Source: Streptomyces flavofungini (GTDB lineage Bacteria; Actinomycetota; Actinomycetes; Streptomycetales; Streptomycetaceae). Taken from it: 64,000 bases of DNA. The position numbers and the translations under genes are program-made. The notes under the pieces were generated by a model. It did not search any database and was not told where the DNA came from. It worked only from the letters and a program-made list of their open reading frames with translations. The stretch is taken from positions 4,166,501 through 4,230,500 of the forward strand of contig NZ_CP128846.1 in NCBI RefSeq assembly GCF_030388665.1, written 5' to 3'. Positions 1 to 64,000 of this stretch are shown here, piece by piece. Every line of letters begins with the position of its first letter. Position 1 is the stretch's first letter.

Positions 1-2448
1 CGGCGGGCCTCGGCGAGGGCGCCGGTGACGGCGAGGTTCCGCACGAGCCCCATGACGATCCCCAGGCGCTCCCGCCCTCCGGGCACCCTCCGCCCCCCGG
101 CGGACTCCTTGCCCCCGCCCCGGTCATACGCCTCCAGCGCCGCCCCCCACAGCCGTACCGCCTCGTGCGGCGCGAACGCGGCCTCGGCGCGCCGGGCCGC
201 CCGGGCGGCGAAGTCGGCTGCGCGGGCGGCGACCGCGCCGGTGCCCGCGCTCAGGTAGTGGTGGGCGATGGCTTCGACGGAGTCGGGCCGCAGGCGTTCG
301 AGGAGTTCCGCGACGGCGGTGTGCAGCCGGGCGCGGCGGGGCGCGGACAGGTCCCCGTACAGGGTCTCCCGCACCAGTGCGTGCGCGAACTCGACCCGCT
401 CCCCCGCCCTTTGCCCTCCCGGCCCTCCCGGTCCTCCCAGCCCTCCCAGCCCTCCCAGCCCTCCCAGCCCTCCCGGTCCTCCCAGCCCTCCCGGACCTCC
501 CGGTCCTCCCAGCCCTCCCGGACCTCCAGCGACGAGGAACCCCGCCGCCAGCCCGGCCTCGACCCCCTCCAGAACGGCGTCCTCGTCCCCGGTGAGCGCG
601 CTCAGCACCTCCAGGTCGACGGTCGCTCCGACCAGTGCGGCGCGCAGCAGCACCGCGCGCGCCCCGGTCGGCAGCGTGCCGAGCCTGCGCCGCACGATGT
701 CCCGTACGCCGTCGGGGACTTGGGAGAGCGCGGCGGCCCCTTCGGTGGCGTACAGGCGGACGATCTCCCGTACGAAGAAGGGGTTGCCGCCGCTGCGGCG
801 GTGCACGGTACGGACGGCGGCGGGGTCGAGGGGGCGGGGCGAGACGGCCCGCGCGAGGGCGCCCACGGCGGTCTCGGTCAGCGCGCCGAGCCGCACCCGC
901 ACGGGCTCGGCGCGGGCCACTCGCCCCAGCAACTCCCGTACGTCGTCGGACACTTCACCGTCCCGGTACGTTCCCACGAGCAGCACGGCCCGTGCCATCG
1001 GCCGCTCCACCAGCGAGGCGAGCAGTTCCAGCGTGCCGCTGTCGGCCCAGTGCAGGTCGTCGAGCACGAGCAGCAGGGGGTGCCCCCGGTCGGCGACCCC
1101 CGAGATCAGCTCGCCCACCCGCCGGTACCACCAGAAGCGATCACCGCCCCCGCCTCCGCCCGCGACGTCCCCCTCCGCAACCCCCAGCTCCTCCAGCACC
1201 TCGGTCCAGGGCCACCCGGCAGGAACCCCGCCCTGCTCCGAGGCCCGCCCCCAAGCGGTGGCCCACCCCTCCCCCTTCAGCCGTCCCGCCAGCTCCCGCA
1301 CCAGAGCGGTCTTCCCCGCCCCGGCGTCCCCGGAGATCAGGCCCAGGGCCAACTGCCCCTCCCGCACGACACCGTGAGCCGCGGCCGTCAGGTCGGCCAA
1401 CTCCGACTCCCGCCCGACAAGCCCGCTCCCCCTCTCCCCAGGGGCTCCGTCGAACTCCCCCGGGGCTCCGTCGAACTCCCCAAGGGCTCCGTCGAACTCC
1501 TCCGGGGCTCCGGCGAACGGGGCAGTGCCCACCCTCCCCCGGACTCCCGGCTCCGCTCGGGCAGGGGACCAGTTGCCCACAGCAGGTGACGGCTCGGGCG
1601 GGCACGGCCTCGCGGCGGCTTCCGCCCCGAGAGCACCGCCACCCCGCTGAGCCAGGATCTCCCCTTCCAGCCTCCGCAGTCCCTCCCCCGGATCCACGCC
1701 CAGCTCCCCGGCCAACCGCTCCCGGGCCCGCCGCAGGACCCCGAGGGCGTCCCCTTGCCTCCCCGCCCGGTAAAGGGCGACAGCGAGCAGTTCCCAGGCC
1801 TCCTCCCGCCACGGGTGCCCCTCGACATGCGCCTCCAGGTCGAGCACCGCCTCCGCCGCCCGCCCGAGGGCAAGCGCGGCGGAAGCCCGGCGTTCCACGG
1901 CGAGCAACCGCAGCCCCTCCAGCCGAGCGGCCTCCCCGCGAGCCCACTCCGCGGCGGCCCACTCCGCGTACGCGGGCCCCCGCCAGCCCGAAAGCGCGTC
2001 ATCGAGCACCCCCAAGGCCAGCCGGGCGTCTCCGCCAGAAACCGCGCCCCCGCCAGAACCGGCGCCCCCTCCGGCAACCGCGTCCCCGCCGGAGAGAAGC
2101 CGGCCCGCCTCCCCCACCGCCCCCTCGAACCGCCAGGCATCCACCGCCCCGCCCCCGGCGAGCAGCGCGTACCCGGGCCCGGACGTCACGAGCAGCCGCG
2201 CGGGCGCCCGCCGGGCCCGCCCCGGCTCAAGCACCTTCCGCAGGTCGCCGACGAACGTCCGGATCGCCCCGACGGCCCGTGGCGGCGGGTCCGCCCAGAA
2301 GTCGTCGACCATCCGGTCCACCGGAACGGTCCGGCGCCGGGCGACGAGGAGCCGGGCGAGGACGGCGCGGTGCCGGGGCCCCTTGAGGTCGAGGGAGCGC
2401 CCGTCCGCGTCCCGGGCGGCGAGGGGCCCGAGGACCTGGAACGTCACG
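1..2448 (-). CDS. SARP/AfsR-type transcriptional regulator with ATPase domain, 3' end outside window, apparent frameshift
   Basis: Read leftward, this encodes an OmpR-like DNA-binding segment, a bacterial transcriptional activation domain and then a P-loop ATPase (GDAGAGKTALVREL near 1296-1337, LLLVLDDLHWAD near 1045), the layout of AfsR-type pathway activators. The beginning (TFQVLGPLAARDADGR) reads in one frame from a GTG at 2448. From about 2400 the continuation (LDLKGPRHRAVLARLLVARR, then VDRMVDDFW) reads in another frame, which has a TGA at 2445-2447 and no usable start before the conserved region. A run GCGCCCCG at 2397-2404 has one C too many for continuity. Either the gene is frameshifted or the base call is wrong. 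Two internal tandem repeats lie in linker regions. The C-terminus runs off the window. The family assignment is secure; the regulated target is unknown. Confidence 0.85.
413..527. repeat. 9-bp tandem repeat (CCTCCCAGC-type) inside the SARP gene
   Basis: About a dozen near-identical 9-bp units (CCTCCCAGC, with CCTCCCGGT and CCTCCCGGA variants). On the coding strand they make a Gly/Leu/Pro-rich linker (GGLGGLGGP type) in the regulator. Because the unit is a multiple of three, copy-number change would alter linker length without shifting frame. Confidence 0.9.
1441..1517. repeat. 21-bp tandem repeat inside the SARP gene
   Basis: Three full 21-bp units (1441-1461, 1462-1482, 1483-1503) and a partial fourth, each beginning RGGGCTCCGTCGAACTC. 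They encode a seven-residue EFDGAPG repeat between the activation domain and the ATPase domain of the regulator. Confidence 0.9.
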
Positions 2449-2563
2449 TCACCGGCCCCCGGCCCGGCGTTCTCCTCCTGCGGCACCCTCTCAACGTACC
2501 GCTCGTCACCTGCGCGGACCCGCTGCTGATCGGTTGCTGATCCGGGCCGCGCACGCTGGATCC

Positions 2564-3484
2564 ATGACACCCCGGACACCGCACCCGTCCCAGCCCGAGC
2601 CCCGCATCGAGGGCTTCACCCACCACCGGATCCGCGTCAGCGACGACGGCGTCCACCTGAACGCCGCCGTGGGCGGCGACCCCGGCAACACCCCTGTGGT
2701 CCTCCTGCACGGCTTCCCCCAGACCCACCTCATGTGGCGCCACGTGGCCGCGGACCTCGCGGCGGACCACCACGTGATCTGCCCGGACCTGCGCGGGTAC
2801 GGCGCGAGCGACAAACCGGCGGAGGCGGCGGACGGCCGGACGTACGCCAAGCGGACGATGGCGGCGGACGTGGTGGCGCTGGCACGGGCCCTCGGGCACG
2901 AGCGGTTCGCGCTCGCGGGGCACGACCGGGGCGCGCTGGTGGCGATCCGCGCGGGGCTCGACCACCCGGACGCGGTCACGCACCTCGCGTCCCTCGACGT
3001 CCTGCCGACGCTGGACATGTGGGACGTCATGCGCGGCACGTCCGCCGCGATCGGCTTCCACCTGTACTTGATGGCGCAGCCGCCGGGGCTCCCGGAGCGG
3101 ATGATCTCGGCGGACCCGGACGCGTTCTTCGGCCACTTCCTGGACGTGTGGTCGGCCTCGCCGGGCGCCGTGCCGCCGGACGTGCGGGCCGCGTATCTGC
3201 GGGCGTGCCGCGAGGCCGTCCCGTCGATCGTCGCGGACTACCGCGCGTCGGCGTTCGCGGACGTCGAGGACGACACGGCGGACCGGCTCGCGGGCAACGT
3301 GCTGCGGATGCCGGTCACGGTGCTCCAGCAGGACTGGGGCGCGGCGCTCGGCTTCGACGCGGCGGAGCTGTGGCGGGCGTGGGCCCCGGACCTCGCGCAC
3401 CGGACGGTGTCGTGCGGCCACTTCATGGCGGAGGAGGCCCCGAAGGAGGTCACGGCGGCCCTCCGGGACCTCTTCGCCCGCTGA
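2564..3484 (+). CDS. alpha/beta hydrolase, haloacetate dehalogenase / epoxide hydrolase-like
   Basis: A 306-residue alpha/beta-fold hydrolase. Visible motifs are the oxyanion HGFPQT segment near residue 47, the nucleophile elbow GHDRGA (Asp nucleophile, as in fluoroacetate dehalogenases and epoxide hydrolases) and a C-terminal CGHFMAEE carrying the catalytic His. The Asp nucleophile makes an ester hydrolase unlikely. I chose ATG 2564; an in-frame upstream ATG at 2534 would add ten residues with no conserved character. It is divergent from the SARP gene, whose start lies about 115 bp away, so the two may share a regulatory region. Substrate unknown. Confidence 0.8.
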   Translation: MTPRTPHPSQPEPRIEGFTHHRIRVSDDGVHLNAAVGGDPGNTPVVLLHGFPQTHLMWRHVAADLAADHHVICPDLRGYGASDKPAEAADGRTYAKRTMAADVVALARALGHERFALAGHDRGALVAIRAGLDHPDAVTHLASLDVLPTLDMWDVMRGTSAAIGFHLYLMAQPPGLPERMISADPDAFFGHFLDVWSASPGAVPPDVRAAYLRACREAVPSIVADYRASAFADVEDDTADRLAGNVLRMPVTVLQQDWGAALGFDAAELWRAWAPDLAHRTVSCGHFMAEEAPKEVTAALRDLFAR

Positions 3485-3558
3485 GGAGGCTCCCCTCTCC
3501 GCTGCGGCCGGGGGCTCCGTCCGCCCAGAAGTGGACCTGGTGGACCTAGCCTGGCCTC

Positions 3559-4383
3559 ATGCCAACGACCCTGCTCAGCAACGGAATCCGCCTCTCCTAC
3601 GACGATCACGGAGGCCACGAGGGCCACGAGGGCCGGGACAGCACCCCCTTGGTCCTGGTCCACGGCCACCCCTTCGACCGCTCCCTCTGGGACCCCCAGG
3701 TCAGGGCCCTCTCCGGCACGCACCGCGTGCTCACCTTCGACCTGCGCGGCTACGGCGCCTCCGTGGCACCGGAGGGCGAGGCCAACGCCCCCGTCACCGA
3801 CTTCGGCGACTTCGCCCGCGACCTCCTGGCCCTCCTGGACCACCTGGGCGTGGCGCGCTGCGCCCTCGGCGGGGTGTCGATGGGCGGGCAGATCGTGATG
3901 GACGCGTACGACCGCTTCCCGGAGCGGATCGCGGGGGTGCTGCTCGCCGACACGTCCCCGGCGACGGACACGGAGGCCGCGAAGGCGTTCCGCCGCGAGA
4001 CGGCGGAGCGGCTGCTGGCCGAGGGGATGAAGGGGTACGCGGAGGAGGTGCTGCACAAGATGGCGGCGCCGTACAACGAGGAGGCCGCCGCGCACGTGCT
4101 GCGCATGATGCTGGCGGCCTCGCCGGAGGGCGCGGCGGCGGCCCTGCGCGCCCGCGCCGAACGCCCCGACTACCGGCCGGTGCTGCCGCGCGTCACGGTC
4201 CCGGCCCTGGTGGTCGTGGGCCGGGACGACACGTACACGCCGGTCGCGGACGCGGAGGCGATGCACGCGGCGCTGCCCGACGCGCGGCTGTGCGTGATCG
4301 AGCGGGCGGCGCATCTGCCGAACCTGGAGCGGCCCGAGGAGTTCAACGCGGCGGTACGGGACTGGCTGGCGCGCCTCTCCTAG
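3559..4383 (+). CDS. alpha/beta hydrolase (serine hydrolase type)
   Basis: A 274-residue hydrolase with the usual order: HGHPFDRSLW oxyanion region near residue 36, a GVSMGG nucleophile elbow (Ser), VVGRDDTYTP carrying the acid residue, and a C-terminal AAHLPNLE carrying the His. This resembles non-haem haloperoxidase / 3-oxoadipate lactonase-like esterases. It follows the previous hydrolase by 74 bp on the same strand and may be co-transcribed. The 282 bp after it hold only weakly coding-like sequence on the minus strand that I cannot assign. Confidence 0.75.
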   Translation: MPTTLLSNGIRLSYDDHGGHEGHEGRDSTPLVLVHGHPFDRSLWDPQVRALSGTHRVLTFDLRGYGASVAPEGEANAPVTDFGDFARDLLALLDHLGVARCALGGVSMGGQIVMDAYDRFPERIAGVLLADTSPATDTEAAKAFRRETAERLLAEGMKGYAEEVLHKMAAPYNEEAAAHVLRMMLAASPEGAAAALRARAERPDYRPVLPRVTVPALVVVGRDDTYTPVADAEAMHAALPDARLCVIERAAHLPNLERPEEFNAAVRDWLARLS

Positions 4384-4665
4384 GCGGGCTTTGCCGAGGC
4401 GAGGGCGTCGGCAGCACCGGCGCCACCACGGGCCCCGTCGGCCCTGTCCGCCGCCCCGTCCGCAGCAGTAGTGGGTGAGGGTGCCCGTGACGACGGCGGT
4501 GTCGCGGCCGAGGTCGCGGAGCATCGGGCCGCGCGGGCCCGGCTGCGCGAGGTGCTCGGCGACTGACGCGCGGCGGCGCCCCCGGAGAACGGCGCACGAC
4601 GTCGTGGCCGAAGAGGGGAGTTTTTACCACTGCCTTCCGGCCACGCCGCTTTCAATAATGCGTAC

Positions 4666-5982
4666 ATGAAGAGCACACGACAGCACATCGACGCGGCGGC
4701 CCCGGGCGGCTCCGGGGCCGCGGGCGGTCTCAAGGCCTTCCGCCGCTCCCTGACCCTGTGGTTCCTGGCCCACCGCGCGATGTGGCTTTCGCTGTGGCTC
4801 GGCATCGTGTGGTCGGCGCTGCGCGGCCCGGTGGGCCTGAAGCTCCTGCCGGGCACGGTGCGCATGGTGCGGGCGCTCGCGGACCGGGAGCGGGCGTACG
4901 CGGCGCGCTGGTCGGGCGTCGACATCCCCGCGGTCTACCCGGAGCTGCCCGCGTCCGGCGCGGAGCGGGCGAAGGCGCTGCGCTCCCAACTGCTCGACAG
5001 GGGCAACCAGGTGCGCAGGGACTGGCGCTGGGTGCATCTGCACGCGTTCGTGGGCGGCGCGATCGCCCTCGGTCCGCTGGCCCTCGCCCTCACCGGCGTG
5101 TGGGGCCTGTGGACGGCGGCGATGGGCACGGAGCTGCCCGCCGAGTGGGGCAGCCTGTGGTTCCTGTTCATCCCGGTCGGCGACCCGGCGACGGCGGCGC
5201 TCGCGGGCGTGCTCGGCGCCGCGTTCCTTCCCCTGTCGGTGTTCTGGGCGGCCCCGCTGTCCCTGCGCCTGCACGCCCGCTACCTGAACCTGCTGCTCGC
5301 GCCCAGCGAGTCCGAGCTCCTGGCCGCCCGGGTGGAGCACCTGAAGTCGACCCGGTCCGACGCCGTGGACAGCCAGATGTCCGAGATCCGCCGCATCGAG
5401 CGGGACCTGCACGACGGCGCGCAGGCACGCCTCGTCGCGATGGGCATGACCCTGAACGCCGCCGAGCACCTCCTGGAGACCAACCCGGACGCCGTCCGCG
5501 AACTCCTCGTCGAGGCCCGTCAGTCCTCCACGGCCGCCCTGAAGGAACTCCGCGACCTGGTCAAGGGCATCCACCCGCCGATCCTCGCGGACCGGGGTCT
5601 CGCCGATGCCGTACGCTCCCTCGCGATGATCTGCCCGCTGCGGACCGAGGTCGTGATCGACCTGCCGTCCCGTCCCGAACCGCCCGTCGAGTCGGCGATG
5701 TACTTCGCGATGTCGGAGATCCTCACCAACGCGGCCAAGCACTCCGGTGCCGAGCGCTGCTGGATCGACCTGCGGTACGAGGCCGGGGCGCTGCGGGCGT
5801 CGGTCGTGGACGACGGGCAGGGCGGCGCGGACGTGTCCGCGGGCACCGGACTGCGCGGCGTCGAGCGGCGCCTCGCCCACTTCGACGGCGTCCTCGCCGT
5901 GAGCAGCCCGCCGGGCGGCCCGACCCAGATGACGATGGAGCTGCCGTGCGAGTTGTCCTCGCCGAAGACCACTTCCTCCTGA
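4666..5982 (+). CDS. sensor histidine kinase (HisKA_3 / NarL-type)
   Basis: 438 residues. The N-terminal half has hydrophobic segments at about 30-60, 125-155 and 178-205, so it is membrane-anchored. A dimerisation/phosphoacceptor helix follows with ERDLHDGAQARLVAMG (His249), then a HATPase domain with N-box EILTNAAKHS, DDGQGGAD and GTGLRGVERRL. This is the LuxR/NarL-paired class of kinase. The response-regulator gene starts inside its 3' end (37-bp overlap), so the pair is translationally coupled. The sensed signal is not evident. Confidence 0.88.
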   Translation: MKSTRQHIDAAAPGGSGAAGGLKAFRRSLTLWFLAHRAMWLSLWLGIVWSALRGPVGLKLLPGTVRMVRALADRERAYAARWSGVDIPAVYPELPASGAERAKALRSQLLDRGNQVRRDWRWVHLHAFVGGAIALGPLALALTGVWGLWTAAMGTELPAEWGSLWFLFIPVGDPATAALAGVLGAAFLPLSVFWAAPLSLRLHARYLNLLLAPSESELLAARVEHLKSTRSDAVDSQMSEIRRIERDLHDGAQARLVAMGMTLNAAEHLLETNPDAVRELLVEARQSSTAALKELRDLVKGIHPPILADRGLADAVRSLAMICPLRTEVVIDLPSRPEPPVESAMYFAMSEILTNAAKHSGAERCWIDLRYEAGALRASVVDDGQGGADVSAGTGLRGVERRLAHFDGVLAVSSPPGGPTQMTMELPCELSSPKTTSS

Positions 5983-6590
5983 GGGACGGCGTCACCCGTC
6001 TCCTCCAGGCCTTCGGCCACGAGGTCCTGGCCGCAGTCGACAACGGCCCCCTCCTCCACGAGGCCCTGACGTCGCTGCGCCCCGACGTGGCCGTGGTCGA
6101 CGTCCGCCTGCCGCCGACGTTCAGCGACGAGGGGCTGCGCGCGGCGGTCTCGGCGCGGACGGAGGTGCCGGGACTTCCGGTCCTCCTCCTCTCCCAGTAC
6201 GTCGAGCCGCTGTACGCCCACGAGTTGCTGGCCACGGGCTCCGAGGGCGTCGGCTACGTCCTCAAGGAGCGCGTCTCCAACGGCGCCGAGTTCATCGCGA
6301 CGATCGAGCGGGTCGCGGGCGGCGGCACGGCGATGGACCCCGAGGTGGTGTCCAAGCTCGTCACCGGCAAGTCCCGGGACGAACCCCTGAACTCCCTCAC
6401 GCCGCGCGAGCGCGAGGTCCTGGAGTGCCTGGCGCAGGGCCTGTCGAACGCGGGCATCGCGGAGGCCCTGTTCGTCACCGAGAAGGCGGTGGCCAAGCAC
6501 GTCAGCAACATCTTCATGAAGCTGGAGCTGCCGCCGACGGAGTCGGCGAACCGGCGAGTGCTCGCGGTCCTCGCGTACTTGGACCGCTAG
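5946..6590 (+). CDS. LuxR/NarL-family response regulator
   Basis: 214 residues from GTG 5946, which overlaps the kinase gene. The receiver domain has the acidic pair at residues 7-8, phospho-acceptor Asp52 (VVDVRLPP) and a conserved YVLKE. The C-terminal LuxR-type HTH reads LTPREREVLECLAQGLSNAG onward to about residue 190. It is the cognate partner of the upstream kinase. A longer start is unlikely because the receiver core begins at residue 3. Confidence 0.88.
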   Translation: MRVVLAEDHFLLRDGVTRLLQAFGHEVLAAVDNGPLLHEALTSLRPDVAVVDVRLPPTFSDEGLRAAVSARTEVPGLPVLLLSQYVEPLYAHELLATGSEGVGYVLKERVSNGAEFIATIERVAGGGTAMDPEVVSKLVTGKSRDEPLNSLTPREREVLECLAQGLSNAGIAEALFVTEKAVAKHVSNIFMKLELPPTESANRRVLAVLAYLDR

Positions 6591-6820
6591 GACGTTTCCC
6601 TGGATCACCTCGGAGTCGCCTCTCGATCGCCTCTGGACCAGCTCAGGATCACCTTCGGGCGTCCCGGCCCAGCGTTCCATCCGTGCCCCGTTTCACCTGG
6701 TCAGCGGGGGACAACGCGTTCCAGCTTCCCGTCCTTCCGGCTCTTCGTAGCGGCGGGGACAGGTCGGCTCGCAGACTCAAGTCGTCCCACACACGAAGCC
6801 GTTGACCAGGGAGTCTTCCT

Positions 6821-6898
6821 ATGACCCGTTCCACCTTCAGCTCGCGCCGCCGCATGGCCGGGGTGGTTACAGCCGCTCTCCTGTCCCTGGGGCTCTAG
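6821..6898 (+). pseudogene. isolated signal-peptide ORF, probable 5' stub of a secreted-protein gene beside the IS
   Basis: An ATG starts a 25-codon ORF (MTRSTFSSRRRMAGVV then a hydrophobic AALLSLGL) that looks like the first part of a Sec/Tat signal peptide. It stops at a TAG beside the IS5-family element. No matching continuation is visible after the transposase gene, where the next gene runs on the opposite strand. This is probably a gene truncated by the insertion or by a later deletion. Confidence 0.5.
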
Positions 6899-6950
6899 GA
6901 CGTGTCTGATGGGTCGGTGACAAGCTGGGCCGTGGATCGTTGAGGACAGG

Positions 6951-7832
6951 GTGGGGCGGGGAGATCTCACTGACAGCGAATGGGCCCGGCTGGAGCCGCA
7001 CTTGCCCAGGAACGTCGGGCGGGGCGGACGTTGGAAGGATCACCGGCTGGTCATCAACGGGATCTTGTTCCGGCAGCGGACCGGCACCCCCTGGCGGGAC
7101 CTGCCGGCGCGGTTCGGTAGCTGGCAGACCTGTTACGACCGCCACCGTCGATGGTCAGCGGACGGCACATGGGAGAGGGTCTTGCGGGCTGTCCAGGCCG
7201 ATGCCGACCATGAGGGGCGTATCGACTGGTCGCTGGTGAGCGTGGACTCCACTGTGTGCCGCGCCCATCAGAACGCCGCCGGTGCCCGCAGACGGCCACC
7301 CCGCACCTCAGGCAAGCGGACTCGTCCTGCTTGGCACCGGGATGATGAGGCCCTGGGGCGTTCGCGTGGTGGCTTCACTTCGAAGATCCACGTGGCGAGT
7401 GAGGGCGGACGGCGCCCCCTGGCGTTCGTCATCACACCAGGACAGTGGGGTGACGCGCCGCAGATGATCGAACTCCTGGGGCAGATTCGCGTTCCTCGAC
7501 CGAGCGGCGGACACCCGCGAACCCGGCCGGACCACCTATGCGCCGACAGGGCCTACAGCTCCCGCCGCAACCGCCGCTATCTGCGCCGTCGGCAGATCAA
7601 GCACACCATCCCCGAGCCGGCCAACCAGCGGGCCAACCGCCAGCACCGGGGGAGCGCGGGCGGACGACCCACTGGCTTCGACCGGCAGATCTACCGGCGC
7701 AGGAACGAAGCCGAACGGACCATCAACGGGCTCAAGGGCTTCCGGGCCGTGGCCACACGATTCGAGAAGCGGGCATATGTTTTCCACGGCACGGTGACCG
7801 TGGCCGCTCTACGCCTCTGGTTGCGGTCGTGA
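6951..7832 (+). mobile_element. IS5-family transposase (single frame)
   Basis: A 293-residue DDE transposase from GTG 6951. Visible features are the N-terminal DLTDSEWARLEPHLP, VINGILFRQRTGTPWRDLP, the first acidic residue in VSVDSTVCRAHQ, the second in CADRAYSS and the C-terminal YRRRNEAERTINGLKGFR containing the catalytic Glu. The reading frame is intact, so the copy may be active. I could not identify convincing terminal inverted repeats. GGGCTCTA occurs on both sides (6890-6897 and 7893-7900) and may be chance. Confidence 0.85.
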
Positions 7833-7897
7833 CACCTGACGAAGCGCGCCCAGACGATCAAGGTGGACCGCTCCCGCCCTCGGCCCTGGGACGGGCT

Positions 7898-8173
7898 CTA
7901 AGAAGGGGGTTCCCTGTCGGTGTTGCCGCTGCTGTTGTTGCCGTTGCCGATGTTGGTGTGGTCCTTGCCGCCGTTGTGGCTGTAGGCGTTGTTGCCGTTG
8001 CCGACGATGATGTGGTGTCCCACGAGGTTGCCGTCGCCGTAGATGTTGTAGACGACCGTGGTGGGACAGCAGTCGTGCCGGTTTTCGGGGGTGTCGGCCT
8101 GCGCGGCGGACGACAGGCCGCCCCAGAGGGCGGCAGCGGTCACGAGGGCCAGGACAGGGCGGCTCAGGGGCAT
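7898..8173 (-). CDS. small secreted Gly/Asn-rich protein
   Basis: 91 residues with a clear N-terminal signal peptide (MPLSRPVLALVTAAALWGG, predicted cleavage after AQA near residue 26). The mature part has a CC pair and repeated GNGNN segments, giving a beta-strand-like, low-complexity Asn/Gly pattern. I do not recognise a named family. It resembles the small exported proteins common in sporulating actinomycetes but lacks the chaplin core. It runs toward the IS element. Confidence 0.6.
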   Translation of the reverse strand: MPLSRPVLALVTAAALWGGLSSAAQADTPENRHDCCPTTVVYNIYGDGNLVGHHIIVGNGNNAYSHNGGKDHTNIGNGNNSSGNTDREPPS

Positions 8174-8198
8174 CCGTAGGGTCTTCTCTCTGGTGGTG

Positions 8199-8684
8199 TC
8201 AGTCGGTGATCCGCATTTCGCGGACCTTGTCTCCGTCGAGGGTGAAGGCGAAGTCCGAGGGCCCGTTGAAGCCGCTGCTCTTCACCTGCGCCGTCACGGT
8301 GACGGTGTCGCCCTCTGGCTGGACACGGTCCACGGTGAGCCGCGCATCCGCGCCGATGAACTCCTTGTCGCTCCAGCCCTTGATGGCTTCACGCCCCCGG
8401 AACTCACGGCCCCAGTCATTGACCACGCCACTGTCGGTGAACGCGTCGAGGAAGCCTGACGTGTCGCCTCGGTTGACTGCGCTGATCGCACGCTCAACAG
8501 GCGCGGGGAGAGCAGGGCTGCTCATGGCCGAGGACTCCTTGACGGCGGAGCGGCTCGGCTCCGCGGTGGCGGACGTTGCCGGTGTGGATGACGCAGGGTC
8601 GGTGGGGTCGTCCGACGTGCCGCATCCGGCGGCCACACATCCCAGCAGCACCAGCCCCACAGCCGCATGCCCTCTACGTCGCAT
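8199..8684 (-). CDS. lipoprotein with NTF2/SnoaL-like domain
   Basis: 161 residues. ATG 8684 begins a lipoprotein signal (MRRRGHAAVGLVLLGC then VAAGC), so a lipobox Cys lies near residue 16-21. The mature domain (ERAISAVNRGDTSGFLDAFT, GREAIKGWSDKEFIG, FAFTLDGDKVREMRI) is a nuclear-transport-factor-2-like fold and resembles the cytoplasmic NTF2-like protein at 9838-10152. It ends 25 bp from the start of the small secreted protein gene and is transcribed in the same direction. Confidence 0.7.
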   Translation of the reverse strand: MRRRGHAAVGLVLLGCVAAGCGTSDDPTDPASSTPATSATAEPSRSAVKESSAMSSPALPAPVERAISAVNRGDTSGFLDAFTDSGVVNDWGREFRGREAIKGWSDKEFIGADARLTVDRVQPEGDTVTVTAQVKSSGFNGPSDFAFTLDGDKVREMRITD

Positions 8685-8993
8685 ACGCCAACTTTCGACC
8701 ACGTGAAACCGCCCTAGATCAGCAGAAGGGAACGTCCCGAACTCTCCCCCCGCCCCTGCCGGGGCGCAAACGCACACGGTGACGCGCATCCCGCACGGCG
8801 AGGCTGCCCCGGATCGGGTTCCGGCCCGGTCACCCGCCGCTCCAGGCTGTTTACGTACGGTCACGACTGGTCTGTTACGCGGATCACCCGAGATGCGCAC
8901 ATTTGGTTGTGGTGTTTTCGTGGTGGGTGGCATGGCTGCCGGTGTCTGCCGGGGCCGTGCAGTCCCCCGTTCGGCACACTCTAGGAGTCCGTC
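8685..8993. other. 309-bp intergenic region between divergent genes
   Basis: No gene seen. It should hold the promoters of the leftward lipoprotein gene and the rightward SDR gene. A Shine-Dalgarno-like AGGAG lies at about 8982-8986 before the SDR start. I see no convincing operator repeat. Confidence 0.5.
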
Positions 8994-9758
8994 ATGGTCA
9001 AGACCCCGGACAAGACGCTCAACGGCAAGGTCGCTTTCGTTGGTGGCGCGTCCCGCAACCTCGGTGGGCTGATCAGTACCACCCTCGGCGCCGAAGGCGC
9101 GAAGGTGGCGGTGCACTACAACAGCGACTCTTCCAAGGCCAAGGCCGAGGACGTCGTCGCGCAGATTAACGCCGGTCCGGGCGAGGCGTTCGCGATCCAG
9201 GGCGACCTGACGAAGGTCTCCGAGGTGGAGCGGGTCTTCGACGAGACCGTGAGCCGGTTCGGGAAGCTGGACTACAGCGTCAACACCGCCGGCATGGTGC
9301 TGAAGAAGCCGCTCACCGAGATCTCCGAGGAGGAGTACGACCGCATGTTCGCGGTCAACTCCAAGGCCGCGTTCTTCGTCATGCGCGAGGCCGCCCGCCG
9401 CATCGAGGACGGCGGGAAGATCATCACGATCGTCACCTCGCTCCTCGCCGCCTACACGGGCCTGTACTCCACCTACGCGGGCAGCAAGGCCCCGGTCGAG
9501 CACTTCACCCGCGCGCTGTCGAAGGAGCTGTTCGGCCGGAACATCGCGGTCAACAACATCGCCCCGGGGCCGATGGACACGGGGTTCTTCTACCCCGCGG
9601 AGGACGACGAGTCCATCGCCTACCACAAGTCCTCGGCGATGAACGGCGACCTCACCAAGATCGAGGACATCGTCCCCTGGGTCCGGCACCTGCTCACCGA
9701 CGGCTGGTGGGCCAACGGCCAGACCCTCTTCCTCAACGGCGGCTACACCACCCGCTGA
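8994..9758 (+). CDS. short-chain dehydrogenase/reductase (SDR)
   Basis: 254 residues. Features are the Rossmann segment VAFVGGASRNLGG near residue 14 (a variant of TGxxxGxG), a NTAGM corresponding to NNAG, a catalytic Ser in IVTSLLAAYTG, the YAGSK catalytic Tyr/Lys pair and a PGPMDT after strand 6. The start has a good ribosome site (AGGAGTCCGTC before ATG). It heads a short rightward group SDR / NTF2-like / SDR, so it may act in one small oxidation-reduction pathway. Substrate unknown. Confidence 0.85.
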   Translation: MVKTPDKTLNGKVAFVGGASRNLGGLISTTLGAEGAKVAVHYNSDSSKAKAEDVVAQINAGPGEAFAIQGDLTKVSEVERVFDETVSRFGKLDYSVNTAGMVLKKPLTEISEEEYDRMFAVNSKAAFFVMREAARRIEDGGKIITIVTSLLAAYTGLYSTYAGSKAPVEHFTRALSKELFGRNIAVNNIAPGPMDTGFFYPAEDDESIAYHKSSAMNGDLTKIEDIVPWVRHLLTDGWWANGQTLFLNGGYTTR

Positions 9759-9837
9759 CCACCATCGGCCCGGCGGATGTGCCATTCGCCGGGCCGCCCC
9801 AGGCCCTGTTCATGCCCGTCCCTCCGGAGGCAACCCT

Positions 9838-10152
9838 GTGAACGCCCAGCTCACCAACCCTGCCGTGGCCGCGTTCGTCACTGCCGTCAACGCCGGCGAC
9901 CGCGATGCCTTCTTCGCCGCCCTCACCCCGGACGCGACCATGTCCGACGACGGCACCGACCGCGACCTGAACAACTGGGCCGAGAAGGAGATCTTCTCCT
10001 CGAACGGCCGCATGGACATCGAGAGCGCCTCTCCCGACGGACTCACCCTGACCGTGAACTACACCAACTCCACCTGGGGCAGCATGCGCACCCGGTGGGC
10101 CTTCACCGTCACCGACGGCAAGATCAGCCGCTTCGAGACCGGCCAAGCCTGA
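9838..10152 (+). CDS. NTF2-like (SnoaL-type) small protein
   Basis: 104 residues from GTG 9838, preceded by GGAGG at 9825-9829. The motif order (FVTAVNAGDRDAFFAAL, DDGTDRDLNNWAEKEIF, WAFTVTDGKISRFETGQ) matches the NTF2-like fold used by small cyclases, isomerases and ligand-binding proteins. It lacks a signal peptide, unlike the related lipoprotein at 8199-8684. It sits between two SDR genes on the same strand. Confidence 0.7.
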   Translation: MNAQLTNPAVAAFVTAVNAGDRDAFFAALTPDATMSDDGTDRDLNNWAEKEIFSSNGRMDIESASPDGLTLTVNYTNSTWGSMRTRWAFTVTDGKISRFETGQA

Positions 10153-10309
10153 ACCACGCCACTCGGCCCGGCCCGTGACGTCCCTCTACGCACCGCAGGG
10201 ACCACCCGCCCAGGAGTCAGTCACCTCTCGCCGCAAGGCCCCGAGCCTGAAACGGCCCGGTCCGCGCGGGCCGACCGCTCCGAGCCTCGGCCCCGAAGGG
10301 ACATGCCCC

Positions 10310-11212
10310 ATGACCCGCCTCACCGTCCTGGTCACCGGAGCCGGAACCGGCATCGGGAACCAGACCGTCCGCGCCCTCGCCGAAGCCGGCCACACCGTCT
10401 ACGCCAGCATGCGCGACACCACCGGCCGCAACGCCGAGCGCGCCCAGGACCTGCGCGCCTACGCCACCACCACAGGCGTCGACGTCCGTGTCGTCGAACT
10501 CGACGTCGGCTCGCAGCAGTCCGCCGACACCGCCGTCCGCACCGTCCTGTCCGAGCAGGACCACCTGGACGTCGTCGTCCACAACGCGGCCCACCTGGGC
10601 ATCGGCATCAACGAAGCCTTCACCGACACACAGATCGCCGCCATCCTCGACACCAACACCATCGGCCCCCACCGCCTCAACCGGGCCGTTCTCCCCCACA
10701 TGCGCGCCCGCGAACAGGGCCTGCTTCTCTACGTCGGCTCCACCACCAGCCGCATGGTCTACCCCTTCCAGGGCCCCTACGAAGCCAGCAAGGCCGCCAT
10801 GGACTCGCTCGCCGAGGTGACCCGCTACGAAGTCGCCCGGTACGGCATCGACGTCGCCATCGTCACGCCCGGCGCCATCACCACCGGCACCGCCCACTTC
10901 AGCGAAGGGACCCGCCCCGCCGACCAGCACGTCGCCGACGCCTACGAGCGGCTCGCCGGTGTCGAGCAGCACATCATGGACCGCCTCGCCGAACTCAGCC
11001 CACCCGACGCCGACCCGCGGGCCGTGGGCGACGAGATCGCCCGCGTCGTCGCACTCCCACCCGGCCAGCGGCCGTTGCGGACCACCATCGACTTCCTGAG
11101 CGACGGCGCCGAACAGGTCAACAACACCGCCCAACAACTCCAAGCCGCCCTCATGGACCGCCTCGGCATCGCCGACCTCCTTCACCCCACCAACGCCACA
11201 ACGAACCGATGA
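10310..11212 (+). CDS. short-chain dehydrogenase/reductase (SDR)
   Basis: 300 residues from ATG 10310 (GAAGGGAC lies upstream; the open frame extends further but that part is not SDR-like). Canonical SDR motifs: VTGAGTGIGNQTV, VHNAAHLG, a Ser in YVGSTTSRMV, YEASKAA and VTPGAIT. The C-terminal 60 residues extend past the usual core. The stop codon overlaps the ATG of a short downstream ORF (ATGA), so a fourth gene was once coupled to it. Confidence 0.85.
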   Translation: MTRLTVLVTGAGTGIGNQTVRALAEAGHTVYASMRDTTGRNAERAQDLRAYATTTGVDVRVVELDVGSQQSADTAVRTVLSEQDHLDVVVHNAAHLGIGINEAFTDTQIAAILDTNTIGPHRLNRAVLPHMRAREQGLLLYVGSTTSRMVYPFQGPYEASKAAMDSLAEVTRYEVARYGIDVAIVTPGAITTGTAHFSEGTRPADQHVADAYERLAGVEQHIMDRLAELSPPDADPRAVGDEIARVVALPPGQRPLRTTIDFLSDGAEQVNNTAQQLQAALMDRLGIADLLHPTNATTNR

Positions 11213-11361
11213 CCACAAGCACCCGCCGCCCTACAACCTTGCCGGAATCCCGCATCCCGTTCACCAGCACAGCCCCCGTCCAGATCGGCCTCCTCGATCG
11301 AGCGCGTCCGGGGCCAACCGGGGACGCAGGCCCTGGCCCAGCCCGCTGGCCGCAAAGCTGA
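11209..11361 (+). pseudogene. truncated ORF, possibly the start of a carboxymuconolactone-decarboxylase/AhpD-like gene
   Basis: It starts in an ATGA overlap with the SDR gene and reads 50 codons (TLPESRIPFTSTAPVQIG and onward) before a stop. The first 25 residues resemble the beginning of AhpD-like peroxidase proteins; the rest does not. It is probably a truncated fourth gene of the SDR group, cut where the next remnant begins. Confidence 0.3.
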
Positions 11362-11428
11362 ATCAGCAGCGCCCCACGAAGCCGAGTAAGGGGACTCTCG
11401 GGCGATTCATCAGACAGAACCTAGGGCG

Positions 11429-11671
11429 GTGCCGGGGCCCGCGCCACGGGTCGGGGTCCGCGAGCGCGTCCAGCTCGCGGCCCGGGGCGGCGCGGGCGCG
11501 GTGGCGGTCACCACGTCATCGCCGGAGCGGGGTGCGCGGCCCAGTTCACCGAAGGCGCGCGGCGAGCTGCGCGCGGTCGTGCACGAGGTGCTGCCCCTGG
11601 GCGAGGCGGCGGAGGCCCATCGGGGGATGGACAAGGGCCGGGTGTTCGGGAGGGTGGTGCTGGTGCCCTGA
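11429..11671 (+). pseudogene. C-terminal remnant of a zinc-type quinone oxidoreductase
   Basis: The last 35 codons (ELRAVVHEVLPLGEAAEAHR then GRVFGRVVLVP, stop) are the characteristic end of quinone-oxidoreductase-like NADPH dehydrogenases. Upstream the reading is degenerate and no catalytic or nucleotide-binding domain is present. It is a gene relic. Confidence 0.6.
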
Positions 11672-11672
11672 A

Positions 11673-11855
11673 CTAGAGGGAGGCGATGAACGCCTTCCAG
11701 GCGGGGGCGCCGAAGAGGACGGCGGGGCCGTGGGGGTTCTTGCTGTCGCGGACGGGGACGCCCGCCTGGCGGTGGGCGTCGTTCACTTCGAGGCAGTCGG
11801 CGCTGTCGGCAGCGCTGTAGCTCGACTTACGCCACTGGTCATCGGTGCTGTTCAT
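11673..11855 (-). CDS. DUF397 family small protein
   Basis: 60 residues with the family hallmarks WRKSSYS near the N-terminus, DCLEVND and VPVRDSKNPHGPAVLF. DUF397 proteins are encoded next to XRE regulators throughout Streptomyces. Here the start lies inside the 3' end of the XRE gene (17-bp overlap), so the two are translated together. They probably act as a regulatory pair. Confidence 0.85.
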   Translation of the reverse strand: MNSTDDQWRKSSYSAADSADCLEVNDAHRQAGVPVRDSKNPHGPAVLFGAPAWKAFIASL

Positions 11856-12666
11856 GCTCGAATTCCTCCGCTACGGACCTGATCAATGCCAGGGACTGAG
11901 AGGACGACATGGCGTCACCCACGCTCCGATCGTAGGCGACCTGGCAGTTGAGCACCGCTGACGGAAGTTCCAGCACCTTCCCCGTCTTCAAGGCTTCCAC
12001 GTAGGCGATGGGCGGGAGGTCGTCGAACCACATCAGGGACACGAACCCCTCCAGCAACGGGTAATAACCCACAGAGAACGGCATCACATGCACGCGGATG
12101 CGGCGGCTGAGCGCCAACTGCTCGATGTGACGCAGCTGCTCGCACATCACGGCCGCGCCGCCCACCGGGCGTCGGATCACCGCCTCGTCGAACACGAACC
12201 AGACTTCGGGAGCATGGAAGTTCTCCAGAACTCGGGCACGCGCCAGCCGCGTCTCGACAACCTTGTCGACTTCCTCGTCCGTCCTGGGGATACATCCGTC
12301 CAGGAACACGCTCCGCGCGTAAGCCCTCGTCTGCAACATGCCGGGGATGAGCTGCGACGAAAACGTACGGATCATCGTCGCCCGCTTCTCCAACTCCAGT
12401 ACTTCCGCGAAGTGTTCGGCGACACGCCCTTCCGCCTTGACCGGAAGGAACCGGACGAACACACCACCCGCCTCCAACACGTCATCCAGACGCTTCGCGT
12501 CGTCCAACGACGGCCGTCGCCGCCCCGCCTCGATGTGGGCGATGTGCGTCCGGGACATGATCGCCCGCACGCTCAACTCCTCCTGGGTCAGCCCCGCGCC
12601 CTCCCTCCGCGAACGCAGCTCCTCCCCGTACCGCAGCCGCGACTCCGGACTGTCCTCGATGGCCAT
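11839..12666 (-). CDS. XRE-family regulator with DUF5753-type sensor domain
   Basis: 275 residues from ATG 12666 (strong GGAGGGTG upstream; an in-frame ATG at 12756 would add 30 unconserved residues). The N-terminal HTH reads LRSRREGAGLTQEELSVRA and SRTHIAHIEAGRRRPS (about 15-60). The C-terminal domain (LIPGMLQTRAYARSVF, RQ-type helices, VHVMPFSVGYYPLLEGFVSL) is the DUF5753 domain found in this large Streptomyces family. It is coupled to the DUF397 gene. Confidence 0.85.
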   Translation of the reverse strand: MAIEDSPESRLRYGEELRSRREGAGLTQEELSVRAIMSRTHIAHIEAGRRRPSLDDAKRLDDVLEAGGVFVRFLPVKAEGRVAEHFAEVLELEKRATMIRTFSSQLIPGMLQTRAYARSVFLDGCIPRTDEEVDKVVETRLARARVLENFHAPEVWFVFDEAVIRRPVGGAAVMCEQLRHIEQLALSRRIRVHVMPFSVGYYPLLEGFVSLMWFDDLPPIAYVEALKTGKVLELPSAVLNCQVAYDRSVGDAMSSSQSLALIRSVAEEFEHEQHR

Positions 12667-12776
12667 CGCAACACCCTCCCGTGCCGGCACAGTTGTCAAG
12701 CCCGACCTACTGGCGAGGCTAGCCCCGCCGACCGCACTGTGTGACCGGAACAGCACACAGAGCGAGAGGCAGCCCG

Positions 12777-13010
12777 ATGGAGACGGACCAGCAACAGCAC
12801 ACCGAGGGCGCGTACGTGGCGCACGCGAGCACGGACATCTACGGCCCGGGGCGGGTGCTCGCGGAGGACGGCGAGTTCCGCCGCGTCCGGTTTACCCACT
12901 TCGTGGCGACGATCCGCGTGAGCGACCTGCGGGCGGCGACGCCGGTGGAGGAGAGCGAGATGAAGGCGTGGTGGCAGCGGAAGGCGGAGCTTTACGGGAA
13001 CGACTGGTAG
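12777..13010 (+). CDS. small hypothetical protein
   Basis: 77 residues from ATG 12777 with GAGAGG nearby; divergent from the XRE gene. The sequence (YVAHASTDIYGPGRVL, FRRVRFTHFVATIRVSDLR, MKAWWQRKAELYG) is soluble and mixed alpha/beta. I do not recognise a family. The codon pattern supports coding. Confidence 0.55.
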   Translation: METDQQQHTEGAYVAHASTDIYGPGRVLAEDGEFRRVRFTHFVATIRVSDLRAATPVEESEMKAWWQRKAELYGNDW

Positions 13011-13039
13011 GCGCCACGCCCGCCTCGTACGCTGCCGGT

Positions 13040-13396
13040 GTGACGACCGAGGGGGCAGACCGGAGCGCGCGGTGCTTCAAACCCGGGCCCCTACCCGGGC
13101 CCATCGCCATCATCCTGCACCCGATGTCGAACGGCTTCTGGTACCCCGTACTGAACGGTCAGCTCCGCGTCAGCGCCCTCATCGCCCCGATCCGCGAGGA
13201 CTTGGCGAAGGCGCTCGGCCCGTGCGCCTACGAGTACGCGGACACCGTCCCGAGACACGACCGCTCACCCTGCGGCGTGGTCCGTCTGACCACGCCCACG
13301 ATCCCCCGCGCGCCGGGACGGCCGAACTCCCCATCGACGACGACTCGATGGGGCGTCTCGGCCGCGCGCCCACAGGGAGAGGCACAAGCGGCGTAG
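13040..13396 (+). CDS. doubtful hypothetical protein
   Basis: An open frame of 118 codons from GTG 13040. The first 70 residues (AIILHPMSNGFWYPVLNGQL, IREDLAKALGPCAYEYADTV) look protein-like. The C-terminal 40 are Pro/Ser/Arg-rich and could be out of frame. No family recognised. Confidence 0.3.
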   Translation: MTTEGADRSARCFKPGPLPGPIAIILHPMSNGFWYPVLNGQLRVSALIAPIREDLAKALGPCAYEYADTVPRHDRSPCGVVRLTTPTIPRAPGRPNSPSTTTRWGVSAARPQGEAQAA

Positions 13397-13434
13397 CCGA
13401 CACGCCCCCGGCTCCGGCTGGGAAGGCCCCGCGA

Positions 13435-13599
13435 ATGTCTCTGCTCGATCTGCTTCAGGGCGCTCCATGGTGGGCGGTCTGGATCCTCATCTTCCTCGTG
13501 GTCGTCGCGTACTGCGTCGCCCGCGTCGCGAAGGCCGTCCTGCCGCCTCCGCCGGACCGGGGCCAGTGGTGGCGCGACTTCTGGAACCGGAGTCGTTGA
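13435..13599 (+). CDS. small single-pass membrane protein
   Basis: 54 residues with one strong transmembrane helix (WWAVWILIFLVVVAYCVARV, residues 12-31) followed by a Pro-rich stretch and a basic/aromatic tail (WWRDFWNRSR). Codon use is typical of the genome. Function unknown. Confidence 0.55.
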   Translation: MSLLDLLQGAPWWAVWILIFLVVVAYCVARVAKAVLPPPPDRGQWWRDFWNRSR

Positions 13600-13710
13600 G
13601 GGGTGAATAGCGGCTGAAACCGGGCCGTATCGGGATCACGGTCCGCGTCCTAGGCTGACCGCTGCGCACCGCCGGGTGCGCGCCCGACCCGACGTTCCGG
13701 GAGGTTGACC

Positions 13711-14937
13711 GTGGCAGCGCAGACAGGCCAGTCAGCAATGTCCGAGGGCATCTACCTCATCAAGAACGAGGCGAGCGGACTGTACGCGGGGGTGCAGCCG
13801 GGAGGAGGCGCCAAGCAGGGCGCGAAGGTCGTACTGGAGGCACTGCACGCCGAAGGGGTGGAGCGGCACCGGCAGTTCTGGCATCTGAGGCCGCACAGCG
13901 CGCGCGAGGGCGCGTGGACGCTGCAGAACATCCACAGCACGCTGCGCATGGACATCCTGGTGAACCGGGGCCGCGCGGGCGCGGCGGTGCAGCAGTGCCC
14001 GCCCGAGTCGCGGGAGGACCTGCTGCTCACGCAGTTGTGGCGGCCGGAGCGGATCAGCGAGGACGTCTACTCCTGGGTGAACGTGAACAGCCGCAAGCGT
14101 CTCGCGGTGCGCGGCGAGCGGCAGTACGCGGGCGCGGAGCTGGAGCAGGCGGAGCCGAGCACGGAGGAGGGGCGCGGCACGCAGGCGTGGCGCCTGGAGC
14201 GCGTGCCCGCGCTCGGCGAGGCGAAGGCGTTCGACGCGCTGACCGCGCGGATCGTCTCACCGGGCACCTTCACCACGCCCGCGAACGTCCTTGCCTCGGC
14301 GGTCAAGGGCATCCTGGACGCCGGCGGCGGCGTCTTCGAGACGATGGCGAAGACCGTCCCGGACCCGAGGGCGCCGTATCTACGCTTCGACGGCTTCCGC
14401 GGTGACGAGTTCATCCGCTTCTCGCCCCGGCTCGGCGTCGAATCCGGGCCGAAGAAGGCCAGCGAGCAGTTCCCGCGGCTCCCGCACGGCTTCCCGTCCG
14501 GGGACGCGGACGTCATCAACACCCGCAAGGGCAGCTCGTACACGCACGCCGCCGTGCTCGACCACGACATCCGGGAGTTCTCCGAGCGGACCGTGGACGA
14601 CAAGGTCAGGCTGCTTCCGTCGCGACTGCAGGAGCAGCGGATCAAGGCCGCGACCGCCGCCGACCCCAAGGGCGACCGTGTCGTGTACTTCCTCCAGGAC
14701 CGCACCGTGCTCAGCAGGCTCGACGACCCCGAGCACATCGAGGACTTCCCGCTGCCGCACGCGCCCGACGACTTCCTGCACGACCTCGACACCGCCACCT
14801 CCGCCCCCTTCGACGACGCCATGCACTTCTTCCTCCTCAAGGGCGACCAGTTCGTGATCGTGAGCCCGGGGAAGCTGGTGCAGGGGCCGACGAAGCTGAC
14901 GGACGCCTACCCCTTCCTCACCGGCGTGTGGCTGTAG
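13711..14937 (+). CDS. ricin-type beta-trefoil plus hemopexin-like repeat protein
   Basis: About 408 residues from GTG 13711, seven bases after GGGAGG. The N-terminal 150 residues (GIYLIKNEASGLYAGV, WTLQNIHSTLRMDILV, SWVNVNSRKRLAVRG) have the spacing of a ricin-like beta-trefoil. The C-terminal half carries repeated Phe-(R/K)-Gly-Asp-(E/Q)-Phe units (FRGDEFIRFSP, FLLKGDQFVIVSPG, LTDAYPFL) like hemopexin repeats. No signal peptide is seen. It is probably a binding protein; the ligand is unknown. The fold calls come from repeat pattern only. Confidence 0.5.
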   Translation: MAAQTGQSAMSEGIYLIKNEASGLYAGVQPGGGAKQGAKVVLEALHAEGVERHRQFWHLRPHSAREGAWTLQNIHSTLRMDILVNRGRAGAAVQQCPPESREDLLLTQLWRPERISEDVYSWVNVNSRKRLAVRGERQYAGAELEQAEPSTEEGRGTQAWRLERVPALGEAKAFDALTARIVSPGTFTTPANVLASAVKGILDAGGGVFETMAKTVPDPRAPYLRFDGFRGDEFIRFSPRLGVESGPKKASEQFPRLPHGFPSGDADVINTRKGSSYTHAAVLDHDIREFSERTVDDKVRLLPSRLQEQRIKAATAADPKGDRVVYFLQDRTVLSRLDDPEHIEDFPLPHAPDDFLHDLDTATSAPFDDAMHFFLLKGDQFVIVSPGKLVQGPTKLTDAYPFLTGVWL

Positions 14938-14949
14938 CGCGCGGCCGGG

Positions 14950-15939
14950 TCACACGACGGACCGCAGCCAGCTCACCAGGATCCCGTTGACCTCCTCGGC
15001 CCGCTCCTGCTGCACCCAGTGCCCGCAGCCCTTGAGTATGTGGGACGCGGCCAGGCCGGGGAGCGTCACGTCGTACGCGTCGAGGGCGGCGGACAGCCAC
15101 TGGAGGGAGGGGTCGAGCTCGCCCGCGACGAACAGGGAGGGCTGCGTGAGGGCGGCCCCGTCCCATGCCGCCAGGTCCGCCCAGTCGCGGTCCATGTTGC
15201 GGTACCTGCCCAGTGGCCCGGTCATGCCTCCCCGCTCGAACTCGGCCGCGTACACGTCCAGTTCCTCCTCGGACAGCCACTCCGGGAGCCGGTCGCCCTT
15301 CGGGAAGCGGTCGGACATCCGGCCGCCCTTCGGCACGAAGTGCAGGCTCGGCGCGTCCGGCGGCGGCATCGTGTCGCCGGACAGGGCGGTGCAGAAGCCC
15401 GCGATCCAGCCGCGCACGTCCGGCTCCATCTCGGCCTCGGCGCGTCCCGGCTCCTGGAAGTAGCTGACGTAGAAGTCCTCGTCGCCGGGGATCGCGGCGA
15501 ACGCCTCGGTGGGCCGGGGGCCGCCCCGGGGCGCGTACGGCACGCTCATCAGGGCGGCGGCCCGGAAGACGTCCGGGCGCAGAAGTGCGGAGTTCGCGGC
15601 GATGGGCGAGCCCCAGTCGTGGCCGACGATCACCGCGATCTCCTCGCCGAGGGCGCGGACGACGCCCACGTTGTCGGCGACGTGCGCGAGCATCCCGTAC
15701 GCCGCCGTCTCCCGCGGCTTCGACGAGCGGCCGTACCCGCGCACGTCGATGGCCACCGCCCGGTACCCGGCCGCCGCGAGCGCCGGGAGCTGGCGCCGCC
15801 ACGAGTACCAGGTCTCGGGGAAGCCGTGCACCAGCAGGACCAGCGGGCCGCTGCCCTGCTCCACGGCGTGCATGCGGATGCCGGGGCTCCCGGGCAGCTC
15901 CAGCAGGTGGTGCTTCACGTCCAGTGCGGTCACGGTCAT
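14950..15939 (-). CDS. soluble epoxide hydrolase-like alpha/beta hydrolase
   Basis: 329 residues from ATG 15939, preceded by GGAGGAGCC (an upstream in-frame ATG at 16032 lacks a site). Motifs: HGFPETWYSWR oxyanion loop, GHDWGSPIAA nucleophile elbow with Asp, an alpha-helical lid with candidate Tyr residues, VAGELDPSL and a C-terminal GCGHWVQQE His. This is the epoxide-hydrolase arrangement. Its stop is 12 bp from that of the hemopexin-like gene, and the two are convergent. Confidence 0.8.
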   Translation of the reverse strand: MTVTALDVKHHLLELPGSPGIRMHAVEQGSGPLVLLVHGFPETWYSWRRQLPALAAAGYRAVAIDVRGYGRSSKPRETAAYGMLAHVADNVGVVRALGEEIAVIVGHDWGSPIAANSALLRPDVFRAAALMSVPYAPRGGPRPTEAFAAIPGDEDFYVSYFQEPGRAEAEMEPDVRGWIAGFCTALSGDTMPPPDAPSLHFVPKGGRMSDRFPKGDRLPEWLSEEELDVYAAEFERGGMTGPLGRYRNMDRDWADLAAWDGAALTQPSLFVAGELDPSLQWLSAALDAYDVTLPGLAASHILKGCGHWVQQERAEEVNGILVSWLRSVV

Positions 15940-16089
15940 GGCTCCTCCGGATGTGCGGGACGGCTCGTCACGAGTCTGTACGGGGGTGGGGGCGGGGGCC
16001 GAGAGATGTTGCCGGATCGGCAAAAGGGCCACGGGCTGGGTCCTCCCGGGCCGGGTGGCCCCGGGCGGGGCGGCCCCCGGCGGGACGGC

Positions 16090-16740
16090 CTACTCGCGCG
16101 GCTTCGACGCCAGGAGGTGCGCGTGCTGGGTGCGCTCCTTCTCGTACGGCTCCCGGAGCACGTATCCGTGCGGGGCGAACCCGGCCTCGCGCAGCTGCTC
16201 CGTGACCTCCTCGGGCCGCCGACGCTGGAAGTCCAGGTCCACCGCGTGCCCGAAGGCCTCGTCGAAGTGGCGGATGTCGTCGCCGACCTGGAAGCCGAGC
16301 AGGAGCTGGCCGCCGGGGGCGAGGACGCGGTGGAACTCGGCGAAGACCTTCGGCAGGTCGGCCGGCGGGATGTGGATCGTCGAGTACCACGCGACCACCC
16401 CGCCGAGCTCTCCGTCCGGCAGGTCGAGCGCGGTCATCGAGCCGACCTCGAACGGCAGGTGCGGATACTTGGCGCGGGCCAGCCGAAGCATGCCCGGCGA
16501 CAGGTCGATGCCCCGCATCCGCAGGCCCAGGGAGCTGAGGATGGCGCTCACCTCGCCGGTGCCGCAGCCGACGTCGGCCACCGTGCCGCCGCCCGCGTCC
16601 CGCACCAGCTCCGCGAACGCCGCGAACATCGCCCGGGCCAGCGGCCAGGAGTCCAACTCGCCGCGCCACTCCTTCTCGACGGCCTCGGCGATGGCGTCGT
16701 AGGAGGTCCGGGTCTTGGTCAGGTACGCGTCTTCAGCCAT
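16090..16740 (-). CDS. class I SAM-dependent methyltransferase
   Basis: 216 residues. SAM-binding motif I is TVADVGCGTGEVSAILSS near residue 53; motif II acidic residue is in GIDLSPGML; motif III is in HRVLAPGGQLLLGFQV. It is the small UbiE/COQ5-like type. It precedes the epoxide hydrolase on the same strand with a 150-bp gap. Substrate unknown. Confidence 0.8.
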   Translation of the reverse strand: MAEDAYLTKTRTSYDAIAEAVEKEWRGELDSWPLARAMFAAFAELVRDAGGGTVADVGCGTGEVSAILSSLGLRMRGIDLSPGMLRLARAKYPHLPFEVGSMTALDLPDGELGGVVAWYSTIHIPPADLPKVFAEFHRVLAPGGQLLLGFQVGDDIRHFDEAFGHAVDLDFQRRRPEEVTEQLREAGFAPHGYVLREPYEKERTQHAHLLASKPRE

Positions 16741-16785
16741 GTGTCGACGCTACTGGGACCCACTGACAACGCCCCCGCGCCGCGG

Positions 16786-17568
16786 TCAGACCTCCTGCGC
16801 CGCCACCGACGGCAGCGGGAGCAGCGGCGCCGACGGGTACGCCGAGGGCGCGCCGCCCGCGAGGCGGGACTTCGGCAGCCAGAGGGAGAGGATCCGGCTC
16901 GACCGGTCGAAGTACCGCTCGGGAGCGAGGGACCCGGGGAGCAGCGCGCCGAGGGACGGCGCGGCCTCCAGGTCGGCCGGGGTGGTGCGGGACGCCACCG
17001 TGTGCAGGCCGATCAGCCGCTGCTCGGGCTGGTGCAGCAGCCACACGGCCGCGAGGCCGCGCGCCTCGGCCTCGTCCCGGAGCGACCCCCACACCCGCTC
17101 CAGAGCCGCGCTCCCGTCGCCCTCCTCGTACCGGAACCGTTCGAACCGGCTGACGTGATGCGCCTCCAGGCCACGGAAGTTGTGCGCCCCCGCGACCCGC
17201 CACACGAACCGCTCCACGTCCAGGAAGAACGGGCGGCTCCAGAACGTCACGCCCGGCTCGAACTCCAGCTCCTGGCTGGTGAACCGCTCGTAGTCGACGA
17301 CGTCGGCCCACGTCTCGAACAGATACCGGCCGCCCGTGTAGTGCCGCCCCGCCGCCTCGTCGATCCGGCTCGGCATGTACTTCGCGTACATGCCGGGCCG
17401 TACGTCCATGACGCGCCGCTCCACCTCCTGCTTGTCCACGATGTCCTGCACGTCCGCCGCGCCGATGCCCGCCGCCAGCGGGAAGTCCGACGTGAACGCG
17501 GCCTCCATCGGGATCGGGCCGATGTCGTAGCCCTTGATCGGGCCGGGTCCGTACGTGTGCGTGGTCAT
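16786..17568 (-). CDS. hypothetical protein, possibly an oxidoreductase
   Basis: 260 residues from ATG 17568 with GAAGGGG upstream. The sequence has acidic/aromatic blocks (YMPSRIDEAAGRHYTGGRYL, EPGVTFWSRPFFLDVERFVW, AVWLLHQPEQRLIGLHTVAS) and no membrane helix or signal. I do not recognise the family. It is divergent from the TetR gene, with a 107-bp shared region, so it is a likely target of that repressor. Confidence 0.55.
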   Translation of the reverse strand: MTTHTYGPGPIKGYDIGPIPMEAAFTSDFPLAAGIGAADVQDIVDKQEVERRVMDVRPGMYAKYMPSRIDEAAGRHYTGGRYLFETWADVVDYERFTSQELEFEPGVTFWSRPFFLDVERFVWRVAGAHNFRGLEAHHVSRFERFRYEEGDGSAALERVWGSLRDEAEARGLAAVWLLHQPEQRLIGLHTVASRTTPADLEAAPSLGALLPGSLAPERYFDRSSRILSLWLPKSRLAGGAPSAYPSAPLLPLPSVAAQEV

Positions 17569-17619
17569 GGCGCACCCCTTCGCTGCCGCTGGTTTCCGGA
17601 TGTGCCAGGACCATAACTC

Positions 17620-17648
17620 GAACAGCGGCCAATTCCCAAACACTGTTC
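17620..17648. promoter_or_regulatory. candidate TetR operator
   Basis: A perfect inverted repeat GAACAG (17620-17625) and CTGTTC (17643-17648) with a 17-bp spacer, in the 107-bp gap between the divergent hypothetical gene and the TetR gene. Position and symmetry suit an operator. No experimental support. Confidence 0.4.
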
Positions 17649-17675
17649 AACCTTTGCTCGCCGTACCATGGAGCC

Positions 17676-18407
17676 ATGCCTGCTGCGAGCCGCCGCGAAC
17701 GCCATCGCGCCCAGACCACCGCCGAGATCAAGGCGACCGCCCTGAAACACCTGGTGGAGGAGGGCGCGGAGGCCGTGGCCCTGCGGGGCATCGCCCGCGA
17801 CATGGGCATGGCGCCCGGCACCTTCTACAGCTACTTCGACACCCGCGAGGCGCTCCTCGCCGCCCTCGCCGCCGACGCCTACCGCGACCTCGCCGCCCAC
17901 CTCCGCGCCGCCCGCGACACCCACCCCGCGACGGACCCCGCCGCCCGCGCCCTGGCCCACGGCCTCGCCTACCGCGCGTGGGCGCTCGCGCACCCGCAGG
18001 AGTTCCGGCTCCTGTTCAGCGGGCGGGCCCGGGCGCCGCGCGCGGACACGGCCGAGAGCGCCGAGGCGGAGTACGAGCTGTGCCTCGGCATCGTGGAGAT
18101 CGCGACGACGGCTCGGGCCGCCGGGGGCGAGGACGGGGACGGGGACGGTGGCGCGGTCGATGGCGGCGGCAGTGGCGGAGGCAGCGCCTACGCCTGGGGC
18201 GACTTCGACCCGGCGTTCACCGCCGTCGCCCGCGCCGCCTTCCCCGACCTCACCCCCGCCGCGCTCGCCCTGTCGCTGCGGGTGTGGGGGCGGATGCACG
18301 GGCTCGTGACGCTGGAGATCGACGGTCTCCTGCGGCCGCAGATCGCCGATCCGGCGGTGCTGTACGGCGACGAACTGCGGGATCTCGTACGAGGGTTGGG
18401 GCTCTGA
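17676..18407 (+). CDS. TetR-family transcriptional regulator
   Basis: 243 residues. The N-terminal HTH is typical (AEIKATALKHLVEEGAEAVA, LRGIARDMGMAPGTFYSYFD, residues 15-60). The C-terminal ligand domain has a Gly/Asp-rich insertion (residues about 150-170, GEDGDGDGGAVDGGGSGGG) that is probably a disordered linker. It is divergent from the hypothetical gene at 16786-17568. Confidence 0.85.
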   Translation: MPAASRRERHRAQTTAEIKATALKHLVEEGAEAVALRGIARDMGMAPGTFYSYFDTREALLAALAADAYRDLAAHLRAARDTHPATDPAARALAHGLAYRAWALAHPQEFRLLFSGRARAPRADTAESAEAEYELCLGIVEIATTARAAGGEDGDGDGGAVDGGGSGGGSAYAWGDFDPAFTAVARAAFPDLTPAALALSLRVWGRMHGLVTLEIDGLLRPQIADPAVLYGDELRDLVRGLGL

Positions 18408-18457
18408 CGCACGGGCAGGTCAGGTGGGCCGCATGAGGCCGGGCGGGCCCGTGCGCG

Positions 18458-19678
18458 TCACCTGAGTCCGAGGACCAGCTTGGCCGCCACCGCCGCCCCG
18501 TCGTCGATGATCGCCGCCGCCACGGCCGCCGCCCGCTCCCCGGTCCCGGGCGCGAGCGCCGTCCCGAGCGCCGCCGACAGGGACGCGACGGTCGGCGTCG
18601 GCCCGTCGTGCGCCGCGCCGATGCCCAACTCGGCGACCCGGCCCGCCCAGTACGGCTGGTCCGTCGCCTGCGCCACGACCACCTGCGGCGCACCGGCCCG
18701 GGACGCCGTCGTCGTCGTACCCGCGCCGCCGTGGTGCACGACGGCCGCCACCCGGCGGAACAGCGCCTGGTGATTGACCTCGTCGACGACGAAGCAGTCG
18801 TCCTGGTCGTCGATCAGGTCCAGGTCGGCCCACCCGCTGCGGACGAGGACCCGGCGGCCCTGTGCACGCACCGCCTCGATGGCCACCCGGGCGACGTCGT
18901 CCGAACCGTGCATCGGCATGCTGCCGAAACCCACGTACACCGGGGGCGCGCCCGCCTCCAGGAACTCCACCAGGCCCGCCGGGAGCGGGCGTTCGTCCGG
19001 CAGGGTCCAGGCGCCGGTCTGCACGACGTCGAAGCCGAAGCCCGCGCCGTCGGCCGGCCGCCAGGGGTCGAGGACCGGGTCCGTCGCGAGCCACGGCCGG
19101 TCGCCGATGACGTAGTCGCGCACGTCGGCCACCGGGGGCAGGCCGATCGACGCCCGGTTGGTGTTGAGCGCGTCCCCGAACAGGACGTTGATGCTCCGCG
19201 CGTCCAGGTCCCACAGCTCCCGGTTGCCGGTCACCTCCGGCGGGAACGGACGGCCCGGGTACGCCAGCGGGGCGTGGTGCGGCGACGGCAGCGTGAGCTG
19301 CTGGAACGTCACCGACACCGACGGCACGCCCAGCTTCTCCGCCACCGACCGCGCACCCGCCACGGCGGGCACCATGCCGGTCGCCACCAGCGCGTCGCAC
19401 CCCTCGGCCGCCGCCGTGACCGCGTCGAGCTGGCTCGCGATCAGCTCGGCCGCGCGCTCCGGCAGGGACTTCGGCTGCGGCGCCCCGGTCGTCAGCTCCC
19501 GCGCCGACCGCCCGACCGGCACCATCTCCACCCCGACCCCGGCCAGGCGCTGCGCGAACTCCTCGTCCGGCGGCGCGCACACCCGCACCTCCGCGCCCTG
19601 CTCCCGCAGCCGCACCGCGAGCCCCACCAGCGGCTCGACGTCCCCACGCGATCCGTACGTCGAAAGAACCACACGCAT
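18458..19678 (-). CDS. GT1-family glycosyltransferase (macrolide/UDPGT type)
   Basis: 406 residues from ATG 19678 (GGGGAG seven bases upstream; an alternative ATG is at 19693). N-terminal VVLSTYGSRGDVEPLVGLA is the acceptor-domain signature, and the C-terminal VAAVVHHGGAGTTTTASRAG (with the sugar-nucleotide-binding His/Gly/Thr residues) and PQVVVAQATDQPYWAGRV complete a GT-B fold. It resembles glycosyltransferases of sterols, macrolides and glycopeptides. It is not in an evident biosynthetic cluster. Confidence 0.85.
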   Translation of the reverse strand: MRVVLSTYGSRGDVEPLVGLAVRLREQGAEVRVCAPPDEEFAQRLAGVGVEMVPVGRSARELTTGAPQPKSLPERAAELIASQLDAVTAAAEGCDALVATGMVPAVAGARSVAEKLGVPSVSVTFQQLTLPSPHHAPLAYPGRPFPPEVTGNRELWDLDARSINVLFGDALNTNRASIGLPPVADVRDYVIGDRPWLATDPVLDPWRPADGAGFGFDVVQTGAWTLPDERPLPAGLVEFLEAGAPPVYVGFGSMPMHGSDDVARVAIEAVRAQGRRVLVRSGWADLDLIDDQDDCFVVDEVNHQALFRRVAAVVHHGGAGTTTTASRAGAPQVVVAQATDQPYWAGRVAELGIGAAHDGPTPTVASLSAALGTALAPGTGERAAAVAAAIIDDGAAVAAKLVLGLR

Positions 19679-19957
19679 GTCGCCACTCCCCATGTCCGCG
19701 CCCCGAGCCCGCGCCCCGGGGTTCTCTCCCCGAGTCCGCTGTTCCCGGCCTCGGCGGGCGATTCTGCGGCACCACGGGGGCCTTGCCGCAAGCCCCCCGG
19801 TGAGCTATACGTTGAGAGTGGCGGGGAGAGAGTGCCCGCCTTTTTCTGTGCGCGGGTCGGTGCGGGGGCGCCGGGCGGGGACTCGGACGCCGACCACATG
19901 ACCGGACTCGAACGCCAGCCACATGACCGGACTCGAACGCCAGCCACGTGACCGGAC

Positions 19958-21526
19958 TCAGGCGCCGGGTGTCGGCCCCGCCGCCGCGTCGAGGCGGATC
20001 TCGCGCCGCAGCACCTTCCCCGCCTCCGACCTCGGCACCCGCTCCCGGAACTCGATCACGCGCGGCACCTTGAACCCGGCGAGCGCTCCCCGGCAGTGCG
20101 CGGCGAGCCGGTCGGCGAACGCGTCGTCGCCCCGTATGCCCGGCTCGGGCTGCACGACCGCGGCGACGCGCTGCCCCCACTCCGGGTCCGGCAGCCCGAC
20201 CACGGCCACGTCCGCGACGTCCGGGTGCGCGATCAGGACGGCCTCGACCTCCGCCGGGTACACGTTCACGCCCCCGGAGATGATCAGGTCGGTGCGCCGG
20301 TCCCGCAGGTACAGCCAGCCGTCCTCGTCGACGTACCCCTCGTCACCGGCCGTGAAGTACCCGTCCCGCATGGACCGTTCGGTCTTCTGGGCGTCCTTGT
20401 GGTACGCGAACGGAACGGCGGGCCTGAAGTACACCCCGCCGGTCTCCCCGGCCGCGACCGGACGCCCGTCCCCGTCCAGGATCCGCACCTCGGTGCTCGC
20501 GAGGGGCAGCCCCACGGTGCCGGGCCTGGCCAGCCAGTCCGCGCTGTCCGCGGCGGACACCCCGCCCTCGGTGGCGGCGTAGAACTCGTACAGGACGGGA
20601 CCGAGCCAGTCGATGGCGCGCCGCTTCACCTCGGGCGGGCAGGGCGCGGCACCGTGCACGACGGCGCTCAGGCTCGACACGTCGTACCGCCCGCGCACCT
20701 CGGCGGGCAGCCGCAGCGCCCGGTGCAGGACCGTCGGCACCGCGAACAGCACGTCGACCCGATGCCGGTCGATCAGCTCCAACCACTCTTCCGTACGCGG
20801 CCGTTCGGCGATGACGACCGTGTGCCCGAGCTGCATCGCCATGTTCGCGAACAGGCCCGGCGCGGCGTGGTACAGCGGCGCGGCACACAACTGCGTGTAC
20901 GCCCCCGCGCGCACGCCGACGCGCGCCATGAAGTCCAGCTCGTACGGACTCGGCCCCGGCGGCGCGTCGGACAGCGCGCGCCGGACGGCCTTGGGGCGGC
21001 CGGTGGTGCCGGAGGTGTAGAGCATGACGCCGCCGGCGCGGGGGTGCGGGAGCGGGGTGGTGGTCGGGAGGGTGGTGAGGAGAGCTTCGTAGTCGGTCCA
21101 GCCGGGGGGTGGCGGCCGGGTCCCCCACACGAGCCGCCGCTCCGCCGGGATCCCCGCCGCGTCCAGCGCGGGCCCCGCCACCTCCACCAGCGACGCGTCC
21201 ACGACCACCACGCGGGCCTCGCTGTCGGTGACGACATGCGTCACCTCGGCGGTGGTGAAGTGGTGGCTGAACGGCGTGAAGTACAGGCCCGAGCGGCCGG
21301 TGGCGAGCCGCAGTTCGAAGAAGGCGCGGCTGTTGGGGAGCATCGCGGCGACACAGTCCCCCGGCCGGAGGCCGAGCCCGGCGAGGGCGTGCGCGAGCCG
21401 GCCGGCCCGGGCGTCGAGCTCCCCGTACGAGAGGGTGGTGCCGTCGGGCTCGACCAGGGCGATCCGGCCGGGGTGCGCGGCGGCGACCGCGCCGAAGCCG
21501 ATCTCCGCGCCCGCTCCTGTATCCAT
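19958..21526 (-). CDS. AMP-dependent acyl-CoA synthetase
   Basis: 522 residues from ATG 21526 (GAGGGGG upstream; earlier in-frame ATGs at 21559 and 21688 lack sites). Adenylate-forming motifs in order: MLYTSGTTGRPKAVRRA (phosphate loop), YEFYAATEGGVS, YFTAGDEGYVDEDGWLYLRD, DLIISGGVNVYPAEVEAVL and the C-terminal catalytic Lys in SEAGKVLRRE. This belongs to the FadD-like acyl-CoA ligases. Substrate unknown. Two short direct repeats (CCGGACTCGAACGCCAGCCA) lie just downstream at about 19902-19943. Confidence 0.88.
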   Translation of the reverse strand: MDTGAGAEIGFGAVAAAHPGRIALVEPDGTTLSYGELDARAGRLAHALAGLGLRPGDCVAAMLPNSRAFFELRLATGRSGLYFTPFSHHFTTAEVTHVVTDSEARVVVVDASLVEVAGPALDAAGIPAERRLVWGTRPPPPGWTDYEALLTTLPTTTPLPHPRAGGVMLYTSGTTGRPKAVRRALSDAPPGPSPYELDFMARVGVRAGAYTQLCAAPLYHAAPGLFANMAMQLGHTVVIAERPRTEEWLELIDRHRVDVLFAVPTVLHRALRLPAEVRGRYDVSSLSAVVHGAAPCPPEVKRRAIDWLGPVLYEFYAATEGGVSAADSADWLARPGTVGLPLASTEVRILDGDGRPVAAGETGGVYFRPAVPFAYHKDAQKTERSMRDGYFTAGDEGYVDEDGWLYLRDRRTDLIISGGVNVYPAEVEAVLIAHPDVADVAVVGLPDPEWGQRVAAVVQPEPGIRGDDAFADRLAAHCRGALAGFKVPRVIEFRERVPRSEAGKVLRREIRLDAAAGPTPGA

Positions 21527-21719
21527 GCCCGCCCCCTCGCCCTGTCGTCCTGCGTCCATGGCGCATCGTAGGCATCGGGGGGTCGCCTTGGCATCAGGGC
21601 GTTGACGTGGCCTGACCTGGGCGGGGCGGGCATGGGCACGGGAGCGGGCATGGCGGACGGCGGCGCCCCGAGGCGGCGAGGACGGCATCGGCCGCGCTGT
21701 CGGGCGGGAGGGTCCGGCC

Positions 21720-22052
21720 GGGCGTCCTGCCCCGGTCGACGGGCTTCGTCCGGTCTTGGCCCGCCCTTCGACGCGGGGCGAGAGAGCTGTCGATCACGGC
21801 CGGGGCGAGTCCGCGGCGCTCGCGCTTCGGAGCTCGGCGAGGAGGCCCTCGTGCGGCCGGGGCCACCTTCCCGCGTCGGACCACTCGGTCCACCCGGACC
21901 ACCCGGCCAAGCGGCGTCAGCAGGGCATGCCGGAGCCGACACCGCGTTCCCGCGGCAGGTGCTCCCAGGCGATCCCGGAGTGGAGCGCGAACGGGATGCC
22001 GTGGAACACCATCCGATCCGGAGTGGTCCAACGGACCTCGGAGATCAGTTCG
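21720..22052 (-). pseudogene. degenerate IS5-family transposase remnant
   Basis: Read leftward from the MFS stop, the translation ELISEVRW, RMVFHGIPFALHSGIAWEHL and GSGMPC matches the beginning of IS5-family transposases. Further on, in another frame, AVIDSSLAPRRRAGQDRTKP and PVDRGRTPG match the region around the first catalytic Asp. Several frameshifts make it non-functional. It abuts the last codons of the MFS gene. Confidence 0.6.
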
Positions 22053-23540
22053 TCAGGGTTTCTCAGGCGTCTTGGCCATGGCCGCGACCAGCGCTGCAAG
22101 GAGCAGGGCGCCCGCCGACCACCAGGCCGCGACGGTGAAGCCGTGCACCATCCCCACCCCCGGGCCCCGGCTCCGGGACGGGTGGGCGTCGATGTAGCGG
22201 GTGGCGGCGGACGACGCGATCGTGTTCAACAGGACGGTGCCCAGGGAGCCGCCGATCTGCTGGAAGGTGGAGACGGTCGCGGACGTCACTCCGGCGTCCT
22301 TCGGGGCGACCCCGGCGGTCGCCGTCGCGTAGACCGGCATGAACGTCAGGCCCATGCCCAGGCCGAGCAGCACCAGCGCGGGCAGCACCCCGGTGGTGTA
22401 GGTGGAGTTCGTACTCAGGCGGGTCAGGAGCAGCATGCCGACGGCCGCGAGGAGCATGCCGGGGGCCATCAGGTTGCGGGGGGCGGTGTGGGGCAGGAGC
22501 CGGGCGGCGATCTGCGTCGAGCCGATGACGATCGTGACGGACATCGGCAGGAACGCCAGTCCGGTCTGTACGGGTGAGTAGTCGAGGATGGCCTGGAGGA
22601 AGTAGGTCAGGAACAGGAAGGCGCCGAACATGGCGACGGTGGCCAGGCCCATCGTCGCAAGCGCCGCCGCACGGGTTCTGTCCCTGACGATGTGCAGCGG
22701 CAGCATCGGATGCTTGGCGTGCGACTGCCACCACACGAAGACGGCGAGCAGGACCACACCGGCCGCGACCAGGGTCAGGACCAACGGGTCGGCCCAGCCG
22801 ACGGATTCGGCGTTGCTGGAGCCGTACACGATCGCCACGAGCCCGCCGGAGGCGAGCAGCGCGCCGGGGACGTCGAGGCGCGCCCCGCGCTGGCCGGGGC
22901 TGTCCTTGAGGAGGGCCAGCGCGCCGCCGAGGGCGGCCAGCGCGATGGGGACGTTGACGTACAGGCACCAGCGCCAGGTCGCGTACTCGGTGAGCAGGCC
23001 GCCCACCAGCAGCCCGATGGCGCTGCCGCCTCCGGCGAGCGCGCCGTAGAACCCGAACGCTCTGCCGCGCTCGGCGGGGTCGGTGAACGTCGTGGTCAGC
23101 AGTGACAGTGCGGAGGGGGTCAGGACGGCCGCGCAGGCCCCTTGCAGGGCCCGCGCCGCGAACAGCGTCCCGGGGCCGTCGGCCGCACCGCCGAGCGCGG
23201 AGGCGGCGGCAAATCCGACCAGGCCGATCATGAAGGTGCGTTTGCGGCCGACCAGATCGGCGATCCGGCCGCCGAGGAGGAGCAGGCCGCCGAAGGCCAG
23301 GGAGTACGCGGTGATCACCCACTGCCGGTTCGCGTCCGACATGCCCAGCCCGTTCTGGACGGAGGGCAGGGCGATGTTCACGATCGTGCCGTCGAGAATC
23401 ACCATGAGCTGGGCGCCCGCGATGACGGCGAGGGCCCACCACCGCTTCGGATCGGGCAACTCGGCCGCGTCCGCGGTGGTGTGGAGGACCGGCGTGGTCA
23501 CGGTGCCCCCGGGGGAGGACTTCTTGGTCAAGGCGATCAC
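22053..23540 (-). CDS. MFS drug exporter, DHA2 (EmrB/QacA) type
   Basis: About 495 residues with 14 predicted transmembrane helices. Motif A is in GGRIADLVGRKRTF; motif C-like segments and VILDGTIVNIALPS (the DHA2 motif D1 in helix 1) are present. The family exports drugs or metabolites by proton antiport. The start is uncertain: GTG 23540 has no clear site, while GTG 23501 follows a G-rich GGGGGCACC. The C-terminus abuts an IS relic and may have been altered by it. Confidence 0.85.
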   Translation of the reverse strand: MIALTKKSSPGGTVTTPVLHTTADAAELPDPKRWWALAVIAGAQLMVILDGTIVNIALPSVQNGLGMSDANRQWVITAYSLAFGGLLLLGGRIADLVGRKRTFMIGLVGFAAASALGGAADGPGTLFAARALQGACAAVLTPSALSLLTTTFTDPAERGRAFGFYGALAGGGSAIGLLVGGLLTEYATWRWCLYVNVPIALAALGGALALLKDSPGQRGARLDVPGALLASGGLVAIVYGSSNAESVGWADPLVLTLVAAGVVLLAVFVWWQSHAKHPMLPLHIVRDRTRAAALATMGLATVAMFGAFLFLTYFLQAILDYSPVQTGLAFLPMSVTIVIGSTQIAARLLPHTAPRNLMAPGMLLAAVGMLLLTRLSTNSTYTTGVLPALVLLGLGMGLTFMPVYATATAGVAPKDAGVTSATVSTFQQIGGSLGTVLLNTIASSAATRYIDAHPSRSRGPGVGMVHGFTVAAWWSAGALLLAALVAAMAKTPEKP

Positions 23541-23909
23541 ATTCTGTGTCGGAGGTGTAGGAGCAGACGCGCGGTCCTACACCCCGGGACGCGACACAAG
23601 GGATCGCGAGAGCAGCAGACACCACCAAGAGGTGCCGCAAGGGGGAGAGTCCTACCGCGCGCCGGACGGGGGCACACGGCCGGGGGCAACTATGGCCGCA
23701 ACACGCGTTGTGCAGTTCCAGTCCATGTTTCCCACCTCCTCCCGGCCGGGCACGCGGTACGCATCGACGCCGAACGCGCCGAGTGGTGCGGCGGGCCCCG
23801 CCGCACATGACCTCAGCCAGAGTAGATCAGCCAGCCGGGCACGCAAACGGATTTACCCAGCGCGGTACGGGCTCCCTCACGCTTCGACGAGCAAGACCCC
23901 CGACCCTCC
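23541..23909. other. intergenic region upstream of the MFS gene
   Basis: No convincing gene. It should contain the MFS promoter. I see no clear operator or RNA element. Confidence 0.4.
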
Positions 23910-24173
23910 TTGCCGACACGACCGACTCCCGAGCCGGAGCCGACGGCGCTCGCCGTCGAAAGCGTCAAGCAGACGGCAGTAGACCGCCTTGTCGCTCAGA
24001 TCACGGCGGCGGCCGAGCAGGACGGACGGCCGGTCGAGGAAGTCGCCCGTACGGCTCTTGCTCATGTGTCCGGGCAGGCAGTCGAGCAAGTCCCCGACAC
24101 CGATGGGCACGCAACGGGCACGCAGAAGACTGCGAAGATCATCGCGTTTCGCCCCCGCCGCGTCCCGACATGA
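23910..24173 (+). CDS. small hypothetical protein
   Basis: 87 residues if a TTG at 23910 is used. The central part (AVESVKQTAVDRLVAQITAA, EVARTALAHVSGQAVEQV) is helical and amphipathic with good codon use; no family recognised. It ends head-on against the tRNA terminator, just outside the integrated region. Confidence 0.4.
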   Translation: MPTRPTPEPEPTALAVESVKQTAVDRLVAQITAAAEQDGRPVEEVARTALAHVSGQAVEQVPDTDGHATGTQKTAKIIAFRPRRVPT

Positions 24174-24209
24174 AAAAACCCCAGGTCACGGCGAGTGAGT
24201 CCTGGGGTT
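24173..24209 (-). terminator. Rho-independent terminator after tRNA-Thr
   Basis: On the minus strand a 9-bp stem AACCCCAGG / CCTGGGGTT is followed by a T run. It directly follows the tRNA 3' end and is the native terminator of the tRNA gene, showing that the left side is the original chromosome. Confidence 0.8.
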
Positions 24210-24215
24210 AATCCG

Positions 24216-24262
24216 AGCCGCCTTCGGGATTCGAACCCGAGACCTACGCATTACGAGGGCCT
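24216..24262 (-). other. tRNA-Thr(CGU) 3' fragment: integration site (att core)
   Basis: The minus strand reads CTCGTAATGCGTAGGTCTCG and then GGTTCGAATCCCGAAGGCGG plus CT: anticodon loop (anticodon CGT), variable loop, T arm with GGTTCGAATCCC and acceptor 3' strand. Upstream, where the D arm and 5' acceptor strand should be, the sequence diverges completely. A 3'-only tRNA copy next to the native terminator is the att junction left by a tRNA-targeting integrase. The intact gene should lie at the far right end of the element, outside this window. Confidence 0.85.
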
Positions 24263-24388
24263 GCAAGATCGTGACGGGTGGTGCCGGACGGTGCCGCAGA
24301 ATCCCGTTTCCCCAGGCCAGAGACCTAGGCCCCACAACCCACGTGCTGCTCAATCCACCCTGTCCCACCCAGTCCGCTCACGCACCGC

Positions 24389-24626
24389 TCACGCAATTCC
24401 GTCGTCCCGGGCAGTCGGGGTGAGCTGCTTCTGGAGCTCCTCGATCCGGCTGCTCGTAGCAGCAGTACGCTGCTGCTGGCGGCAGAGCTGCTCCTTCGCC
24501 TTGGTCAGCTCGGCAGCGACACATGCCTGCTCCACCTCACTCCGGGCTGCCTCCACGCCATCGTCGCTATATGCGGGTCCGAGCCGCTTGCTCTCGCCGC
24601 GTCTGACACTCCGGGCAGTCGACCAC
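24389..24626 (-). pseudogene. small CxxC protein gene, frameshifted
   Basis: A GTG at 24626 directly follows the stop of the upstream gene (TGAGTG). It reads VDCPECQTRREQAARTR in one frame, then the sensible translation continues in another (DDGVEAARSEVEQACVAAEL, TKAKEQLCRQQQ, SRIEELQKQL) to a TGA at 24389. The product would be a helical protein of about 80 residues with a CPEC metal-binding pair. The shift near 24575 suggests decay or a base error. Confidence 0.45.
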
Positions 24627-25062
24627 TCACCGGACGTAGGTGTTCTCCCGGTGCTGGATGAAGGTGGTCACGTGATCGCAGGTGAGGATCAGCTCCCAGG
24701 CGTCCAGGTCCTTCTTGCGTTCCTCGGCAGAGGGGAAGGTCTGAAAGAGTCGAGTGAGCTTCTCGATCTGCGCCGGCCCCATCGGTGGCAGCGGACAGCA
24801 TAGACAGCAGTGCCTCATGCGCGACCCGCCTGTGCCCCAGCGGCCGCTCTTGCAATCTGGGTGCAGTTCCCGGAACCGCTCTTCCATGACCTCGTAGTCG
24901 CGCTTCTCCTCTTCGGTGAGGTACATGAGCCCCGGCCAGTTCCCCAGGCCGTCGTACATGGGTTCGCCACATCCCCGACATGGCACCCCGGCCTTGTACT
25001 CGTCCCAGATGAGCCGTATACCTTCACGCTCCCATGCTTCCCGCCGCTCCGTGTCCCGGCGA
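24627..25062 (-). pseudogene. hypothetical gene truncated at its 5' end by the IS256 remnant
   Basis: The last ~140 codons are protein-like: EREGIRLIWDEYKAGVPCRG, CGEPMYDGLGNWPGLMYLTE, HCCLCCPLPPMGPAQIEKLT, then AWELILTCDHVTTF. CxxC pairs (CRGC, CLCC) suggest zinc binding. Upstream the frame becomes the antisense of a transposase, so the start was lost at about 25060. No family recognised. It is followed without a gap by the small CxxC gene. Confidence 0.5.
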
Positions 25063-25437
25063 TCCTCGCCGACGCCTGGGGCCGAAAGTATCCGGCGATC
25101 GTCAGGCTCTGGGAGAACGAGTGGGCGGAGTTCACCCCATTCCTGCGGTTCGACACCGAGATCCGCCGCATCGTCTGCACCACCAACGCGATCGAGTCCG
25201 TGAACGCCAGGATCCGGCGGGCGGTCAAGACCCGCGGACACTTCCAGAACGAGACCGCCGCCCTGAAGTGCGTCTACATGGCGATCATGTCGCTCGACCC
25301 CACGGGCAAGGCTCAGGCCCGCTGGATCATGCGCTGGAAGACCGCGCTGAACGCCTTCGACATCACCTTCGACGGCCGGCTCTCCGCGGCACGTCAGTAA
25401 CCTCAACCACCCGCGTTACACCGTTTGATTGACAGAA
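25063..25437 (+). mobile_element. IS256-family transposase C-terminal remnant
   Basis: The open frame to the stop at 25400 reads WGRKYPAIVRLWENEWAEFT, CTTNAIESVNARIRRAVKTR, GHFQNETAALKCVYMAIMSL and MRWKTALNAFDITFDGRLSA, the C-terminal third of IS256 (mutator) transposases including the catalytic Glu. The N-terminal two thirds are missing. A right end like TTTGATTGACAGAACCCC follows to about 25437. Confidence 0.8.
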
Positions 25438-25473
25438 CCCCGAGCAGCTCTTCAAAAGCACGGGCATACAGAA

Positions 25474-25516
25474 CCGTGCCCTGGCACAAGCGATGACTTC
25501 TTGCACCAGGGCACGG
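25474..25516. terminator. hairpin terminator downstream of the GHKL ATPase gene
   Basis: A near-perfect stem CCGTGCCCTGG-CACAAG / CTTGCACCAGGGCACGG with a 9-nt loop lies 22 bp beyond the stop of the leftward ATPase gene, which it probably terminates. Confidence 0.6.
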
Positions 25517-25537
25517 ACTAGCGGGTGATCTCGGCTG

Positions 25538-27271
25538 TCAGAGAACATCCTTGATCTTGTTGAGGTATAGCTCAGCGAAGCCGCCCCATTGCTTCCTCAA
25601 CTGTCCGTACTGCTCGTTCGGGGTGTCGTGCATCGACTCAGCCTTCGCGTAGGCGACGAGCAGCAAAGTTATGGCTTCGATCGCTCGACGTGCCGTCGTC
25701 TGCAGCGACGGAGCATTCGCCATGGTGACGTCCTTGGAGAGAGCATTAAGCGGCTCGTACATCTCCCGGTAGAAGGCGTGTCGCTGATTGAGCCGGATGA
25801 TCGTCTGGTCCCCAAGGTGGGTCAGCTCGATGAGTTGGTCGCCAGGGAAGCTGACCGTCTCGATTACGAAGGGCATGTCCTTGATCTCTTGGACGTATGC
25901 TGCCTGCTCTTCCTCGGTCGAGCTGCGCCCCGCATCCTGAGCAAGGTCGACGTACTCCCTGTCCCGTTCGTCCGGAGTGGGTACGTCCTTGACTCGCGAC
26001 TTGGGCATCGTGCGATCGGCTTCCTTCACCGCCTTGGCCAGAGAGGCGTGCTCCCCTGACTTCACCGCTTCGGTCCGATCGTCATCGCCCCAGTGGCGCT
26101 GGAGTTCTTCGCGCGCCCGCGGGATGATCCGGCGAGCCAAATCACGGAGAGTCTTGCGGAGTTCATCTGCCGGCACTGCTCCGCGCTTGACGTTGCGAAC
26201 GCCCATGAGGCGGTCGAGCTCAGGGGTGAAGTAGACCTCGAAGCCGATGAACCTGTCCGGCGTAAGGATCCCGTCGGGGAAGAGACGGGCCACCGGCGTG
26301 TAACTGATCTCGCGATCGAGCCGCATGAAGCTGATTGCGCCCTCGTTCTCGGGCAACCGCAGCTTGCGTGCCAGGGCGTCTCCACCCTTGCCCTTGGCCC
26401 GCAGCACTTCGCGGGGTGCGAGCGTAATGACCACTCGAATCTTGTGATCGGTTCCCTGGACGTCCACTTCTTCGTTGAAGAAGACCTGCCCCTCGAAGTG
26501 GGTGTCCTTGTCGTCCCGCGGCGCGTTCTCGCGGCGAGCGATTTCATCCGTCAGGACCTTGTCCACCCAAGTTCCCTTGCGCAGAAACGTCGGGTCGTGG
26601 GGCACAAGATCGGTGTGGTCGACCGTGATCCTGATGCCGCCGCAGAGGAAGTCCCGGAAGATCCTGGAGAGTTCCTTGGTGATTTCTGTGCGGACGTGGT
26701 CCGGGGTGCTGCGGCCGTGTCCGTCGGACACCCGGTCGATCTTGGACCAAAGGACTAGCGTCCCGGTGCCTTCCGGGAAGTAGGGCACGAGATGGGCGGG
26801 CAGCGGCTCATCGTCGGGCGGGTTAATGCCGATCTTCTCCCCCCGCTTCTCTGCTTCGACGGCATCGTCCAGGTCGAACATCACATGCCTGATCGCCTCG
26901 CTACCCGCCACACGAGACCATGCTTCGATGCACGTGCCCACGCTGAGGCCGGCCAGCTTGGCGCCGACACCAAACTTGCCGATGGTCTTGTCGGACATGA
27001 ACCGCGTGGAGAAGCCAAGTTGCAGGTAGTGGTGCAGGGTCTTGTCATCCATGCCCTCCCCGTCGTCGAAAAAGGCGATCTGGCTGATCACCTTCTTGCG
27101 CCCCTTCATGACCTCTTCAGTCATGATCTGGACGTGGTTGGCGCGTGCCTCGACGCTGTTGTCGATCACTTCCCCGACTGCGGACGGGAAGTTATGGCCC
27201 GACTCACGGAGGCTGAGGAGTGCCTGGCCGGACAGGACGACGGGAATGGCGCCCTCGGCGATGTCGTTCAT
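25538..27271 (-). CDS. GHKL-family (MORC/MutL/Hsp90-like) ATPase
   Basis: 577 residues. The Bergerat ATP-binding fold is clear at the N-terminus: N-box GEVIDNSVEA (33-42), DDGEGM (69-74) and GKFGVGAKLA (98-107). The rest has a transducer-like region and charged helices, with a C-terminal region that could mediate dimerisation. GHKL ATPases of the MORC/MutL kind are known partners of nucleases in bacterial restriction-like operons; here the gene lies 14 bp after a GIY-YIG nuclease-like gene and beside a dnd locus. Inference: an ATP-driven clamp or switch that controls DNA recognition by the neighbouring nucleases. Third codon positions are less GC-rich than in the flanking chromosome. Confidence 0.8.
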   Translation of the reverse strand: MNDIAEGAIPVVLSGQALLSLRESGHNFPSAVGEVIDNSVEARANHVQIMTEEVMKGRKKVISQIAFFDDGEGMDDKTLHHYLQLGFSTRFMSDKTIGKFGVGAKLAGLSVGTCIEAWSRVAGSEAIRHVMFDLDDAVEAEKRGEKIGINPPDDEPLPAHLVPYFPEGTGTLVLWSKIDRVSDGHGRSTPDHVRTEITKELSRIFRDFLCGGIRITVDHTDLVPHDPTFLRKGTWVDKVLTDEIARRENAPRDDKDTHFEGQVFFNEEVDVQGTDHKIRVVITLAPREVLRAKGKGGDALARKLRLPENEGAISFMRLDREISYTPVARLFPDGILTPDRFIGFEVYFTPELDRLMGVRNVKRGAVPADELRKTLRDLARRIIPRAREELQRHWGDDDRTEAVKSGEHASLAKAVKEADRTMPKSRVKDVPTPDERDREYVDLAQDAGRSSTEEEQAAYVQEIKDMPFVIETVSFPGDQLIELTHLGDQTIIRLNQRHAFYREMYEPLNALSKDVTMANAPSLQTTARRAIEAITLLLVAYAKAESMHDTPNEQYGQLRKQWGGFAELYLNKIKDVL

Positions 27272-27285
27272 ACTGGTCTCCTGAT

Positions 27286-28255
27286 CTACAGAGTGTGCGG
27301 CGGAGGGAGAGCGCGGCGCAGCGCGCGCTCAATTTCGGTCTCGTGGCAGTACGGGCAGCGTCGGCCTGTTCCTGCGGGGCTGGCGGGATGGATCAAGTTG
27401 GCGATCGTGGCGCTCGTCGAGAGGTAGCGGTGGTACCAGTACGACTCGATGGCGTAGGCGTGGTGGCTGTCGCGTGTTGGCGCAGCTACGAAGTGAGTGG
27501 CGCGGCTACGGAGGGGGTGACGGATCAGACGTTGACGGAGACAGGTGTCGGAGCGGCCGACGTACAAGGGCGTGGCCTGTTGCTGTTCGTATTGCAGAAG
27601 TAGGTAAGCGCCGATGGTTCCCACGGGAATCTGCAGGTTGACGACGGCCCGCGTGAAACGGAGAGCCAAGCTTCCCTTGCTCTCGTACGGCTCACCAAGA
27701 CGAACACCTGATCCTTGGAGCCCCGTCACGGCGGGATACTGATGAGCGTTTTCGCGTGCTGGCGAAGTGCGTGTCGGGTCCGCTCCACGGTCGCCACAGA
27801 CCGCTGCGTCTGCTACTGCGGAGTCGGCGACAGTCATCATGTCGAGCCTTCCTTGGAGGCACGCGGGCCCATGAGATCCGAGTGTCCTCGCAAAGACTCT
27901 CAGCTCCTGCAGAGTCTCCGCTGCGACGGCACAAGCCTCGGGGGTGATATGAGTGATCACCTCGGCCACCGTCGCTCCGTCTGCGGACGTGGAGCACACA
28001 CGGCGGCGAGCTGCGTCAGCGAGCGGGCGGCAGGCGGCCTGCTCGCGAGCGTTGGCATGCGCGCGACGAATGGTCCGGCGTGCGTCCCTGATGACGTTCC
28101 GGCACGGATGGTCTGGGTCCTCCGCGGCGCGCTTCTCGCCGAGCGTGAGGTTGAGTGTCGAGCACATCGAGGTACTCGCCATCCCATGGACGCTTGCTGT
28201 ACTTCGCGTAGAGACGGCACATCGTTTCGATACGGACTTCGTTGAGCTGGAGCAT
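27286..28255 (-). CDS. GIY-YIG nuclease-like protein, apparent frameshift near the N-terminus
   Basis: The C-terminal 110 residues form a GIY-YIG-like domain: GAYLLLQYEQ, then PLYVGRSDTCLRQRLIRHPL with the expected Arg, a candidate catalytic Glu in AIESYWYHRYL, and a CPYCHETEIE metal-binding end. The middle (VAEVITHITPEACAVAAETL, ELRVFARTLG) has no recognised motif. ATG 28255 has an excellent GGGGAGGGG site and begins LQLNEVRIETMCRLYAKYSK, but that frame fails after EYLDVL. The following coding frame (NLTLGEKRAAEDPDHPCRNV) is shifted by one base near 28150-28165. Either a mutation, a base-calling error or recoding. Its stop is 14 bp from the ATPase gene, so the two form an operon. Confidence 0.65.
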
Positions 28256-28593
28256 GGAGCCCCTCCCCGGTGCCCGGCTGCTGTAAGCCGGACCCACTCA
28301 GTCTTGACCCACTCTCCCTTTGGCCGTCGTCGCCAGGTGGTCGACTTCGGCATGAGCAGGTTCTTGAACTGTAGAGCGCGCCACTGACAGTCATCTGCGG
28401 AACGCCCACATCTCCTATGGGACAGCTTTGAGGTCCTTCCCCTCACCGTCGTCCCTGCGGATTCCCATCTGTCCGCGCTGGTGCAGGTCACATGGCACGG
28501 AGGCGCGAGGAATGCTGGAAGAACGCCCTGTCGGTTTCTGTCACCAGGTAGCGTTGGGGGCGGCTTGGATCATGTCGCTCTGGAGGGCCCTGC
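28256..28593. other. divergent promoter region of the nuclease/ATPase module
   Basis: 338 bp separating the leftward GIY-YIG/ATPase operon from the rightward DGQHR/HNH operon. No gene seen. It does not contain the TTRACGTAC motif found between dndA and dndB, so the two loci are probably controlled separately. Confidence 0.45.
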
Positions 28594-30303
28594 GTGAACG
28601 CGAAGACGATCACATACACGTACCCAGCACACGTCACGCAGCAGACGGCATCTGGCAAGCCGCTGGTCTTCTTCGCGGCGCCGGCGACCGAGATCGACCG
28701 GTGGGTCGGCGTCCCGCAGCGCAGCCGACTCGATGACGAGGAAACGATCGGCTTCCAGCGGCAAGAGAACAAGACTCGCATCCGCGAGCTCTCGAGCTTC
28801 TACCATGACGAGCGCAACATCGTGCAGAACCCGCTCCTTGCGGCGCCGCAGACCAAGACGTTGGTGGAGTTCGAAGAGCTCGATGGGCATCCCCAGTTCG
28901 GCACGATCAAGATCGTGAGCCCTGACTTCAGCGACACCTCTCTGCTGGACCTCATGACTCAGGTTGTCGAGCAACTGGAGTCACGTGTTCCGGAACTCAA
29001 GGAAACGGACCTGGACCCAGATCGCTTGTCTTCGATCATGGACAGAGGGCGCAAAGAGCATGGGCTCGAAGTCCTCACGGAAGAGGACGAAGACGAAGAG
29101 GGAGCAGAGGAAAACGGGGGCAACGGCGATGACACGGACGCTGCCAGCGTGCTCCTCACAGACGAGACGCATCTGATCGACTTTTACACCGAGCTCAAAG
29201 GACGCATCAAGGTCCTTGGAGCCTTGGACCCAGATGCGAACCCCGACAGGATCCTCGGGTTCGACCGCAATGCCATGATCAGCTACCTCAAGCCGATCAT
29301 GCTTGTGGACGGCCAGCACCGCCTGAAGGGTGCCGTACTTGCAGCCGAGAGTCTCGCCGAAGGAAGCGAAGGGGAAGACTTCCTGCTGGACGCGGCCGAG
29401 GCTGGCAAAGACCCCGGGCAGGCGAAGGCCGAGTTCATCGGCCAGCACTCCCGACAGCTCCCGGTCTCGCTCCTCATGGACGACAGCCCGAGCGAGCACG
29501 TCTTTCAGTTCGTGGTGGTCAACCAGAAGGCGACCCCCATGGGCAAGGCGCTCCTGGGCACGATCGTTTCAACCAGCCTGAGCAAGGAAGAGCTCGACCC
29601 TGTTGCCCAGCGTCTCAAGGACGCCGGCATCAAGCTCGATGACTCGCAGGCCATTGCCTACCTCACCCGCGCTGATGAAAGTCCTTTCAAGAACTTCGTA
29701 CAGACAGGCATCACGGGTGCCACCGGGGATCAGAACACCCATCTCCAGTGGTCCGTACTCAAGGGACTCGTCAGTATCTTCCGTGAGCTGTCAGGTGGCA
29801 AGCTCTTCGCACAGAAGAATGACTGGGCAAAAGCCTGGGCAAAGTTCCACCTGGACGACAGTTCCTACGTGGCTGCCTTTGACACCCACAAGGAGAAGCT
29901 TGCCGAATGGGGTCGCCCCGACGGCCCCTGGCGCGAAGTCTTCATCAGGTTCTACTCAAACATCAGGGAGAAATTTGGCTCCGATGATCCCGAGGCGCTC
30001 AACGCATGGGGGACGACGCGAAGCAACCTGTTCAATAAGGTATCCCTGACGATCCTGGCCGCCGACTACTTCGAGTATCTTCGCACCCAGAAGAGGACGC
30101 TCAATAATCTGGCTGATGTCGACGCCACCATGAGTGAGTGGCTTGACGGAGTCAATCTCGCCTACTTCAACCGGAACTGGAAAGTCGAGAAGAAGGACAC
30201 CCCTCTGATTCGTCGCACTTGGGCCCGCCTGTGGAATGACTACCGCAGGAACCCTGACTACCTGCCCAAGGAAGGCGAGTTCAACCCCACTGCAGGGGCG
30301 TGA
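28594..30303 (+). CDS. DGQHR-domain protein (DndB-like), second copy in the locus
   Basis: 569 residues from GTG 28594 (TGGAGGG seven bases upstream). It carries the family signature LVDGQHRLKGA (DGQHR at 239-243) and later VVVNQKATPMGKALLGTIVS, as in DndB-type proteins, but is about 190 residues longer than the dndB product encoded nearby and shares little beyond the signature. An acidic insertion (161-181, Glu/Asp/Gly/Asn) splits the N-terminal part. DndB proteins bind DNA and control phosphorothioation. By inference this one is the DNA or modification-sensing subunit working with the HNH protein, to which it is translationally coupled (ATGA overlap). Confidence 0.8.
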   Translation: MNAKTITYTYPAHVTQQTASGKPLVFFAAPATEIDRWVGVPQRSRLDDEETIGFQRQENKTRIRELSSFYHDERNIVQNPLLAAPQTKTLVEFEELDGHPQFGTIKIVSPDFSDTSLLDLMTQVVEQLESRVPELKETDLDPDRLSSIMDRGRKEHGLEVLTEEDEDEEGAEENGGNGDDTDAASVLLTDETHLIDFYTELKGRIKVLGALDPDANPDRILGFDRNAMISYLKPIMLVDGQHRLKGAVLAAESLAEGSEGEDFLLDAAEAGKDPGQAKAEFIGQHSRQLPVSLLMDDSPSEHVFQFVVVNQKATPMGKALLGTIVSTSLSKEELDPVAQRLKDAGIKLDDSQAIAYLTRADESPFKNFVQTGITGATGDQNTHLQWSVLKGLVSIFRELSGGKLFAQKNDWAKAWAKFHLDDSSYVAAFDTHKEKLAEWGRPDGPWREVFIRFYSNIREKFGSDDPEALNAWGTTRSNLFNKVSLTILAADYFEYLRTQKRTLNNLADVDATMSEWLDGVNLAYFNRNWKVEKKDTPLIRRTWARLWNDYRRNPDYLPKEGEFNPTAGA

Positions 30304-31259
30304 TGCAGCCGCAGGAAGTCGGCGATTTCTTCGCCGAGATTAAGAAGGCGCTGGATAGTAACTGGTCAGATGAGGCTTTGAAGTCACTCTCGAAGTACAC
30401 AGTTCCAGAGGTTATCCCTGGAAACCATGGCTGGCTACTGCGCGGAGATCTCTCCACTGTATGGGCGCGGTGGTTCATCGAGAGTTTGGTGGACCTTGCT
30501 CCGTACGAACTGGACACGGAACTCAATATCGGACACCTTCATCGACCGATACTTTCCTTCTTCAATGCGACCAGCCCGCAGGTTCCCCTTGATGAGCGTA
30601 CGAAGTACGCCAAGGTCCTCACGAAATTTGCCTGGCAAATGATCCTTGCCCGAAGGGCACGGAAGCGAGTGGAAATCGGCATTTCGCTACGTGAAGACCT
30701 CTGGGCCTTGGGGCAACCGCAACCGCGCTGCTATCTATGCGGATTCCTTTTCGGGCCCCAGGCTCGGGATAAGTTTCTCCGCGAATCTAAAGCGGGGCCA
30801 CCAGTATCGAAACTCGTTGACTTCACGCGCCCTCGCGGCCAACTTCCCGCACAGCTATGTATTGAAGTCGACCACGTAATCCCCGTCGCCGAGGGTGGGC
30901 AAACGATAGTCGACAACTTGCGCCTAGCCTGCGGCTGGTGCAATTCGACAAAAAATCGATACACGAACATCTACGATGCCACCCCGTGGTCAGGTGGAAT
31001 ATTTCAGCACCCCGCGCTTGGACCCGTGACGCGACCCCAGCCACTCTGGGTATTGCGCACGGTCGCTACTCGCAGAAGGTGCGAGCACCCCGACGGGTGC
31101 TCGTCAAAAATTGAAGACAGCGAGCTGTTCGCGGGGCCTAGAAATCCTAAAGGAGCCCTGACGCCTGTGAATCTCGCCGTGTACTGTGAGACTCACGACC
31201 CCTGGCATCTAGATAGATGGATTGGACCGAAGCGCCTTGCCGCGTCTTCCACGGCGTAA
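30303..31259 (+). CDS. HNH endonuclease
   Basis: 318 residues from ATG 30303, overlapping the DGQHR stop (GTG 30300 is also possible). The C-terminal half is an HNH nuclease: zinc pair CYLC (143-146), catalytic VDHVIPVAEGG (His191), DNLRLACGWCNSTKNRY with the second Cys pair (C210, C213) and Asn. Two more Cys/His clusters follow (CEHPDGC and CETHD). The N-terminal 130 residues (WSDEALKSLSKYTVPEVIPG, WARWFIESLV, LTKFAWQMILARR) are helical and unrecognised; no sulfur-binding SBD or SRA domain is obvious. Several codons end in A/T, unlike the chromosome. Candidate nuclease of a restriction module. Confidence 0.85.
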   Translation: MQPQEVGDFFAEIKKALDSNWSDEALKSLSKYTVPEVIPGNHGWLLRGDLSTVWARWFIESLVDLAPYELDTELNIGHLHRPILSFFNATSPQVPLDERTKYAKVLTKFAWQMILARRARKRVEIGISLREDLWALGQPQPRCYLCGFLFGPQARDKFLRESKAGPPVSKLVDFTRPRGQLPAQLCIEVDHVIPVAEGGQTIVDNLRLACGWCNSTKNRYTNIYDATPWSGGIFQHPALGPVTRPQPLWVLRTVATRRRCEHPDGCSSKIEDSELFAGPRNPKGALTPVNLAVYCETHDPWHLDRWIGPKRLAASSTA

Positions 31260-31313
31260 GTGGGATGCGCTGGCGGGTTTCCAGAATTCGGGCGAAACCC
31301 GCCAGCGCATCCA

Positions 31314-31694
31314 TTACGAAGGATTGACTGTTCCGACCAGTCCTTCCAGAGATTGAAACTCCTTTTGACCGCCCAGGTGGCCAATTCCTCGGTGTAGATG
31401 AATCGTCAAAGTCTTGGCGACGTTTTCATCCGTCGGCTCTTCCCCGTCGGCAATACAGCGTTGCTTAAGGAGTGCAAGATAGACGTCGCCGTACTGGCCG
31501 GCGAAGGTCTTCCATGACATCTCCACAGTCGAATCGGTGACGATGTCCTTAACCAACGGGGTCGACGGGTCCTTGAGTGACATGACGAGGGCCCACCGAC
31601 ACAGAACATTCCAGTTGGGGATCCCGGTCGTGCGCTTCAGCCACGACAAACGATCTTTGGCTGGCTGCGAGAGACGGACGCTATCGAGCGACAT
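31314..31694 (-). CDS. dndE: DNA phosphorothioation protein DndE
   Basis: 126 residues, the usual DndE length. Typical start VRLSQPAKDRLSWLKRTTGI and NWNVLCRWALVMSL, helical throughout, ending in IHLHRGIGHLGGQKE. DndE binds nicked or covalently closed DNA and is required for sulfur incorporation into the backbone. Its start overlaps the end of dndD by 14 bp; it is last in the leftward dndBCDE operon. Confidence 0.93.
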   Translation of the reverse strand: MSLDSVRLSQPAKDRLSWLKRTTGIPNWNVLCRWALVMSLKDPSTPLVKDIVTDSTVEMSWKTFAGQYGDVYLALLKQRCIADGEEPTDENVAKTLTIHLHRGIGHLGGQKEFQSLEGLVGTVNPS

Positions 31695-33702
31695 GCAGGG
31701 CTCCTTCGTTCCACCAGTACCCCTCGACGACGTTGGTGGTGAAGGTCGTATCGTCGTGGACCAGCGTGTAGGTATGGGCTACCGACTTCTTCAGGCGGCC
31801 CAGCAGGTATTCGTCGATCTCCTCGTCAGTGGAGAGGAGAAGTACCTGGTCGCTCGCCTGCGGGAAGTATCGGTCCACAAGGTGCTCGCGATGGCGGCTG
31901 TCGAGGCGTCCGAGCGGCGTGTCGATCACGCTGGGAAGACGGTTTCCGGCGACTTTCATCAGCCCCCACAGAAGTGAGACGGCTAGGATCTGCCGCTCGC
32001 CAGCGCTGAGGCGCCCAGGGTCGATCGTGTCGCCTTGAGAGTCGGTCAGCGTGAGCCTGAAGTCGCCGGCGATGCGGAGGTCTTGGACGAGTCCCCGCTT
32101 TCGCATGAGGTCCTTGAAGCTCTGCAGTACAGCCACCTCAAGCCGACTGATATGCCGCTGCAGGAGTGCTTCACCAAAGCGCTCAAGAGTCCCGCGGGCC
32201 TTCTCCGAATACTTGATGATCCGCTCGACTTCTTCGGCCTTCACCTTCGTCCGGACGAACTCCTTGTGAGCACGTTCAAGGGCGGCTTCCACGTTGGCCC
32301 GACGCCGCTTGAGTTCGGTGGCCCGTTCCCTGCCACGGGCGACCGTGGCCTCCATGCGGGCAAGCTCTTTGAGCTGTGCTGCGCGCTTCTTCTGGAGGTC
32401 TTCCACCTTGCTCTGCTCCGGGACACCGGCCAGCTGGCGATCCAGTTGATCGAGTTCCTCAGCAGCAGCGGCAACAAGTGCCAGAAGCTCGCTGGCCCGA
32501 GCCTCGTCTCGTACGAGAACCTCGTCAAGCACCGTCAGCTGCGCCAGAGCATCGTGGGGAAGCGCGAAGTCCACCTTCAAGACAGAAGACTTGGAGCGCT
32601 TGACTCGGTCTTCCTCCAGCCTCTTCGTGATCGTGTCCCTTGCATCCTCGGGCAAGAGATCGAGCAGCCACTGATCTCGCTTCTCCAAGACGTCAAGGAC
32701 CTGGCCGGCTTCAGCCGCCGACTGCTCACGCCGGGCCTGCTTGCGGACGTCCTTCAGGTGCGTACGCATCATGAGCAGTGGTAGCGGGCCTGCTGCGACC
32801 TGGGCTAGGGACAAACGAAGCTCGGCAAGGCGCTCGTCAGCCCGCTTACGCTCTTGCTCGATCTCGAGACGGCGCTCGAAGAGGCCGCCTCCTTCGTTCT
32901 GGAACTCGCGCTCCAAGCTCTCAAGTTTGTGGCGAGCATTCTTCAGCAGAGCATCTTGGTGCTTCGAATCCTGCTCCGCCACGTCCAGCTGTTCCTGAAC
33001 AGACTCGCGTTCATGCTCCTGTGCACGAATGTTGTCCATCAGGTGCTGTTCCCCATCGGACAGCTTCTGGCGACGTTGGAGTGCGAGCAGGTCAGTGCGG
33101 AGCTGTTGCACGGTGCTTACTCCGAGCAAGGAATGCACCGCTGACTCGATGACCGAGGCTGCACGCTCAGGGTCGGCGAGGGACTCGATCTTCTCGCCGT
33201 CGAAGAAGGACAGCGATGCCACTTCAAGCGGAAGCAGGTCTTCGACGTAGTCTGCCCAGCCTTCGCTGAGTAGCCTGCTGTACTTCAGTTCTGGCTGAGT
33301 ACGGCGCCCAGGCTTGGTGACGTAGTTCTCATCAACGGAGACGTTGAGGAATTCCTTCAGGGTCTTGCCGTTGACGTGCCAGCTTCGGGCGACTCTGTAG
33401 TAGTGCTCTTTACCGTCGACAGTGACGGTAAACTCCAAAGTGACTGAGGAACCACGTGCCGGGTCGTGCTGTCGGTTGATGCTCTCGCGAAGGTAGGTCT
33501 CGTATGCCTTGCTGCCTCGTCCACTGCATCGGGCACGCGGACCGTACAGGGCGAGCTGGATGGCATCGAGCAGAGTCGTCTTGCCGCAACCGTTGAGTCC
33601 ACCGATCAGGATGATCGGCTTGCTCTTCTTCACGGTGAGGTCGAGTGACTGCTTACCTCGATAAGCGCCGAACTCTTCAAGGGTGATGTTACGCAGGAGC
33701 AT
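31681..33702 (-). CDS. dndD: DNA phosphorothioation ATPase DndD
   Basis: 673 residues, an SMC/Rad50-like ATPase. Walker A GGLNGCGKTT (34-43), a long coiled-coil centre (residues about 210-520), ABC signature LSAGERQILAVSLLWG, Walker B PSVIDTPLGRLD and a terminal LLLSTDEEI. DndD hydrolyses ATP and is thought to alter DNA structure or nick it during phosphorothioation. It overlaps dndC upstream and dndE downstream. Confidence 0.95.
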   Translation of the reverse strand: MLLRNITLEEFGAYRGKQSLDLTVKKSKPIILIGGLNGCGKTTLLDAIQLALYGPRARCSGRGSKAYETYLRESINRQHDPARGSSVTLEFTVTVDGKEHYYRVARSWHVNGKTLKEFLNVSVDENYVTKPGRRTQPELKYSRLLSEGWADYVEDLLPLEVASLSFFDGEKIESLADPERAASVIESAVHSLLGVSTVQQLRTDLLALQRRQKLSDGEQHLMDNIRAQEHERESVQEQLDVAEQDSKHQDALLKNARHKLESLEREFQNEGGGLFERRLEIEQERKRADERLAELRLSLAQVAAGPLPLLMMRTHLKDVRKQARREQSAAEAGQVLDVLEKRDQWLLDLLPEDARDTITKRLEEDRVKRSKSSVLKVDFALPHDALAQLTVLDEVLVRDEARASELLALVAAAAEELDQLDRQLAGVPEQSKVEDLQKKRAAQLKELARMEATVARGRERATELKRRRANVEAALERAHKEFVRTKVKAEEVERIIKYSEKARGTLERFGEALLQRHISRLEVAVLQSFKDLMRKRGLVQDLRIAGDFRLTLTDSQGDTIDPGRLSAGERQILAVSLLWGLMKVAGNRLPSVIDTPLGRLDSRHREHLVDRYFPQASDQVLLLSTDEEIDEYLLGRLKKSVAHTYTLVHDDTTFTTNVVEGYWWNEGALHVAR

Positions 33703-35287
33703 CAGTGTCGGTCACTTCGTCGAAGGTCGGGTTGGTCTCTACCTCTTCGCGCCACTTCTTCTTGCGCTGCGCGAACGCGACGGCATCGTCACGATCCTCA
33801 TAGAAGCCCTTCTGCACCGCGCCTTCGAGTGCCTGGAAGAGTCCTGAGCGTCGCGTCATGGTGCGGTACTTGCGCTCGACGGAGAGCAACTCGCGCACCA
33901 TGTCGTAATGCAACTCGTCGCCGTCACAGACCTCTTTGAGGAGCTCCATCTCATCGGCACCCATGACGAGCTGCTCATCGAGCGGACCACCGGGGAACTC
34001 CTCGCCAGTAGCCTTCTTATAGATCGTCGGTACAGAGTCCTCAACCTCGTGCTTGTCGAAGACCCAGATGCGCCGGATCTCCGTGAGCTCTTCGATGCTG
34101 ATGAGCTCAATGTTGCGGACGTGCTCGGGCGCGTGGGCCCTGATCCAGGTTTGGGCAGTCAGGAGCTCCCTGAGCCACTCCTCCCGGTACTTCTGAAGGT
34201 AGGGGCCATGGACGACGCTGAATTCCCCATCGCTGCCACGAGTGAACAGGTTGACTTGTCCGTTCATCCGGCGGAAGTCACGAGCTTGCTTGTCTGGCCG
34301 AGGGTGCGGGATCTTCTTGCCGGGCTGGTAGTCGGGGTCCAGCTTGTCCTCAACGAAACCAAAGGGCGAATCGAGTTTGTCCCTCAAGTTCAGCAGAGGG
34401 ATCATCCACTCCTTCTCTTCGTCATTTTGGATCATTGCCGTCATTGACTTGTCCTGCTCGACCAGCGTGCACGTCCAGCAGCCGAAGCGGCTTGAACCAC
34501 AAGACGGAGTAGTGGAGTCGACCACCAGCGGGCATTCCCCGTCTTCAGAGGCACCCTGATACATGCTGAGGAGGTCCTGATTGTTGTAGCCCCATGGGTT
34601 GGGCTTCTGCATCAGGTACTCCCACACGTCATCGTTGGTCCAGTCCTCAACGGGGCTGTAGACGAGTGAGTTAGGGAGGTTTGCGTTCGGCGAGAGTCGG
34701 TCGCGGACACGGCGCTTCTCGTGCTTCTCCATCGCGCGGGCACGGGCCTGGCTCTCAGTCTTGCGAATACCGAGGACCATGATGGCTTCGCCGTGAGCGG
34801 CTACGACACTTCGGATGAACGAGTTGGAAGGTTTGATCTTCAACCGCTCGGTGCACCAACGGAACTTGGGACGCGGTGCAGGGTATCCGCGGCCGATGAG
34901 GTTGACCCAGAAGGTGTCCTTGATCTCTGGAGTCAGGCGATGCGGCTCGACAGGCAACCCCTGCTCGGCAGCAGCCTTCTCCATGGTTTCGAGCGACGCA
35001 GTAACCCAAGCCGCCACTACCGGGTTCTCAACCAGGGTGTCTGTGCTGATGACATGAACCGGCTTGATGAGTTTGTCGGCTGGCAGTTCTTTCAGCGCCG
35101 TCCAGACCAGCTGAAGGACTGCGGTGGAGTCCTTGCCACCGCTGTACCCGATCACCCAAGGAACTTCATCCGCGGTGTAGAGCTCGCGCACCTCGTCAGT
35201 CAGTTCGGCGACGACGTCGTCGAGCAGCCGACCGTCAAACGGCAGCCGTCGGACGGAGGGCAGGCCAAGGGGAAGGGGGGTATTCAT
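33689..35287 (-). CDS. dndC: DNA phosphorothioation protein DndC (PAPS-reductase-like, Fe-S)
   Basis: 532 residues. PP-loop VIGYSGGKDSTAVLQL (SGGKDS at 49-54), FRWCTERLKI, and the Cys cluster SCGSSRFGCWTC of the iron-sulfur site. DndC activates the DNA phosphate with ATP and passes on sulfur delivered by the DndA cysteine desulfurase. It overlaps dndB upstream by four bases and dndD downstream by 14, consistent with one transcript. Confidence 0.95.
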   Translation of the reverse strand: MNTPLPLGLPSVRRLPFDGRLLDDVVAELTDEVRELYTADEVPWVIGYSGGKDSTAVLQLVWTALKELPADKLIKPVHVISTDTLVENPVVAAWVTASLETMEKAAAEQGLPVEPHRLTPEIKDTFWVNLIGRGYPAPRPKFRWCTERLKIKPSNSFIRSVVAAHGEAIMVLGIRKTESQARARAMEKHEKRRVRDRLSPNANLPNSLVYSPVEDWTNDDVWEYLMQKPNPWGYNNQDLLSMYQGASEDGECPLVVDSTTPSCGSSRFGCWTCTLVEQDKSMTAMIQNDEEKEWMIPLLNLRDKLDSPFGFVEDKLDPDYQPGKKIPHPRPDKQARDFRRMNGQVNLFTRGSDGEFSVVHGPYLQKYREEWLRELLTAQTWIRAHAPEHVRNIELISIEELTEIRRIWVFDKHEVEDSVPTIYKKATGEEFPGGPLDEQLVMGADEMELLKEVCDGDELHYDMVRELLSVERKYRTMTRRSGLFQALEGAVQKGFYEDRDDAVAFAQRKKKWREEVETNPTFDEVTDTDAPA

Positions 35288-36423
35288 GCATCGCCTCGCA
35301 GGTATGCGTCTTCCACGCGCTGCTCCTCGGGGCTAAGCCCGAGACCGAGGTGGTTGCGCAGGTAGTTCACGGTCAGGGTCACGTTCTGGTGGCTCTTGGA
35401 CACACGGCCGCCGACGATGGCACGTCCCTCCCAGTCGGTATTCGCCCGCGCCCAGTCCACCTGCTCAAGTGGGGCGAGCCGCTTCTGCCACTTGGCCGGC
35501 GAGGTGGATTCACGCAGGAGGGAGTTTCCGATTCGCCCGAGGGCATGAAGGGCGATGCCGTGACTATGGATGAAGTCGCGCCGCATCTCGGCGGAGGTGA
35601 GAGCACGGGTGCGGACCATCTCCCACTCAGGGAGGGCCTTGTCGATCGTCTCCCAGTACAGCTGAGCCAGCTCCGTAGCAGCGTCTTGCTTGAGGTCAAG
35701 TCCTTGGAGGAGCGCCTGCGTTCCGTAGTACAGGGCGCTCAAGGTGAACATCATCCGGGAACGGGCCGAGAGATTGCTTTTCTCCATCTCGACGTAGCCC
35801 TTGAAGATCTTCGCCCTTCCCGTCATCTCCCGCACCACCTGGGAGGAAGGGTCCCGGTGGTCGTAGAGAACACCGATGGAGCGCGCCGGACGGACAGCAT
35901 GCCGGTTGAGGTCGGCGAACATCTGCTGGGATCGATCCAACCCGGCGTCGTGGAAGAAGACGACAGCAATCGTCTCCTCGCCCAGGTCTGGGTTCTCCTT
36001 GAGGGCGAGCTCGATGGCTGCCCGTCGGTGCTGCCCATCATTGATCAAGAACCTGGCGTCCATGGGGATGCGGAGCTGCCCTGTGCGGAAGCCTGTGCCA
36101 TCCGCGCTGTGGCTGTCGAAGTCCATTTCGCCATCGACCGAAGCAGTCAGAGCACTGAAGACGTAATCAGCCGGATTGTCCAGAATATACTTAGTAAGGG
36201 CGGGGAGTCTCCCCTTGTTGAGGATGCGTTGCGCCCGCAGCTCCGGAGACAGCTCATCTTCGTCAAAGATAAAGATCTTGGGGATCAGCCGCAGCGGGCA
36301 CATAGAGACGTAGAACTCTCGACCTGCCTGAATGCCGCGGATCGCAGGGAAGGTGTACTCGAACCCCGTCGAAGTGCGGGGGGCGACGACTCGGGTCGCA
36401 GGTGCCACAGCTTCGCTCTCCAC
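35284..36423 (-). CDS. dndB: DNA phosphorothioation regulator DndB
   Basis: 379 residues, canonical DndB size, with DGQHR at 129-133 (LINDGQHRRAAI) and FADLNRHAVRPARSIGVLYD downstream. DndB is not needed for modification but represses the dnd operon and limits modification frequency. It is first in the leftward operon and faces dndA across 263 bp that hold a repeated TTRACGTAC motif, a plausible binding site. Confidence 0.94.
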   Translation of the reverse strand: MESEAVAPATRVVAPRTSTGFEYTFPAIRGIQAGREFYVSMCPLRLIPKIFIFDEDELSPELRAQRILNKGRLPALTKYILDNPADYVFSALTASVDGEMDFDSHSADGTGFRTGQLRIPMDARFLINDGQHRRAAIELALKENPDLGEETIAVVFFHDAGLDRSQQMFADLNRHAVRPARSIGVLYDHRDPSSQVVREMTGRAKIFKGYVEMEKSNLSARSRMMFTLSALYYGTQALLQGLDLKQDAATELAQLYWETIDKALPEWEMVRTRALTSAEMRRDFIHSHGIALHALGRIGNSLLRESTSPAKWQKRLAPLEQVDWARANTDWEGRAIVGGRVSKSHQNVTLTVNYLRNHLGLGLSPEEQRVEDAYLRGDA

Positions 36424-36431
36424 TTCGCAAC

Positions 36432-36658
36432 TTTAACGTACTGGCGTCAGCTGGCAGCCATCATTTGACGTACCAACGCTCCCCCTCAGCGCCCAGGTCA
36501 CGATGGAGCTAGCGCAGGGGCGAAGCGTGAATCGGTGGGCGCCTCGCCGTGACGCCACCCGGCGGGATGACGTGCGGCACCTCTTGTGTTGACAGAGACG
36601 GCGGTGCCCTGCAGCGCGTTAACGCGTCGCACGTGTACGTTAACCGATTGACGTACAC
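36432..36658. promoter_or_regulatory. repeated TT(A/G)ACGTAC motif between dndB and dndA
   Basis: Two direct copies close to the dndB start (TTTAACGTAC 36432-36441; TTTGACGTAC 36464-36473, 32 bp apart, three helical turns) and two facing copies nearer dndA (GTACGTTAA 36635-36643; TTGACGTAC 36648-36656). The latter pair forms a perfect 8-bp inverted repeat GTGTACGT / ACGTACAC at 36633-36658. The layout suits one regulator acting on both divergent promoters. Confidence 0.6.
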
Positions 36659-36686
36659 GATGGCACGAGAAACGTCCTAGAAGTGG

Positions 36687-37838
36687 GTGGCGGTTGTGGT
36701 GGCGTATCTGGATGTGGCAGCAACGACTCGGGTGGACCCCCGCGTGGCGGATGTCGTGCGCCACTGGATGACTGAAGAGTTCGGCAACGCCGGCAGCCGC
36801 ACCCATGAGTACGGAGCGCGCGCCAAGAAGGCGGTGCAAGAAGCTCGGGCATACCTAGCGGGCTCGGTAGGCGCCAAGACGGAGGAGGTCATCTTCACCT
36901 CCGGGGCAACCGAGTCGAACAACATCGCCCTTCTGGGCATGGCTCCCTACGGCGAGAAGAGTGAGCGACGCCACATCATCACGTCCGCAATCGAGCACAA
37001 GGCAGTGCTTGAGCCCCTTCAGCACCTGCAGAGCCGGGGCTTCGAGGTCGACTTCTTGGAGCCGGGAGCATCTGGCCGAATCGAGACAGAGGCGGTACTG
37101 GCGAGGTTGCGCCCAGACACGCTCTTGGTCTCCCTCATGCACGTGAACAACGAGACTGGCGTCATCCAGCCCGTCGCGGAGCTCGCCGAGAAGCTCTGCG
37201 AGACGCCGACATTCCTGCATGTCGACGCCGCACAGGGCTACGGCAAGGTCCCGCAGGACCTCAAGGCCCCCATCGACATGATCAGCATCAGCGGCCACAA
37301 GATCGGCGCCCCGAAGGGCGTGGGGGCGCTGGTGACGCGACGACGCGGGTGGGACAAGGTTCCACTGGAGCCGATCATGTTCGGAGGCGGCCAGGAGCGG
37401 AAGCTCCGTCCGGGGACGCTGCCTGTGCCGCTGATCATGGGTCTTTATGAAGCAGCAAGGATTTTCAACGAGGGGCAGGCTCGTTGGAAGCGGGACGCCC
37501 TTGCGATCCGAGAGCGAATGCTCACCGCCCTTGGCAAGACGCGCTTCCGGATTAATGGGGACGCTGATCGCACCGTGCCCCACATTCTGAACGTGACGTT
37601 CGATGGCCTCAATGCGGAGGCGCTGATCGTGCGCCTTAAGAGTCAGGTAGCTGTGGCGACCGGCTCGGCGTGCACCAGCGCGGCGTACACGCCCAGTCAC
37701 GTTCTGACAGCGATGGGATTGCCGGAGGAAGTTGCAACCAATGGGCTGCGATTTTCGTGGTTCCCGAGTCAGATTGCAGACTTCGACCCGGAGGACGTGG
37801 CAGCGACGATCGCTCGGATGCAGCCTGACGCAGTCTGA
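36687..37838 (+). CDS. dndA: cysteine desulfurase DndA
   Basis: 383 residues from GTG 36687; GTG 36699 (reading AYLDVAATTRVD) is equally likely and matches the usual family start. PLP-enzyme motifs: TSGATESNN (71-79), AIEHKAVLEP, HVNNETG, HVDAAQ, SISGHKIGAPKG with PLP Lys205 and ATGSACTS with catalytic Cys329. It mobilises sulfur from cysteine for DndC. It is transcribed divergently from dndBCDE, the arrangement known in Streptomyces lividans. It ends head-to-head with the methyltransferase gene. Confidence 0.95.
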   Translation: MAVVVAYLDVAATTRVDPRVADVVRHWMTEEFGNAGSRTHEYGARAKKAVQEARAYLAGSVGAKTEEVIFTSGATESNNIALLGMAPYGEKSERRHIITSAIEHKAVLEPLQHLQSRGFEVDFLEPGASGRIETEAVLARLRPDTLLVSLMHVNNETGVIQPVAELAEKLCETPTFLHVDAAQGYGKVPQDLKAPIDMISISGHKIGAPKGVGALVTRRRGWDKVPLEPIMFGGGQERKLRPGTLPVPLIMGLYEAARIFNEGQARWKRDALAIRERMLTALGKTRFRINGDADRTVPHILNVTFDGLNAEALIVRLKSQVAVATGSACTSAAYTPSHVLTAMGLPEEVATNGLRFSWFPSQIADFDPEDVAATIARMQPDAV

Positions 37839-37853
37839 TCTTCGAGGGCTGGG

Positions 37854-39293
37854 TCAGCCTTCCGGACGCCGGACGAGCCGGTGGCCGCGCAGTTCGCGGC
37901 CACAGCGGATGAGCTCGGCTTCCCAGCCCTTCTCGGTGCCGATGAGGTGTGGGTGCTCGTACAGCCCCGCCTTCACCTCGGAGCTGGTGAGCCGGTGGTA
38001 ACGGTCCACATCGGGGTCGTCCGGTGCCAGGAACTCATGCTTGCGGTGGAGAAGCGGGCGGTTCTCCGAGTTCGCGTAGGACAGGTGTGACGTCTCGAGG
38101 GACTTCAGATCCACTAGGTAGGAGGACAAGATCCGCGGGTGTGGGTCCTTGTCGAACTCGGGATAGTCGAGCCAACTGACGGCCCGGCCTTGATGCTTCA
38201 GCTTCGCCAGGGTCCATTCCTGTGGGCGGCCGGCGGCGATGGACGCGCAGTGCTCGTACAGGCGCAGGATCGTGGGCATACGGTCCAGGGCGCGCCGATG
38301 GACGTACAGCGCGGTCGGTGTCATCTTGCCGATGGCTGAGGCGTTCATGGCGCCGCGCACGTAGGCGTCGTCGCGGAGCTTGAGGAGGAGCCGGTCGGAT
38401 CGCTGGCAGGCTTCCTTGTACGACGTGAAGAAGGATCGGACGTCGAGCTGCACGCCGAGGGGCAAGCTGGCGAAGGGGCCTCGGCCGTTGAACAGCTCCA
38501 CCGCCAGGTAGAGCAGAGTGTTCAAGGTGGAGCGCTTTCCGCCCTCAGCAACCTTGCCGGGATCTGCGGTGTCGTTCACCAGTCGCTTCACCTCACCGGG
38601 CTTGAGATGCGCGAGGAGTTCGGCCGTCGCCCGGGGCATCTCGTCAATGCGGGGCGGACGTCCCCGCCGCTCCACGTAGTCGACGAGAGCCGTGATCGCG
38701 GACGCGGTGTCCTCGGAGGTCAGCCACTCGGCATCTGGGGTGATCCGATGGGCGAGATAGCCGAGTCGGGCTGTGTCGTCCTTGAAGACGTAGACGATGC
38801 CGGGGGCCGCCGAGACAACCCGGGCACCGGTGACTTCCTCGACGTAGGAGCGCAACTCACTGGCACCGAAGAGATGTTGGAAGGTCCGGCGGCTGGTGAG
38901 CAGGCCGTCACCGAATGCCTCGCCGCGGACTTTGGACTTCTCCCAGGTGAGACGTGCGGAGACGATCAAAACGGTGCTGGCGAGTTCCCAGGCGCGCTTC
39001 AGGGTTTCACAGCGTTCAGCCGAGTCCTCGATCACGTTCAAGACGTAAGTGAGGAGGACAACCGAGGAGGGCTCAGCGCGCGTCTCCGAGCGGTAGTAGG
39101 GGTCCCAGCCGACGACCTTGCAGTCCAGTCTTTCCAAGGCCCGTACGTCGTCGCCGCGTCCACAGCCGTAGTCGAGGATCGTTCTGTCAGGCGTGAGCTG
39201 TCTGTCGGCGAGAGCTTGGCGGGCGGGGACGGAGAGGGCGACACGGCCGATGGCAGTGCGGCGGCGATCACTGTTCCAGGTCTGTTGCTGCAT
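37854..39293 (-). CDS. DNA phosphorothioation-associated methyltransferase-like protein
   Basis: About 479 residues from ATG 39293 (ATG 39308 also in frame). N-terminal SAM-binding motif TILDYGCGRGDDVRALERLD, then VVLLTYVLNVIED, a separate middle region and a C-terminal domain with YVHRRALDRMPTILRLYEHC and YPEFDKDPHPRI. This matches the putative methyltransferase that co-occurs with dnd clusters; its role is not established, so modification of bases near phosphorothioates or regulation are both possible. It is convergent with dndA, with a 15-bp gap. Confidence 0.85.
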   Translation of the reverse strand: MQQQTWNSDRRRTAIGRVALSVPARQALADRQLTPDRTILDYGCGRGDDVRALERLDCKVVGWDPYYRSETRAEPSSVVLLTYVLNVIEDSAERCETLKRAWELASTVLIVSARLTWEKSKVRGEAFGDGLLTSRRTFQHLFGASELRSYVEEVTGARVVSAAPGIVYVFKDDTARLGYLAHRITPDAEWLTSEDTASAITALVDYVERRGRPPRIDEMPRATAELLAHLKPGEVKRLVNDTADPGKVAEGGKRSTLNTLLYLAVELFNGRGPFASLPLGVQLDVRSFFTSYKEACQRSDRLLLKLRDDAYVRGAMNASAIGKMTPTALYVHRRALDRMPTILRLYEHCASIAAGRPQEWTLAKLKHQGRAVSWLDYPEFDKDPHPRILSSYLVDLKSLETSHLSYANSENRPLLHRKHEFLAPDDPDVDRYHRLTSSEVKAGLYEHPHLIGTEKGWEAELIRCGRELRGHRLVRRPEG

Positions 39294-39449
39294 TGAGCCT
39301 CGCTGCATCTCACGAACCTGGAGGCAGCGTAGTTGCGGGCAGCACTGGGCGGGACCTCTTCGAGGAATTGCTTGATCCCAAGGTGCTCGGGGCCGAGGCT
39401 TGGGCTTCGTAGCACTCAGCCCCGAGCAGCGTTCCGTGGACGAGGGTGA

Positions 39450-39683
39450 TCAATCCCTGCTCGTGGGCGTGGAGAGCGAGGCGGTGGCTTCGTTGCCCTG
39501 CGCAGGGACTGAGGGTGATCCGTCGAGTCGGTACTGCTCAGACTGCACCAGGTACATGCGGCAGAAGTCCCCAGGGCCCTTGGCGTCGAGGTGCATCAGG
39601 TCGTCGAAGGATCCGTGCTCCGTCACGCGGCCTTGGTCGAGGACGTAGATCTCGTCGGCATGCCGGACGCTGTGGAGGCGGCT
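39450..39683 (-). pseudogene. ABC-transporter ATPase C-terminal remnant
   Basis: Minus-strand reading SRLHSVRHADEIYVLDQGRV and TEHGSFDDLMHL is the end of an exporter-type ABC ATPase (H-loop neighbourhood and D-loop tail), then a tail to a TGA at 39450. There is no Walker A, signature or start. Its 5' side is fused to the HsdM fragment at about 39683. Confidence 0.75.
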
Positions 39684-40188
39684 GGATGATGTGCCGAGGC
39701 GTACGGAACTGGCCGTTCTGCCCTGCCGTAGCGATCTTGCCGAGCCTGTACTCGTACAGGTCGCCCTTGATGTCCTTGTCGCCCATGTCGATGCCGTTGA
39801 TCATGTCAACAGCCTTGGCAAGCAGGTTCGACGTAGTAATGGTGAAGCGAGCGTCCTTCATGTGGTGCGCGTAGGTGGACTCCTCACCACCCAGCGCGCG
39901 AAGCCAGGGAAAGACGCCGTCACGCACCTGTGTGAGCATGTTCTCGGGAGACTCGTTGATGAACACCGACCAGCGCAGAACCTGGGTGACGTCCGCGTAA
40001 GTCGGGTTCTCGACGGGACGCCCGGTGCGGTTGGCCTTGTTCTCTTTGGCCTGTTCCAAGATGTCCAGGCGCCGAATGAACATCAGGTAGGTGATCTGCT
40101 CGATGACCTCCAATGGGTTGGAGATCCGGCCAGACCAGAAGGCGTCCCAGAGTCGGTCGATCTTGCTCTTCAGCTCACCTGTAATCAC
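39684..40188 (-). pseudogene. type I restriction methylase HsdM, N-terminal remnant
   Basis: GTG 40188 begins ITGELKSKIDRLWDAFWSGR and then PLEVIEQITYLMFIRRLDIL, continuing to YRLGKIATAGQNGQFRTPRH, the N-terminal helical domain of HsdM up to the edge of the methylase core. The catalytic domain is missing: the sequence switches to the ABC-transporter tail. No HsdR or HsdS is present in the window. Confidence 0.85.
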
Positions 40189-40299
40189 GCAAGCAGGCCA
40201 GCGTGTCGCACTGACACACGCGGCCGTGTCGGCCGGGGAACAGCGGGCGCTGTTGGGCGAGCGGCGTGTCACGCGGAGCCTCTGACCAGGCACCCCACG

Positions 40300-40782
40300 C
40301 TACATGGCGGCCTCTGGCGCCACTCCACGCTCCAGGTATGCAGTCACCCCGTCGGCACGGGCTTCAATGCCAGCAGCGATACGGCGCACGAGGCGAGGGA
40401 TTGTGAGGGCTGACAGTTCCCGGGTGTCGTGGAAGGCGTAGCCGCGGAGCTCGTCGGCTTGAAGCTCGATGTGCTGGCACTCATCCGCGGTGAGGCTGCC
40501 CCCGTCGAAGAGGTAGAGCACCTTGTCGCCCTCCCCCGGATTCGGCGCCCAGTCCACGACGAGCAGGCGGCCGATCGCGGGCTTGATGCCGAGCTCCTCC
40601 TGGACCTCGCGCACGCAGGCTTGCAGGGGCGACTCCCCCGTCTCGACATACCCGCCGGGGATATCCCGATAGTCCTTGTACGAGGGCTCGACGAGCAGGA
40701 CCCGGTCGGCATCGTCGAAGAACAGCGCGCCGGCGGCCATGCGCGGGTGGGCCATTTTCGCTTCGTGCTCGTTCTCGCTCAC
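40300..40782 (-). CDS. NUDIX hydrolase
   Basis: 160 residues with a full NUDIX box (GGYVETGESPLQACVREVQE then ELG, residues 43-65), so a Mg-dependent pyrophosphohydrolase of nucleoside-diphosphate-linked substrates. It follows the HTH/TPR regulator gene by 10 bp and is probably co-transcribed with it. By inference it could clean up a nucleotide by-product of the divergent pathway. Confidence 0.85.
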   Translation of the reverse strand: MSENEHEAKMAHPRMAAGALFFDDADRVLLVEPSYKDYRDIPGGYVETGESPLQACVREVQEELGIKPAIGRLLVVDWAPNPGEGDKVLYLFDGGSLTADECQHIELQADELRGYAFHDTRELSALTIPRLVRRIAAGIEARADGVTAYLERGVAPEAAM

Positions 40783-40792
40783 GAGTCGGACT

Positions 40793-42013
40793 CTAACCGC
40801 CGACCACGCCGAGCCTGCGGGCCAGGTCGGCCACCGGCTGGGACGGGCGGCCTCGGGTGCCGCGGATCCAGCCGATGACCAGTTCGCGACTCAGGTAGTG
40901 GTGGCGCACCTGCTCGGGTGCGGCTCGCTCGGCTTCCAGCAGCGCGGCCAGGGCTTCGTCGGTCCGGTTCCAGGCGCTGAGGGCTCGGGCGACTTCCAGG
41001 CTGTGCCTCACGCGCCGTTCTACAGGCAAGCCGCTGGTGTCGATGCGCTGCCCGAGGTCGGCGGCGATCTGGATATCGCCGAGTTCTCCGGCGGTGGCGA
41101 CGCAGTGGATGGCCACGTTGGTCGGGCCGAAGGCCGTCCAGAGGTGGTTCGCGTCGGCGCCCAGTCGTTGTGCGACCTCATCCGCTTCGCGGAGGAAAGT
41201 CTGGGTGGTCGCACGGTCCTCCGCTCGGGCGGCCGCCATGGCGCCGGTGAGGAAGAGCGTGCCGTAGACCGAGAGGTACTCGTCGTTCGCGGTGCCCAGG
41301 CCGGGCTGCATGACGGCCGCCGCGTCGTTCACCAACTGGATCGCCGCAGTGAACCGGCCGGTGGCCATCAGACAGTGCGTGACCGCCCGGAAGAGCGAGC
41401 CCGTCACCGTGTTCTGGCCGCTCCGTTGCGCTGCCGCCAGGCCGCGGTCGGCCGCGATCCACGCCAGTTCCGACTCCCCGACCTTGCCCAGCACCATGGC
41501 CGCACCGTGGTAGGCCAAGGCGAGTTCGGCATGGGCCTCCTCCCCTTCACGCCCTGAATACGAGCGGGAGGCCGCGAGGGCATCAGCGAGGACGAGGGGA
41601 AGCCGTCGGGTCGCGAAGCCGTACTGAGACACCTGGTAGGCGTCGAGGACTTCCTTCACTGCTGCCCGCAAGCCCGCCAGGGTCGGCGGTTCGTCGTCGG
41701 GTGGGAGCCCCAGCAAGGGCGTGAGCTGCTTGTAGTCCATGAGCGCGTCACGCAGAGCGGGCACCGTACGGCGGCCGCTGTCACTCGACCACTCCAGGAG
41801 CGTCGGCTCGGCGAGGAGATCCCCGAGCGAGACGTCGAGAGCCTCGGCGAGTGAAGTGATCACCGAGAGGCGGTCGAGCTCGATCCGGTTGTTCTCCGCT
41901 TTGCTCAGCCAGTCCGTGGTGCGGCCGACGAGACCGGCCAGGACCTCTTGGGAAAGTCCGCGTCGGCGCCGGTACCAGGCAACGCGTTCGCCGATGGTCA
42001 AGTTCTCTGTCAT
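40793..42013 (-). CDS. HTH (XRE) regulator with TPR-like sensor domain
   Basis: About 406 residues from ATG 42013 (ATG 42022 is possible). The N-terminal XRE HTH reads IGERVAWYRRRRGLSQEVLA and RTTDWLSKAENNR; the C-terminal 300 residues are helical repeats (LALAYHGAAMVLGKVGESEL, GSLFRAVTHCLMATGRFTAA, HSLEVARALSAWNRTDEALA). Such proteins control adjacent pathway or resistance genes. It is divergent from the phosphotransferase-MAT-SerRS operon with a 190-bp shared region. Confidence 0.8.
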   Translation of the reverse strand: MTENLTIGERVAWYRRRRGLSQEVLAGLVGRTTDWLSKAENNRIELDRLSVITSLAEALDVSLGDLLAEPTLLEWSSDSGRRTVPALRDALMDYKQLTPLLGLPPDDEPPTLAGLRAAVKEVLDAYQVSQYGFATRRLPLVLADALAASRSYSGREGEEAHAELALAYHGAAMVLGKVGESELAWIAADRGLAAAQRSGQNTVTGSLFRAVTHCLMATGRFTAAIQLVNDAAAVMQPGLGTANDEYLSVYGTLFLTGAMAAARAEDRATTQTFLREADEVAQRLGADANHLWTAFGPTNVAIHCVATAGELGDIQIAADLGQRIDTSGLPVERRVRHSLEVARALSAWNRTDEALAALLEAERAAPEQVRHHYLSRELVIGWIRGTRGRPSQPVADLARRLGVVGG

Positions 42014-42204
42014 CCCTCGCATGTCCTGAGCATCACCTCGTGGCCGGAATCGACCCCGGAAGGTTTTTCCGGGGTGCTGCGGGGCGCCGCGCCTACTGTC
42101 GCAGCAGACCGAGAAAGCCGCAGGGCGATGGGGGTAACTCCCGTCAACCCAGTGGACTTTGGCGATCGGCTCTGCTTCTCGAACGGGACGGAGGTGTGTG
42201 GAGG

Positions 42205-43098
42205 ATGCGCAGTACGAAGACCGTGGATCCATGGGTCGGACAAGGGCTCGGGCCGTTCGGCGTGGCAGTCCTCAAGCCGTACTCCAGAACGCGGTTCGCC
42301 ACGGACGGCAGTGCCGTGCTGAAGGTCTACGTCGGCATCGACCCCGAGGGTCGACGTCGACGGGAGGCCACCACGGTCCAGCGTGCTGCCCTGCGCGGCA
42401 TCTCGGTTCCGACCGTCCTGGCGACGGGGTGCGACGAGGCCGGGTCCTGGACAGTGTTCCGGGCGGTGCACGGGACGCCATGCTCAGTGGATACCCGCAA
42501 GGCGACGGAGGACTACATCGGTCACGTCGTGGCGGTGAGCGGCATGCTTCACCGGCCCACTGCCGGCGCTACTCCTGGCCCCGGCTGGGCGGCACGGACT
42601 GACAGCACTGTTTCCGCAAGCCAGTTCCTACTGGATCAGTTCTCGGCACGCTGCCGGTGGATGCCCTGGTGGGCTGCGTTGCGGGAGGCCCTCCAAACGA
42701 TCGACACCCACCCGTCCGTTCACCTACATGGCGATCTGAAGCCCGAGCACATCCTCGTCGCCGGAGGGCGTCTGCACGTCGTCGACTGGGAGGCGAGTGC
42801 CTGCGGCCCAGCCGTTCTCGACTACACCGACGTCGTCTTCCACCTCGTACGTGACCTGCTGTACGAGGACGTAGCGCCGGCGCACATTCCAGTCGATCTC
42901 GCGGACCGCTTGCCGTTCTGCGGGGCGGTACTCGCCTGGCGTCTGCTCCTCTGGCTCGATCGCCGACGCACCCAGGACATCGACCTCGTCACGACCCACG
43001 ACGTCGTCCGACTCGCTGCTGAAGAACAGGCCGTCGCTGCGTACAGGTCACTCGCAGCGATCGTGGCGCATCTCCGCGCCTCCGGCGTTCCCTGCTGA
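42205..43098 (+). CDS. phosphotransferase (APH/choline kinase fold)
   Basis: 297 residues from ATG 42205. A kinase-like fold with candidate ATP-binding Lys in AVLKVYVG (residue 40), catalytic loop VHLHGDLKPEHILV (Asp177; the usual Asn is replaced by His182) and metal-binding Asp194 in VVDWEAS. The APH family phosphorylates small molecules such as antibiotics. It is first in a rightward operon; the MAT gene follows after 78 bp. Substrate unknown. Confidence 0.75.
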   Translation: MRSTKTVDPWVGQGLGPFGVAVLKPYSRTRFATDGSAVLKVYVGIDPEGRRRREATTVQRAALRGISVPTVLATGCDEAGSWTVFRAVHGTPCSVDTRKATEDYIGHVVAVSGMLHRPTAGATPGPGWAARTDSTVSASQFLLDQFSARCRWMPWWAALREALQTIDTHPSVHLHGDLKPEHILVAGGRLHVVDWEASACGPAVLDYTDVVFHLVRDLLYEDVAPAHIPVDLADRLPFCGAVLAWRLLLWLDRRRTQDIDLVTTHDVVRLAAEEQAVAAYRSLAAIVAHLRASGVPC

Positions 43099-43176
43099 AT
43101 CTCGACCGCACCGCTCGTCCAGGCGTACTGACGCCTGCGCTCATCCCCTTCTTCCCACCCCGAACGGGAGTTCGTG

Positions 43177-44427
43177 ATGCCTCGTACGAGCACGATCATC
43201 GGCAACAGCCACCTCGTCATCGACACGGCCATGGCCAGACCGGACGCGACGACCATCGTGGAGCGGAAGGGTCTCGGTCACCCGGACACCCTCGCCGATC
43301 ACCTCGCCGAGGGGCTGTCCCGTGCCTACAGCCACCACACCGTCGCGCGCTTCGGCGCCGTGCTGCACCACAACTTCGACAAGGTCGCTCTCCTGGGCGG
43401 CGCCAGCGAAGTCCGTTACGGGGCAGGCGAGATGACCGCCCCGGTCCGTGTCCTGGTCAATGGGCGCGCGGCACCGATGTGCGGGGGCGAGACGATCCCG
43501 GTCAAGGAGATCGTCGAGGCCGAGGTGCGGGAGTTCTTCGCCGAGCGGCTTCCCGAGGTCTCGGACCACCTCGACATCGTCTTCAACATCACCAGCAACT
43601 CCAGCCCTGGGGCGGTTCTCACCGGCGACGGGACTCCCGACCGCACGCGCTGGTTCAATCCTCGCTCCGTCGACGACCTTCGTGAGCGCCGGGTGCGGCT
43701 TTCGAACGACACGTCGCTGGGGACTGGCTGGGCCCCCGAGAACGCCTTCGAGACCTTCGTCCGCGACCTGGTGAACCACTTCTCCGGCGAGAGCGAGTTC
43801 ACCCTCTCCCACGCGTGGTGCGGATCCGACGTCAAGGTCATGGGCTTCTGGGATGGCGACGAGGCCGACATCGTCCTGTGCGTGCCGCAGAAGTCGCGGC
43901 ACGTCGCCAGCCGGGCCGAGTACATCCGCAACAAGGAGACCGTCCTCGCCGAGTGCCACCGGCTGGCCGGCCTCCGGCTGCCGGGCGCCCAGGCGCGTTT
44001 CCGGCTCAACGCCCGCGATGTCCCCGAGAAGGACGAGCTGTACCTGACCTACACCGGAAGCTCGATCGAGTCAGGGGACGAGGGCGTCGTCGGGCGCGGC
44101 AACCGGGTCAACGGGCTGATCACGCCGCTGCGGCCGATGAACCTGGAGGGCGCCAACGGCAAGAATCCCGTCTACCACGTCGGCAAGCTCTACAACATCG
44201 CCGCGCAGCGCCTGGCCCACCGCCTGCACGAGACCACCGACGGGCACGCGGAAGTACACCTGGTCAGCACCACCGGCCAGCGCCTGGACGAACCCTGGCG
44301 CATCCTCGTCCGCCTTTCCGCCCCGGACACCGAGGTAGACAAGGTGCAGGCCCTCGTCACGGAGGTACTGGGTGAGTTCCCGGCTCTGACGGACGAGCTG
44401 GTCTCGGACGGGATCGAGCTGAGCTGA
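43177..44427 (+). CDS. archaeal-type S-adenosylmethionine synthetase
   Basis: 416 residues from ATG 43177 (GGGAG six bases upstream). It matches the archaeal methionine adenosyltransferase family and not bacterial Met[21 protein letters not shown] near the N-terminus, [51 protein letters not shown], then [20 protein letters not shown] and [14 protein letters not shown]. The key ATP/Met-binding blocks are complete, so it should be active. A second, archaeal-type MAT inside an operon with SerRS and two kinases suggests SAM or an analogue is made for this pathway. Confidence 0.88.
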
Positions 44428-45355
44428 TGACGAAACGGACGCTCGGAGAGATCCCCGCGGGGTGCAGGCAACGGCTGCTCGCGCACTATGGGCCTTCGGT
44501 CAAGCCGTGGCTCGATGCCGTCCCAGGTCTGCTGGCACGTGCGGCAGGGAGGTGGAAGCTGACGCTCGTGGCGTACCACGACGCCGGCCACGCCTCGGTG
44601 ATCGCGACCGCGGCCCGTCCCGACGGGCGTCCGCTGCTCCTCAAAGCATGGGTTGATCCATCTCGCTTTCGCCACGAGGTGGAAGCGTTACGGCTCTGGG
44701 CCCGTGGCCCGACGGCAGAGGTCGTGGAGGCCGCAGACGACCTGGCCGTGGCCGCGCTCGAACTCATCGGAGGGCAACCCGGTGGCGCGGTTCGGCCGCG
44801 GCGGGAGCTGCAAATGGTGGCGGCGGCCGTCCACGGGCTCCACACCTTGGGGCGCCACAGACTCCGGTCGGAGCAGCTTCCGCTCCTCACCGACTACCTC
44901 GCCCACGATGTCCGTCCGCAGATCGAGCGGCGGGTGCGCGATCTCGACCTTGGTGGCTGGCGTCCCCTCGTCGAAGCAGGGTTCGCTGCTGTCGCCGATC
45001 TGGAGGAGGGCTCCCGCCGGGCGACGGTGCTGCACGCCGACCTGTACCGGGAGAACGTCTTGTTCGACTGGCGGGGGCACCCCCGGCTGATCGATCCACT
45101 CCCCATGGTGGGCGACCCCGCGTTCGACTGGGCGTTCTGGTCCGTCTACTACGAGCTCGGTCGCGGGACGTCCGTACGGCTGGCCGTCGCCTCACGTGCG
45201 TCCCGGATCCCCGTCCCCGTGCTCGCACCCTGGTGCCGACTCCTGGCGGTCCACGGCCTCCTCTTCTACGTGGAGTCCGGCGACCCACGCGCGACCTTCA
45301 TGGCCACCGTGCTCAGCGATCTTCTGGCGACAGAGACAACCCCTCGGAGCGGATC

Positions 45356-45359
<4 letters not shown>
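44427..45359 (+). CDS. APH-family phosphotransferase (streptomycin/hydroxyurea kinase-like)
   Basis: 310 residues; the ATG overlaps the MAT stop (ATGA). Motifs: LLLKAWVDP (ATP Lys), VLHADLYRENVLF (203-213, catalytic Asp and Asn) and RLIDPLPMVGDPAFDWAF (metal Asp223), as in the APH(6)/hydroxyurea phosphotransferase group. Unlike the first kinase in the operon its catalytic loop is canonical. It could phosphorylate an intermediate or protect the producer. Confidence 0.82.
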
Positions 45360-47357
<1,998 letters not shown>

Positions 47358-48380
47358 GTGCTCGTCGGCGTCTGCGACTTCCCCGGTAGCTACGCCTTTC
47401 CACCCGCCGGATACGGCGGAATCGAACGATGGCTGTGGGCGGTCGCCGTAGGCGCCCGAACCGCAGGCGCCGACGTACACCTCCTCGGACCGGGCTGGCT
47501 CGCTGACCTGGAACACGGCTGGGTCCGCAAGCCGGTCCGCCTGGAGGACATCACCACCGGATCACTCGCCGAACGCGAGCTCCGCGCCAACGGCTACGAC
47601 CTCCTGGTCGTGGGCCACGAATACCCATCACTGCCCGCGTGGACCCGCACGTGGAGCGAACTGGACTGCGACGTCGCCACGTTCCAGCACTCGCCGGTCT
47701 TCCAGCACACCGACGCCGCGTTCGACGGCAAGCGCTCCCGCCTCTACTGCTACTCACCCGAGATGATCGAGCGGTACGCCAGATGCGAGCCCATCCCGGA
47801 ACTGGCCGTACACTTCGGCCTCGACGAAGCCGAACCACCCGCCCTCGCCGGGCGCGACCTCGTATGGCTCGGCCGCGTCGATGCCGAGAAGGCGCCCCAT
47901 CTGGCGACCCGTGCAGCCCAGTTACTCGGCCGCCGGATACGGATCGTCGGCCCGGTCTTCGACGAGGAGTACGTACGCCGCCACGCTCGACTCCTCAACG
48001 CCGACCACATCGAGTGGGTCGGCGAACTCGGCGGCCCCGCCAAGACCGCAGCCATCCACGAAGCCTCCGTCTTTGTCTACACGTACGCCCGCACCTACGT
48101 AGAGGCCGGAGCCGCAGTCTTCGGAGAATCCCTCCGCGCCGGCACACCCATGGCCGCGCTCACCTGGCGCACGGGCACCTGCGCCGAAGCCGCCCTCTGC
48201 GACGCGACCGGCACGATCGCCGTGGCCGACCCCGAGGCGGACGACGAGACCGCCGCCCAGCAACTGGCGCACGCCATCGAGCAGGCGGAGAGTCTGGATC
48301 ACCGGGAGGTCCAGGAGGTCGGCCTCCATCGCTTCGACCCGGCACGGCACTTCACCGCGATGGCGGCACCACCATGCTGA
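47358..48380 (+). CDS. GT4-like glycosyltransferase
   Basis: 340 residues from GTG 47358, immediately after the SerRS stop. GT-B fold: N-terminal GSYAFPPAGYGGIERWLWAV (sugar-acceptor loop), central LVWLGRVDAEKAPHLATRAA and IRIVGPVFDEEY, then FGESLRAGTPMAALTWR, an EX7E-like segment. It should transfer a sugar from a nucleotide donor to a pathway intermediate. It overlaps the next gene by 7 bp. Confidence 0.82.
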   Translation: MLVGVCDFPGSYAFPPAGYGGIERWLWAVAVGARTAGADVHLLGPGWLADLEHGWVRKPVRLEDITTGSLAERELRANGYDLLVVGHEYPSLPAWTRTWSELDCDVATFQHSPVFQHTDAAFDGKRSRLYCYSPEMIERYARCEPIPELAVHFGLDEAEPPALAGRDLVWLGRVDAEKAPHLATRAAQLLGRRIRIVGPVFDEEYVRRHARLLNADHIEWVGELGGPAKTAAIHEASVFVYTYARTYVEAGAAVFGESLRAGTPMAALTWRTGTCAEAALCDATGTIAVADPEADDETAAQQLAHAIEQAESLDHREVQEVGLHRFDPARHFTAMAAPPC

Positions 48381-49393
48381 CCCGATCGGCCAGCTCGGCC
48401 GGGGACACGCTGGCCCGACAGATACCCGCTGTGCTCCGCGCGAGGTTGGGGCCGCACTGGGAGTTCACGACCGACGCCGACCGCATCGAAATCCGGCACC
48501 CATGCCGAGGCACTCCCTACAGGCCCCCACGTAGAAGCCCCTCGTGGAGGGAGCTGCTCGACAGCCTGGAGACCTCCTTCGCGGGTGACGGAGCCGCTCG
48601 CGATACCTGTCTCCCTCTCCGCTGGGGCAGGGATACGGAACTGACCATCTCCGCGGTACAAGCCCTCGACCCCCTCCTCAAGGACGGCAAGCTCCACACC
48701 TACCGAAGCGGCTTCCTCGCCCAGCCGGTCGTCCGCTTCACCGGCCAGCGCGATGCCACGGGCCTCCTGAAGGACGGGTTCCTCACCTCCTTCGTCAACG
48801 TCTCCCGCGTCCAGCCCGTGAACAACCTGGACGAGTACGGGGCCGTCCTGGACGGCTGGCTGACCACGCTCTCCCAACTCGGCTTTCATGCACGCCACTT
48901 GCGGATCTACGGGACGCTGCATCCGTGGCGTCGGCGACAGGTCGAAGGCATCACACTCCGCTTCGCCCACCGGAACCTCACCCTCGGGGACATCGTCCTC
49001 CTATGGCACACCGACCACCCCGATCGCCTGGCGGTGGACCTCGGCACGGGCCTGGAACGTCTGGCGTGGGCACGCACCCAGACCCGCTGGAACGAGCTGA
49101 TCTACGGTCGCTACGCTTACGCGGCACCACTGGCGACGTTGGACGCTGTCCGCACCGCCACGCTTCTCCTGGGCTCCGGGATCAGCCCTGCGGCCCGGGG
49201 CGCCGGCGGGGTCACCCGCCGCGTCGTGGGCACGATCGCCCCGGATGCTGTGCGCCTCGGTGTCAGTGCCGTCGTCCGAGACGCGCACGACTACTGGTCG
49301 CTCTTCGGCCCTCTGCAGGTTCCGTGGCCAGAGGTTGCTCGCGCCATCGAGGAGGAGACAGCACGTTCGGCCAGCTCGGCAATCCAATCCTGA
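48374..49393 (+). CDS. uncharacterised protein with class II aminoacyl-tRNA-synthetase motif-3 signature (AlaRS-like)
   Basis: 339 residues. Most of the protein is unrecognised, but DRLAVDLGTGLERLAWAR (GTGLERL at 224-230) reproduces class II motif 3, most like that of alanyl-tRNA synthetase (DTGMGLERL); the Arg binds ATP in that family. Upstream SFVNVSRVQPVNNLDEYGAV and LGDIVLLW occupy positions where AlaRS has its core strands. There is no tRNA-binding or editing domain. By inference it is a free-standing amino-acid- or carboxylate-activating enzyme or an AlaRS-fold relic. Its coupling to SerRS and the glycosyltransferase places it in the same pathway. Confidence 0.55.
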   Translation: MLTRSASSAGDTLARQIPAVLRARLGPHWEFTTDADRIEIRHPCRGTPYRPPRRSPSWRELLDSLETSFAGDGAARDTCLPLRWGRDTELTISAVQALDPLLKDGKLHTYRSGFLAQPVVRFTGQRDATGLLKDGFLTSFVNVSRVQPVNNLDEYGAVLDGWLTTLSQLGFHARHLRIYGTLHPWRRRQVEGITLRFAHRNLTLGDIVLLWHTDHPDRLAVDLGTGLERLAWARTQTRWNELIYGRYAYAAPLATLDAVRTATLLLGSGISPAARGAGGVTRRVVGTIAPDAVRLGVSAVVRDAHDYWSLFGPLQVPWPEVARAIEEETARSASSAIQS

Positions 49394-49500
49394 GGATGGC
49401 ACCCCACTCGTGCGTCATGCGGCGAGGTAGGTCGGTCCGATCGCCGGGGCTTTCTCCAGATCTGCCGCCGCCAGCCATGCGTGTTGGCTACCGTCCCCGG

Positions 49501-49842
49501 ATGAAGTCACAGGTCGCCGAGATCACTGAAACTTGCACCTGCCCTGCGAAGGACAACGTCTGCCAGGACTGCAAAGGCGAAGGGTGGGTGACGCCGTTAC
49601 CCGAGGACGGACGCCGACGTGACGCCACTGGCAGTTGTACCTCGTGCGCCGGACGGGGAGGCCACCACCTGCCACACGACTCGACGTGCCCGGTGACGCA
49701 GAAGCACCCTGGGCTCGAGTACTTCGCACCACAGCTCATCAGCGACACGGGCAACATCACGTTCTTCAGTACCGGCAACGCACTCGCTCGCCCAGAAGTG
49801 CGGCAGCGTCTCGCGCGGATTCTGTTCGGGCCGCTTCCTTGA
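49501..49842 (+). CDS. small zinc-ribbon protein (DnaJ-type CxxCxGxG)
   Basis: 113 residues from ATG 49501. Two CxxC pairs with the DnaJ spacing: CQDCKGEGW and CTSCAGRGGH, then CP. The C-terminal half (SDTGNITFFSTGNALARPEV, RLARILFGPLP) is unrecognised. It lies 107 bp beyond the AlaRS-like gene and may be separately transcribed. Confidence 0.6.
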   Translation: MKSQVAEITETCTCPAKDNVCQDCKGEGWVTPLPEDGRRRDATGSCTSCAGRGGHHLPHDSTCPVTQKHPGLEYFAPQLISDTGNITFFSTGNALARPEVRQRLARILFGPLP

Positions 49843-50037
49843 GGACCCGACCCGCGCCATCAGTGGGTTCCTCCGCGCAAGTTCGCCTGAGGCAGACAGG
49901 AAAGTCCTCGGAACTACTGGTGCGCTGTCGAACTGCATGCCAACGTACAACGCTATGCCGAAGACCCCGAACCCACGGAGACGCCCCTGTCCCCGCACCA
50001 CCCCGACGATCCCTCCCACCGCGAGATACCGGGCCCG

Positions 50038-50724
50038 ATGTACTGGGTCACCCCGCGCCACCTGGCCGGTGACGACGACGCTCTCGCCGAGCGGGTCGGC
50101 GACACCCTCGTCGGCCTTGAGTGGCGTATGTGGCCGACTGCACGCGACACGATTCTGTACGTGAGCCCGAACGGGCTGTGTGGCGCCGAGTGGATACGCG
50201 CCAGCTATCCGTTCGAGCTCGGCGGCCTTCCTGTGGCCTGGCAGTTGAGTGCTCGGCTACATGCCGACTCCGCGATGCCGGAGTGGAACGCGTACTTCAC
50301 CGCTGGCGTCCCCCACGAGGCACTGACCGATCTCCTTGTCGCGATCGACGGCTACGACAAGGCGGACTTCGGCGTCGAAGGTCCCGAGATGGTACTCGCC
50401 GCGCTCGGAGCCCAGGGCTGGGCCCGCGATGTGGACCGACCCCGCGCCGGCGCCTCGGACCCCGGGTTCTCCTGCACGTTCTCCCTGGAGCTGCTGCCGC
50501 CGCTCGTCCGGGATTCCGACCTGCGCCCTGACGGCGTGGGCTGGCAGGCGTGGGCGGAACCCGTTCTCGGCGCCCCGTACCTGTGGTGCACGAGCTTCAG
50601 TGCCAGCATCCCTCACGGGTTGGTCGCAGCGTTCGCCTCCTCACTCGCCTCGCCGGTCCCGGTATCCCGCCGCACCCTGCCCATAAGTGCCGGGGGCCGG
50701 CTCAGCATCGTCAGGCGCGGCTGA
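50038..50724 (+). CDS. DUF317 domain protein
   Basis: 228 residues from ATG 50038. Typical DUF317 opening MYWVTPRHLAGDDDALAERV and repeats such as WIRASYPFELGGLPVAWQLS and AYFTAGVPHEALTDLLVAID. The open frame extends upstream (SPHHPDDPSHREIPGP) without ATG/GTG, so a rare start is possible. DUF317 proteins are common in actinomycete plasmids and integrative elements; function unknown. Confidence 0.78.
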   Translation: MYWVTPRHLAGDDDALAERVGDTLVGLEWRMWPTARDTILYVSPNGLCGAEWIRASYPFELGGLPVAWQLSARLHADSAMPEWNAYFTAGVPHEALTDLLVAIDGYDKADFGVEGPEMVLAALGAQGWARDVDRPRAGASDPGFSCTFSLELLPPLVRDSDLRPDGVGWQAWAEPVLGAPYLWCTSFSASIPHGLVAAFASSLASPVPVSRRTLPISAGGRLSIVRRG

Positions 50725-50838
50725 CACCTCCCACCCTGCTGTTACCCCGGCGCTCGGAGCGGCTCCACGCCACTCGTCGCCAATCCCCTTGCGTTGCCGA
50801 TCCCGTTGCACCTGCCCGATGACAGAGATGGAGACTCC

Positions 50839-51276
50839 ATGTTCCGACGACGCGCTCGCGCCGACCGTGAGTTCCGTGAGGCCCAACGGGCGGGGTTTGC
50901 TCTCCTGCAGATGCACGCCCAAGAGCCGTGGTCCTTCGACGGCGTCCAGACGCCGGTTGCGCCGACCGACGCCACGGAGGGACCCGACTTCCTGCCGCCG
51001 GAGTTCCGAGCACCGTGCCGCCAGGACGTCTCGGGCTTCATGATGCGCTGGGACCTGCCGCTCGTAATCGACGGCGAAGTCCACGCGTGCCACTGCGGCG
51101 CGTACCGGAACTGGATCGTCTTCAACATGCGCGACGACTCGGTCTGGCTGCGCTGCGAAGCCGGGCACGAAGCACAGGAGACCCGGCTGGACACCGCCTG
51201 GTACAACCGCAACTCCGGTCCAGTCGACCGCTTCCACCCCACCCTCGAAGACGGCCTTCGCCACCTCGGCCACTGA
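50839..51276 (+). CDS. hypothetical protein
   Basis: 145 residues from ATG 50839 (GGAG six bases upstream; an in-frame start at 50794 is possible). The sequence includes APCRQDVSGFMMRWDLPLVI, CHCGAYRNWIVFNMRDDSVW and LRCEAGHEAQETRLDTAWYN; the Cys/His pattern (CHC and CEAGH) could bind a metal. It resembles small proteins found near DUF317 genes in integrative elements. Confidence 0.6.
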   Translation: MFRRRARADREFREAQRAGFALLQMHAQEPWSFDGVQTPVAPTDATEGPDFLPPEFRAPCRQDVSGFMMRWDLPLVIDGEVHACHCGAYRNWIVFNMRDDSVWLRCEAGHEAQETRLDTAWYNRNSGPVDRFHPTLEDGLRHLGH

Positions 51277-51369
51277 AAGCACGAAACCCCTTCCCCCGCC
51301 CCTGCGTTCGTCGGCCCCGGAGGGCCGACCCGGTCAGACATCCGTCTCGCATCACCAAGGGGTTTCCGT

Positions 51370-51790
51370 ATGCGCCGCTCCACCACGACCGCCCTCGGCT
51401 TCGGCCTCGGTGCCATCGTCACCGTCCTCACCCCGACCGGCTGCGCCGGCCCCGCCGAGACCGCCGGCTCGTCCACACCCACGCACCGGGGTGGCAGCTC
51501 CCGCTCTGTATCTGCGCCGCTGTCCTCGGCCCAACTGGACGAGCGGCTGTTGGACGAGAGCGACCTGGGCGAGGGCTACATACGCAAGTCCGAGACTTCT
51601 CGCCGCGATGATGACGTCACCGTCATCGGCTGCCCGGCACTTCAGAAGCTCGGCAGCGACGCGGCCACCGGCTCCGGCCTCGACTTCGCGCACAAGGCGA
51701 AGGCAACCTTCGCCTACACCGGCAGCAGCGCGTCACTGATCAGCGAGGACCTGTACAGCGACAGCGCCTCGAAGCTGTCCAAGGGCATCG
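51370..51790 (+). pseudogene. lipoprotein gene, 5' half, interrupted by a 7.08-kb element
   Basis: A lipoprotein signal (MRRSTTTALGFGLGAIVT, lipobox Cys in TPTGCAG near residue 25) and an extracellular domain (LDERLLDESDLGEGYIRKSE, VIGCPALQKLGSD, SASLISEDLYSDSASKLSKG). The frame enters foreign DNA after SKGI and stops at 51867. The missing C-terminal half is found 7.08 kb downstream at 58871-59140. Confidence 0.8.
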
Positions 51791-51952
51791 TGCTGGTAAG
51801 TCCGGCTATCGAAACTTGCGGAATGCCGTCCCCAGAAACCTATCCGCCGGGCCAGGTCCCGGTTTGACCCGCAGGTCGCTCATGCGGGTGCCGTCCGGAC
51901 TTCAGTTCCGTTGCGCCGCCACCAACAAGGGCGGCGGCGCAACGGTGCTTGG

Positions 51953-52081
51953 TTACAGCTCGTGGTCCAGAAGCCAGCCGATCACAGCCCGGGTGGCGCC
52001 GGAGAGGATGGCGGCAAGACCGGTGATGGCGAGCTTGGTGCGCGCTCGTCGTTCCGGACGATCGAGTCGACTATGGGGCAT
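51953..52081 (-). CDS. small hypothetical protein (42 aa)
   Basis: ATG 52081 with a strong GGAGG seven bases upstream. The product is basic at the N-terminus (MPHSRLDRPERRARTK) followed by a hydrophobic helix (LAITGLAAILSGATRAVIGW). Possible small membrane or leader peptide at the left end of the element. Confidence 0.45.
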   Translation of the reverse strand: MPHSRLDRPERRARTKLAITGLAAILSGATRAVIGWLLDHEL

Positions 52082-52246
52082 TGAGAACCTCCGTGGTTCG
52101 CGGATTCTGATGAGCGGCTGGCCAGCTCCGACTCCACGATTCCTGCAGCAGGGGCAGCGCATCTCAGTTGCGATGGGGCACGATCACGGAACCGTGGATG
52201 CGCTGTTCAGACCACGACCCCAGATGGTGAGCGAGAACATGGTGCG

Positions 52247-54535
52247 ATGAGTGGAGACAAGAGGAGAGAGACGACGCGGCGCCCGCGTGTGATCGCGCGT
52301 CCGCCGGTTTCCGCGGGGCCGCTGCGAGACCTCAAGGACCTGCTGTACAAGCTGTACCTGGACGCAGACGCGCCGACCATGGAGGCGGTGGCCGCAGCGA
52401 TAGCAGAAGACGATGGACTGCTGGGTGCGCCGAGCAAGGACACCGTGCACCGCTGCCTGGTTTCGACCGAAGTTCCGCCAAACCAGGCCGATGTAGCTGC
52501 GGTGGCGGTGGTGTTGGCGCGGATGGCGGCGTGGGACCCGAATGACGCTCAGGCGCGAGCGCGGGACTTGTGGGTGCAGGCCCGCATGGCTGGGCCACTG
52601 GGGCAGTCAATCGCCGAGTGTGACCCCATGGCGCTGGAAGTCCACCGTGCCATTGACGCTCCGCTGGTAGACGACGGGGCTGAGTTGCCGCGGTTGCCGA
52701 CGTATGTGCCGCGTGCGCACGACCAAAAGCTGCGGGAGGTAGTTGACCGAGCGGCAGCCGGAATCACTGGAATCGCTGTCTTGGTCGGCGGCTCATCCAC
52801 CGGCAAAACCCGCGCTTGTTGGGAAGCGGTCCAGCATCTGCCTGCGGGCTGGCGGCTGTGGCACCCCATCAATCCAAGTCACCCGGAGGCAGCGCTCGAG
52901 CACCTGCCTGCGATCGGCCCGCGCACTGTGGTGTGGCTCAATGAAGCCCAGCACTACCTTGACACTTCCGGGGAGTCCGGAGAACAGATTGCAGCTCGCC
53001 TGCGTGACGTGATGCGCGATCCTGATCGCGCTCCAATTCTCGTGCTGGGCACATTGTGGCCGGACCACTGGGATGCGCTGACTGCTGCACCCTCGTCAGG
53101 CGATGCGCCACATGCTCATGTCCAGGCCCGGGCGCTCCTATCCGGAACTGCCATCCGCGTGCCAGCACGCTTCGACGAGGCGGCACTGCAAAGCCTGCAG
53201 ACCGCCTCTGTCGGCGACGCACGGCTCCGCCAAGCCGTTGAGCAGGCTCAGCAGGGGCGGATTACACAATATCTTGCAGGAGGCCCCGCTCTGGTCGAGC
53301 GTTACGAGACCGCACCGCCAGCAGCGCGGGCCCTTGTCAATGCTGCGATGGATGCCCGCCGATTGGGCCACGGTACGGACATTCCCATGGCATTCCTAGA
53401 AAGCGCGGCGTGGACCTATCTCGACGAATTTGAGCAGGACCAGCTCGGTGACGATTGGCTAGAGAAGGCTCTTGCCTACACCGCAGCCGCAGTGCATGGA
53501 GTTCGTGGTCTGCTGGCTCGCCGCCGACAGCGCCTTCCCGGATCTGACACCACGAACCTTGATTCGCTGACGTACCGGCTAGCCGATTACCTTGAACAAC
53601 ATGGTCGGCTAGAACGCCGCTATCTCATGCCTCCTGAAGGTTTCTGGAATGCTGTAGCAGAGCACATACATGTACCCGATTACCTCATGAACTTCGCCAA
53701 TGCCGCCCACATTCGATGGCGAAAGCAGCTGGCGACAGAGCTCTATGGGCGGGTCACCTCCACTCACCCTAAGGCGCTCGCGAAACTAATCTCGCTTCTC
53801 ATCGAAGCGGATAAAGACGAGGAAGTGAAACGCCTGGCTCACATGGCAACAGACATCGGTGATTCATTCACACTGGTGCAAATAGCCACGACGTACGCGG
53901 GAAAGGGAGTTCGGGGCAAGGCGAGGGACTTCGCTCTTCAAGCCATCGATGCTGGCCAACTCGACACCCTGGAAGTGGTGGACCGCGTATTAGCAGGCAG
54001 GAGGGAGACGGCCGGAGGCGCTTCCTTCGAGATTCCCGGCGACGACGGCCCCCGCCCGCGATCAGTTGGCCAGCCTCTTCGAACACGCAGAAGTCCACAA
54101 GATTGGCACGAAGCCCCGGTGTGGTTTTACCCAGCCAGCTCAGGAAGTGCGCCTTGGGTACTAGCCGAGGTCGCCGGGCGGCAGGAAGAAGCCGAGCGCC
54201 TTGCGGCGGAGGCCGCTGCGGCAGGAGCCACCTGGGCCTGGCTAAACGTAGCGGCTGTTCGCCTAGAAGCTGAGGATCGAGCCGAGGCGGTCGACCGCCT
54301 GATTCATCTCGCCGCCGATGCTGGCGATCTCTCCGCCCTGCAGTGGCTGGCTGGAAGGAGGGCCGCAGCCGGCGACAATACGGAGGCAAACCGCTTGGCT
54401 CTTTTAGCACTCAATGCAGGTAACCCGGCCGCAGCAATTCATCTAATGTTCGATGAAGAGGGTTCTGATCACACGCATCTGCAACTGATGAGATACGGAT
54501 TGACGATCGAAGGGAAGATCTCCGGGCCCTGGTGA
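52247..54535 (+). CDS. P-loop NTPase with C-terminal helical repeats (STAND-like)
   Basis: 762 residues. An N-terminal helical domain (LRDLKDLLYKLYLDADAPTM), a Walker A LVGGSSTGKTRACWEA (181-188), a Walker-B-like TVVWLNEAQHYLD and a long C-terminal helical repeat region (EEAERLAAEAAAAGATWAWL, AEAVDRLIHLAADAGDLSAL) of Sel1/TPR character. STAND NTPases act as sensors or defence proteins in bacteria; here it is the cargo of the element. Around 54050-54120 the codons look unnatural while another frame reads well (DQLASLFEHAEVHKIG), suggesting paired frameshifts. Third codon positions carry more A/T than in the chromosome. Confidence 0.7.
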   Translation: MSGDKRRETTRRPRVIARPPVSAGPLRDLKDLLYKLYLDADAPTMEAVAAAIAEDDGLLGAPSKDTVHRCLVSTEVPPNQADVAAVAVVLARMAAWDPNDAQARARDLWVQARMAGPLGQSIAECDPMALEVHRAIDAPLVDDGAELPRLPTYVPRAHDQKLREVVDRAAAGITGIAVLVGGSSTGKTRACWEAVQHLPAGWRLWHPINPSHPEAALEHLPAIGPRTVVWLNEAQHYLDTSGESGEQIAARLRDVMRDPDRAPILVLGTLWPDHWDALTAAPSSGDAPHAHVQARALLSGTAIRVPARFDEAALQSLQTASVGDARLRQAVEQAQQGRITQYLAGGPALVERYETAPPAARALVNAAMDARRLGHGTDIPMAFLESAAWTYLDEFEQDQLGDDWLEKALAYTAAAVHGVRGLLARRRQRLPGSDTTNLDSLTYRLADYLEQHGRLERRYLMPPEGFWNAVAEHIHVPDYLMNFANAAHIRWRKQLATELYGRVTSTHPKALAKLISLLIEADKDEEVKRLAHMATDIGDSFTLVQIATTYAGKGVRGKARDFALQAIDAGQLDTLEVVDRVLAGRRETAGGASFEIPGDDGPRPRSVGQPLRTRRSPQDWHEAPVWFYPASSGSAPWVLAEVAGRQEEAERLAAEAAAAGATWAWLNVAAVRLEAEDRAEAVDRLIHLAADAGDLSALQWLAGRRAAAGDNTEANRLALLALNAGNPAAAIHLMFDEEGSDHTHLQLMRYGLTIEGKISGPW

Positions 54536-54729
54536 CGCGGAAATGGCGGTGCCTCGAAATGTGGCGGAGAGGCGCACTCTGGCTAGGAATGCAACTGATC
54601 ACAAGTCACATATGCATCACCACAGGTAGCTTGACTGGATTTGTTCATGCCGGATGCTAGTCGGCGCTCGCCATCCGGAACGACGCCGGAGTTATTGGTA
54701 AGCCCGGTTATTGGAACGTGCGGAGTGCC

Positions 54730-57237
54730 TCAGCGGTGGGTGAGTTCCGCCGCGTAGGCGGCTCCGTAGCCCTGGTTGTCTCGTTGCCACTGGTCTGCGG
54801 TGGTCTGGTGGAAGCCGAGCAGGCGGCTGATGACGTAGGCGGGCAGTTCCGCGGCGAGCTCGATCAAGGAGGAGCGACGGGCCACTCGGCAGCGGATCCC
54901 GAGGGCACTCAGGCGTGCGGCCAGGGAGTAGGGGGTCAGGGGCTGGCCTGGGTAGGCGCCGGGGAAGAGCCACGGGGCCTCGTTGAGTGGGACGGTGACC
55001 GCGCGGCCTTGGCGGCGGCGAACGAGCTGACGGACGAAGTCGTCGAGGGGCGGCGGCAGGATGACTGGCTCGCTGCCGAGCAGGAGGGTCACCGTATTGT
55101 CCCGGTCGGTGACCTGGTGGGTGGTGAGCTGGGTGATGCGGCTGGTGGGCTGGGCGAAGAGCAGCAGGAGGAGGCCGGCGGCCCGGTCGACGAGGTCCAG
55201 AGTGTCGTCGTGGATGAGGCGGCGGACCAGGTGCCAGCGGTGATCCTGCGCAAGGACGTCCTGTCCGAAGTCGGTGGTGTAGGCGGGTGCTTCCAGCTGG
55301 TGAGTGTGTCCGCGTCGGCTGGTCCAGAGCAGGAAGCTGCGGATAAGCGTCCTGTTGTGAGCGCCCTCGGCCAGCCAGGCATCGAGATGGTCCTGGGTGC
55401 ACCCGCCCAGCGTGCTGTCCTGTTGGTGCAGCCACTGCACAAAGCGCACCGCATTCTTGATCTCGTGTCGGACTCCGATCGCCTGGCCGTAGGTGACCGG
55501 CCTGCTGGCAGATCGTCGGCGCAGACGACGCAGCGGCCCCCAAGTATCGTATGTCCGCAGGATCTTCCGCTCGTCGGGAGCCTCGACGCAGACGAGGATC
55601 TTCGACAGCCACTGCTCGAATTGGGCGAGCTGTTCGTCCCGGGGTGGCAGGGCGCCGCCGGCGACCAGGGCGGCGCGCAGGTGCTGCACGGTCACGGTGG
55701 GCTGGAGGCCATCCAGGGTGTCGTGGGTGATCGGTCTGCTTTGCTCGGCCAAGGTCGTGAGGATTGCGTGGCGGGCAGAGGCGGGACGCATCCACCGCAG
55801 CAGGGCATGGGGCCGGGCTCGCAGCAGCGCGGTGAAGACCGGCTCGGCTTCCGGCCGCATGCTGGGGCGGGACCCGGTCAGGACACCGCGCAGGTGCTCG
55901 CGGGCCACGCAGGCGGCGCACCGGCCGCGCCTGTACGGGCTGTCCACGGTGCCGCACTCGGTGCAGGGCCTACGGGCTGCGGGGTGTTTGCTCCAACAGT
56001 GGCGGCACAGTGGTTCACCGTCCGGACTGCGGCTGGCGACGCGGTGTGGCTTGCCGTAGCCTGAGCACGGCACCGGCTTCTGTCCGCAGTGTCCGCACAG
56101 CGGACGGCCGTCTACTGTGCGGGAGTTGACGCGCCGCACGGCGCCACAGGCGGCGCACGCTTCGCGCGGCTTCGCCTGCTCTCAACAAGGCTTGCACAGC
56201 GGCACCGGGCTCTTCGCGAAATGGCAGGGTGCCGTGCGGCTGCAGACCGAGCAGACGGCTGGTGGCAGCTGGCGGCATCTGCCGCATAGGGCCCCGTGCT
56301 CCGTTCGTTCCACCATGATCCGCACGGCGCCACATCCGGTGCACGCTCTGTGGTTGAAGGGGTCGGTGTGGATGCAGCTCCGGCACAGAGGCACGCCGTC
56401 GTGGGTTCGGCCGCCCACCGGCCGGGATTTGCCGCACCGGGCACACGTCTGGGGGCGGGATGCGTGCCAGCATTCGATGCAGCAGCGCATCCCTTCACCG
56501 GGCACCTCGAGCCGCACGGGCCGGTGGCAGATCGGGCAGGCGGGGACGGTGACGTCGACGGCTCCGCGATCAACGAGTGCCTGGGCCAGGGCTGCCGTCT
56601 TGGGCGGGCCCAGGGCGCCCTTTCCCTTCAGCAGATCGGGAATGTCTTCCAAGGCCCACAGCAGACGGCGCTGGCCGCTGCGGCGGCGCTCGGCCGAGAG
56701 GACCGCATCAAGGATCGCCGTGCGGTCGAGCCCGACGGGCAGGGCCTCGATCAGCGTGACGAGCGCCTCCAGCGGGTCCCGCCCGCCGTCGGGCGGATGG
56801 TAGCTGCAGCGTGGCTGGCCCTCGCGGTCGCGACTTGCGAAGTCCTTGATGCCGCAGATGGCACAGGGGTTGGCGTGGTTGAGTCGGCGGCGCTGACAGC
56901 GGGTGCAGATGCGCAGCCCGTCGCCCAGACCGGCTAAAGGGCGGTCCTTGTGGCAGTCCCCGCATCGCGGTAACTCCAGTCGTTCGGCGCCGTGCTCGCG
57001 CAAGGCACGGATCAGCCGCTCGATGGTCCGGGGCCCCTCGGGCCGGCCGGAGGTCAGCAGTTCGGGGTCGGCTTGCAGCACCCGTGCCAGGTCACGGCGC
57101 TGTGGCCGCTTGCCGATCGCCGCCACCAGCACCGTCTCCACCTCGCCCGCGTCGAGTCCGGGCTCGAGTCGCCGCACGGTCTCGACGATGACCGCTTCGG
57201 GCTCGGTGGCGTACCGCGGAAGTTCCCGACCGTCCAT
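54730..57237 (-). CDS. zinc-finger recombinase-like protein, interrupted by one in-frame TGA
   Basis: Two open frames in the same phase (57237-56182 and 56139-54730) are separated only by a TGA at 56182-56184; reading through it gives an 835-residue protein. The N-terminal 480 residues hold many CxxC zinc pairs (CGDC, CTRC, CAIC, CPIC, CIEC, CARC, CRSC, CTGC, CSVC, CKPC, CAAC, CGHC, CRHC, CTEC). The C-terminal part (LLLLFAQPTSRITQLTTHQV and YVISRLLGFHQTTADQWQRD) looks like a tyrosine-recombinase catalytic domain with altered residues. In a sibling repeat (LCRHCWSKHPAARRPC) the stop position is Trp, so TGG to TGA is the simple explanation. It resembles the large recombinase of Tn554-type trios. 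Confidence 0.65.
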
Positions 57238-57246
57238 GGCAGTTCC

Positions 57247-57588
57247 CTACTCGCGTACGATCCGGGCCCGGCGCGGACGGAAGTCGCCGACCCCGGGATC
57301 ATTGCCGGCGGGTCCATCGCCTCCCCCAGCCGCCGTTTTGCGGCGTCGCCCTGCGACGGGTACGGGTTCGATCAGTTCGTCCATCGCGCAGCCCAGAATG
57401 TCGAGCAGCGCCATCAGCGTCTTCAGGCTGAGGCGTTCGGGTCGTTCCACCACCAGGCGGTAGGTCTGGCTGGGCGACAGGTCGATGCCCCGCTCGGCCA
57501 GAAGGGGACGCAGATCGGTGGTGGAGAACATTCCACGGGTGGCCATCACCTCCCGCAGATGCCAGCGGTAATCCAGCTTCGCCGTCAC
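57247..57588 (-). CDS. HTH-domain protein of the recombinase trio
   Basis: 113 residues. An N-terminal HTH (LREVMATRGMFSTTDLRPLL, LSPSQTYRLVVERPERLSLK, TLMALLDILGCAMDELIEPV) of the Cro/CI-like type, then a basic Gly-rich tail. It sits nine bases from each neighbour in the order recombinase, HTH, zinc-finger recombinase, so it is probably an accessory or regulatory subunit of the trio. Confidence 0.75.
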   Translation of the reverse strand: MTAKLDYRWHLREVMATRGMFSTTDLRPLLAERGIDLSPSQTYRLVVERPERLSLKTLMALLDILGCAMDELIEPVPVAGRRRKTAAGGGDGPAGNDPGVGDFRPRRARIVRE

Positions 57589-57597
57589 GTCATCTCC

Positions 57598-58689
57598 CTA
57601 CTGGCCGCCCGCAAGGGCCCGGTCCAAGACCGTGCGCATCATCGTATTCATGAAGTCTCCGCTGACCTCCGTGTAGATCGCGGTCGTGGAGGCATGGCGA
57701 TGGCCCACCTGGCGTTGAACGAATGTCTCGTCCGCGCCGTCCTCGATCTGATGGGTTACATGACTATGCCGCAGGCAGTGCGGCACCAGGACCTTGTCCA
57801 GCCCCAGCGCATCACGGTAGTTGGCGAACCGCTCCTCGATCTCCCGGGCCTGTAGTCGGCCTCCCCGCTCGGTCAACCACAGCGCCTGACTCTCCCGGGA
57901 AGCGGCATACCGTGGGCGCACGTTGGTCACGTAGTCCTCGACCGCCTCGACGGCCCAGGGCATGACGCTGAGCACCATACGCCGACGCGGTGGCGAGCCC
58001 TTGGTGCGCTTGCCGTAGCGGACCTGCAGCGAGCCGAACCGGCCCAGTTCCGGCGCCTTCGGGCTGCGGTAGAAATCGGTGACGTCCAGACGGGAGGTCT
58101 CCGTGCACCGCAGCCCCCACCCGTAGATCGCCTTGAACACCGTCGCGTCGCGGTACGCCGCCAGGGCTCCCTTGCGGCCCAGCCGGATCGTCCGCTCCAC
58201 CTGGTCGTCGGCGTGATCGAGGAAGAGCTGGATCTCCTCACGCGTCATCGGGCGCCGGTCTGCGTCGGCCTCGTAATCGACCAGGTGCGCGGCGGTGTTC
58301 CACTCGTGGCAGACCTGCACGGGATGAGTGCCGAAACGGGCCTCGCACTCCTGCGGCCACTGGTAGTGCGGCGAGGTGATGTAGTCGCAGAACAGGCGCA
58401 CCGCCGTCTGATAGCTGCGGATCGTGGACTCGGCTCGCTTCAACTCCGCGATCAGGTACGTCGTCCACTCATCGACATCCCCCGCCGACCAGCACCACGG
58501 ATAGGCATTGGCGAACGAACCGAAGGCCCGGACCACACGCTGCCGGTCCGAGATCGTCCTGGATTGGAGCCGACGCCCGCCACGCTGCTGACGCCCCCAG
58601 CCCTCCAACATCGCCTCAAACACGGCATCTTCGGGGTGCAGCAACGCGACGCCGTCAAGCAGAACCAGCCGAGCCGAAGCATCACTCAT
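57598..58689 (-). CDS. tyrosine recombinase / integrase
   Basis: 363 residues from ATG 58689 (a further in-frame start at 58710 is possible). SAM-like core-binding domain (residues about 30-140) and a complete catalytic set: R194 in YGWGLRCTETSRLDV, H304/R307 in VPHCLRHSHVTH, H330 in QRQVGHRHASTTAIYTEV and nucleophile Tyr339. It should be active. It is the first gene of the leftward trio and lies next to the right end of the element. Confidence 0.88.
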   Translation of the reverse strand: MSDASARLVLLDGVALLHPEDAVFEAMLEGWGRQQRGGRRLQSRTISDRQRVVRAFGSFANAYPWCWSAGDVDEWTTYLIAELKRAESTIRSYQTAVRLFCDYITSPHYQWPQECEARFGTHPVQVCHEWNTAAHLVDYEADADRRPMTREEIQLFLDHADDQVERTIRLGRKGALAAYRDATVFKAIYGWGLRCTETSRLDVTDFYRSPKAPELGRFGSLQVRYGKRTKGSPPRRRMVLSVMPWAVEAVEDYVTNVRPRYAASRESQALWLTERGGRLQAREIEERFANYRDALGLDKVLVPHCLRHSHVTHQIEDGADETFVQRQVGHRHASTTAIYTEVSGDFMNTMMRTVLDRALAGGQ

Positions 58690-58731
58690 TCCAGTCCGCA
58701 CCATGCGCACCCCCGCTATCGAGTGCTCGAA

Positions 58732-58859
58732 TCATGCATCAAACGCAAGTGGCGGCGCAAAGGAACAGGTCAAGGTCTCTTGGGCAGCGGTAAGTTGGAG
58801 GGACCGACGCTGCACGTCACCAGGTCGCGACTCCGGAGATCATGCAGCAAATGCAATTG
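58732..58859. repeat. 20-bp direct repeats at the right end of the element
   Basis: TCATGCATCAAACGCAAGTG (58732-58751) and TCATGCAGCAAATGCAATTG (58840-58859) match at 17 of 20 positions, spaced 108 bp, between the recombinase start and the element end. An ACTTGCG-GAATGC sequence at 51814-51826 near the left end resembles the reverse complement. They are candidate recombinase-binding sites. Confidence 0.55.
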
Positions 58860-58870
58860 CCCGGGGTTGA

Positions 58871-59140
58871 AAGGTCTTCGACGCGATGCTCTCCTGCCCC
58901 GTCTACCAGGTGACGTCGGGCAGCACCGTCGTCGACATGGGCACCGAGAAGACGGCCGCGCCGGACCTCGGCGACGAGCAGTGGAGCCAGCTACTCACCT
59001 ACTCCGCCGGGGGACAGCGCAGCATCGTAAAACAGACGGCGATCCGTACCGGCAACATCCTGGTGATCGTCTCCGGAAGCCCCGGTCTTGTCGACGCTCA
59101 CTTGGCGAAGGCTTTCGACAAGGGACAGCACATGCGATGA
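58871..59140 (+). pseudogene. lipoprotein gene, 3' half
   Basis: From 58871 the frame reads KVFDAMLSCPVYQVTSGSTV, DEQWSQLLTYSAGGQRSIVK and ILVIVSGSPGLVDAHLAKAF to the stop at 59140. It continues the domain that breaks at SKGI at 51790. An ATG at 58886 could start a fragment, but without a signal peptide it would not be exported. Confidence 0.8.
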
Positions 59141-59236
59141 CCGACTGGATCGCGCCTGCCGCTGTACGGCCTTCCCTCAGGTCACGGGCCCACAGCAGCG
59201 CGGGCAGACGCTGACAGGCTACGGGCGTCGGCAGCA

Positions 59237-59284
59237 GGAAGGGGGCCGGCGGCCGGGAATCGTCCCGGCCGCCGGCCCCCTTCC
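59237..59284. terminator. perfect 22-bp stem-loop
   Basis: GGAAGGGGGCCGGCGGCCGG followed by GA, a 4-base loop, and the exact reverse complement. It lies 96 bp beyond the lipoprotein stop and 32 bp beyond the stop of the leftward hypothetical gene, so it is a bidirectional terminator. There is no T run, as is common in Streptomyces. Confidence 0.75.
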
Positions 59285-59316
59285 TCATATCGGTATACGC
59301 GCGGTGTCGGCTTGTG

Positions 59317-59697
59317 TCAGAAGGCGTACGGAGTGAACGGACGGATGGGGTCTGCCACATCGGCGAGCAGCCGGTCGAGCTCGGCCCGGTCGTCCTTGGT
59401 CATTATCTTGACCGCCCCGCTGAGGGTCTTCCGCATGAGCCGGTCCATGAACGGAGCGAGGTAGCGGTGGAGTGTGTCGCGCGCTTCGCTCATCGTCCGC
59501 AGGTACTCCTGGTAGCGCGCGATCTGGGCGCGGGTCTCTTGGAGATCGGCGTGGGTGGCCGTGTCGACGATGGCCTGCTCCTCCTTGGTGAAGGGCCGTC
59601 CATCGAGGTAGGACCAGGTGTTGGTGTCCGAGCGACGCTTGAAGTCCGAGCTGCAAAGGAGGGCGACAACGTGGAAGCGGGGTTCGGTTTCGGGCAT
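59317..59697 (-). CDS. hypothetical protein
   Basis: 126 residues from ATG 59697 (GGAG six bases upstream). Sequence: PETEPRFHVVALLCSSDFKR, YLDGRPFTKEEQAIVDTATH, then charged helices (AQIARYQEYLRTMSEARDTL, KDDRAELDRLLADVADPIRP). No family recognised. It is transcribed in the same direction as the relaxase genes and lies at the end of the mobilisation region. Confidence 0.6.
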   Translation of the reverse strand: MPETEPRFHVVALLCSSDFKRRSDTNTWSYLDGRPFTKEEQAIVDTATHADLQETRAQIARYQEYLRTMSEARDTLHRYLAPFMDRLMRKTLSGAVKIMTKDDRAELDRLLADVADPIRPFTPYAF

Positions 59698-59752
59698 GCA
59701 GGTGCTCCATACAAGAGAGAGGTGGTTGGGCAACACCAACTGTCCGGAGAAT

Positions 59753-59786
59753 CCCCGGTTTCGGTAACCGGGGATTCCCGGTTACC
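59753..59786. promoter_or_regulatory. nested palindrome, operator or terminator
   Basis: Two overlapping perfect inverted repeats: CCCCGGTT (59753-59760) with AACCGGGG (59766-59773), and GGTAACCGGG (59763-59772) with CCCGGTTACC (59777-59786). Mutually exclusive hairpins are possible. It lies 56 bp upstream of the hypothetical gene start and beyond the relaxase stop, so it could be an operator for the former or a terminator for the latter. Confidence 0.5.
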
Positions 59787-59992
59787 ATCCGTCCCCGCTC
59801 CTGTCGGTCATCCCCTGCGGCAGATGCCACCGGCTGCAGCCCGGCCCTCACATCGACCTGCTCGCAGCCGCACTACGGGCCGTACGCCGCGAACGTGCGA
59901 CGCCGCAGGAAACCGCCGCGTTGTGGGGCTTGCCCACGCACCTGGAGTCGGGCGGCCTGCCGTCGCAACAGGCCGCCCCTGCCCGTGCCATG

Positions 59993-61735
59993 TCACCGCC
60001 GCGGATGGCTGTCCCGTCCCGGAACAGGGGCTGGCGCGGCCGACCGGTGTGGGGGCGGCACCGTACCGCCGGACACTGACGCCCACGTGGCCGAGCTCTG
60101 TCGGGCCGCTTCGGCTCGGCGGTTGGGTACGGGGTTTCGGCTGGTGTGCTGGATGCGGGTGATCAGGACGCGGGCGGATTGGCGGGCGGTGCCCAGTTCG
60201 CGTTGCTCTGCGGCCTCCTTGAGGAGTTGGTGCGGCTTGTGGCCGCCGGCTTCGGCATCGGCGAGAAGCGCGGCGAGGGCGGGCCAGCTCCGGTCGGCGA
60301 GGATTCGCTCGGCGTGGTCGGGGACTGCGGTACGTACATCACTGGCCAGGGTCCGGCGGGCCTCTTCTCGCGGCTGGTGGTGTGCCAGTTCGGTGAGCGT
60401 GGGGGCCAGGGCGTGATCGGCTGCGGTCTGCAGGTGGTGGAGGGTTCGGCGGGCGGCGTCGGCCTGATGGGCGTGGTTCTTCGCCTCGTGCCACCGCTTG
60501 GCGAGGATCGTTGCCCAGACCAGGGCGGCGAGCAGGGCCGCGAGCGCGCTGCCGTCCGGGCCGGTGGCGGTGTGGACGATGTCGCGGGCTGCGATGCGAA
60601 CCGCGTCGGCGGCTCGGTCTTCGGCACGGATTCGGGAACGCTGGGTGCGGGCGAACGCCCTTGATGCGGTTCGAAGTTCGACGCACAGGCCGTCGGGTGT
60701 GTGCTGTGCGGTGGCTTCGATCAGTTCGCCGAGCGCGGCTATGTGGGCCTGGGCCCGTGCGTCACTGCCGGACCCGTCGTCACCGGTGGCGTCGGTGAGC
60801 TCGGCGTGGAGGCTGTCGAGGGCGTCGGTGGCCTGGTGCCAGGGGGTGGCGGTCCGCGAGCGTCGGGCAGTGGGGTGCTCTTCTGCCGTGCTGGTCGCCA
60901 GGCGGGCCTGCAGCTTGGGCAGGCTGAGGTCGGGGGCGATCTTCCCGCCCGGCTTGTAGATCTGCTCGCCCTTCGCGTTCACGTCACCGGGGCGGCCGAC
61001 GGCGTAGCCGAGCAGGTCTCCGGAAGGGCCGCGCCTTGGCTTGACCGCGAGGCCGTCCGCTTCGAGGTACGTGAGCAGTTCCTCGGCATCGGTGACGTGC
61101 GGGATGGCGGCGCGGATGCGGTCTTCGAGCCACTGTTGGCTGGTCTGTTCCCAGCCGAGGCGTGTCGCCTTGTGCATATCGGCCTGGGTCGGCCGACGGT
61201 TGGCGGTGCCGTCGCCCTTCTTCAACTGGCGGAGCCCGTAGTCCTTCTCGATCTTGCGGCACTCGTCGCCGACGCGGATTCCGTTGTTGTGGAGTTTGGG
61301 TCGGCGGCCGTCCTCGCGGACCGTGGTGGCGAGGATGTGCATGTGGTCGTCGGCGTGACGTACGGCGATCCAGCGACAGGCCAGGTCGTCGCCCTCCGGC
61401 GCGATGCCGGCCGCGTGCACGATGCGCCGGGCGATCTCACTCCACTCGACGTCGGAGAGGTAGCGGTCTTCGGGGGCGGCTCGGACGGGGCAGTGCCAGA
61501 CGTGGTCGGTGACCGGTTGTCCGAACTCGCTGTTGCGCAGCCGTACAGGCTCGTCGAGGTAGCGGCCGAGTTCGGTGAGGGTGGCGTTCTCGTCGCGGCC
61601 GGGGTCGGGCATGGCGAGCATCGCGAAGCCGGCCACGATGTGCGGATCGAGGTGCTCGTCGTGCCGACCGGGTCCATAGAGGTAGGCGAGCAGACCGCGT
61701 GTCTTGGTCCCTGCGGGTTTGATAGCGGCGATCAT
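59993..61735 (-). CDS. relaxase / mobilisation nuclease (MobA-like)
   Basis: 580 residues. The N-terminal relaxase domain has the three-His metal motif VRHADDHMHILATTVRED (His127, His131, His133); the Tyr nucleophile candidates are near residues 18-20 (LAYLYG). A long helical C-terminal half rich in Ala/Arg follows (residues about 330-560). It nicks the transfer origin and pilots single-stranded DNA. It is translationally coupled to mobC (ATGA overlap). Confidence 0.88.
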   Translation of the reverse strand: MIAAIKPAGTKTRGLLAYLYGPGRHDEHLDPHIVAGFAMLAMPDPGRDENATLTELGRYLDEPVRLRNSEFGQPVTDHVWHCPVRAAPEDRYLSDVEWSEIARRIVHAAGIAPEGDDLACRWIAVRHADDHMHILATTVREDGRRPKLHNNGIRVGDECRKIEKDYGLRQLKKGDGTANRRPTQADMHKATRLGWEQTSQQWLEDRIRAAIPHVTDAEELLTYLEADGLAVKPRRGPSGDLLGYAVGRPGDVNAKGEQIYKPGGKIAPDLSLPKLQARLATSTAEEHPTARRSRTATPWHQATDALDSLHAELTDATGDDGSGSDARAQAHIAALGELIEATAQHTPDGLCVELRTASRAFARTQRSRIRAEDRAADAVRIAARDIVHTATGPDGSALAALLAALVWATILAKRWHEAKNHAHQADAARRTLHHLQTAADHALAPTLTELAHHQPREEARRTLASDVRTAVPDHAERILADRSWPALAALLADAEAGGHKPHQLLKEAAEQRELGTARQSARVLITRIQHTSRNPVPNRRAEAARQSSATWASVSGGTVPPPHRSAAPAPVPGRDSHPRR

Positions 61736-62466
61736 GCGGCCAGGTCCTCTGTCGGGTCGGCGGGCTCGCGCAGGGCCTCGGCGATCAAAGTCAGCAGGTG
61801 GTCGAGTTCGTCGAGCCGCTGGCGTATGTCGGGTGGGGTGAGGTCGCTGTTGAGCGCTCGGGCGATCTGGTTGACGTTGACACCGATCCGGTTGAGCTGG
61901 CGCAACACCTGGGCGCGGAACATGTGGGTGCGACGGCGGTCCTCGGACAACGGCAGGTTCGCGGTGAAGCGGCCGTCCAGGAAGGCGAGGACGACGTCGG
62001 CGCAGAACCCGGACTCTCCTTTGTAACCGTGCTCGGCGGTGGTCTCCCGGAGGCGTGCACGCTCATCGGAGCGGAACTGCAAGGGGCCGACGCGTTCCGT
62101 GCGCTTGTCACCTGTGAAGCGGCGAATCGTGGGCTGCACGCTCTTAACGGTCGGCTCGCCGGCGACGGTCTCGATGACGGAGGCGGGGCGCAGAATGGCG
62201 CGTTGGACGGCGTGGCGCGTCTCCAGGTCGGGGCCGCCCTCGGCCCCGGCCTCCGGGTCCGGCGCCCCCTGGCGCGGGACCGTCTCCGCCACCCCCGGGG
62301 CGGAGATCCCCGAAGACCGGCCTTGAGTCGGACTCGGGGTACTACTGGCTCCGCCAGGGGCAGCCCGTCCGAACGCGCGACGCCAACGCTCCTTCAGCGT
62401 AGGGGATTTCGTCAGGGGCAGCGGCTCGCCGGGGGTGTTGTCGGGGTGGTGGGGATCGTGCGTCAT
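61732..62466 (-). CDS. mobC: mobilisation accessory protein MobC
   Basis: 244 residues. A Pro/Ser-rich N-terminal half is followed by the MobC domain: FRSDERARLRETTAEHGYKG, DVVLAFLDGRF and VLRQLNRIGVNVNQIARALN. MobC proteins open the transfer origin and help the relaxase load. It overlaps the relaxase gene by four bases. The upstream 160 bp hold a palindrome that may be part of the transfer origin. Confidence 0.85.
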   Translation of the reverse strand: MTHDPHHPDNTPGEPLPLTKSPTLKERWRRAFGRAAPGGASSTPSPTQGRSSGISAPGVAETVPRQGAPDPEAGAEGGPDLETRHAVQRAILRPASVIETVAGEPTVKSVQPTIRRFTGDKRTERVGPLQFRSDERARLRETTAEHGYKGESGFCADVVLAFLDGRFTANLPLSEDRRRTHMFRAQVLRQLNRIGVNVNQIARALNSDLTPPDIRQRLDELDHLLTLIAEALREPADPTEDLAA

Positions 62467-62539
62467 GCGTGGTGCTCCGGAAGGGCTGGCTGGACGGACG
62501 GATACACGGGACCGGTGCGCTGGATGGGGCGGTCACCAG

Positions 62540-62561
62540 CCTGTCCACAGGTGTGGACAGG
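62540..62561. promoter_or_regulatory. perfect palindrome upstream of mobC, possible oriT or operator
   Basis: CCTGTCCACA-GG-TGTGGACAGG, 10-bp arms, 74 bp before the mobC start. Relaxosome genes are often next to the transfer origin, and such repeats are bound by MobC/relaxase; an autoregulatory operator is the alternative. Confidence 0.5.
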
Positions 62562-62582
62562 CGGGCGGGAAGTGGGGGTGAT

Positions 62583-62617
62583 GGCCGGGTGACCGGAAGG
62601 GTTCCGGTCACCCGGCC
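62583..62617 (-). terminator. strong hairpin terminator after the DUF2637 gene
   Basis: GGCCGGGTGACCGGAA, loop GGG, TTCCGGTCACCCGGCC: a perfect 16-bp stem beginning 9 bp beyond the DUF2637 stop on the leftward strand. Confidence 0.75.
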
Positions 62618-62626
62618 AGGTTGCGG

Positions 62627-63499
62627 TCAGCGCTTGGAAACCTCGATCCCGGCGGCTTCGAGTTCCGGCCGCAGCAGATCCATCACCTCGGTCTGGCGCT
62701 CGCTGCCGATCGTCAGGTCACGGTCCTTCACAGCCTCCCGGAGCAGGCCCCGAGTGAGCTTGCCGTGCTGATGACCGGTGGCGCGGCCGATGTCGGCCAG
62801 CTCCGCGATGGTCGCCTTCGGCGGACGGCCACCGCTCGACTTGGTCGCAGTCTCTGCGGATGGCGGTATCGTCCGCGCATCCGGAGAGCCGAGCAGTTGA
62901 CCGGTGGAGGCATCGGATGCAGCGGCTGCCGCAGGGCCATGGGCGGATGCGGTGACCGGTGGTTCCGGCACATGTACGGAACCGGCGTCCGGGTCGTCGG
63001 CAGGATGCGCGACGAGCTGGTGGATCTGCCGCATGAGCACACCGAAGGCCACCATCGCGGCGGCTGGTGGAACCGCGGCGACCACGTAGTCGAAGACGGG
63101 GACTGTGCTGGCGTTGTCGGTGCCGCTGACACCGGCGACGTTCAACGCGATGGAGCCGACCGATCCGATGGCGGTCACGGCGATGGCCCACCCGTCGGTG
63201 ACGCGGCGCAGGCTCGCGCGGAGCATGAGCAACTCGCCCGCGACAATGAAGGCGTCCAGGGTGGCAGGCCAGGCCCAGCGGCGGATCGGGGAGTTGCCGA
63301 GGCCGTGCTGTCCGGCGACGTCGGCCAGATGCGCGTAGGAGAGCCAGAACGCGCCGCCGGTCAGGGCGACGATGACGACGCCCGCCATGGTGAGCGCGTA
63401 CCGCTCGGCATCGTGCTTCGTCATCGCCGAGCGCTCGGTGCCCGGCTGGTCGTCGGGCGGCCGGTGGTGCGGTGCATGAGGCAGGGGAAGGGTTGTCAA
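62627..63499 (-). CDS. DUF2637 membrane protein
   Basis: 290 residues if TTG 63499 is the start (GGGAG upstream with 8-base spacing); ATG 63424 has no clear site. Four hydrophobic helices occupy the first half (YALTMAGVVIVALTGGAFWL, PATLDAFIVAGELLML, WAIAVTAIGSVGSIALNVAG, PPAAAMVAFGVLMRQI), the DUF2637 arrangement. The C-terminal half ends in a winged-helix-like KATIAELADIGRATGHQHGK region. DUF2637 proteins are frequent in actinomycete conjugative elements, where they may aid plasmid spread. Confidence 0.82.
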   Translation of the reverse strand: MTTLPLPHAPHHRPPDDQPGTERSAMTKHDAERYALTMAGVVIVALTGGAFWLSYAHLADVAGQHGLGNSPIRRWAWPATLDAFIVAGELLMLRASLRRVTDGWAIAVTAIGSVGSIALNVAGVSGTDNASTVPVFDYVVAAVPPAAAMVAFGVLMRQIHQLVAHPADDPDAGSVHVPEPPVTASAHGPAAAAASDASTGQLLGSPDARTIPPSAETATKSSGGRPPKATIAELADIGRATGHQHGKLTRGLLREAVKDRDLTIGSERQTEVMDLLRPELEAAGIEVSKR

Positions 63500-63539
63500 G
63501 CGGGGAACTCCCTGGGGTTTCGGTGTGAGTGCGTCTTTG

Positions 63540-63856
63540 CCGTCTTGCCGTTGCAAGCCCAGGTCAGAGCGGGTACGGCAGCGGCCTCGGGGATCCGTCT
63601 TGGCACGTACCGCCGGCGTCTTGGGCCTGCCGCGAGCGGACTCAGGACGCTCGTCTCGCCTGAGCCCACAGGCAGGTTGGCCGGGTCCCGAGTCGGGACG
63701 GTGCCGTTGCGTCTCCCGTCTTGCGGGGCAGGGCTGTGACCTGTGGTGATACGGCAGGACGGCGGGAGACGGCACAAGACGGATAACGGGCACCGTCTTG
63801 GTGGCGGGGATGCGATTGATGATCGCGCTGCCGTCTTGCCCCTGATTGCCGTCTTG
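63540..63856. repeat. cluster of CCGTCTTG repeats (iteron-like)
   Basis: Six exact CCGTCTTG copies on the plus strand (63540, 63595, 63716, 63793, 63831, 63849), one GCGTCTTG (63616) and one inverted CAAGACGG (63775), all in a 423-bp gene-free region. The inverted copy pairs with that at 63793 (10-bp spacer) to form a palindrome. The density suggests binding sites for a replication, transfer or regulatory protein of the element. Confidence 0.75.
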
Positions 63857-63922
63857 GGCGCATACCGTGTGACCTGCGAGATCACGGCAGGGACGGCAAG
63901 TACGGCAACCAGGGGCCGGGGC

Positions 63923-64000
63923 TCAGCCCTCGCTCGGGGCGGGATCGGCGTCGACGGGGTGGACCGTGGGGCAATAGCGGCGCCAGGCGTCGAGGAACTT
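63923..64000 (-). CDS. C-terminal end of an unidentified gene, start outside the window
   Basis: The last 25 codons read KFLDAWRRYCPTVHP then VDADPAPSEG and a TGA at 63923-63925. Too short to identify. Its position upstream of the repeat cluster and DUF2637 gene suggests an element gene, for instance a replication or transfer protein. Confidence 0.5.
   Translation of the reverse strand, partial: KFLDAWRRYCPTVHPVDADPAPSEG

Follow-up and report, generated by a model that had tools for sequence, protein, structure and literature searches.

The dnd gene cluster replaces oxygen by sulfur in the DNA backbone (phosphorothioate, PT). Where such a cluster has no DndF, DndG or DndH gene in view, the question is which nucleases, if any, put the mark to use. 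We addressed this at a locus of Streptomyces flavofungini (genome size, 9.36 Mb), using a stretch of 64,000 nucleotides (the window). It holds a full dnd set, dndE-D-C-B on the minus strand and dndA on the plus strand (31314–37838). Adjoining dndE are two mutually divergent gene groups, DGQHR-HNH on the plus strand (module 1) and GIY-YIG-GHKL on the minus strand (module 2; Table 1). A search of the intergenic stretch between the two divergent groups gave no inverted repeat. A remnant of a Mutator/IS256-type transposase adjoins the GHKL gene.

An earlier note had proposed that the four genes form a single new restriction arm of dnd. We conclude that they are two separable modules, not one set. 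Judging from sequence, a dnd-linked restriction role appears to be the best reading, since both halves are confined to dnd carriers in the genomes sampled, even when unlinked, and neither a DptH match nor a true CxC gene was found in the genome.

Table 1. Genes of the dnd locus and of the two adjoining modules in the window
Feature	Coordinates	Strand	Basis of assignment
GHKL (MORC/paraMORC-like) ATPase, 577 aa, module 2	25538..27271	-	PF13589, 66.4 bits vs cut-off 25
GIY-YIG (URI) nuclease, 147 aa, intact, module 2	27286..27729	-	Orthologous to separate ~150-aa gene in relatives
HTH-like gene, module 2, two frameshifts in window copy	~27735..28256	-	Pieces match homologues at L001, L002, L003, L102 and L086
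DGQHR protein, putative ParB fold (DndB-related), 569 aa, module 1	28594..30303	+	TIGR03187, 49.1 bits, below cut-off 58.85; family motifs present
HNH nuclease, 319 aa, helical N-terminal half, module 1	30300..31259	+	PF01844, 37.7 bits vs cut-off 21.4
dndE	31314..31694	-	TIGR03184 above NCBIfam cut-off
dndD	31681..33702	-	TIGR03185 above NCBIfam cut-off
dndC	33689..35287	-	TIGR03183 above NCBIfam cut-off
dndB	35284..36423	-	TIGR03233 above NCBIfam cut-off
dndA	36687..37838	+	TIGR03235 above NCBIfam cut-off
Putative methyltransferase, dnd-associated	37854..39308	-	TIGR04096, 530 bits vs cut-off 150

No DndFGH or true CxC genes found beside the dnd locus

DndFGH (DptFGH) and CxC/Pbe (dnd_restrict_1, HKD plus SF2 helicase) are described or proposed restriction partners of dnd, a role also proposed here for the two modules. 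Their protein families differ from those of modules 1 and 2, and both can stand beside these modules: DptF, G and H genes also occur at three DGQHR-HNH loci (L024, L036, L037), and the CxC helicase-nuclease family at 11 of 40 such loci, the window being counted among the 40.

In S. flavofungini, the earlier description of a dnd locus without DndF/G/H in view was borne out. No DptFGH gene was found in the window or within 20 kb of either end, the place where the earlier note had allowed for a rival DndFGH set, and these flanks gave no match to dnd, CxC, Dpt or module profiles. Across the whole genome, DptH had no match (two of two control genomes were positive), DptF had none in a search without a positive control, and no true dnd_restrict_1 gene was found, the best match scoring 40.8 bits vs about 540–607 in true carriers. 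With the DptF, DptH and dnd_restrict_1 profiles, modules 1 and 2 are the sole nucleases found beside dnd in this genome.

Module 1 pairs a DGQHR protein with an HNH nuclease

Three of the genes named in the earlier note proved real, GHKL and HNH by matches above cut-off (PF13589, PF01844) and DGQHR by its family motifs. The DGQHR and HNH genes overlap at their ends. The TIGR03187 match in the DGQHR protein covers residues 22–108, the first part of the domain only, and the DGQHR motif lies outside it, at residue 239. Within the QR, DGQHR and FxxxN motifs, R56, DGQHR and N310 are kept in all 61 aligned sequences, Q55 in 60 and F306 in 59 of the 61. The PF01844-type HNH protein, which carries cysteine pairs, has the catalytic H and N residues of a His-Me finger (HNH) nuclease; H192, N215 and K218 occur in all 39 rows of the alignment, N206 in 38 and E189 in 37. 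Its AF2 model had a pLDDT of 93.1. Foldseek searches with the DGQHR and HNH models returned nothing significant. Mirror-tree analysis of the DGQHR, HNH and dnd proteins was uninformative, as even dndC-dndD, the expected control pair, gave only r = 0.17.

Module 1 resembles DndI of the IscS-DndBCDE-DndI system of Salmonella Cerro 87, which joins HNH to a ParB-like domain bearing a DGQ(Q/H)R motif and is coupled to DndBCDE (PMC11662687). This single-chain ParB-HNH protein defends together with DndBCDE and harms cells without PT (PMC11662687). DndI, however, is one chain with DUF262 and DUF1524, whereas module 1 consists of two genes. DUF262 (PF03235) had no match at E ≤ 1 in the DGQHR or HNH protein (HMMER filters drop most weak matches), and DUF1524 (PF07510) was detected in neither, the HNH being of the PF01844 type and encoded by its own gene. 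By this comparison, module 1 would fit a two-chain version of DndI.

The motifs QR, DGQxR and FxxxN and the E/D-H-N-N nuclease site of GmrSD are common to module 1; GmrS and GmrD may be two proteins, like the products of the two genes here, and one of the top structural neighbours in our analysis was 4H9D, the structure on which GmrD has been modelled (PMC4619093). SspE and GmrSD differ from module 1 in Pfam families and in setting, SspE being linked to sspABCD and GmrSD a free-standing type IV system, whereas module 1 is linked to dndA-E. The VIA lists of structural neighbours contained neither DndI nor SspE, although absence from these lists is no exclusion. Among the 240 proteins listed, which include the best 120 of 788 DGQHR relatives, there was no DGQHR-HNH fusion. 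In the parts consulted, PMC12704722 describes ParB-HNH fusions as well as an ATP/GTP binder that is DndB-like, but no DGQHR-HNH pair, and the HNH discussed for dnd borders is fused to wHTH and SRA, unlike that of module 1 (PMC10853773).

The DGQHR-HNH pair stands with dnd across phyla

A DGQHR profile search of GTDB contigs gave 39 loci, 39–79% identical, from Actinobacteria, Cyanobacteria, Proteobacteria, an Acidobacterium and others; these were drawn via short exact peptide patterns, and remoter relatives could be dnd-less. An HNH gene lies directly 3' of the DGQHR gene, on the same strand, in 39 of 39. Within the fetched stretch (≤10 kb per side), dndB, dndC or dndE was present at 34 of the 39; the count was built on these genes because the dndD profile also picks up CxC ATPases. 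For the remaining five, dndC and dndD were found above cut-off elsewhere in the genome: about 13 kb (L021) and 17 kb (L009) away on the same contig, and on other contigs for L020, L027 and L029 (contig identity judged from contig numbers). L020 and L029 sit near contig ends, so that L027 is the only clearly unlinked case. Two DGQHR loci came from viral contigs; one is a dnd island that resembles the one in S. regalis.

In a sample of 295 genomes of the genus, dndC was present in 15, four of which had no other dnd gene in the fetched 20 kb and carried neither module. A multi-gene dnd locus is present in 11 of the 295 genomes, and the five that carry the DGQHR gene all belong to these 11 (p = 2.6e-8; p = 6.9e-7 without the S. 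flavofungini genome); these and the following p-values come from small samples with only few candidates scored per genome, and ignore relatedness. Homologue searches returned 788 DGQHR and 494 GHKL proteins, the best 120 of each being listed and a minority placed in a genome.

Module 2 joins a MORC-like ATPase to an intact GIY-YIG nuclease

Chains of MORC2, MORC3 and MORC4 match the GHKL profile (best 7.5e-8), and the motifs E34/N38, D69-D70-G71-x-G73 and G98-K99-x-G101-x-G103 show no variation in 20 of 20 aligned sequences. Membership of the MZA system was not found, the top NCBIfam match, MzaB, reaching only 60.6 bits vs a cut-off of 850.

Upstream of it, an open reading frame of 401 aa (27286–28491), to which no Pfam family was assigned, is an artefact when read as one gene: relatives have two overlapping genes there, an HTH-like gene of ~178 aa and a ~150-aa GIY-YIG gene that overlaps its end. 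The window HTH gene matches its relatives through three successive frames and thus contains two frameshifts, which may reflect either mutation or assembly error, the two being indistinguishable; relatives carry intact copies of the gene. The frameshift that had been assigned to the GIY-YIG gene, and read as a possible sign of partial decay, is therefore misplaced, the GIY-YIG gene being intact and retaining its catalytic residues. The G-x-Y, Y-x-GRSD, R, E and N residues are kept in 16 of 16 distinct sequences. At the PF01541 cut-off of 22.6 bits, the homologue at L008 passes with 22.9 and that at L002 fails.

GHKL ATPases accompany nucleases in restriction contexts in prokaryotic MORC/paraMORC systems (PMC2292703), and in VcSduA the GHKL domain is proposed to control a fused nuclease (PMC12137116). 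Common to these and module 2 is a GHKL ATPase with a nuclease as its neighbour or fusion partner; neither GIY-YIG nor dnd occurs in the main texts on these systems (PMC2292703, PMC12137116), whereas module 2 usually has a separate small GIY-YIG gene and is found in dnd carriers. URI, HNH and other nucleases occur near dnd loci, and the GIY-YIG of the window may be such a dnd-border URI nuclease (PMC10853773).

In the genomes sampled, the GHKL gene follows dnd even at megabase distances

We located the GHKL gene at 15 places in 14 genomes, 12 of them in 11 of 297 family genomes (E ≤ 1e-80) and three in genomes of the genus sample (>400 bits). A GIY-YIG gene adjoins it at 11 of the 15, an HTH gene at seven (one being the broken window copy), and dnd lies within the fetched stretch at 11. 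All 14 genomes carry dnd. The four places without local dnd belong to three genomes with dndC and dndD elsewhere: the distance is ~2.4 Mb in G757 and ~0.94 Mb in G889, on the same chromosome contig in each case, and G702 has one GHKL place ~20 kb from dnd and the other on another contig. Given the distances in G757 and G889, linkage alone is insufficient to account for the co-occurrence.

The 297 family genomes include 16 with dndD (one a partial match), and all 11 with GHKL are among these (p = 1.3e-16; p = 2.5e-15 without the S. flavofungini genome); DGQHR was found in three of the 16. Likewise, full-length GHKL was found in four genomes of the genus sample, each of which has a multi-gene dnd locus (four of the 11; p = 1.1e-6). 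As an internal control, none of 19 genus genomes with only partial GHKL-domain matches, which represent other families, had dndC. In a draw of 396 genomes of the phylum, only S. flavofungini itself had GHKL at E ≤ 1e-80, so this family is rare. The dndD match is intact in 15 genomes of the family; among these, GHKL and CxC showed no significant mutual exclusivity (p = 0.23).

Some plasmids count against a dependence on dnd. One from Nocardiopsis flavescens carries HTH-GIY-GHKL, with GHKL 72% identical, and has no dnd gene within 14 kb of it; it is also outside the 60 plasmid records that matched dndC at E ≤ 1e-30 (the plasmid alone was considered). Three Vibrionaceae plasmids encode remote GHKL relatives (31–33% identical) near a PAPS-reductase-like protein remotely like DndC, and dndD and dndE were not found in these stretches. 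Viral contigs gave one weak GHKL match.

Two modules and their proposed function

The four families do co-occur elsewhere, as the earlier note had asked: DGQHR, HNH, GHKL and GIY-YIG genes stand near dnd at six further loci (L001–L004, L006 and L008). Of these, L003 is a locus of S. mutabilis and L004 one of Streptomyces iakyrus. The notion of a single four-part set fails on the remainder, as 33 of the 39 DGQHR-HNH stretches have no GHKL, 11 of the 15 GHKL places have no DGQHR-HNH in their stretch (four do), and four of the 15 have no GIY-YIG neighbour. It is thus improbable that the four proteins act as one integrated machine in which DGQHR reads PT, GHKL switches and both nucleases cut. The facing operons, the joint presence in the window and the six loci, and the finding that three of the 11 dnd-locus genomes in the genus have both DGQHR and full-length GHKL would suit such a machine, but the association of the two within these 11 is not significant (p = 0.24).

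A nuclease whose safety or activity needs a modification is expected to be confined to genomes with that modification, even when unlinked, and a PT-attacking type IV enzyme is expected to avoid dnd genomes. What the data give directly is which genes are present and adjacent, that their catalytic residues are kept, and that in the samples they are confined to dnd carriers, unlinked cases included. From this we propose that modules 1 and 2 are two independent nuclease modules that distinguish self from foreign DNA by the PT mark of DndA-E, with module 1 working in the manner of DndI, SspE or GmrSD. We put the probability of this reading at about 0.5. In module 1, the DGQHR subunit, of putative ParB fold, may bind NTP and sense PT or its absence, and so gate the partner HNH nickase, with PT-free DNA being cut. 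In module 2, a MORC/MutL-like, ATP-driven DNA clamp would license the small GIY-YIG nuclease on unprotected DNA, and the small HTH protein, where present, might serve as regulator. The members of each module would form a complex. All four proteins retain their catalytic or motif residues.

Confinement to dnd carriers is likewise predicted if the modules are backup suicide devices, with nucleases that stay silent while Dnd works and attack indiscriminately once a phage inhibits or overwhelms it. This has been put forward generally for stand-alone dnd-border nucleases, URI/GIY-YIG included (PMC10853773), and the HTH gene found by GHKL at seven of 15 places fits induced expression. The pairing of the nucleases with NTPase-type proteins of conserved motifs, and a pair architecture preserved across phyla, suggest discrimination over blunt killing; neither is decisive, and we regard backup suicide as unlikely, though the least so of the alternatives. 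Module 1 might instead be an accessory of modification, its DGQHR protein, a distant relative of DndB, serving as an additional DndB to adjust PT level or dnd expression, while HNH nicks DNA for modification or repair. We consider this improbable, about on a par with or slightly ahead of the four-protein machine: dndB is already present at 28 of 40 DGQHR-HNH loci (window included), and since the pair is missing from six of the 11 dnd-locus genomes in the genus (present in only five), it is dispensable for modification. Least probable by far, and disfavoured, is that the genes are passive passengers on a shared mobile island. The transposase remnant by GHKL would be in keeping with such an island, but the co-occurrence persists when unlinked (G757, G889, L027) and across phyla, and other GHKL families in the same sample show no co-occurrence with dnd.

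Implications for dnd loci without DndFGH

In the literature searched, each source being covered in part, we found no description of DGQHR-HNH or GHKL/GIY-YIG as a dnd partner. The terms GHKL, MORC and DGQHR do not occur in the main text of PMC10853773, whose supplement may hold these genes. DndFGH was counted in 806 of 3416 nuclease-bearing dnd taxa (PMC10853773) and, by differing criteria, in 340 of 568 dndBCD genomes (PMC11662687). Many dnd carriers are thus without DndFGH, and the modules are concrete candidates for what makes PT useful there.

It is probable that the modules described here are defences not recognised before, which leave sulfur-marked DNA intact. Somewhat more tentative, at a shade under even odds, is the fuller claim that they represent two new PT-dependent restriction arms, one a phylum-spanning, two-chain ParB-NTPase/HNH system and the other an arm built on a MORC-type ATPase, in most cases with GIY-YIG, whose dependence on dnd persists at distances of up to megabases. 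If true, both arms would help to explain the restriction of foreign DNA by dnd loci without DndFGH, and PT sensing would come to include MORC-like ATPases and a ParB-HNH design split over two chains. The conserved pair, found with dnd across phyla, and the GHKL module, which accompanies dnd also in trans, offer testable candidates for these roles.

Variation and additional genes at DGQHR–HNH loci

The HNH nucleases encoded beside a DGQHR protein vary at two metal-type cysteines, numbered 147 and 214 in the window protein, which are absent together in 5 of the 39 rows (L026, L033, L034, L036, and L037). In the last of these, from Vibrio metoecus, the DGQHR gene is split into two open reading frames; dndA is broken up in the same way, as are the genes of DptG and DptH type at this locus, which is either decaying or badly assembled.

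A further Mrr-type restriction endonuclease gene lies just upstream of DGQHR–HNH in four dnd loci. We also observed a second DGQHR/DndB-like family, distinct from the module protein (complete copies of about 530–544 aa), which lies near DGQHR–HNH in cyanobacteria and near HTH–GIY–GHKL in genome G813.

In the window, the GHKL gene is directly adjoined by a transposase remnant, and an ORF beside the dnd locus is probably what is left of a type I methylase.

Coordinates of features in the window and in fetched loci
Locus	Positions	Strand	Feature	Basis
Window	24810-25397	+	Mutator/IS256-type transposase, C-terminal remnant	PF00872
Window	39538-40290	-	ORF with HsdM N-terminal domain	N6 methylase domain: weak start only
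L006	8467-9729		Mrr-type restriction endonuclease	family grouping
L008	8458-9825		Mrr-type restriction endonuclease	family grouping and Mrr_cat domain
L087	13505-14836		Mrr-type restriction endonuclease	family grouping
L088	15911-17278		Mrr-type restriction endonuclease	family grouping
L019	4421-6025		Second DGQHR/DndB-like family
L020	12712-13854		Second DGQHR/DndB-like family
L031	12764-14362		Second DGQHR/DndB-like family
L124	11885-13519		Second DGQHR/DndB-like family
L037 (V. metoecus)	10001-11678		DGQHR gene, two ORFs
L103 (Vibrionaceae plasmid)	11992-16264		Distant GHKL relative and PAPS-reductase-like protein
L104 (Vibrionaceae plasmid)	11974-15865		Distant GHKL relative and PAPS-reductase-like protein
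L105 (Vibrionaceae plasmid)	9959-14693		Distant GHKL relative and PAPS-reductase-like protein

Further dndC-family genes and remote DndC relatives

Four genomes of the genus (G256, G103, G147, and G025; loci L095–L098) carry a dndC-family gene over the cut-off, with no other dnd gene within the 20 kb fetched, and Streptomyces plasmids hold several similar dndC genes. Three plasmids from Vibrionaceae encode a distant GHKL relative near a PAPS-reductase-like protein with remote similarity to DndC, and the fetched stretches contain no dndD, dndE, or GIY-YIG gene. This arrangement may represent another sulfur-type modification module.
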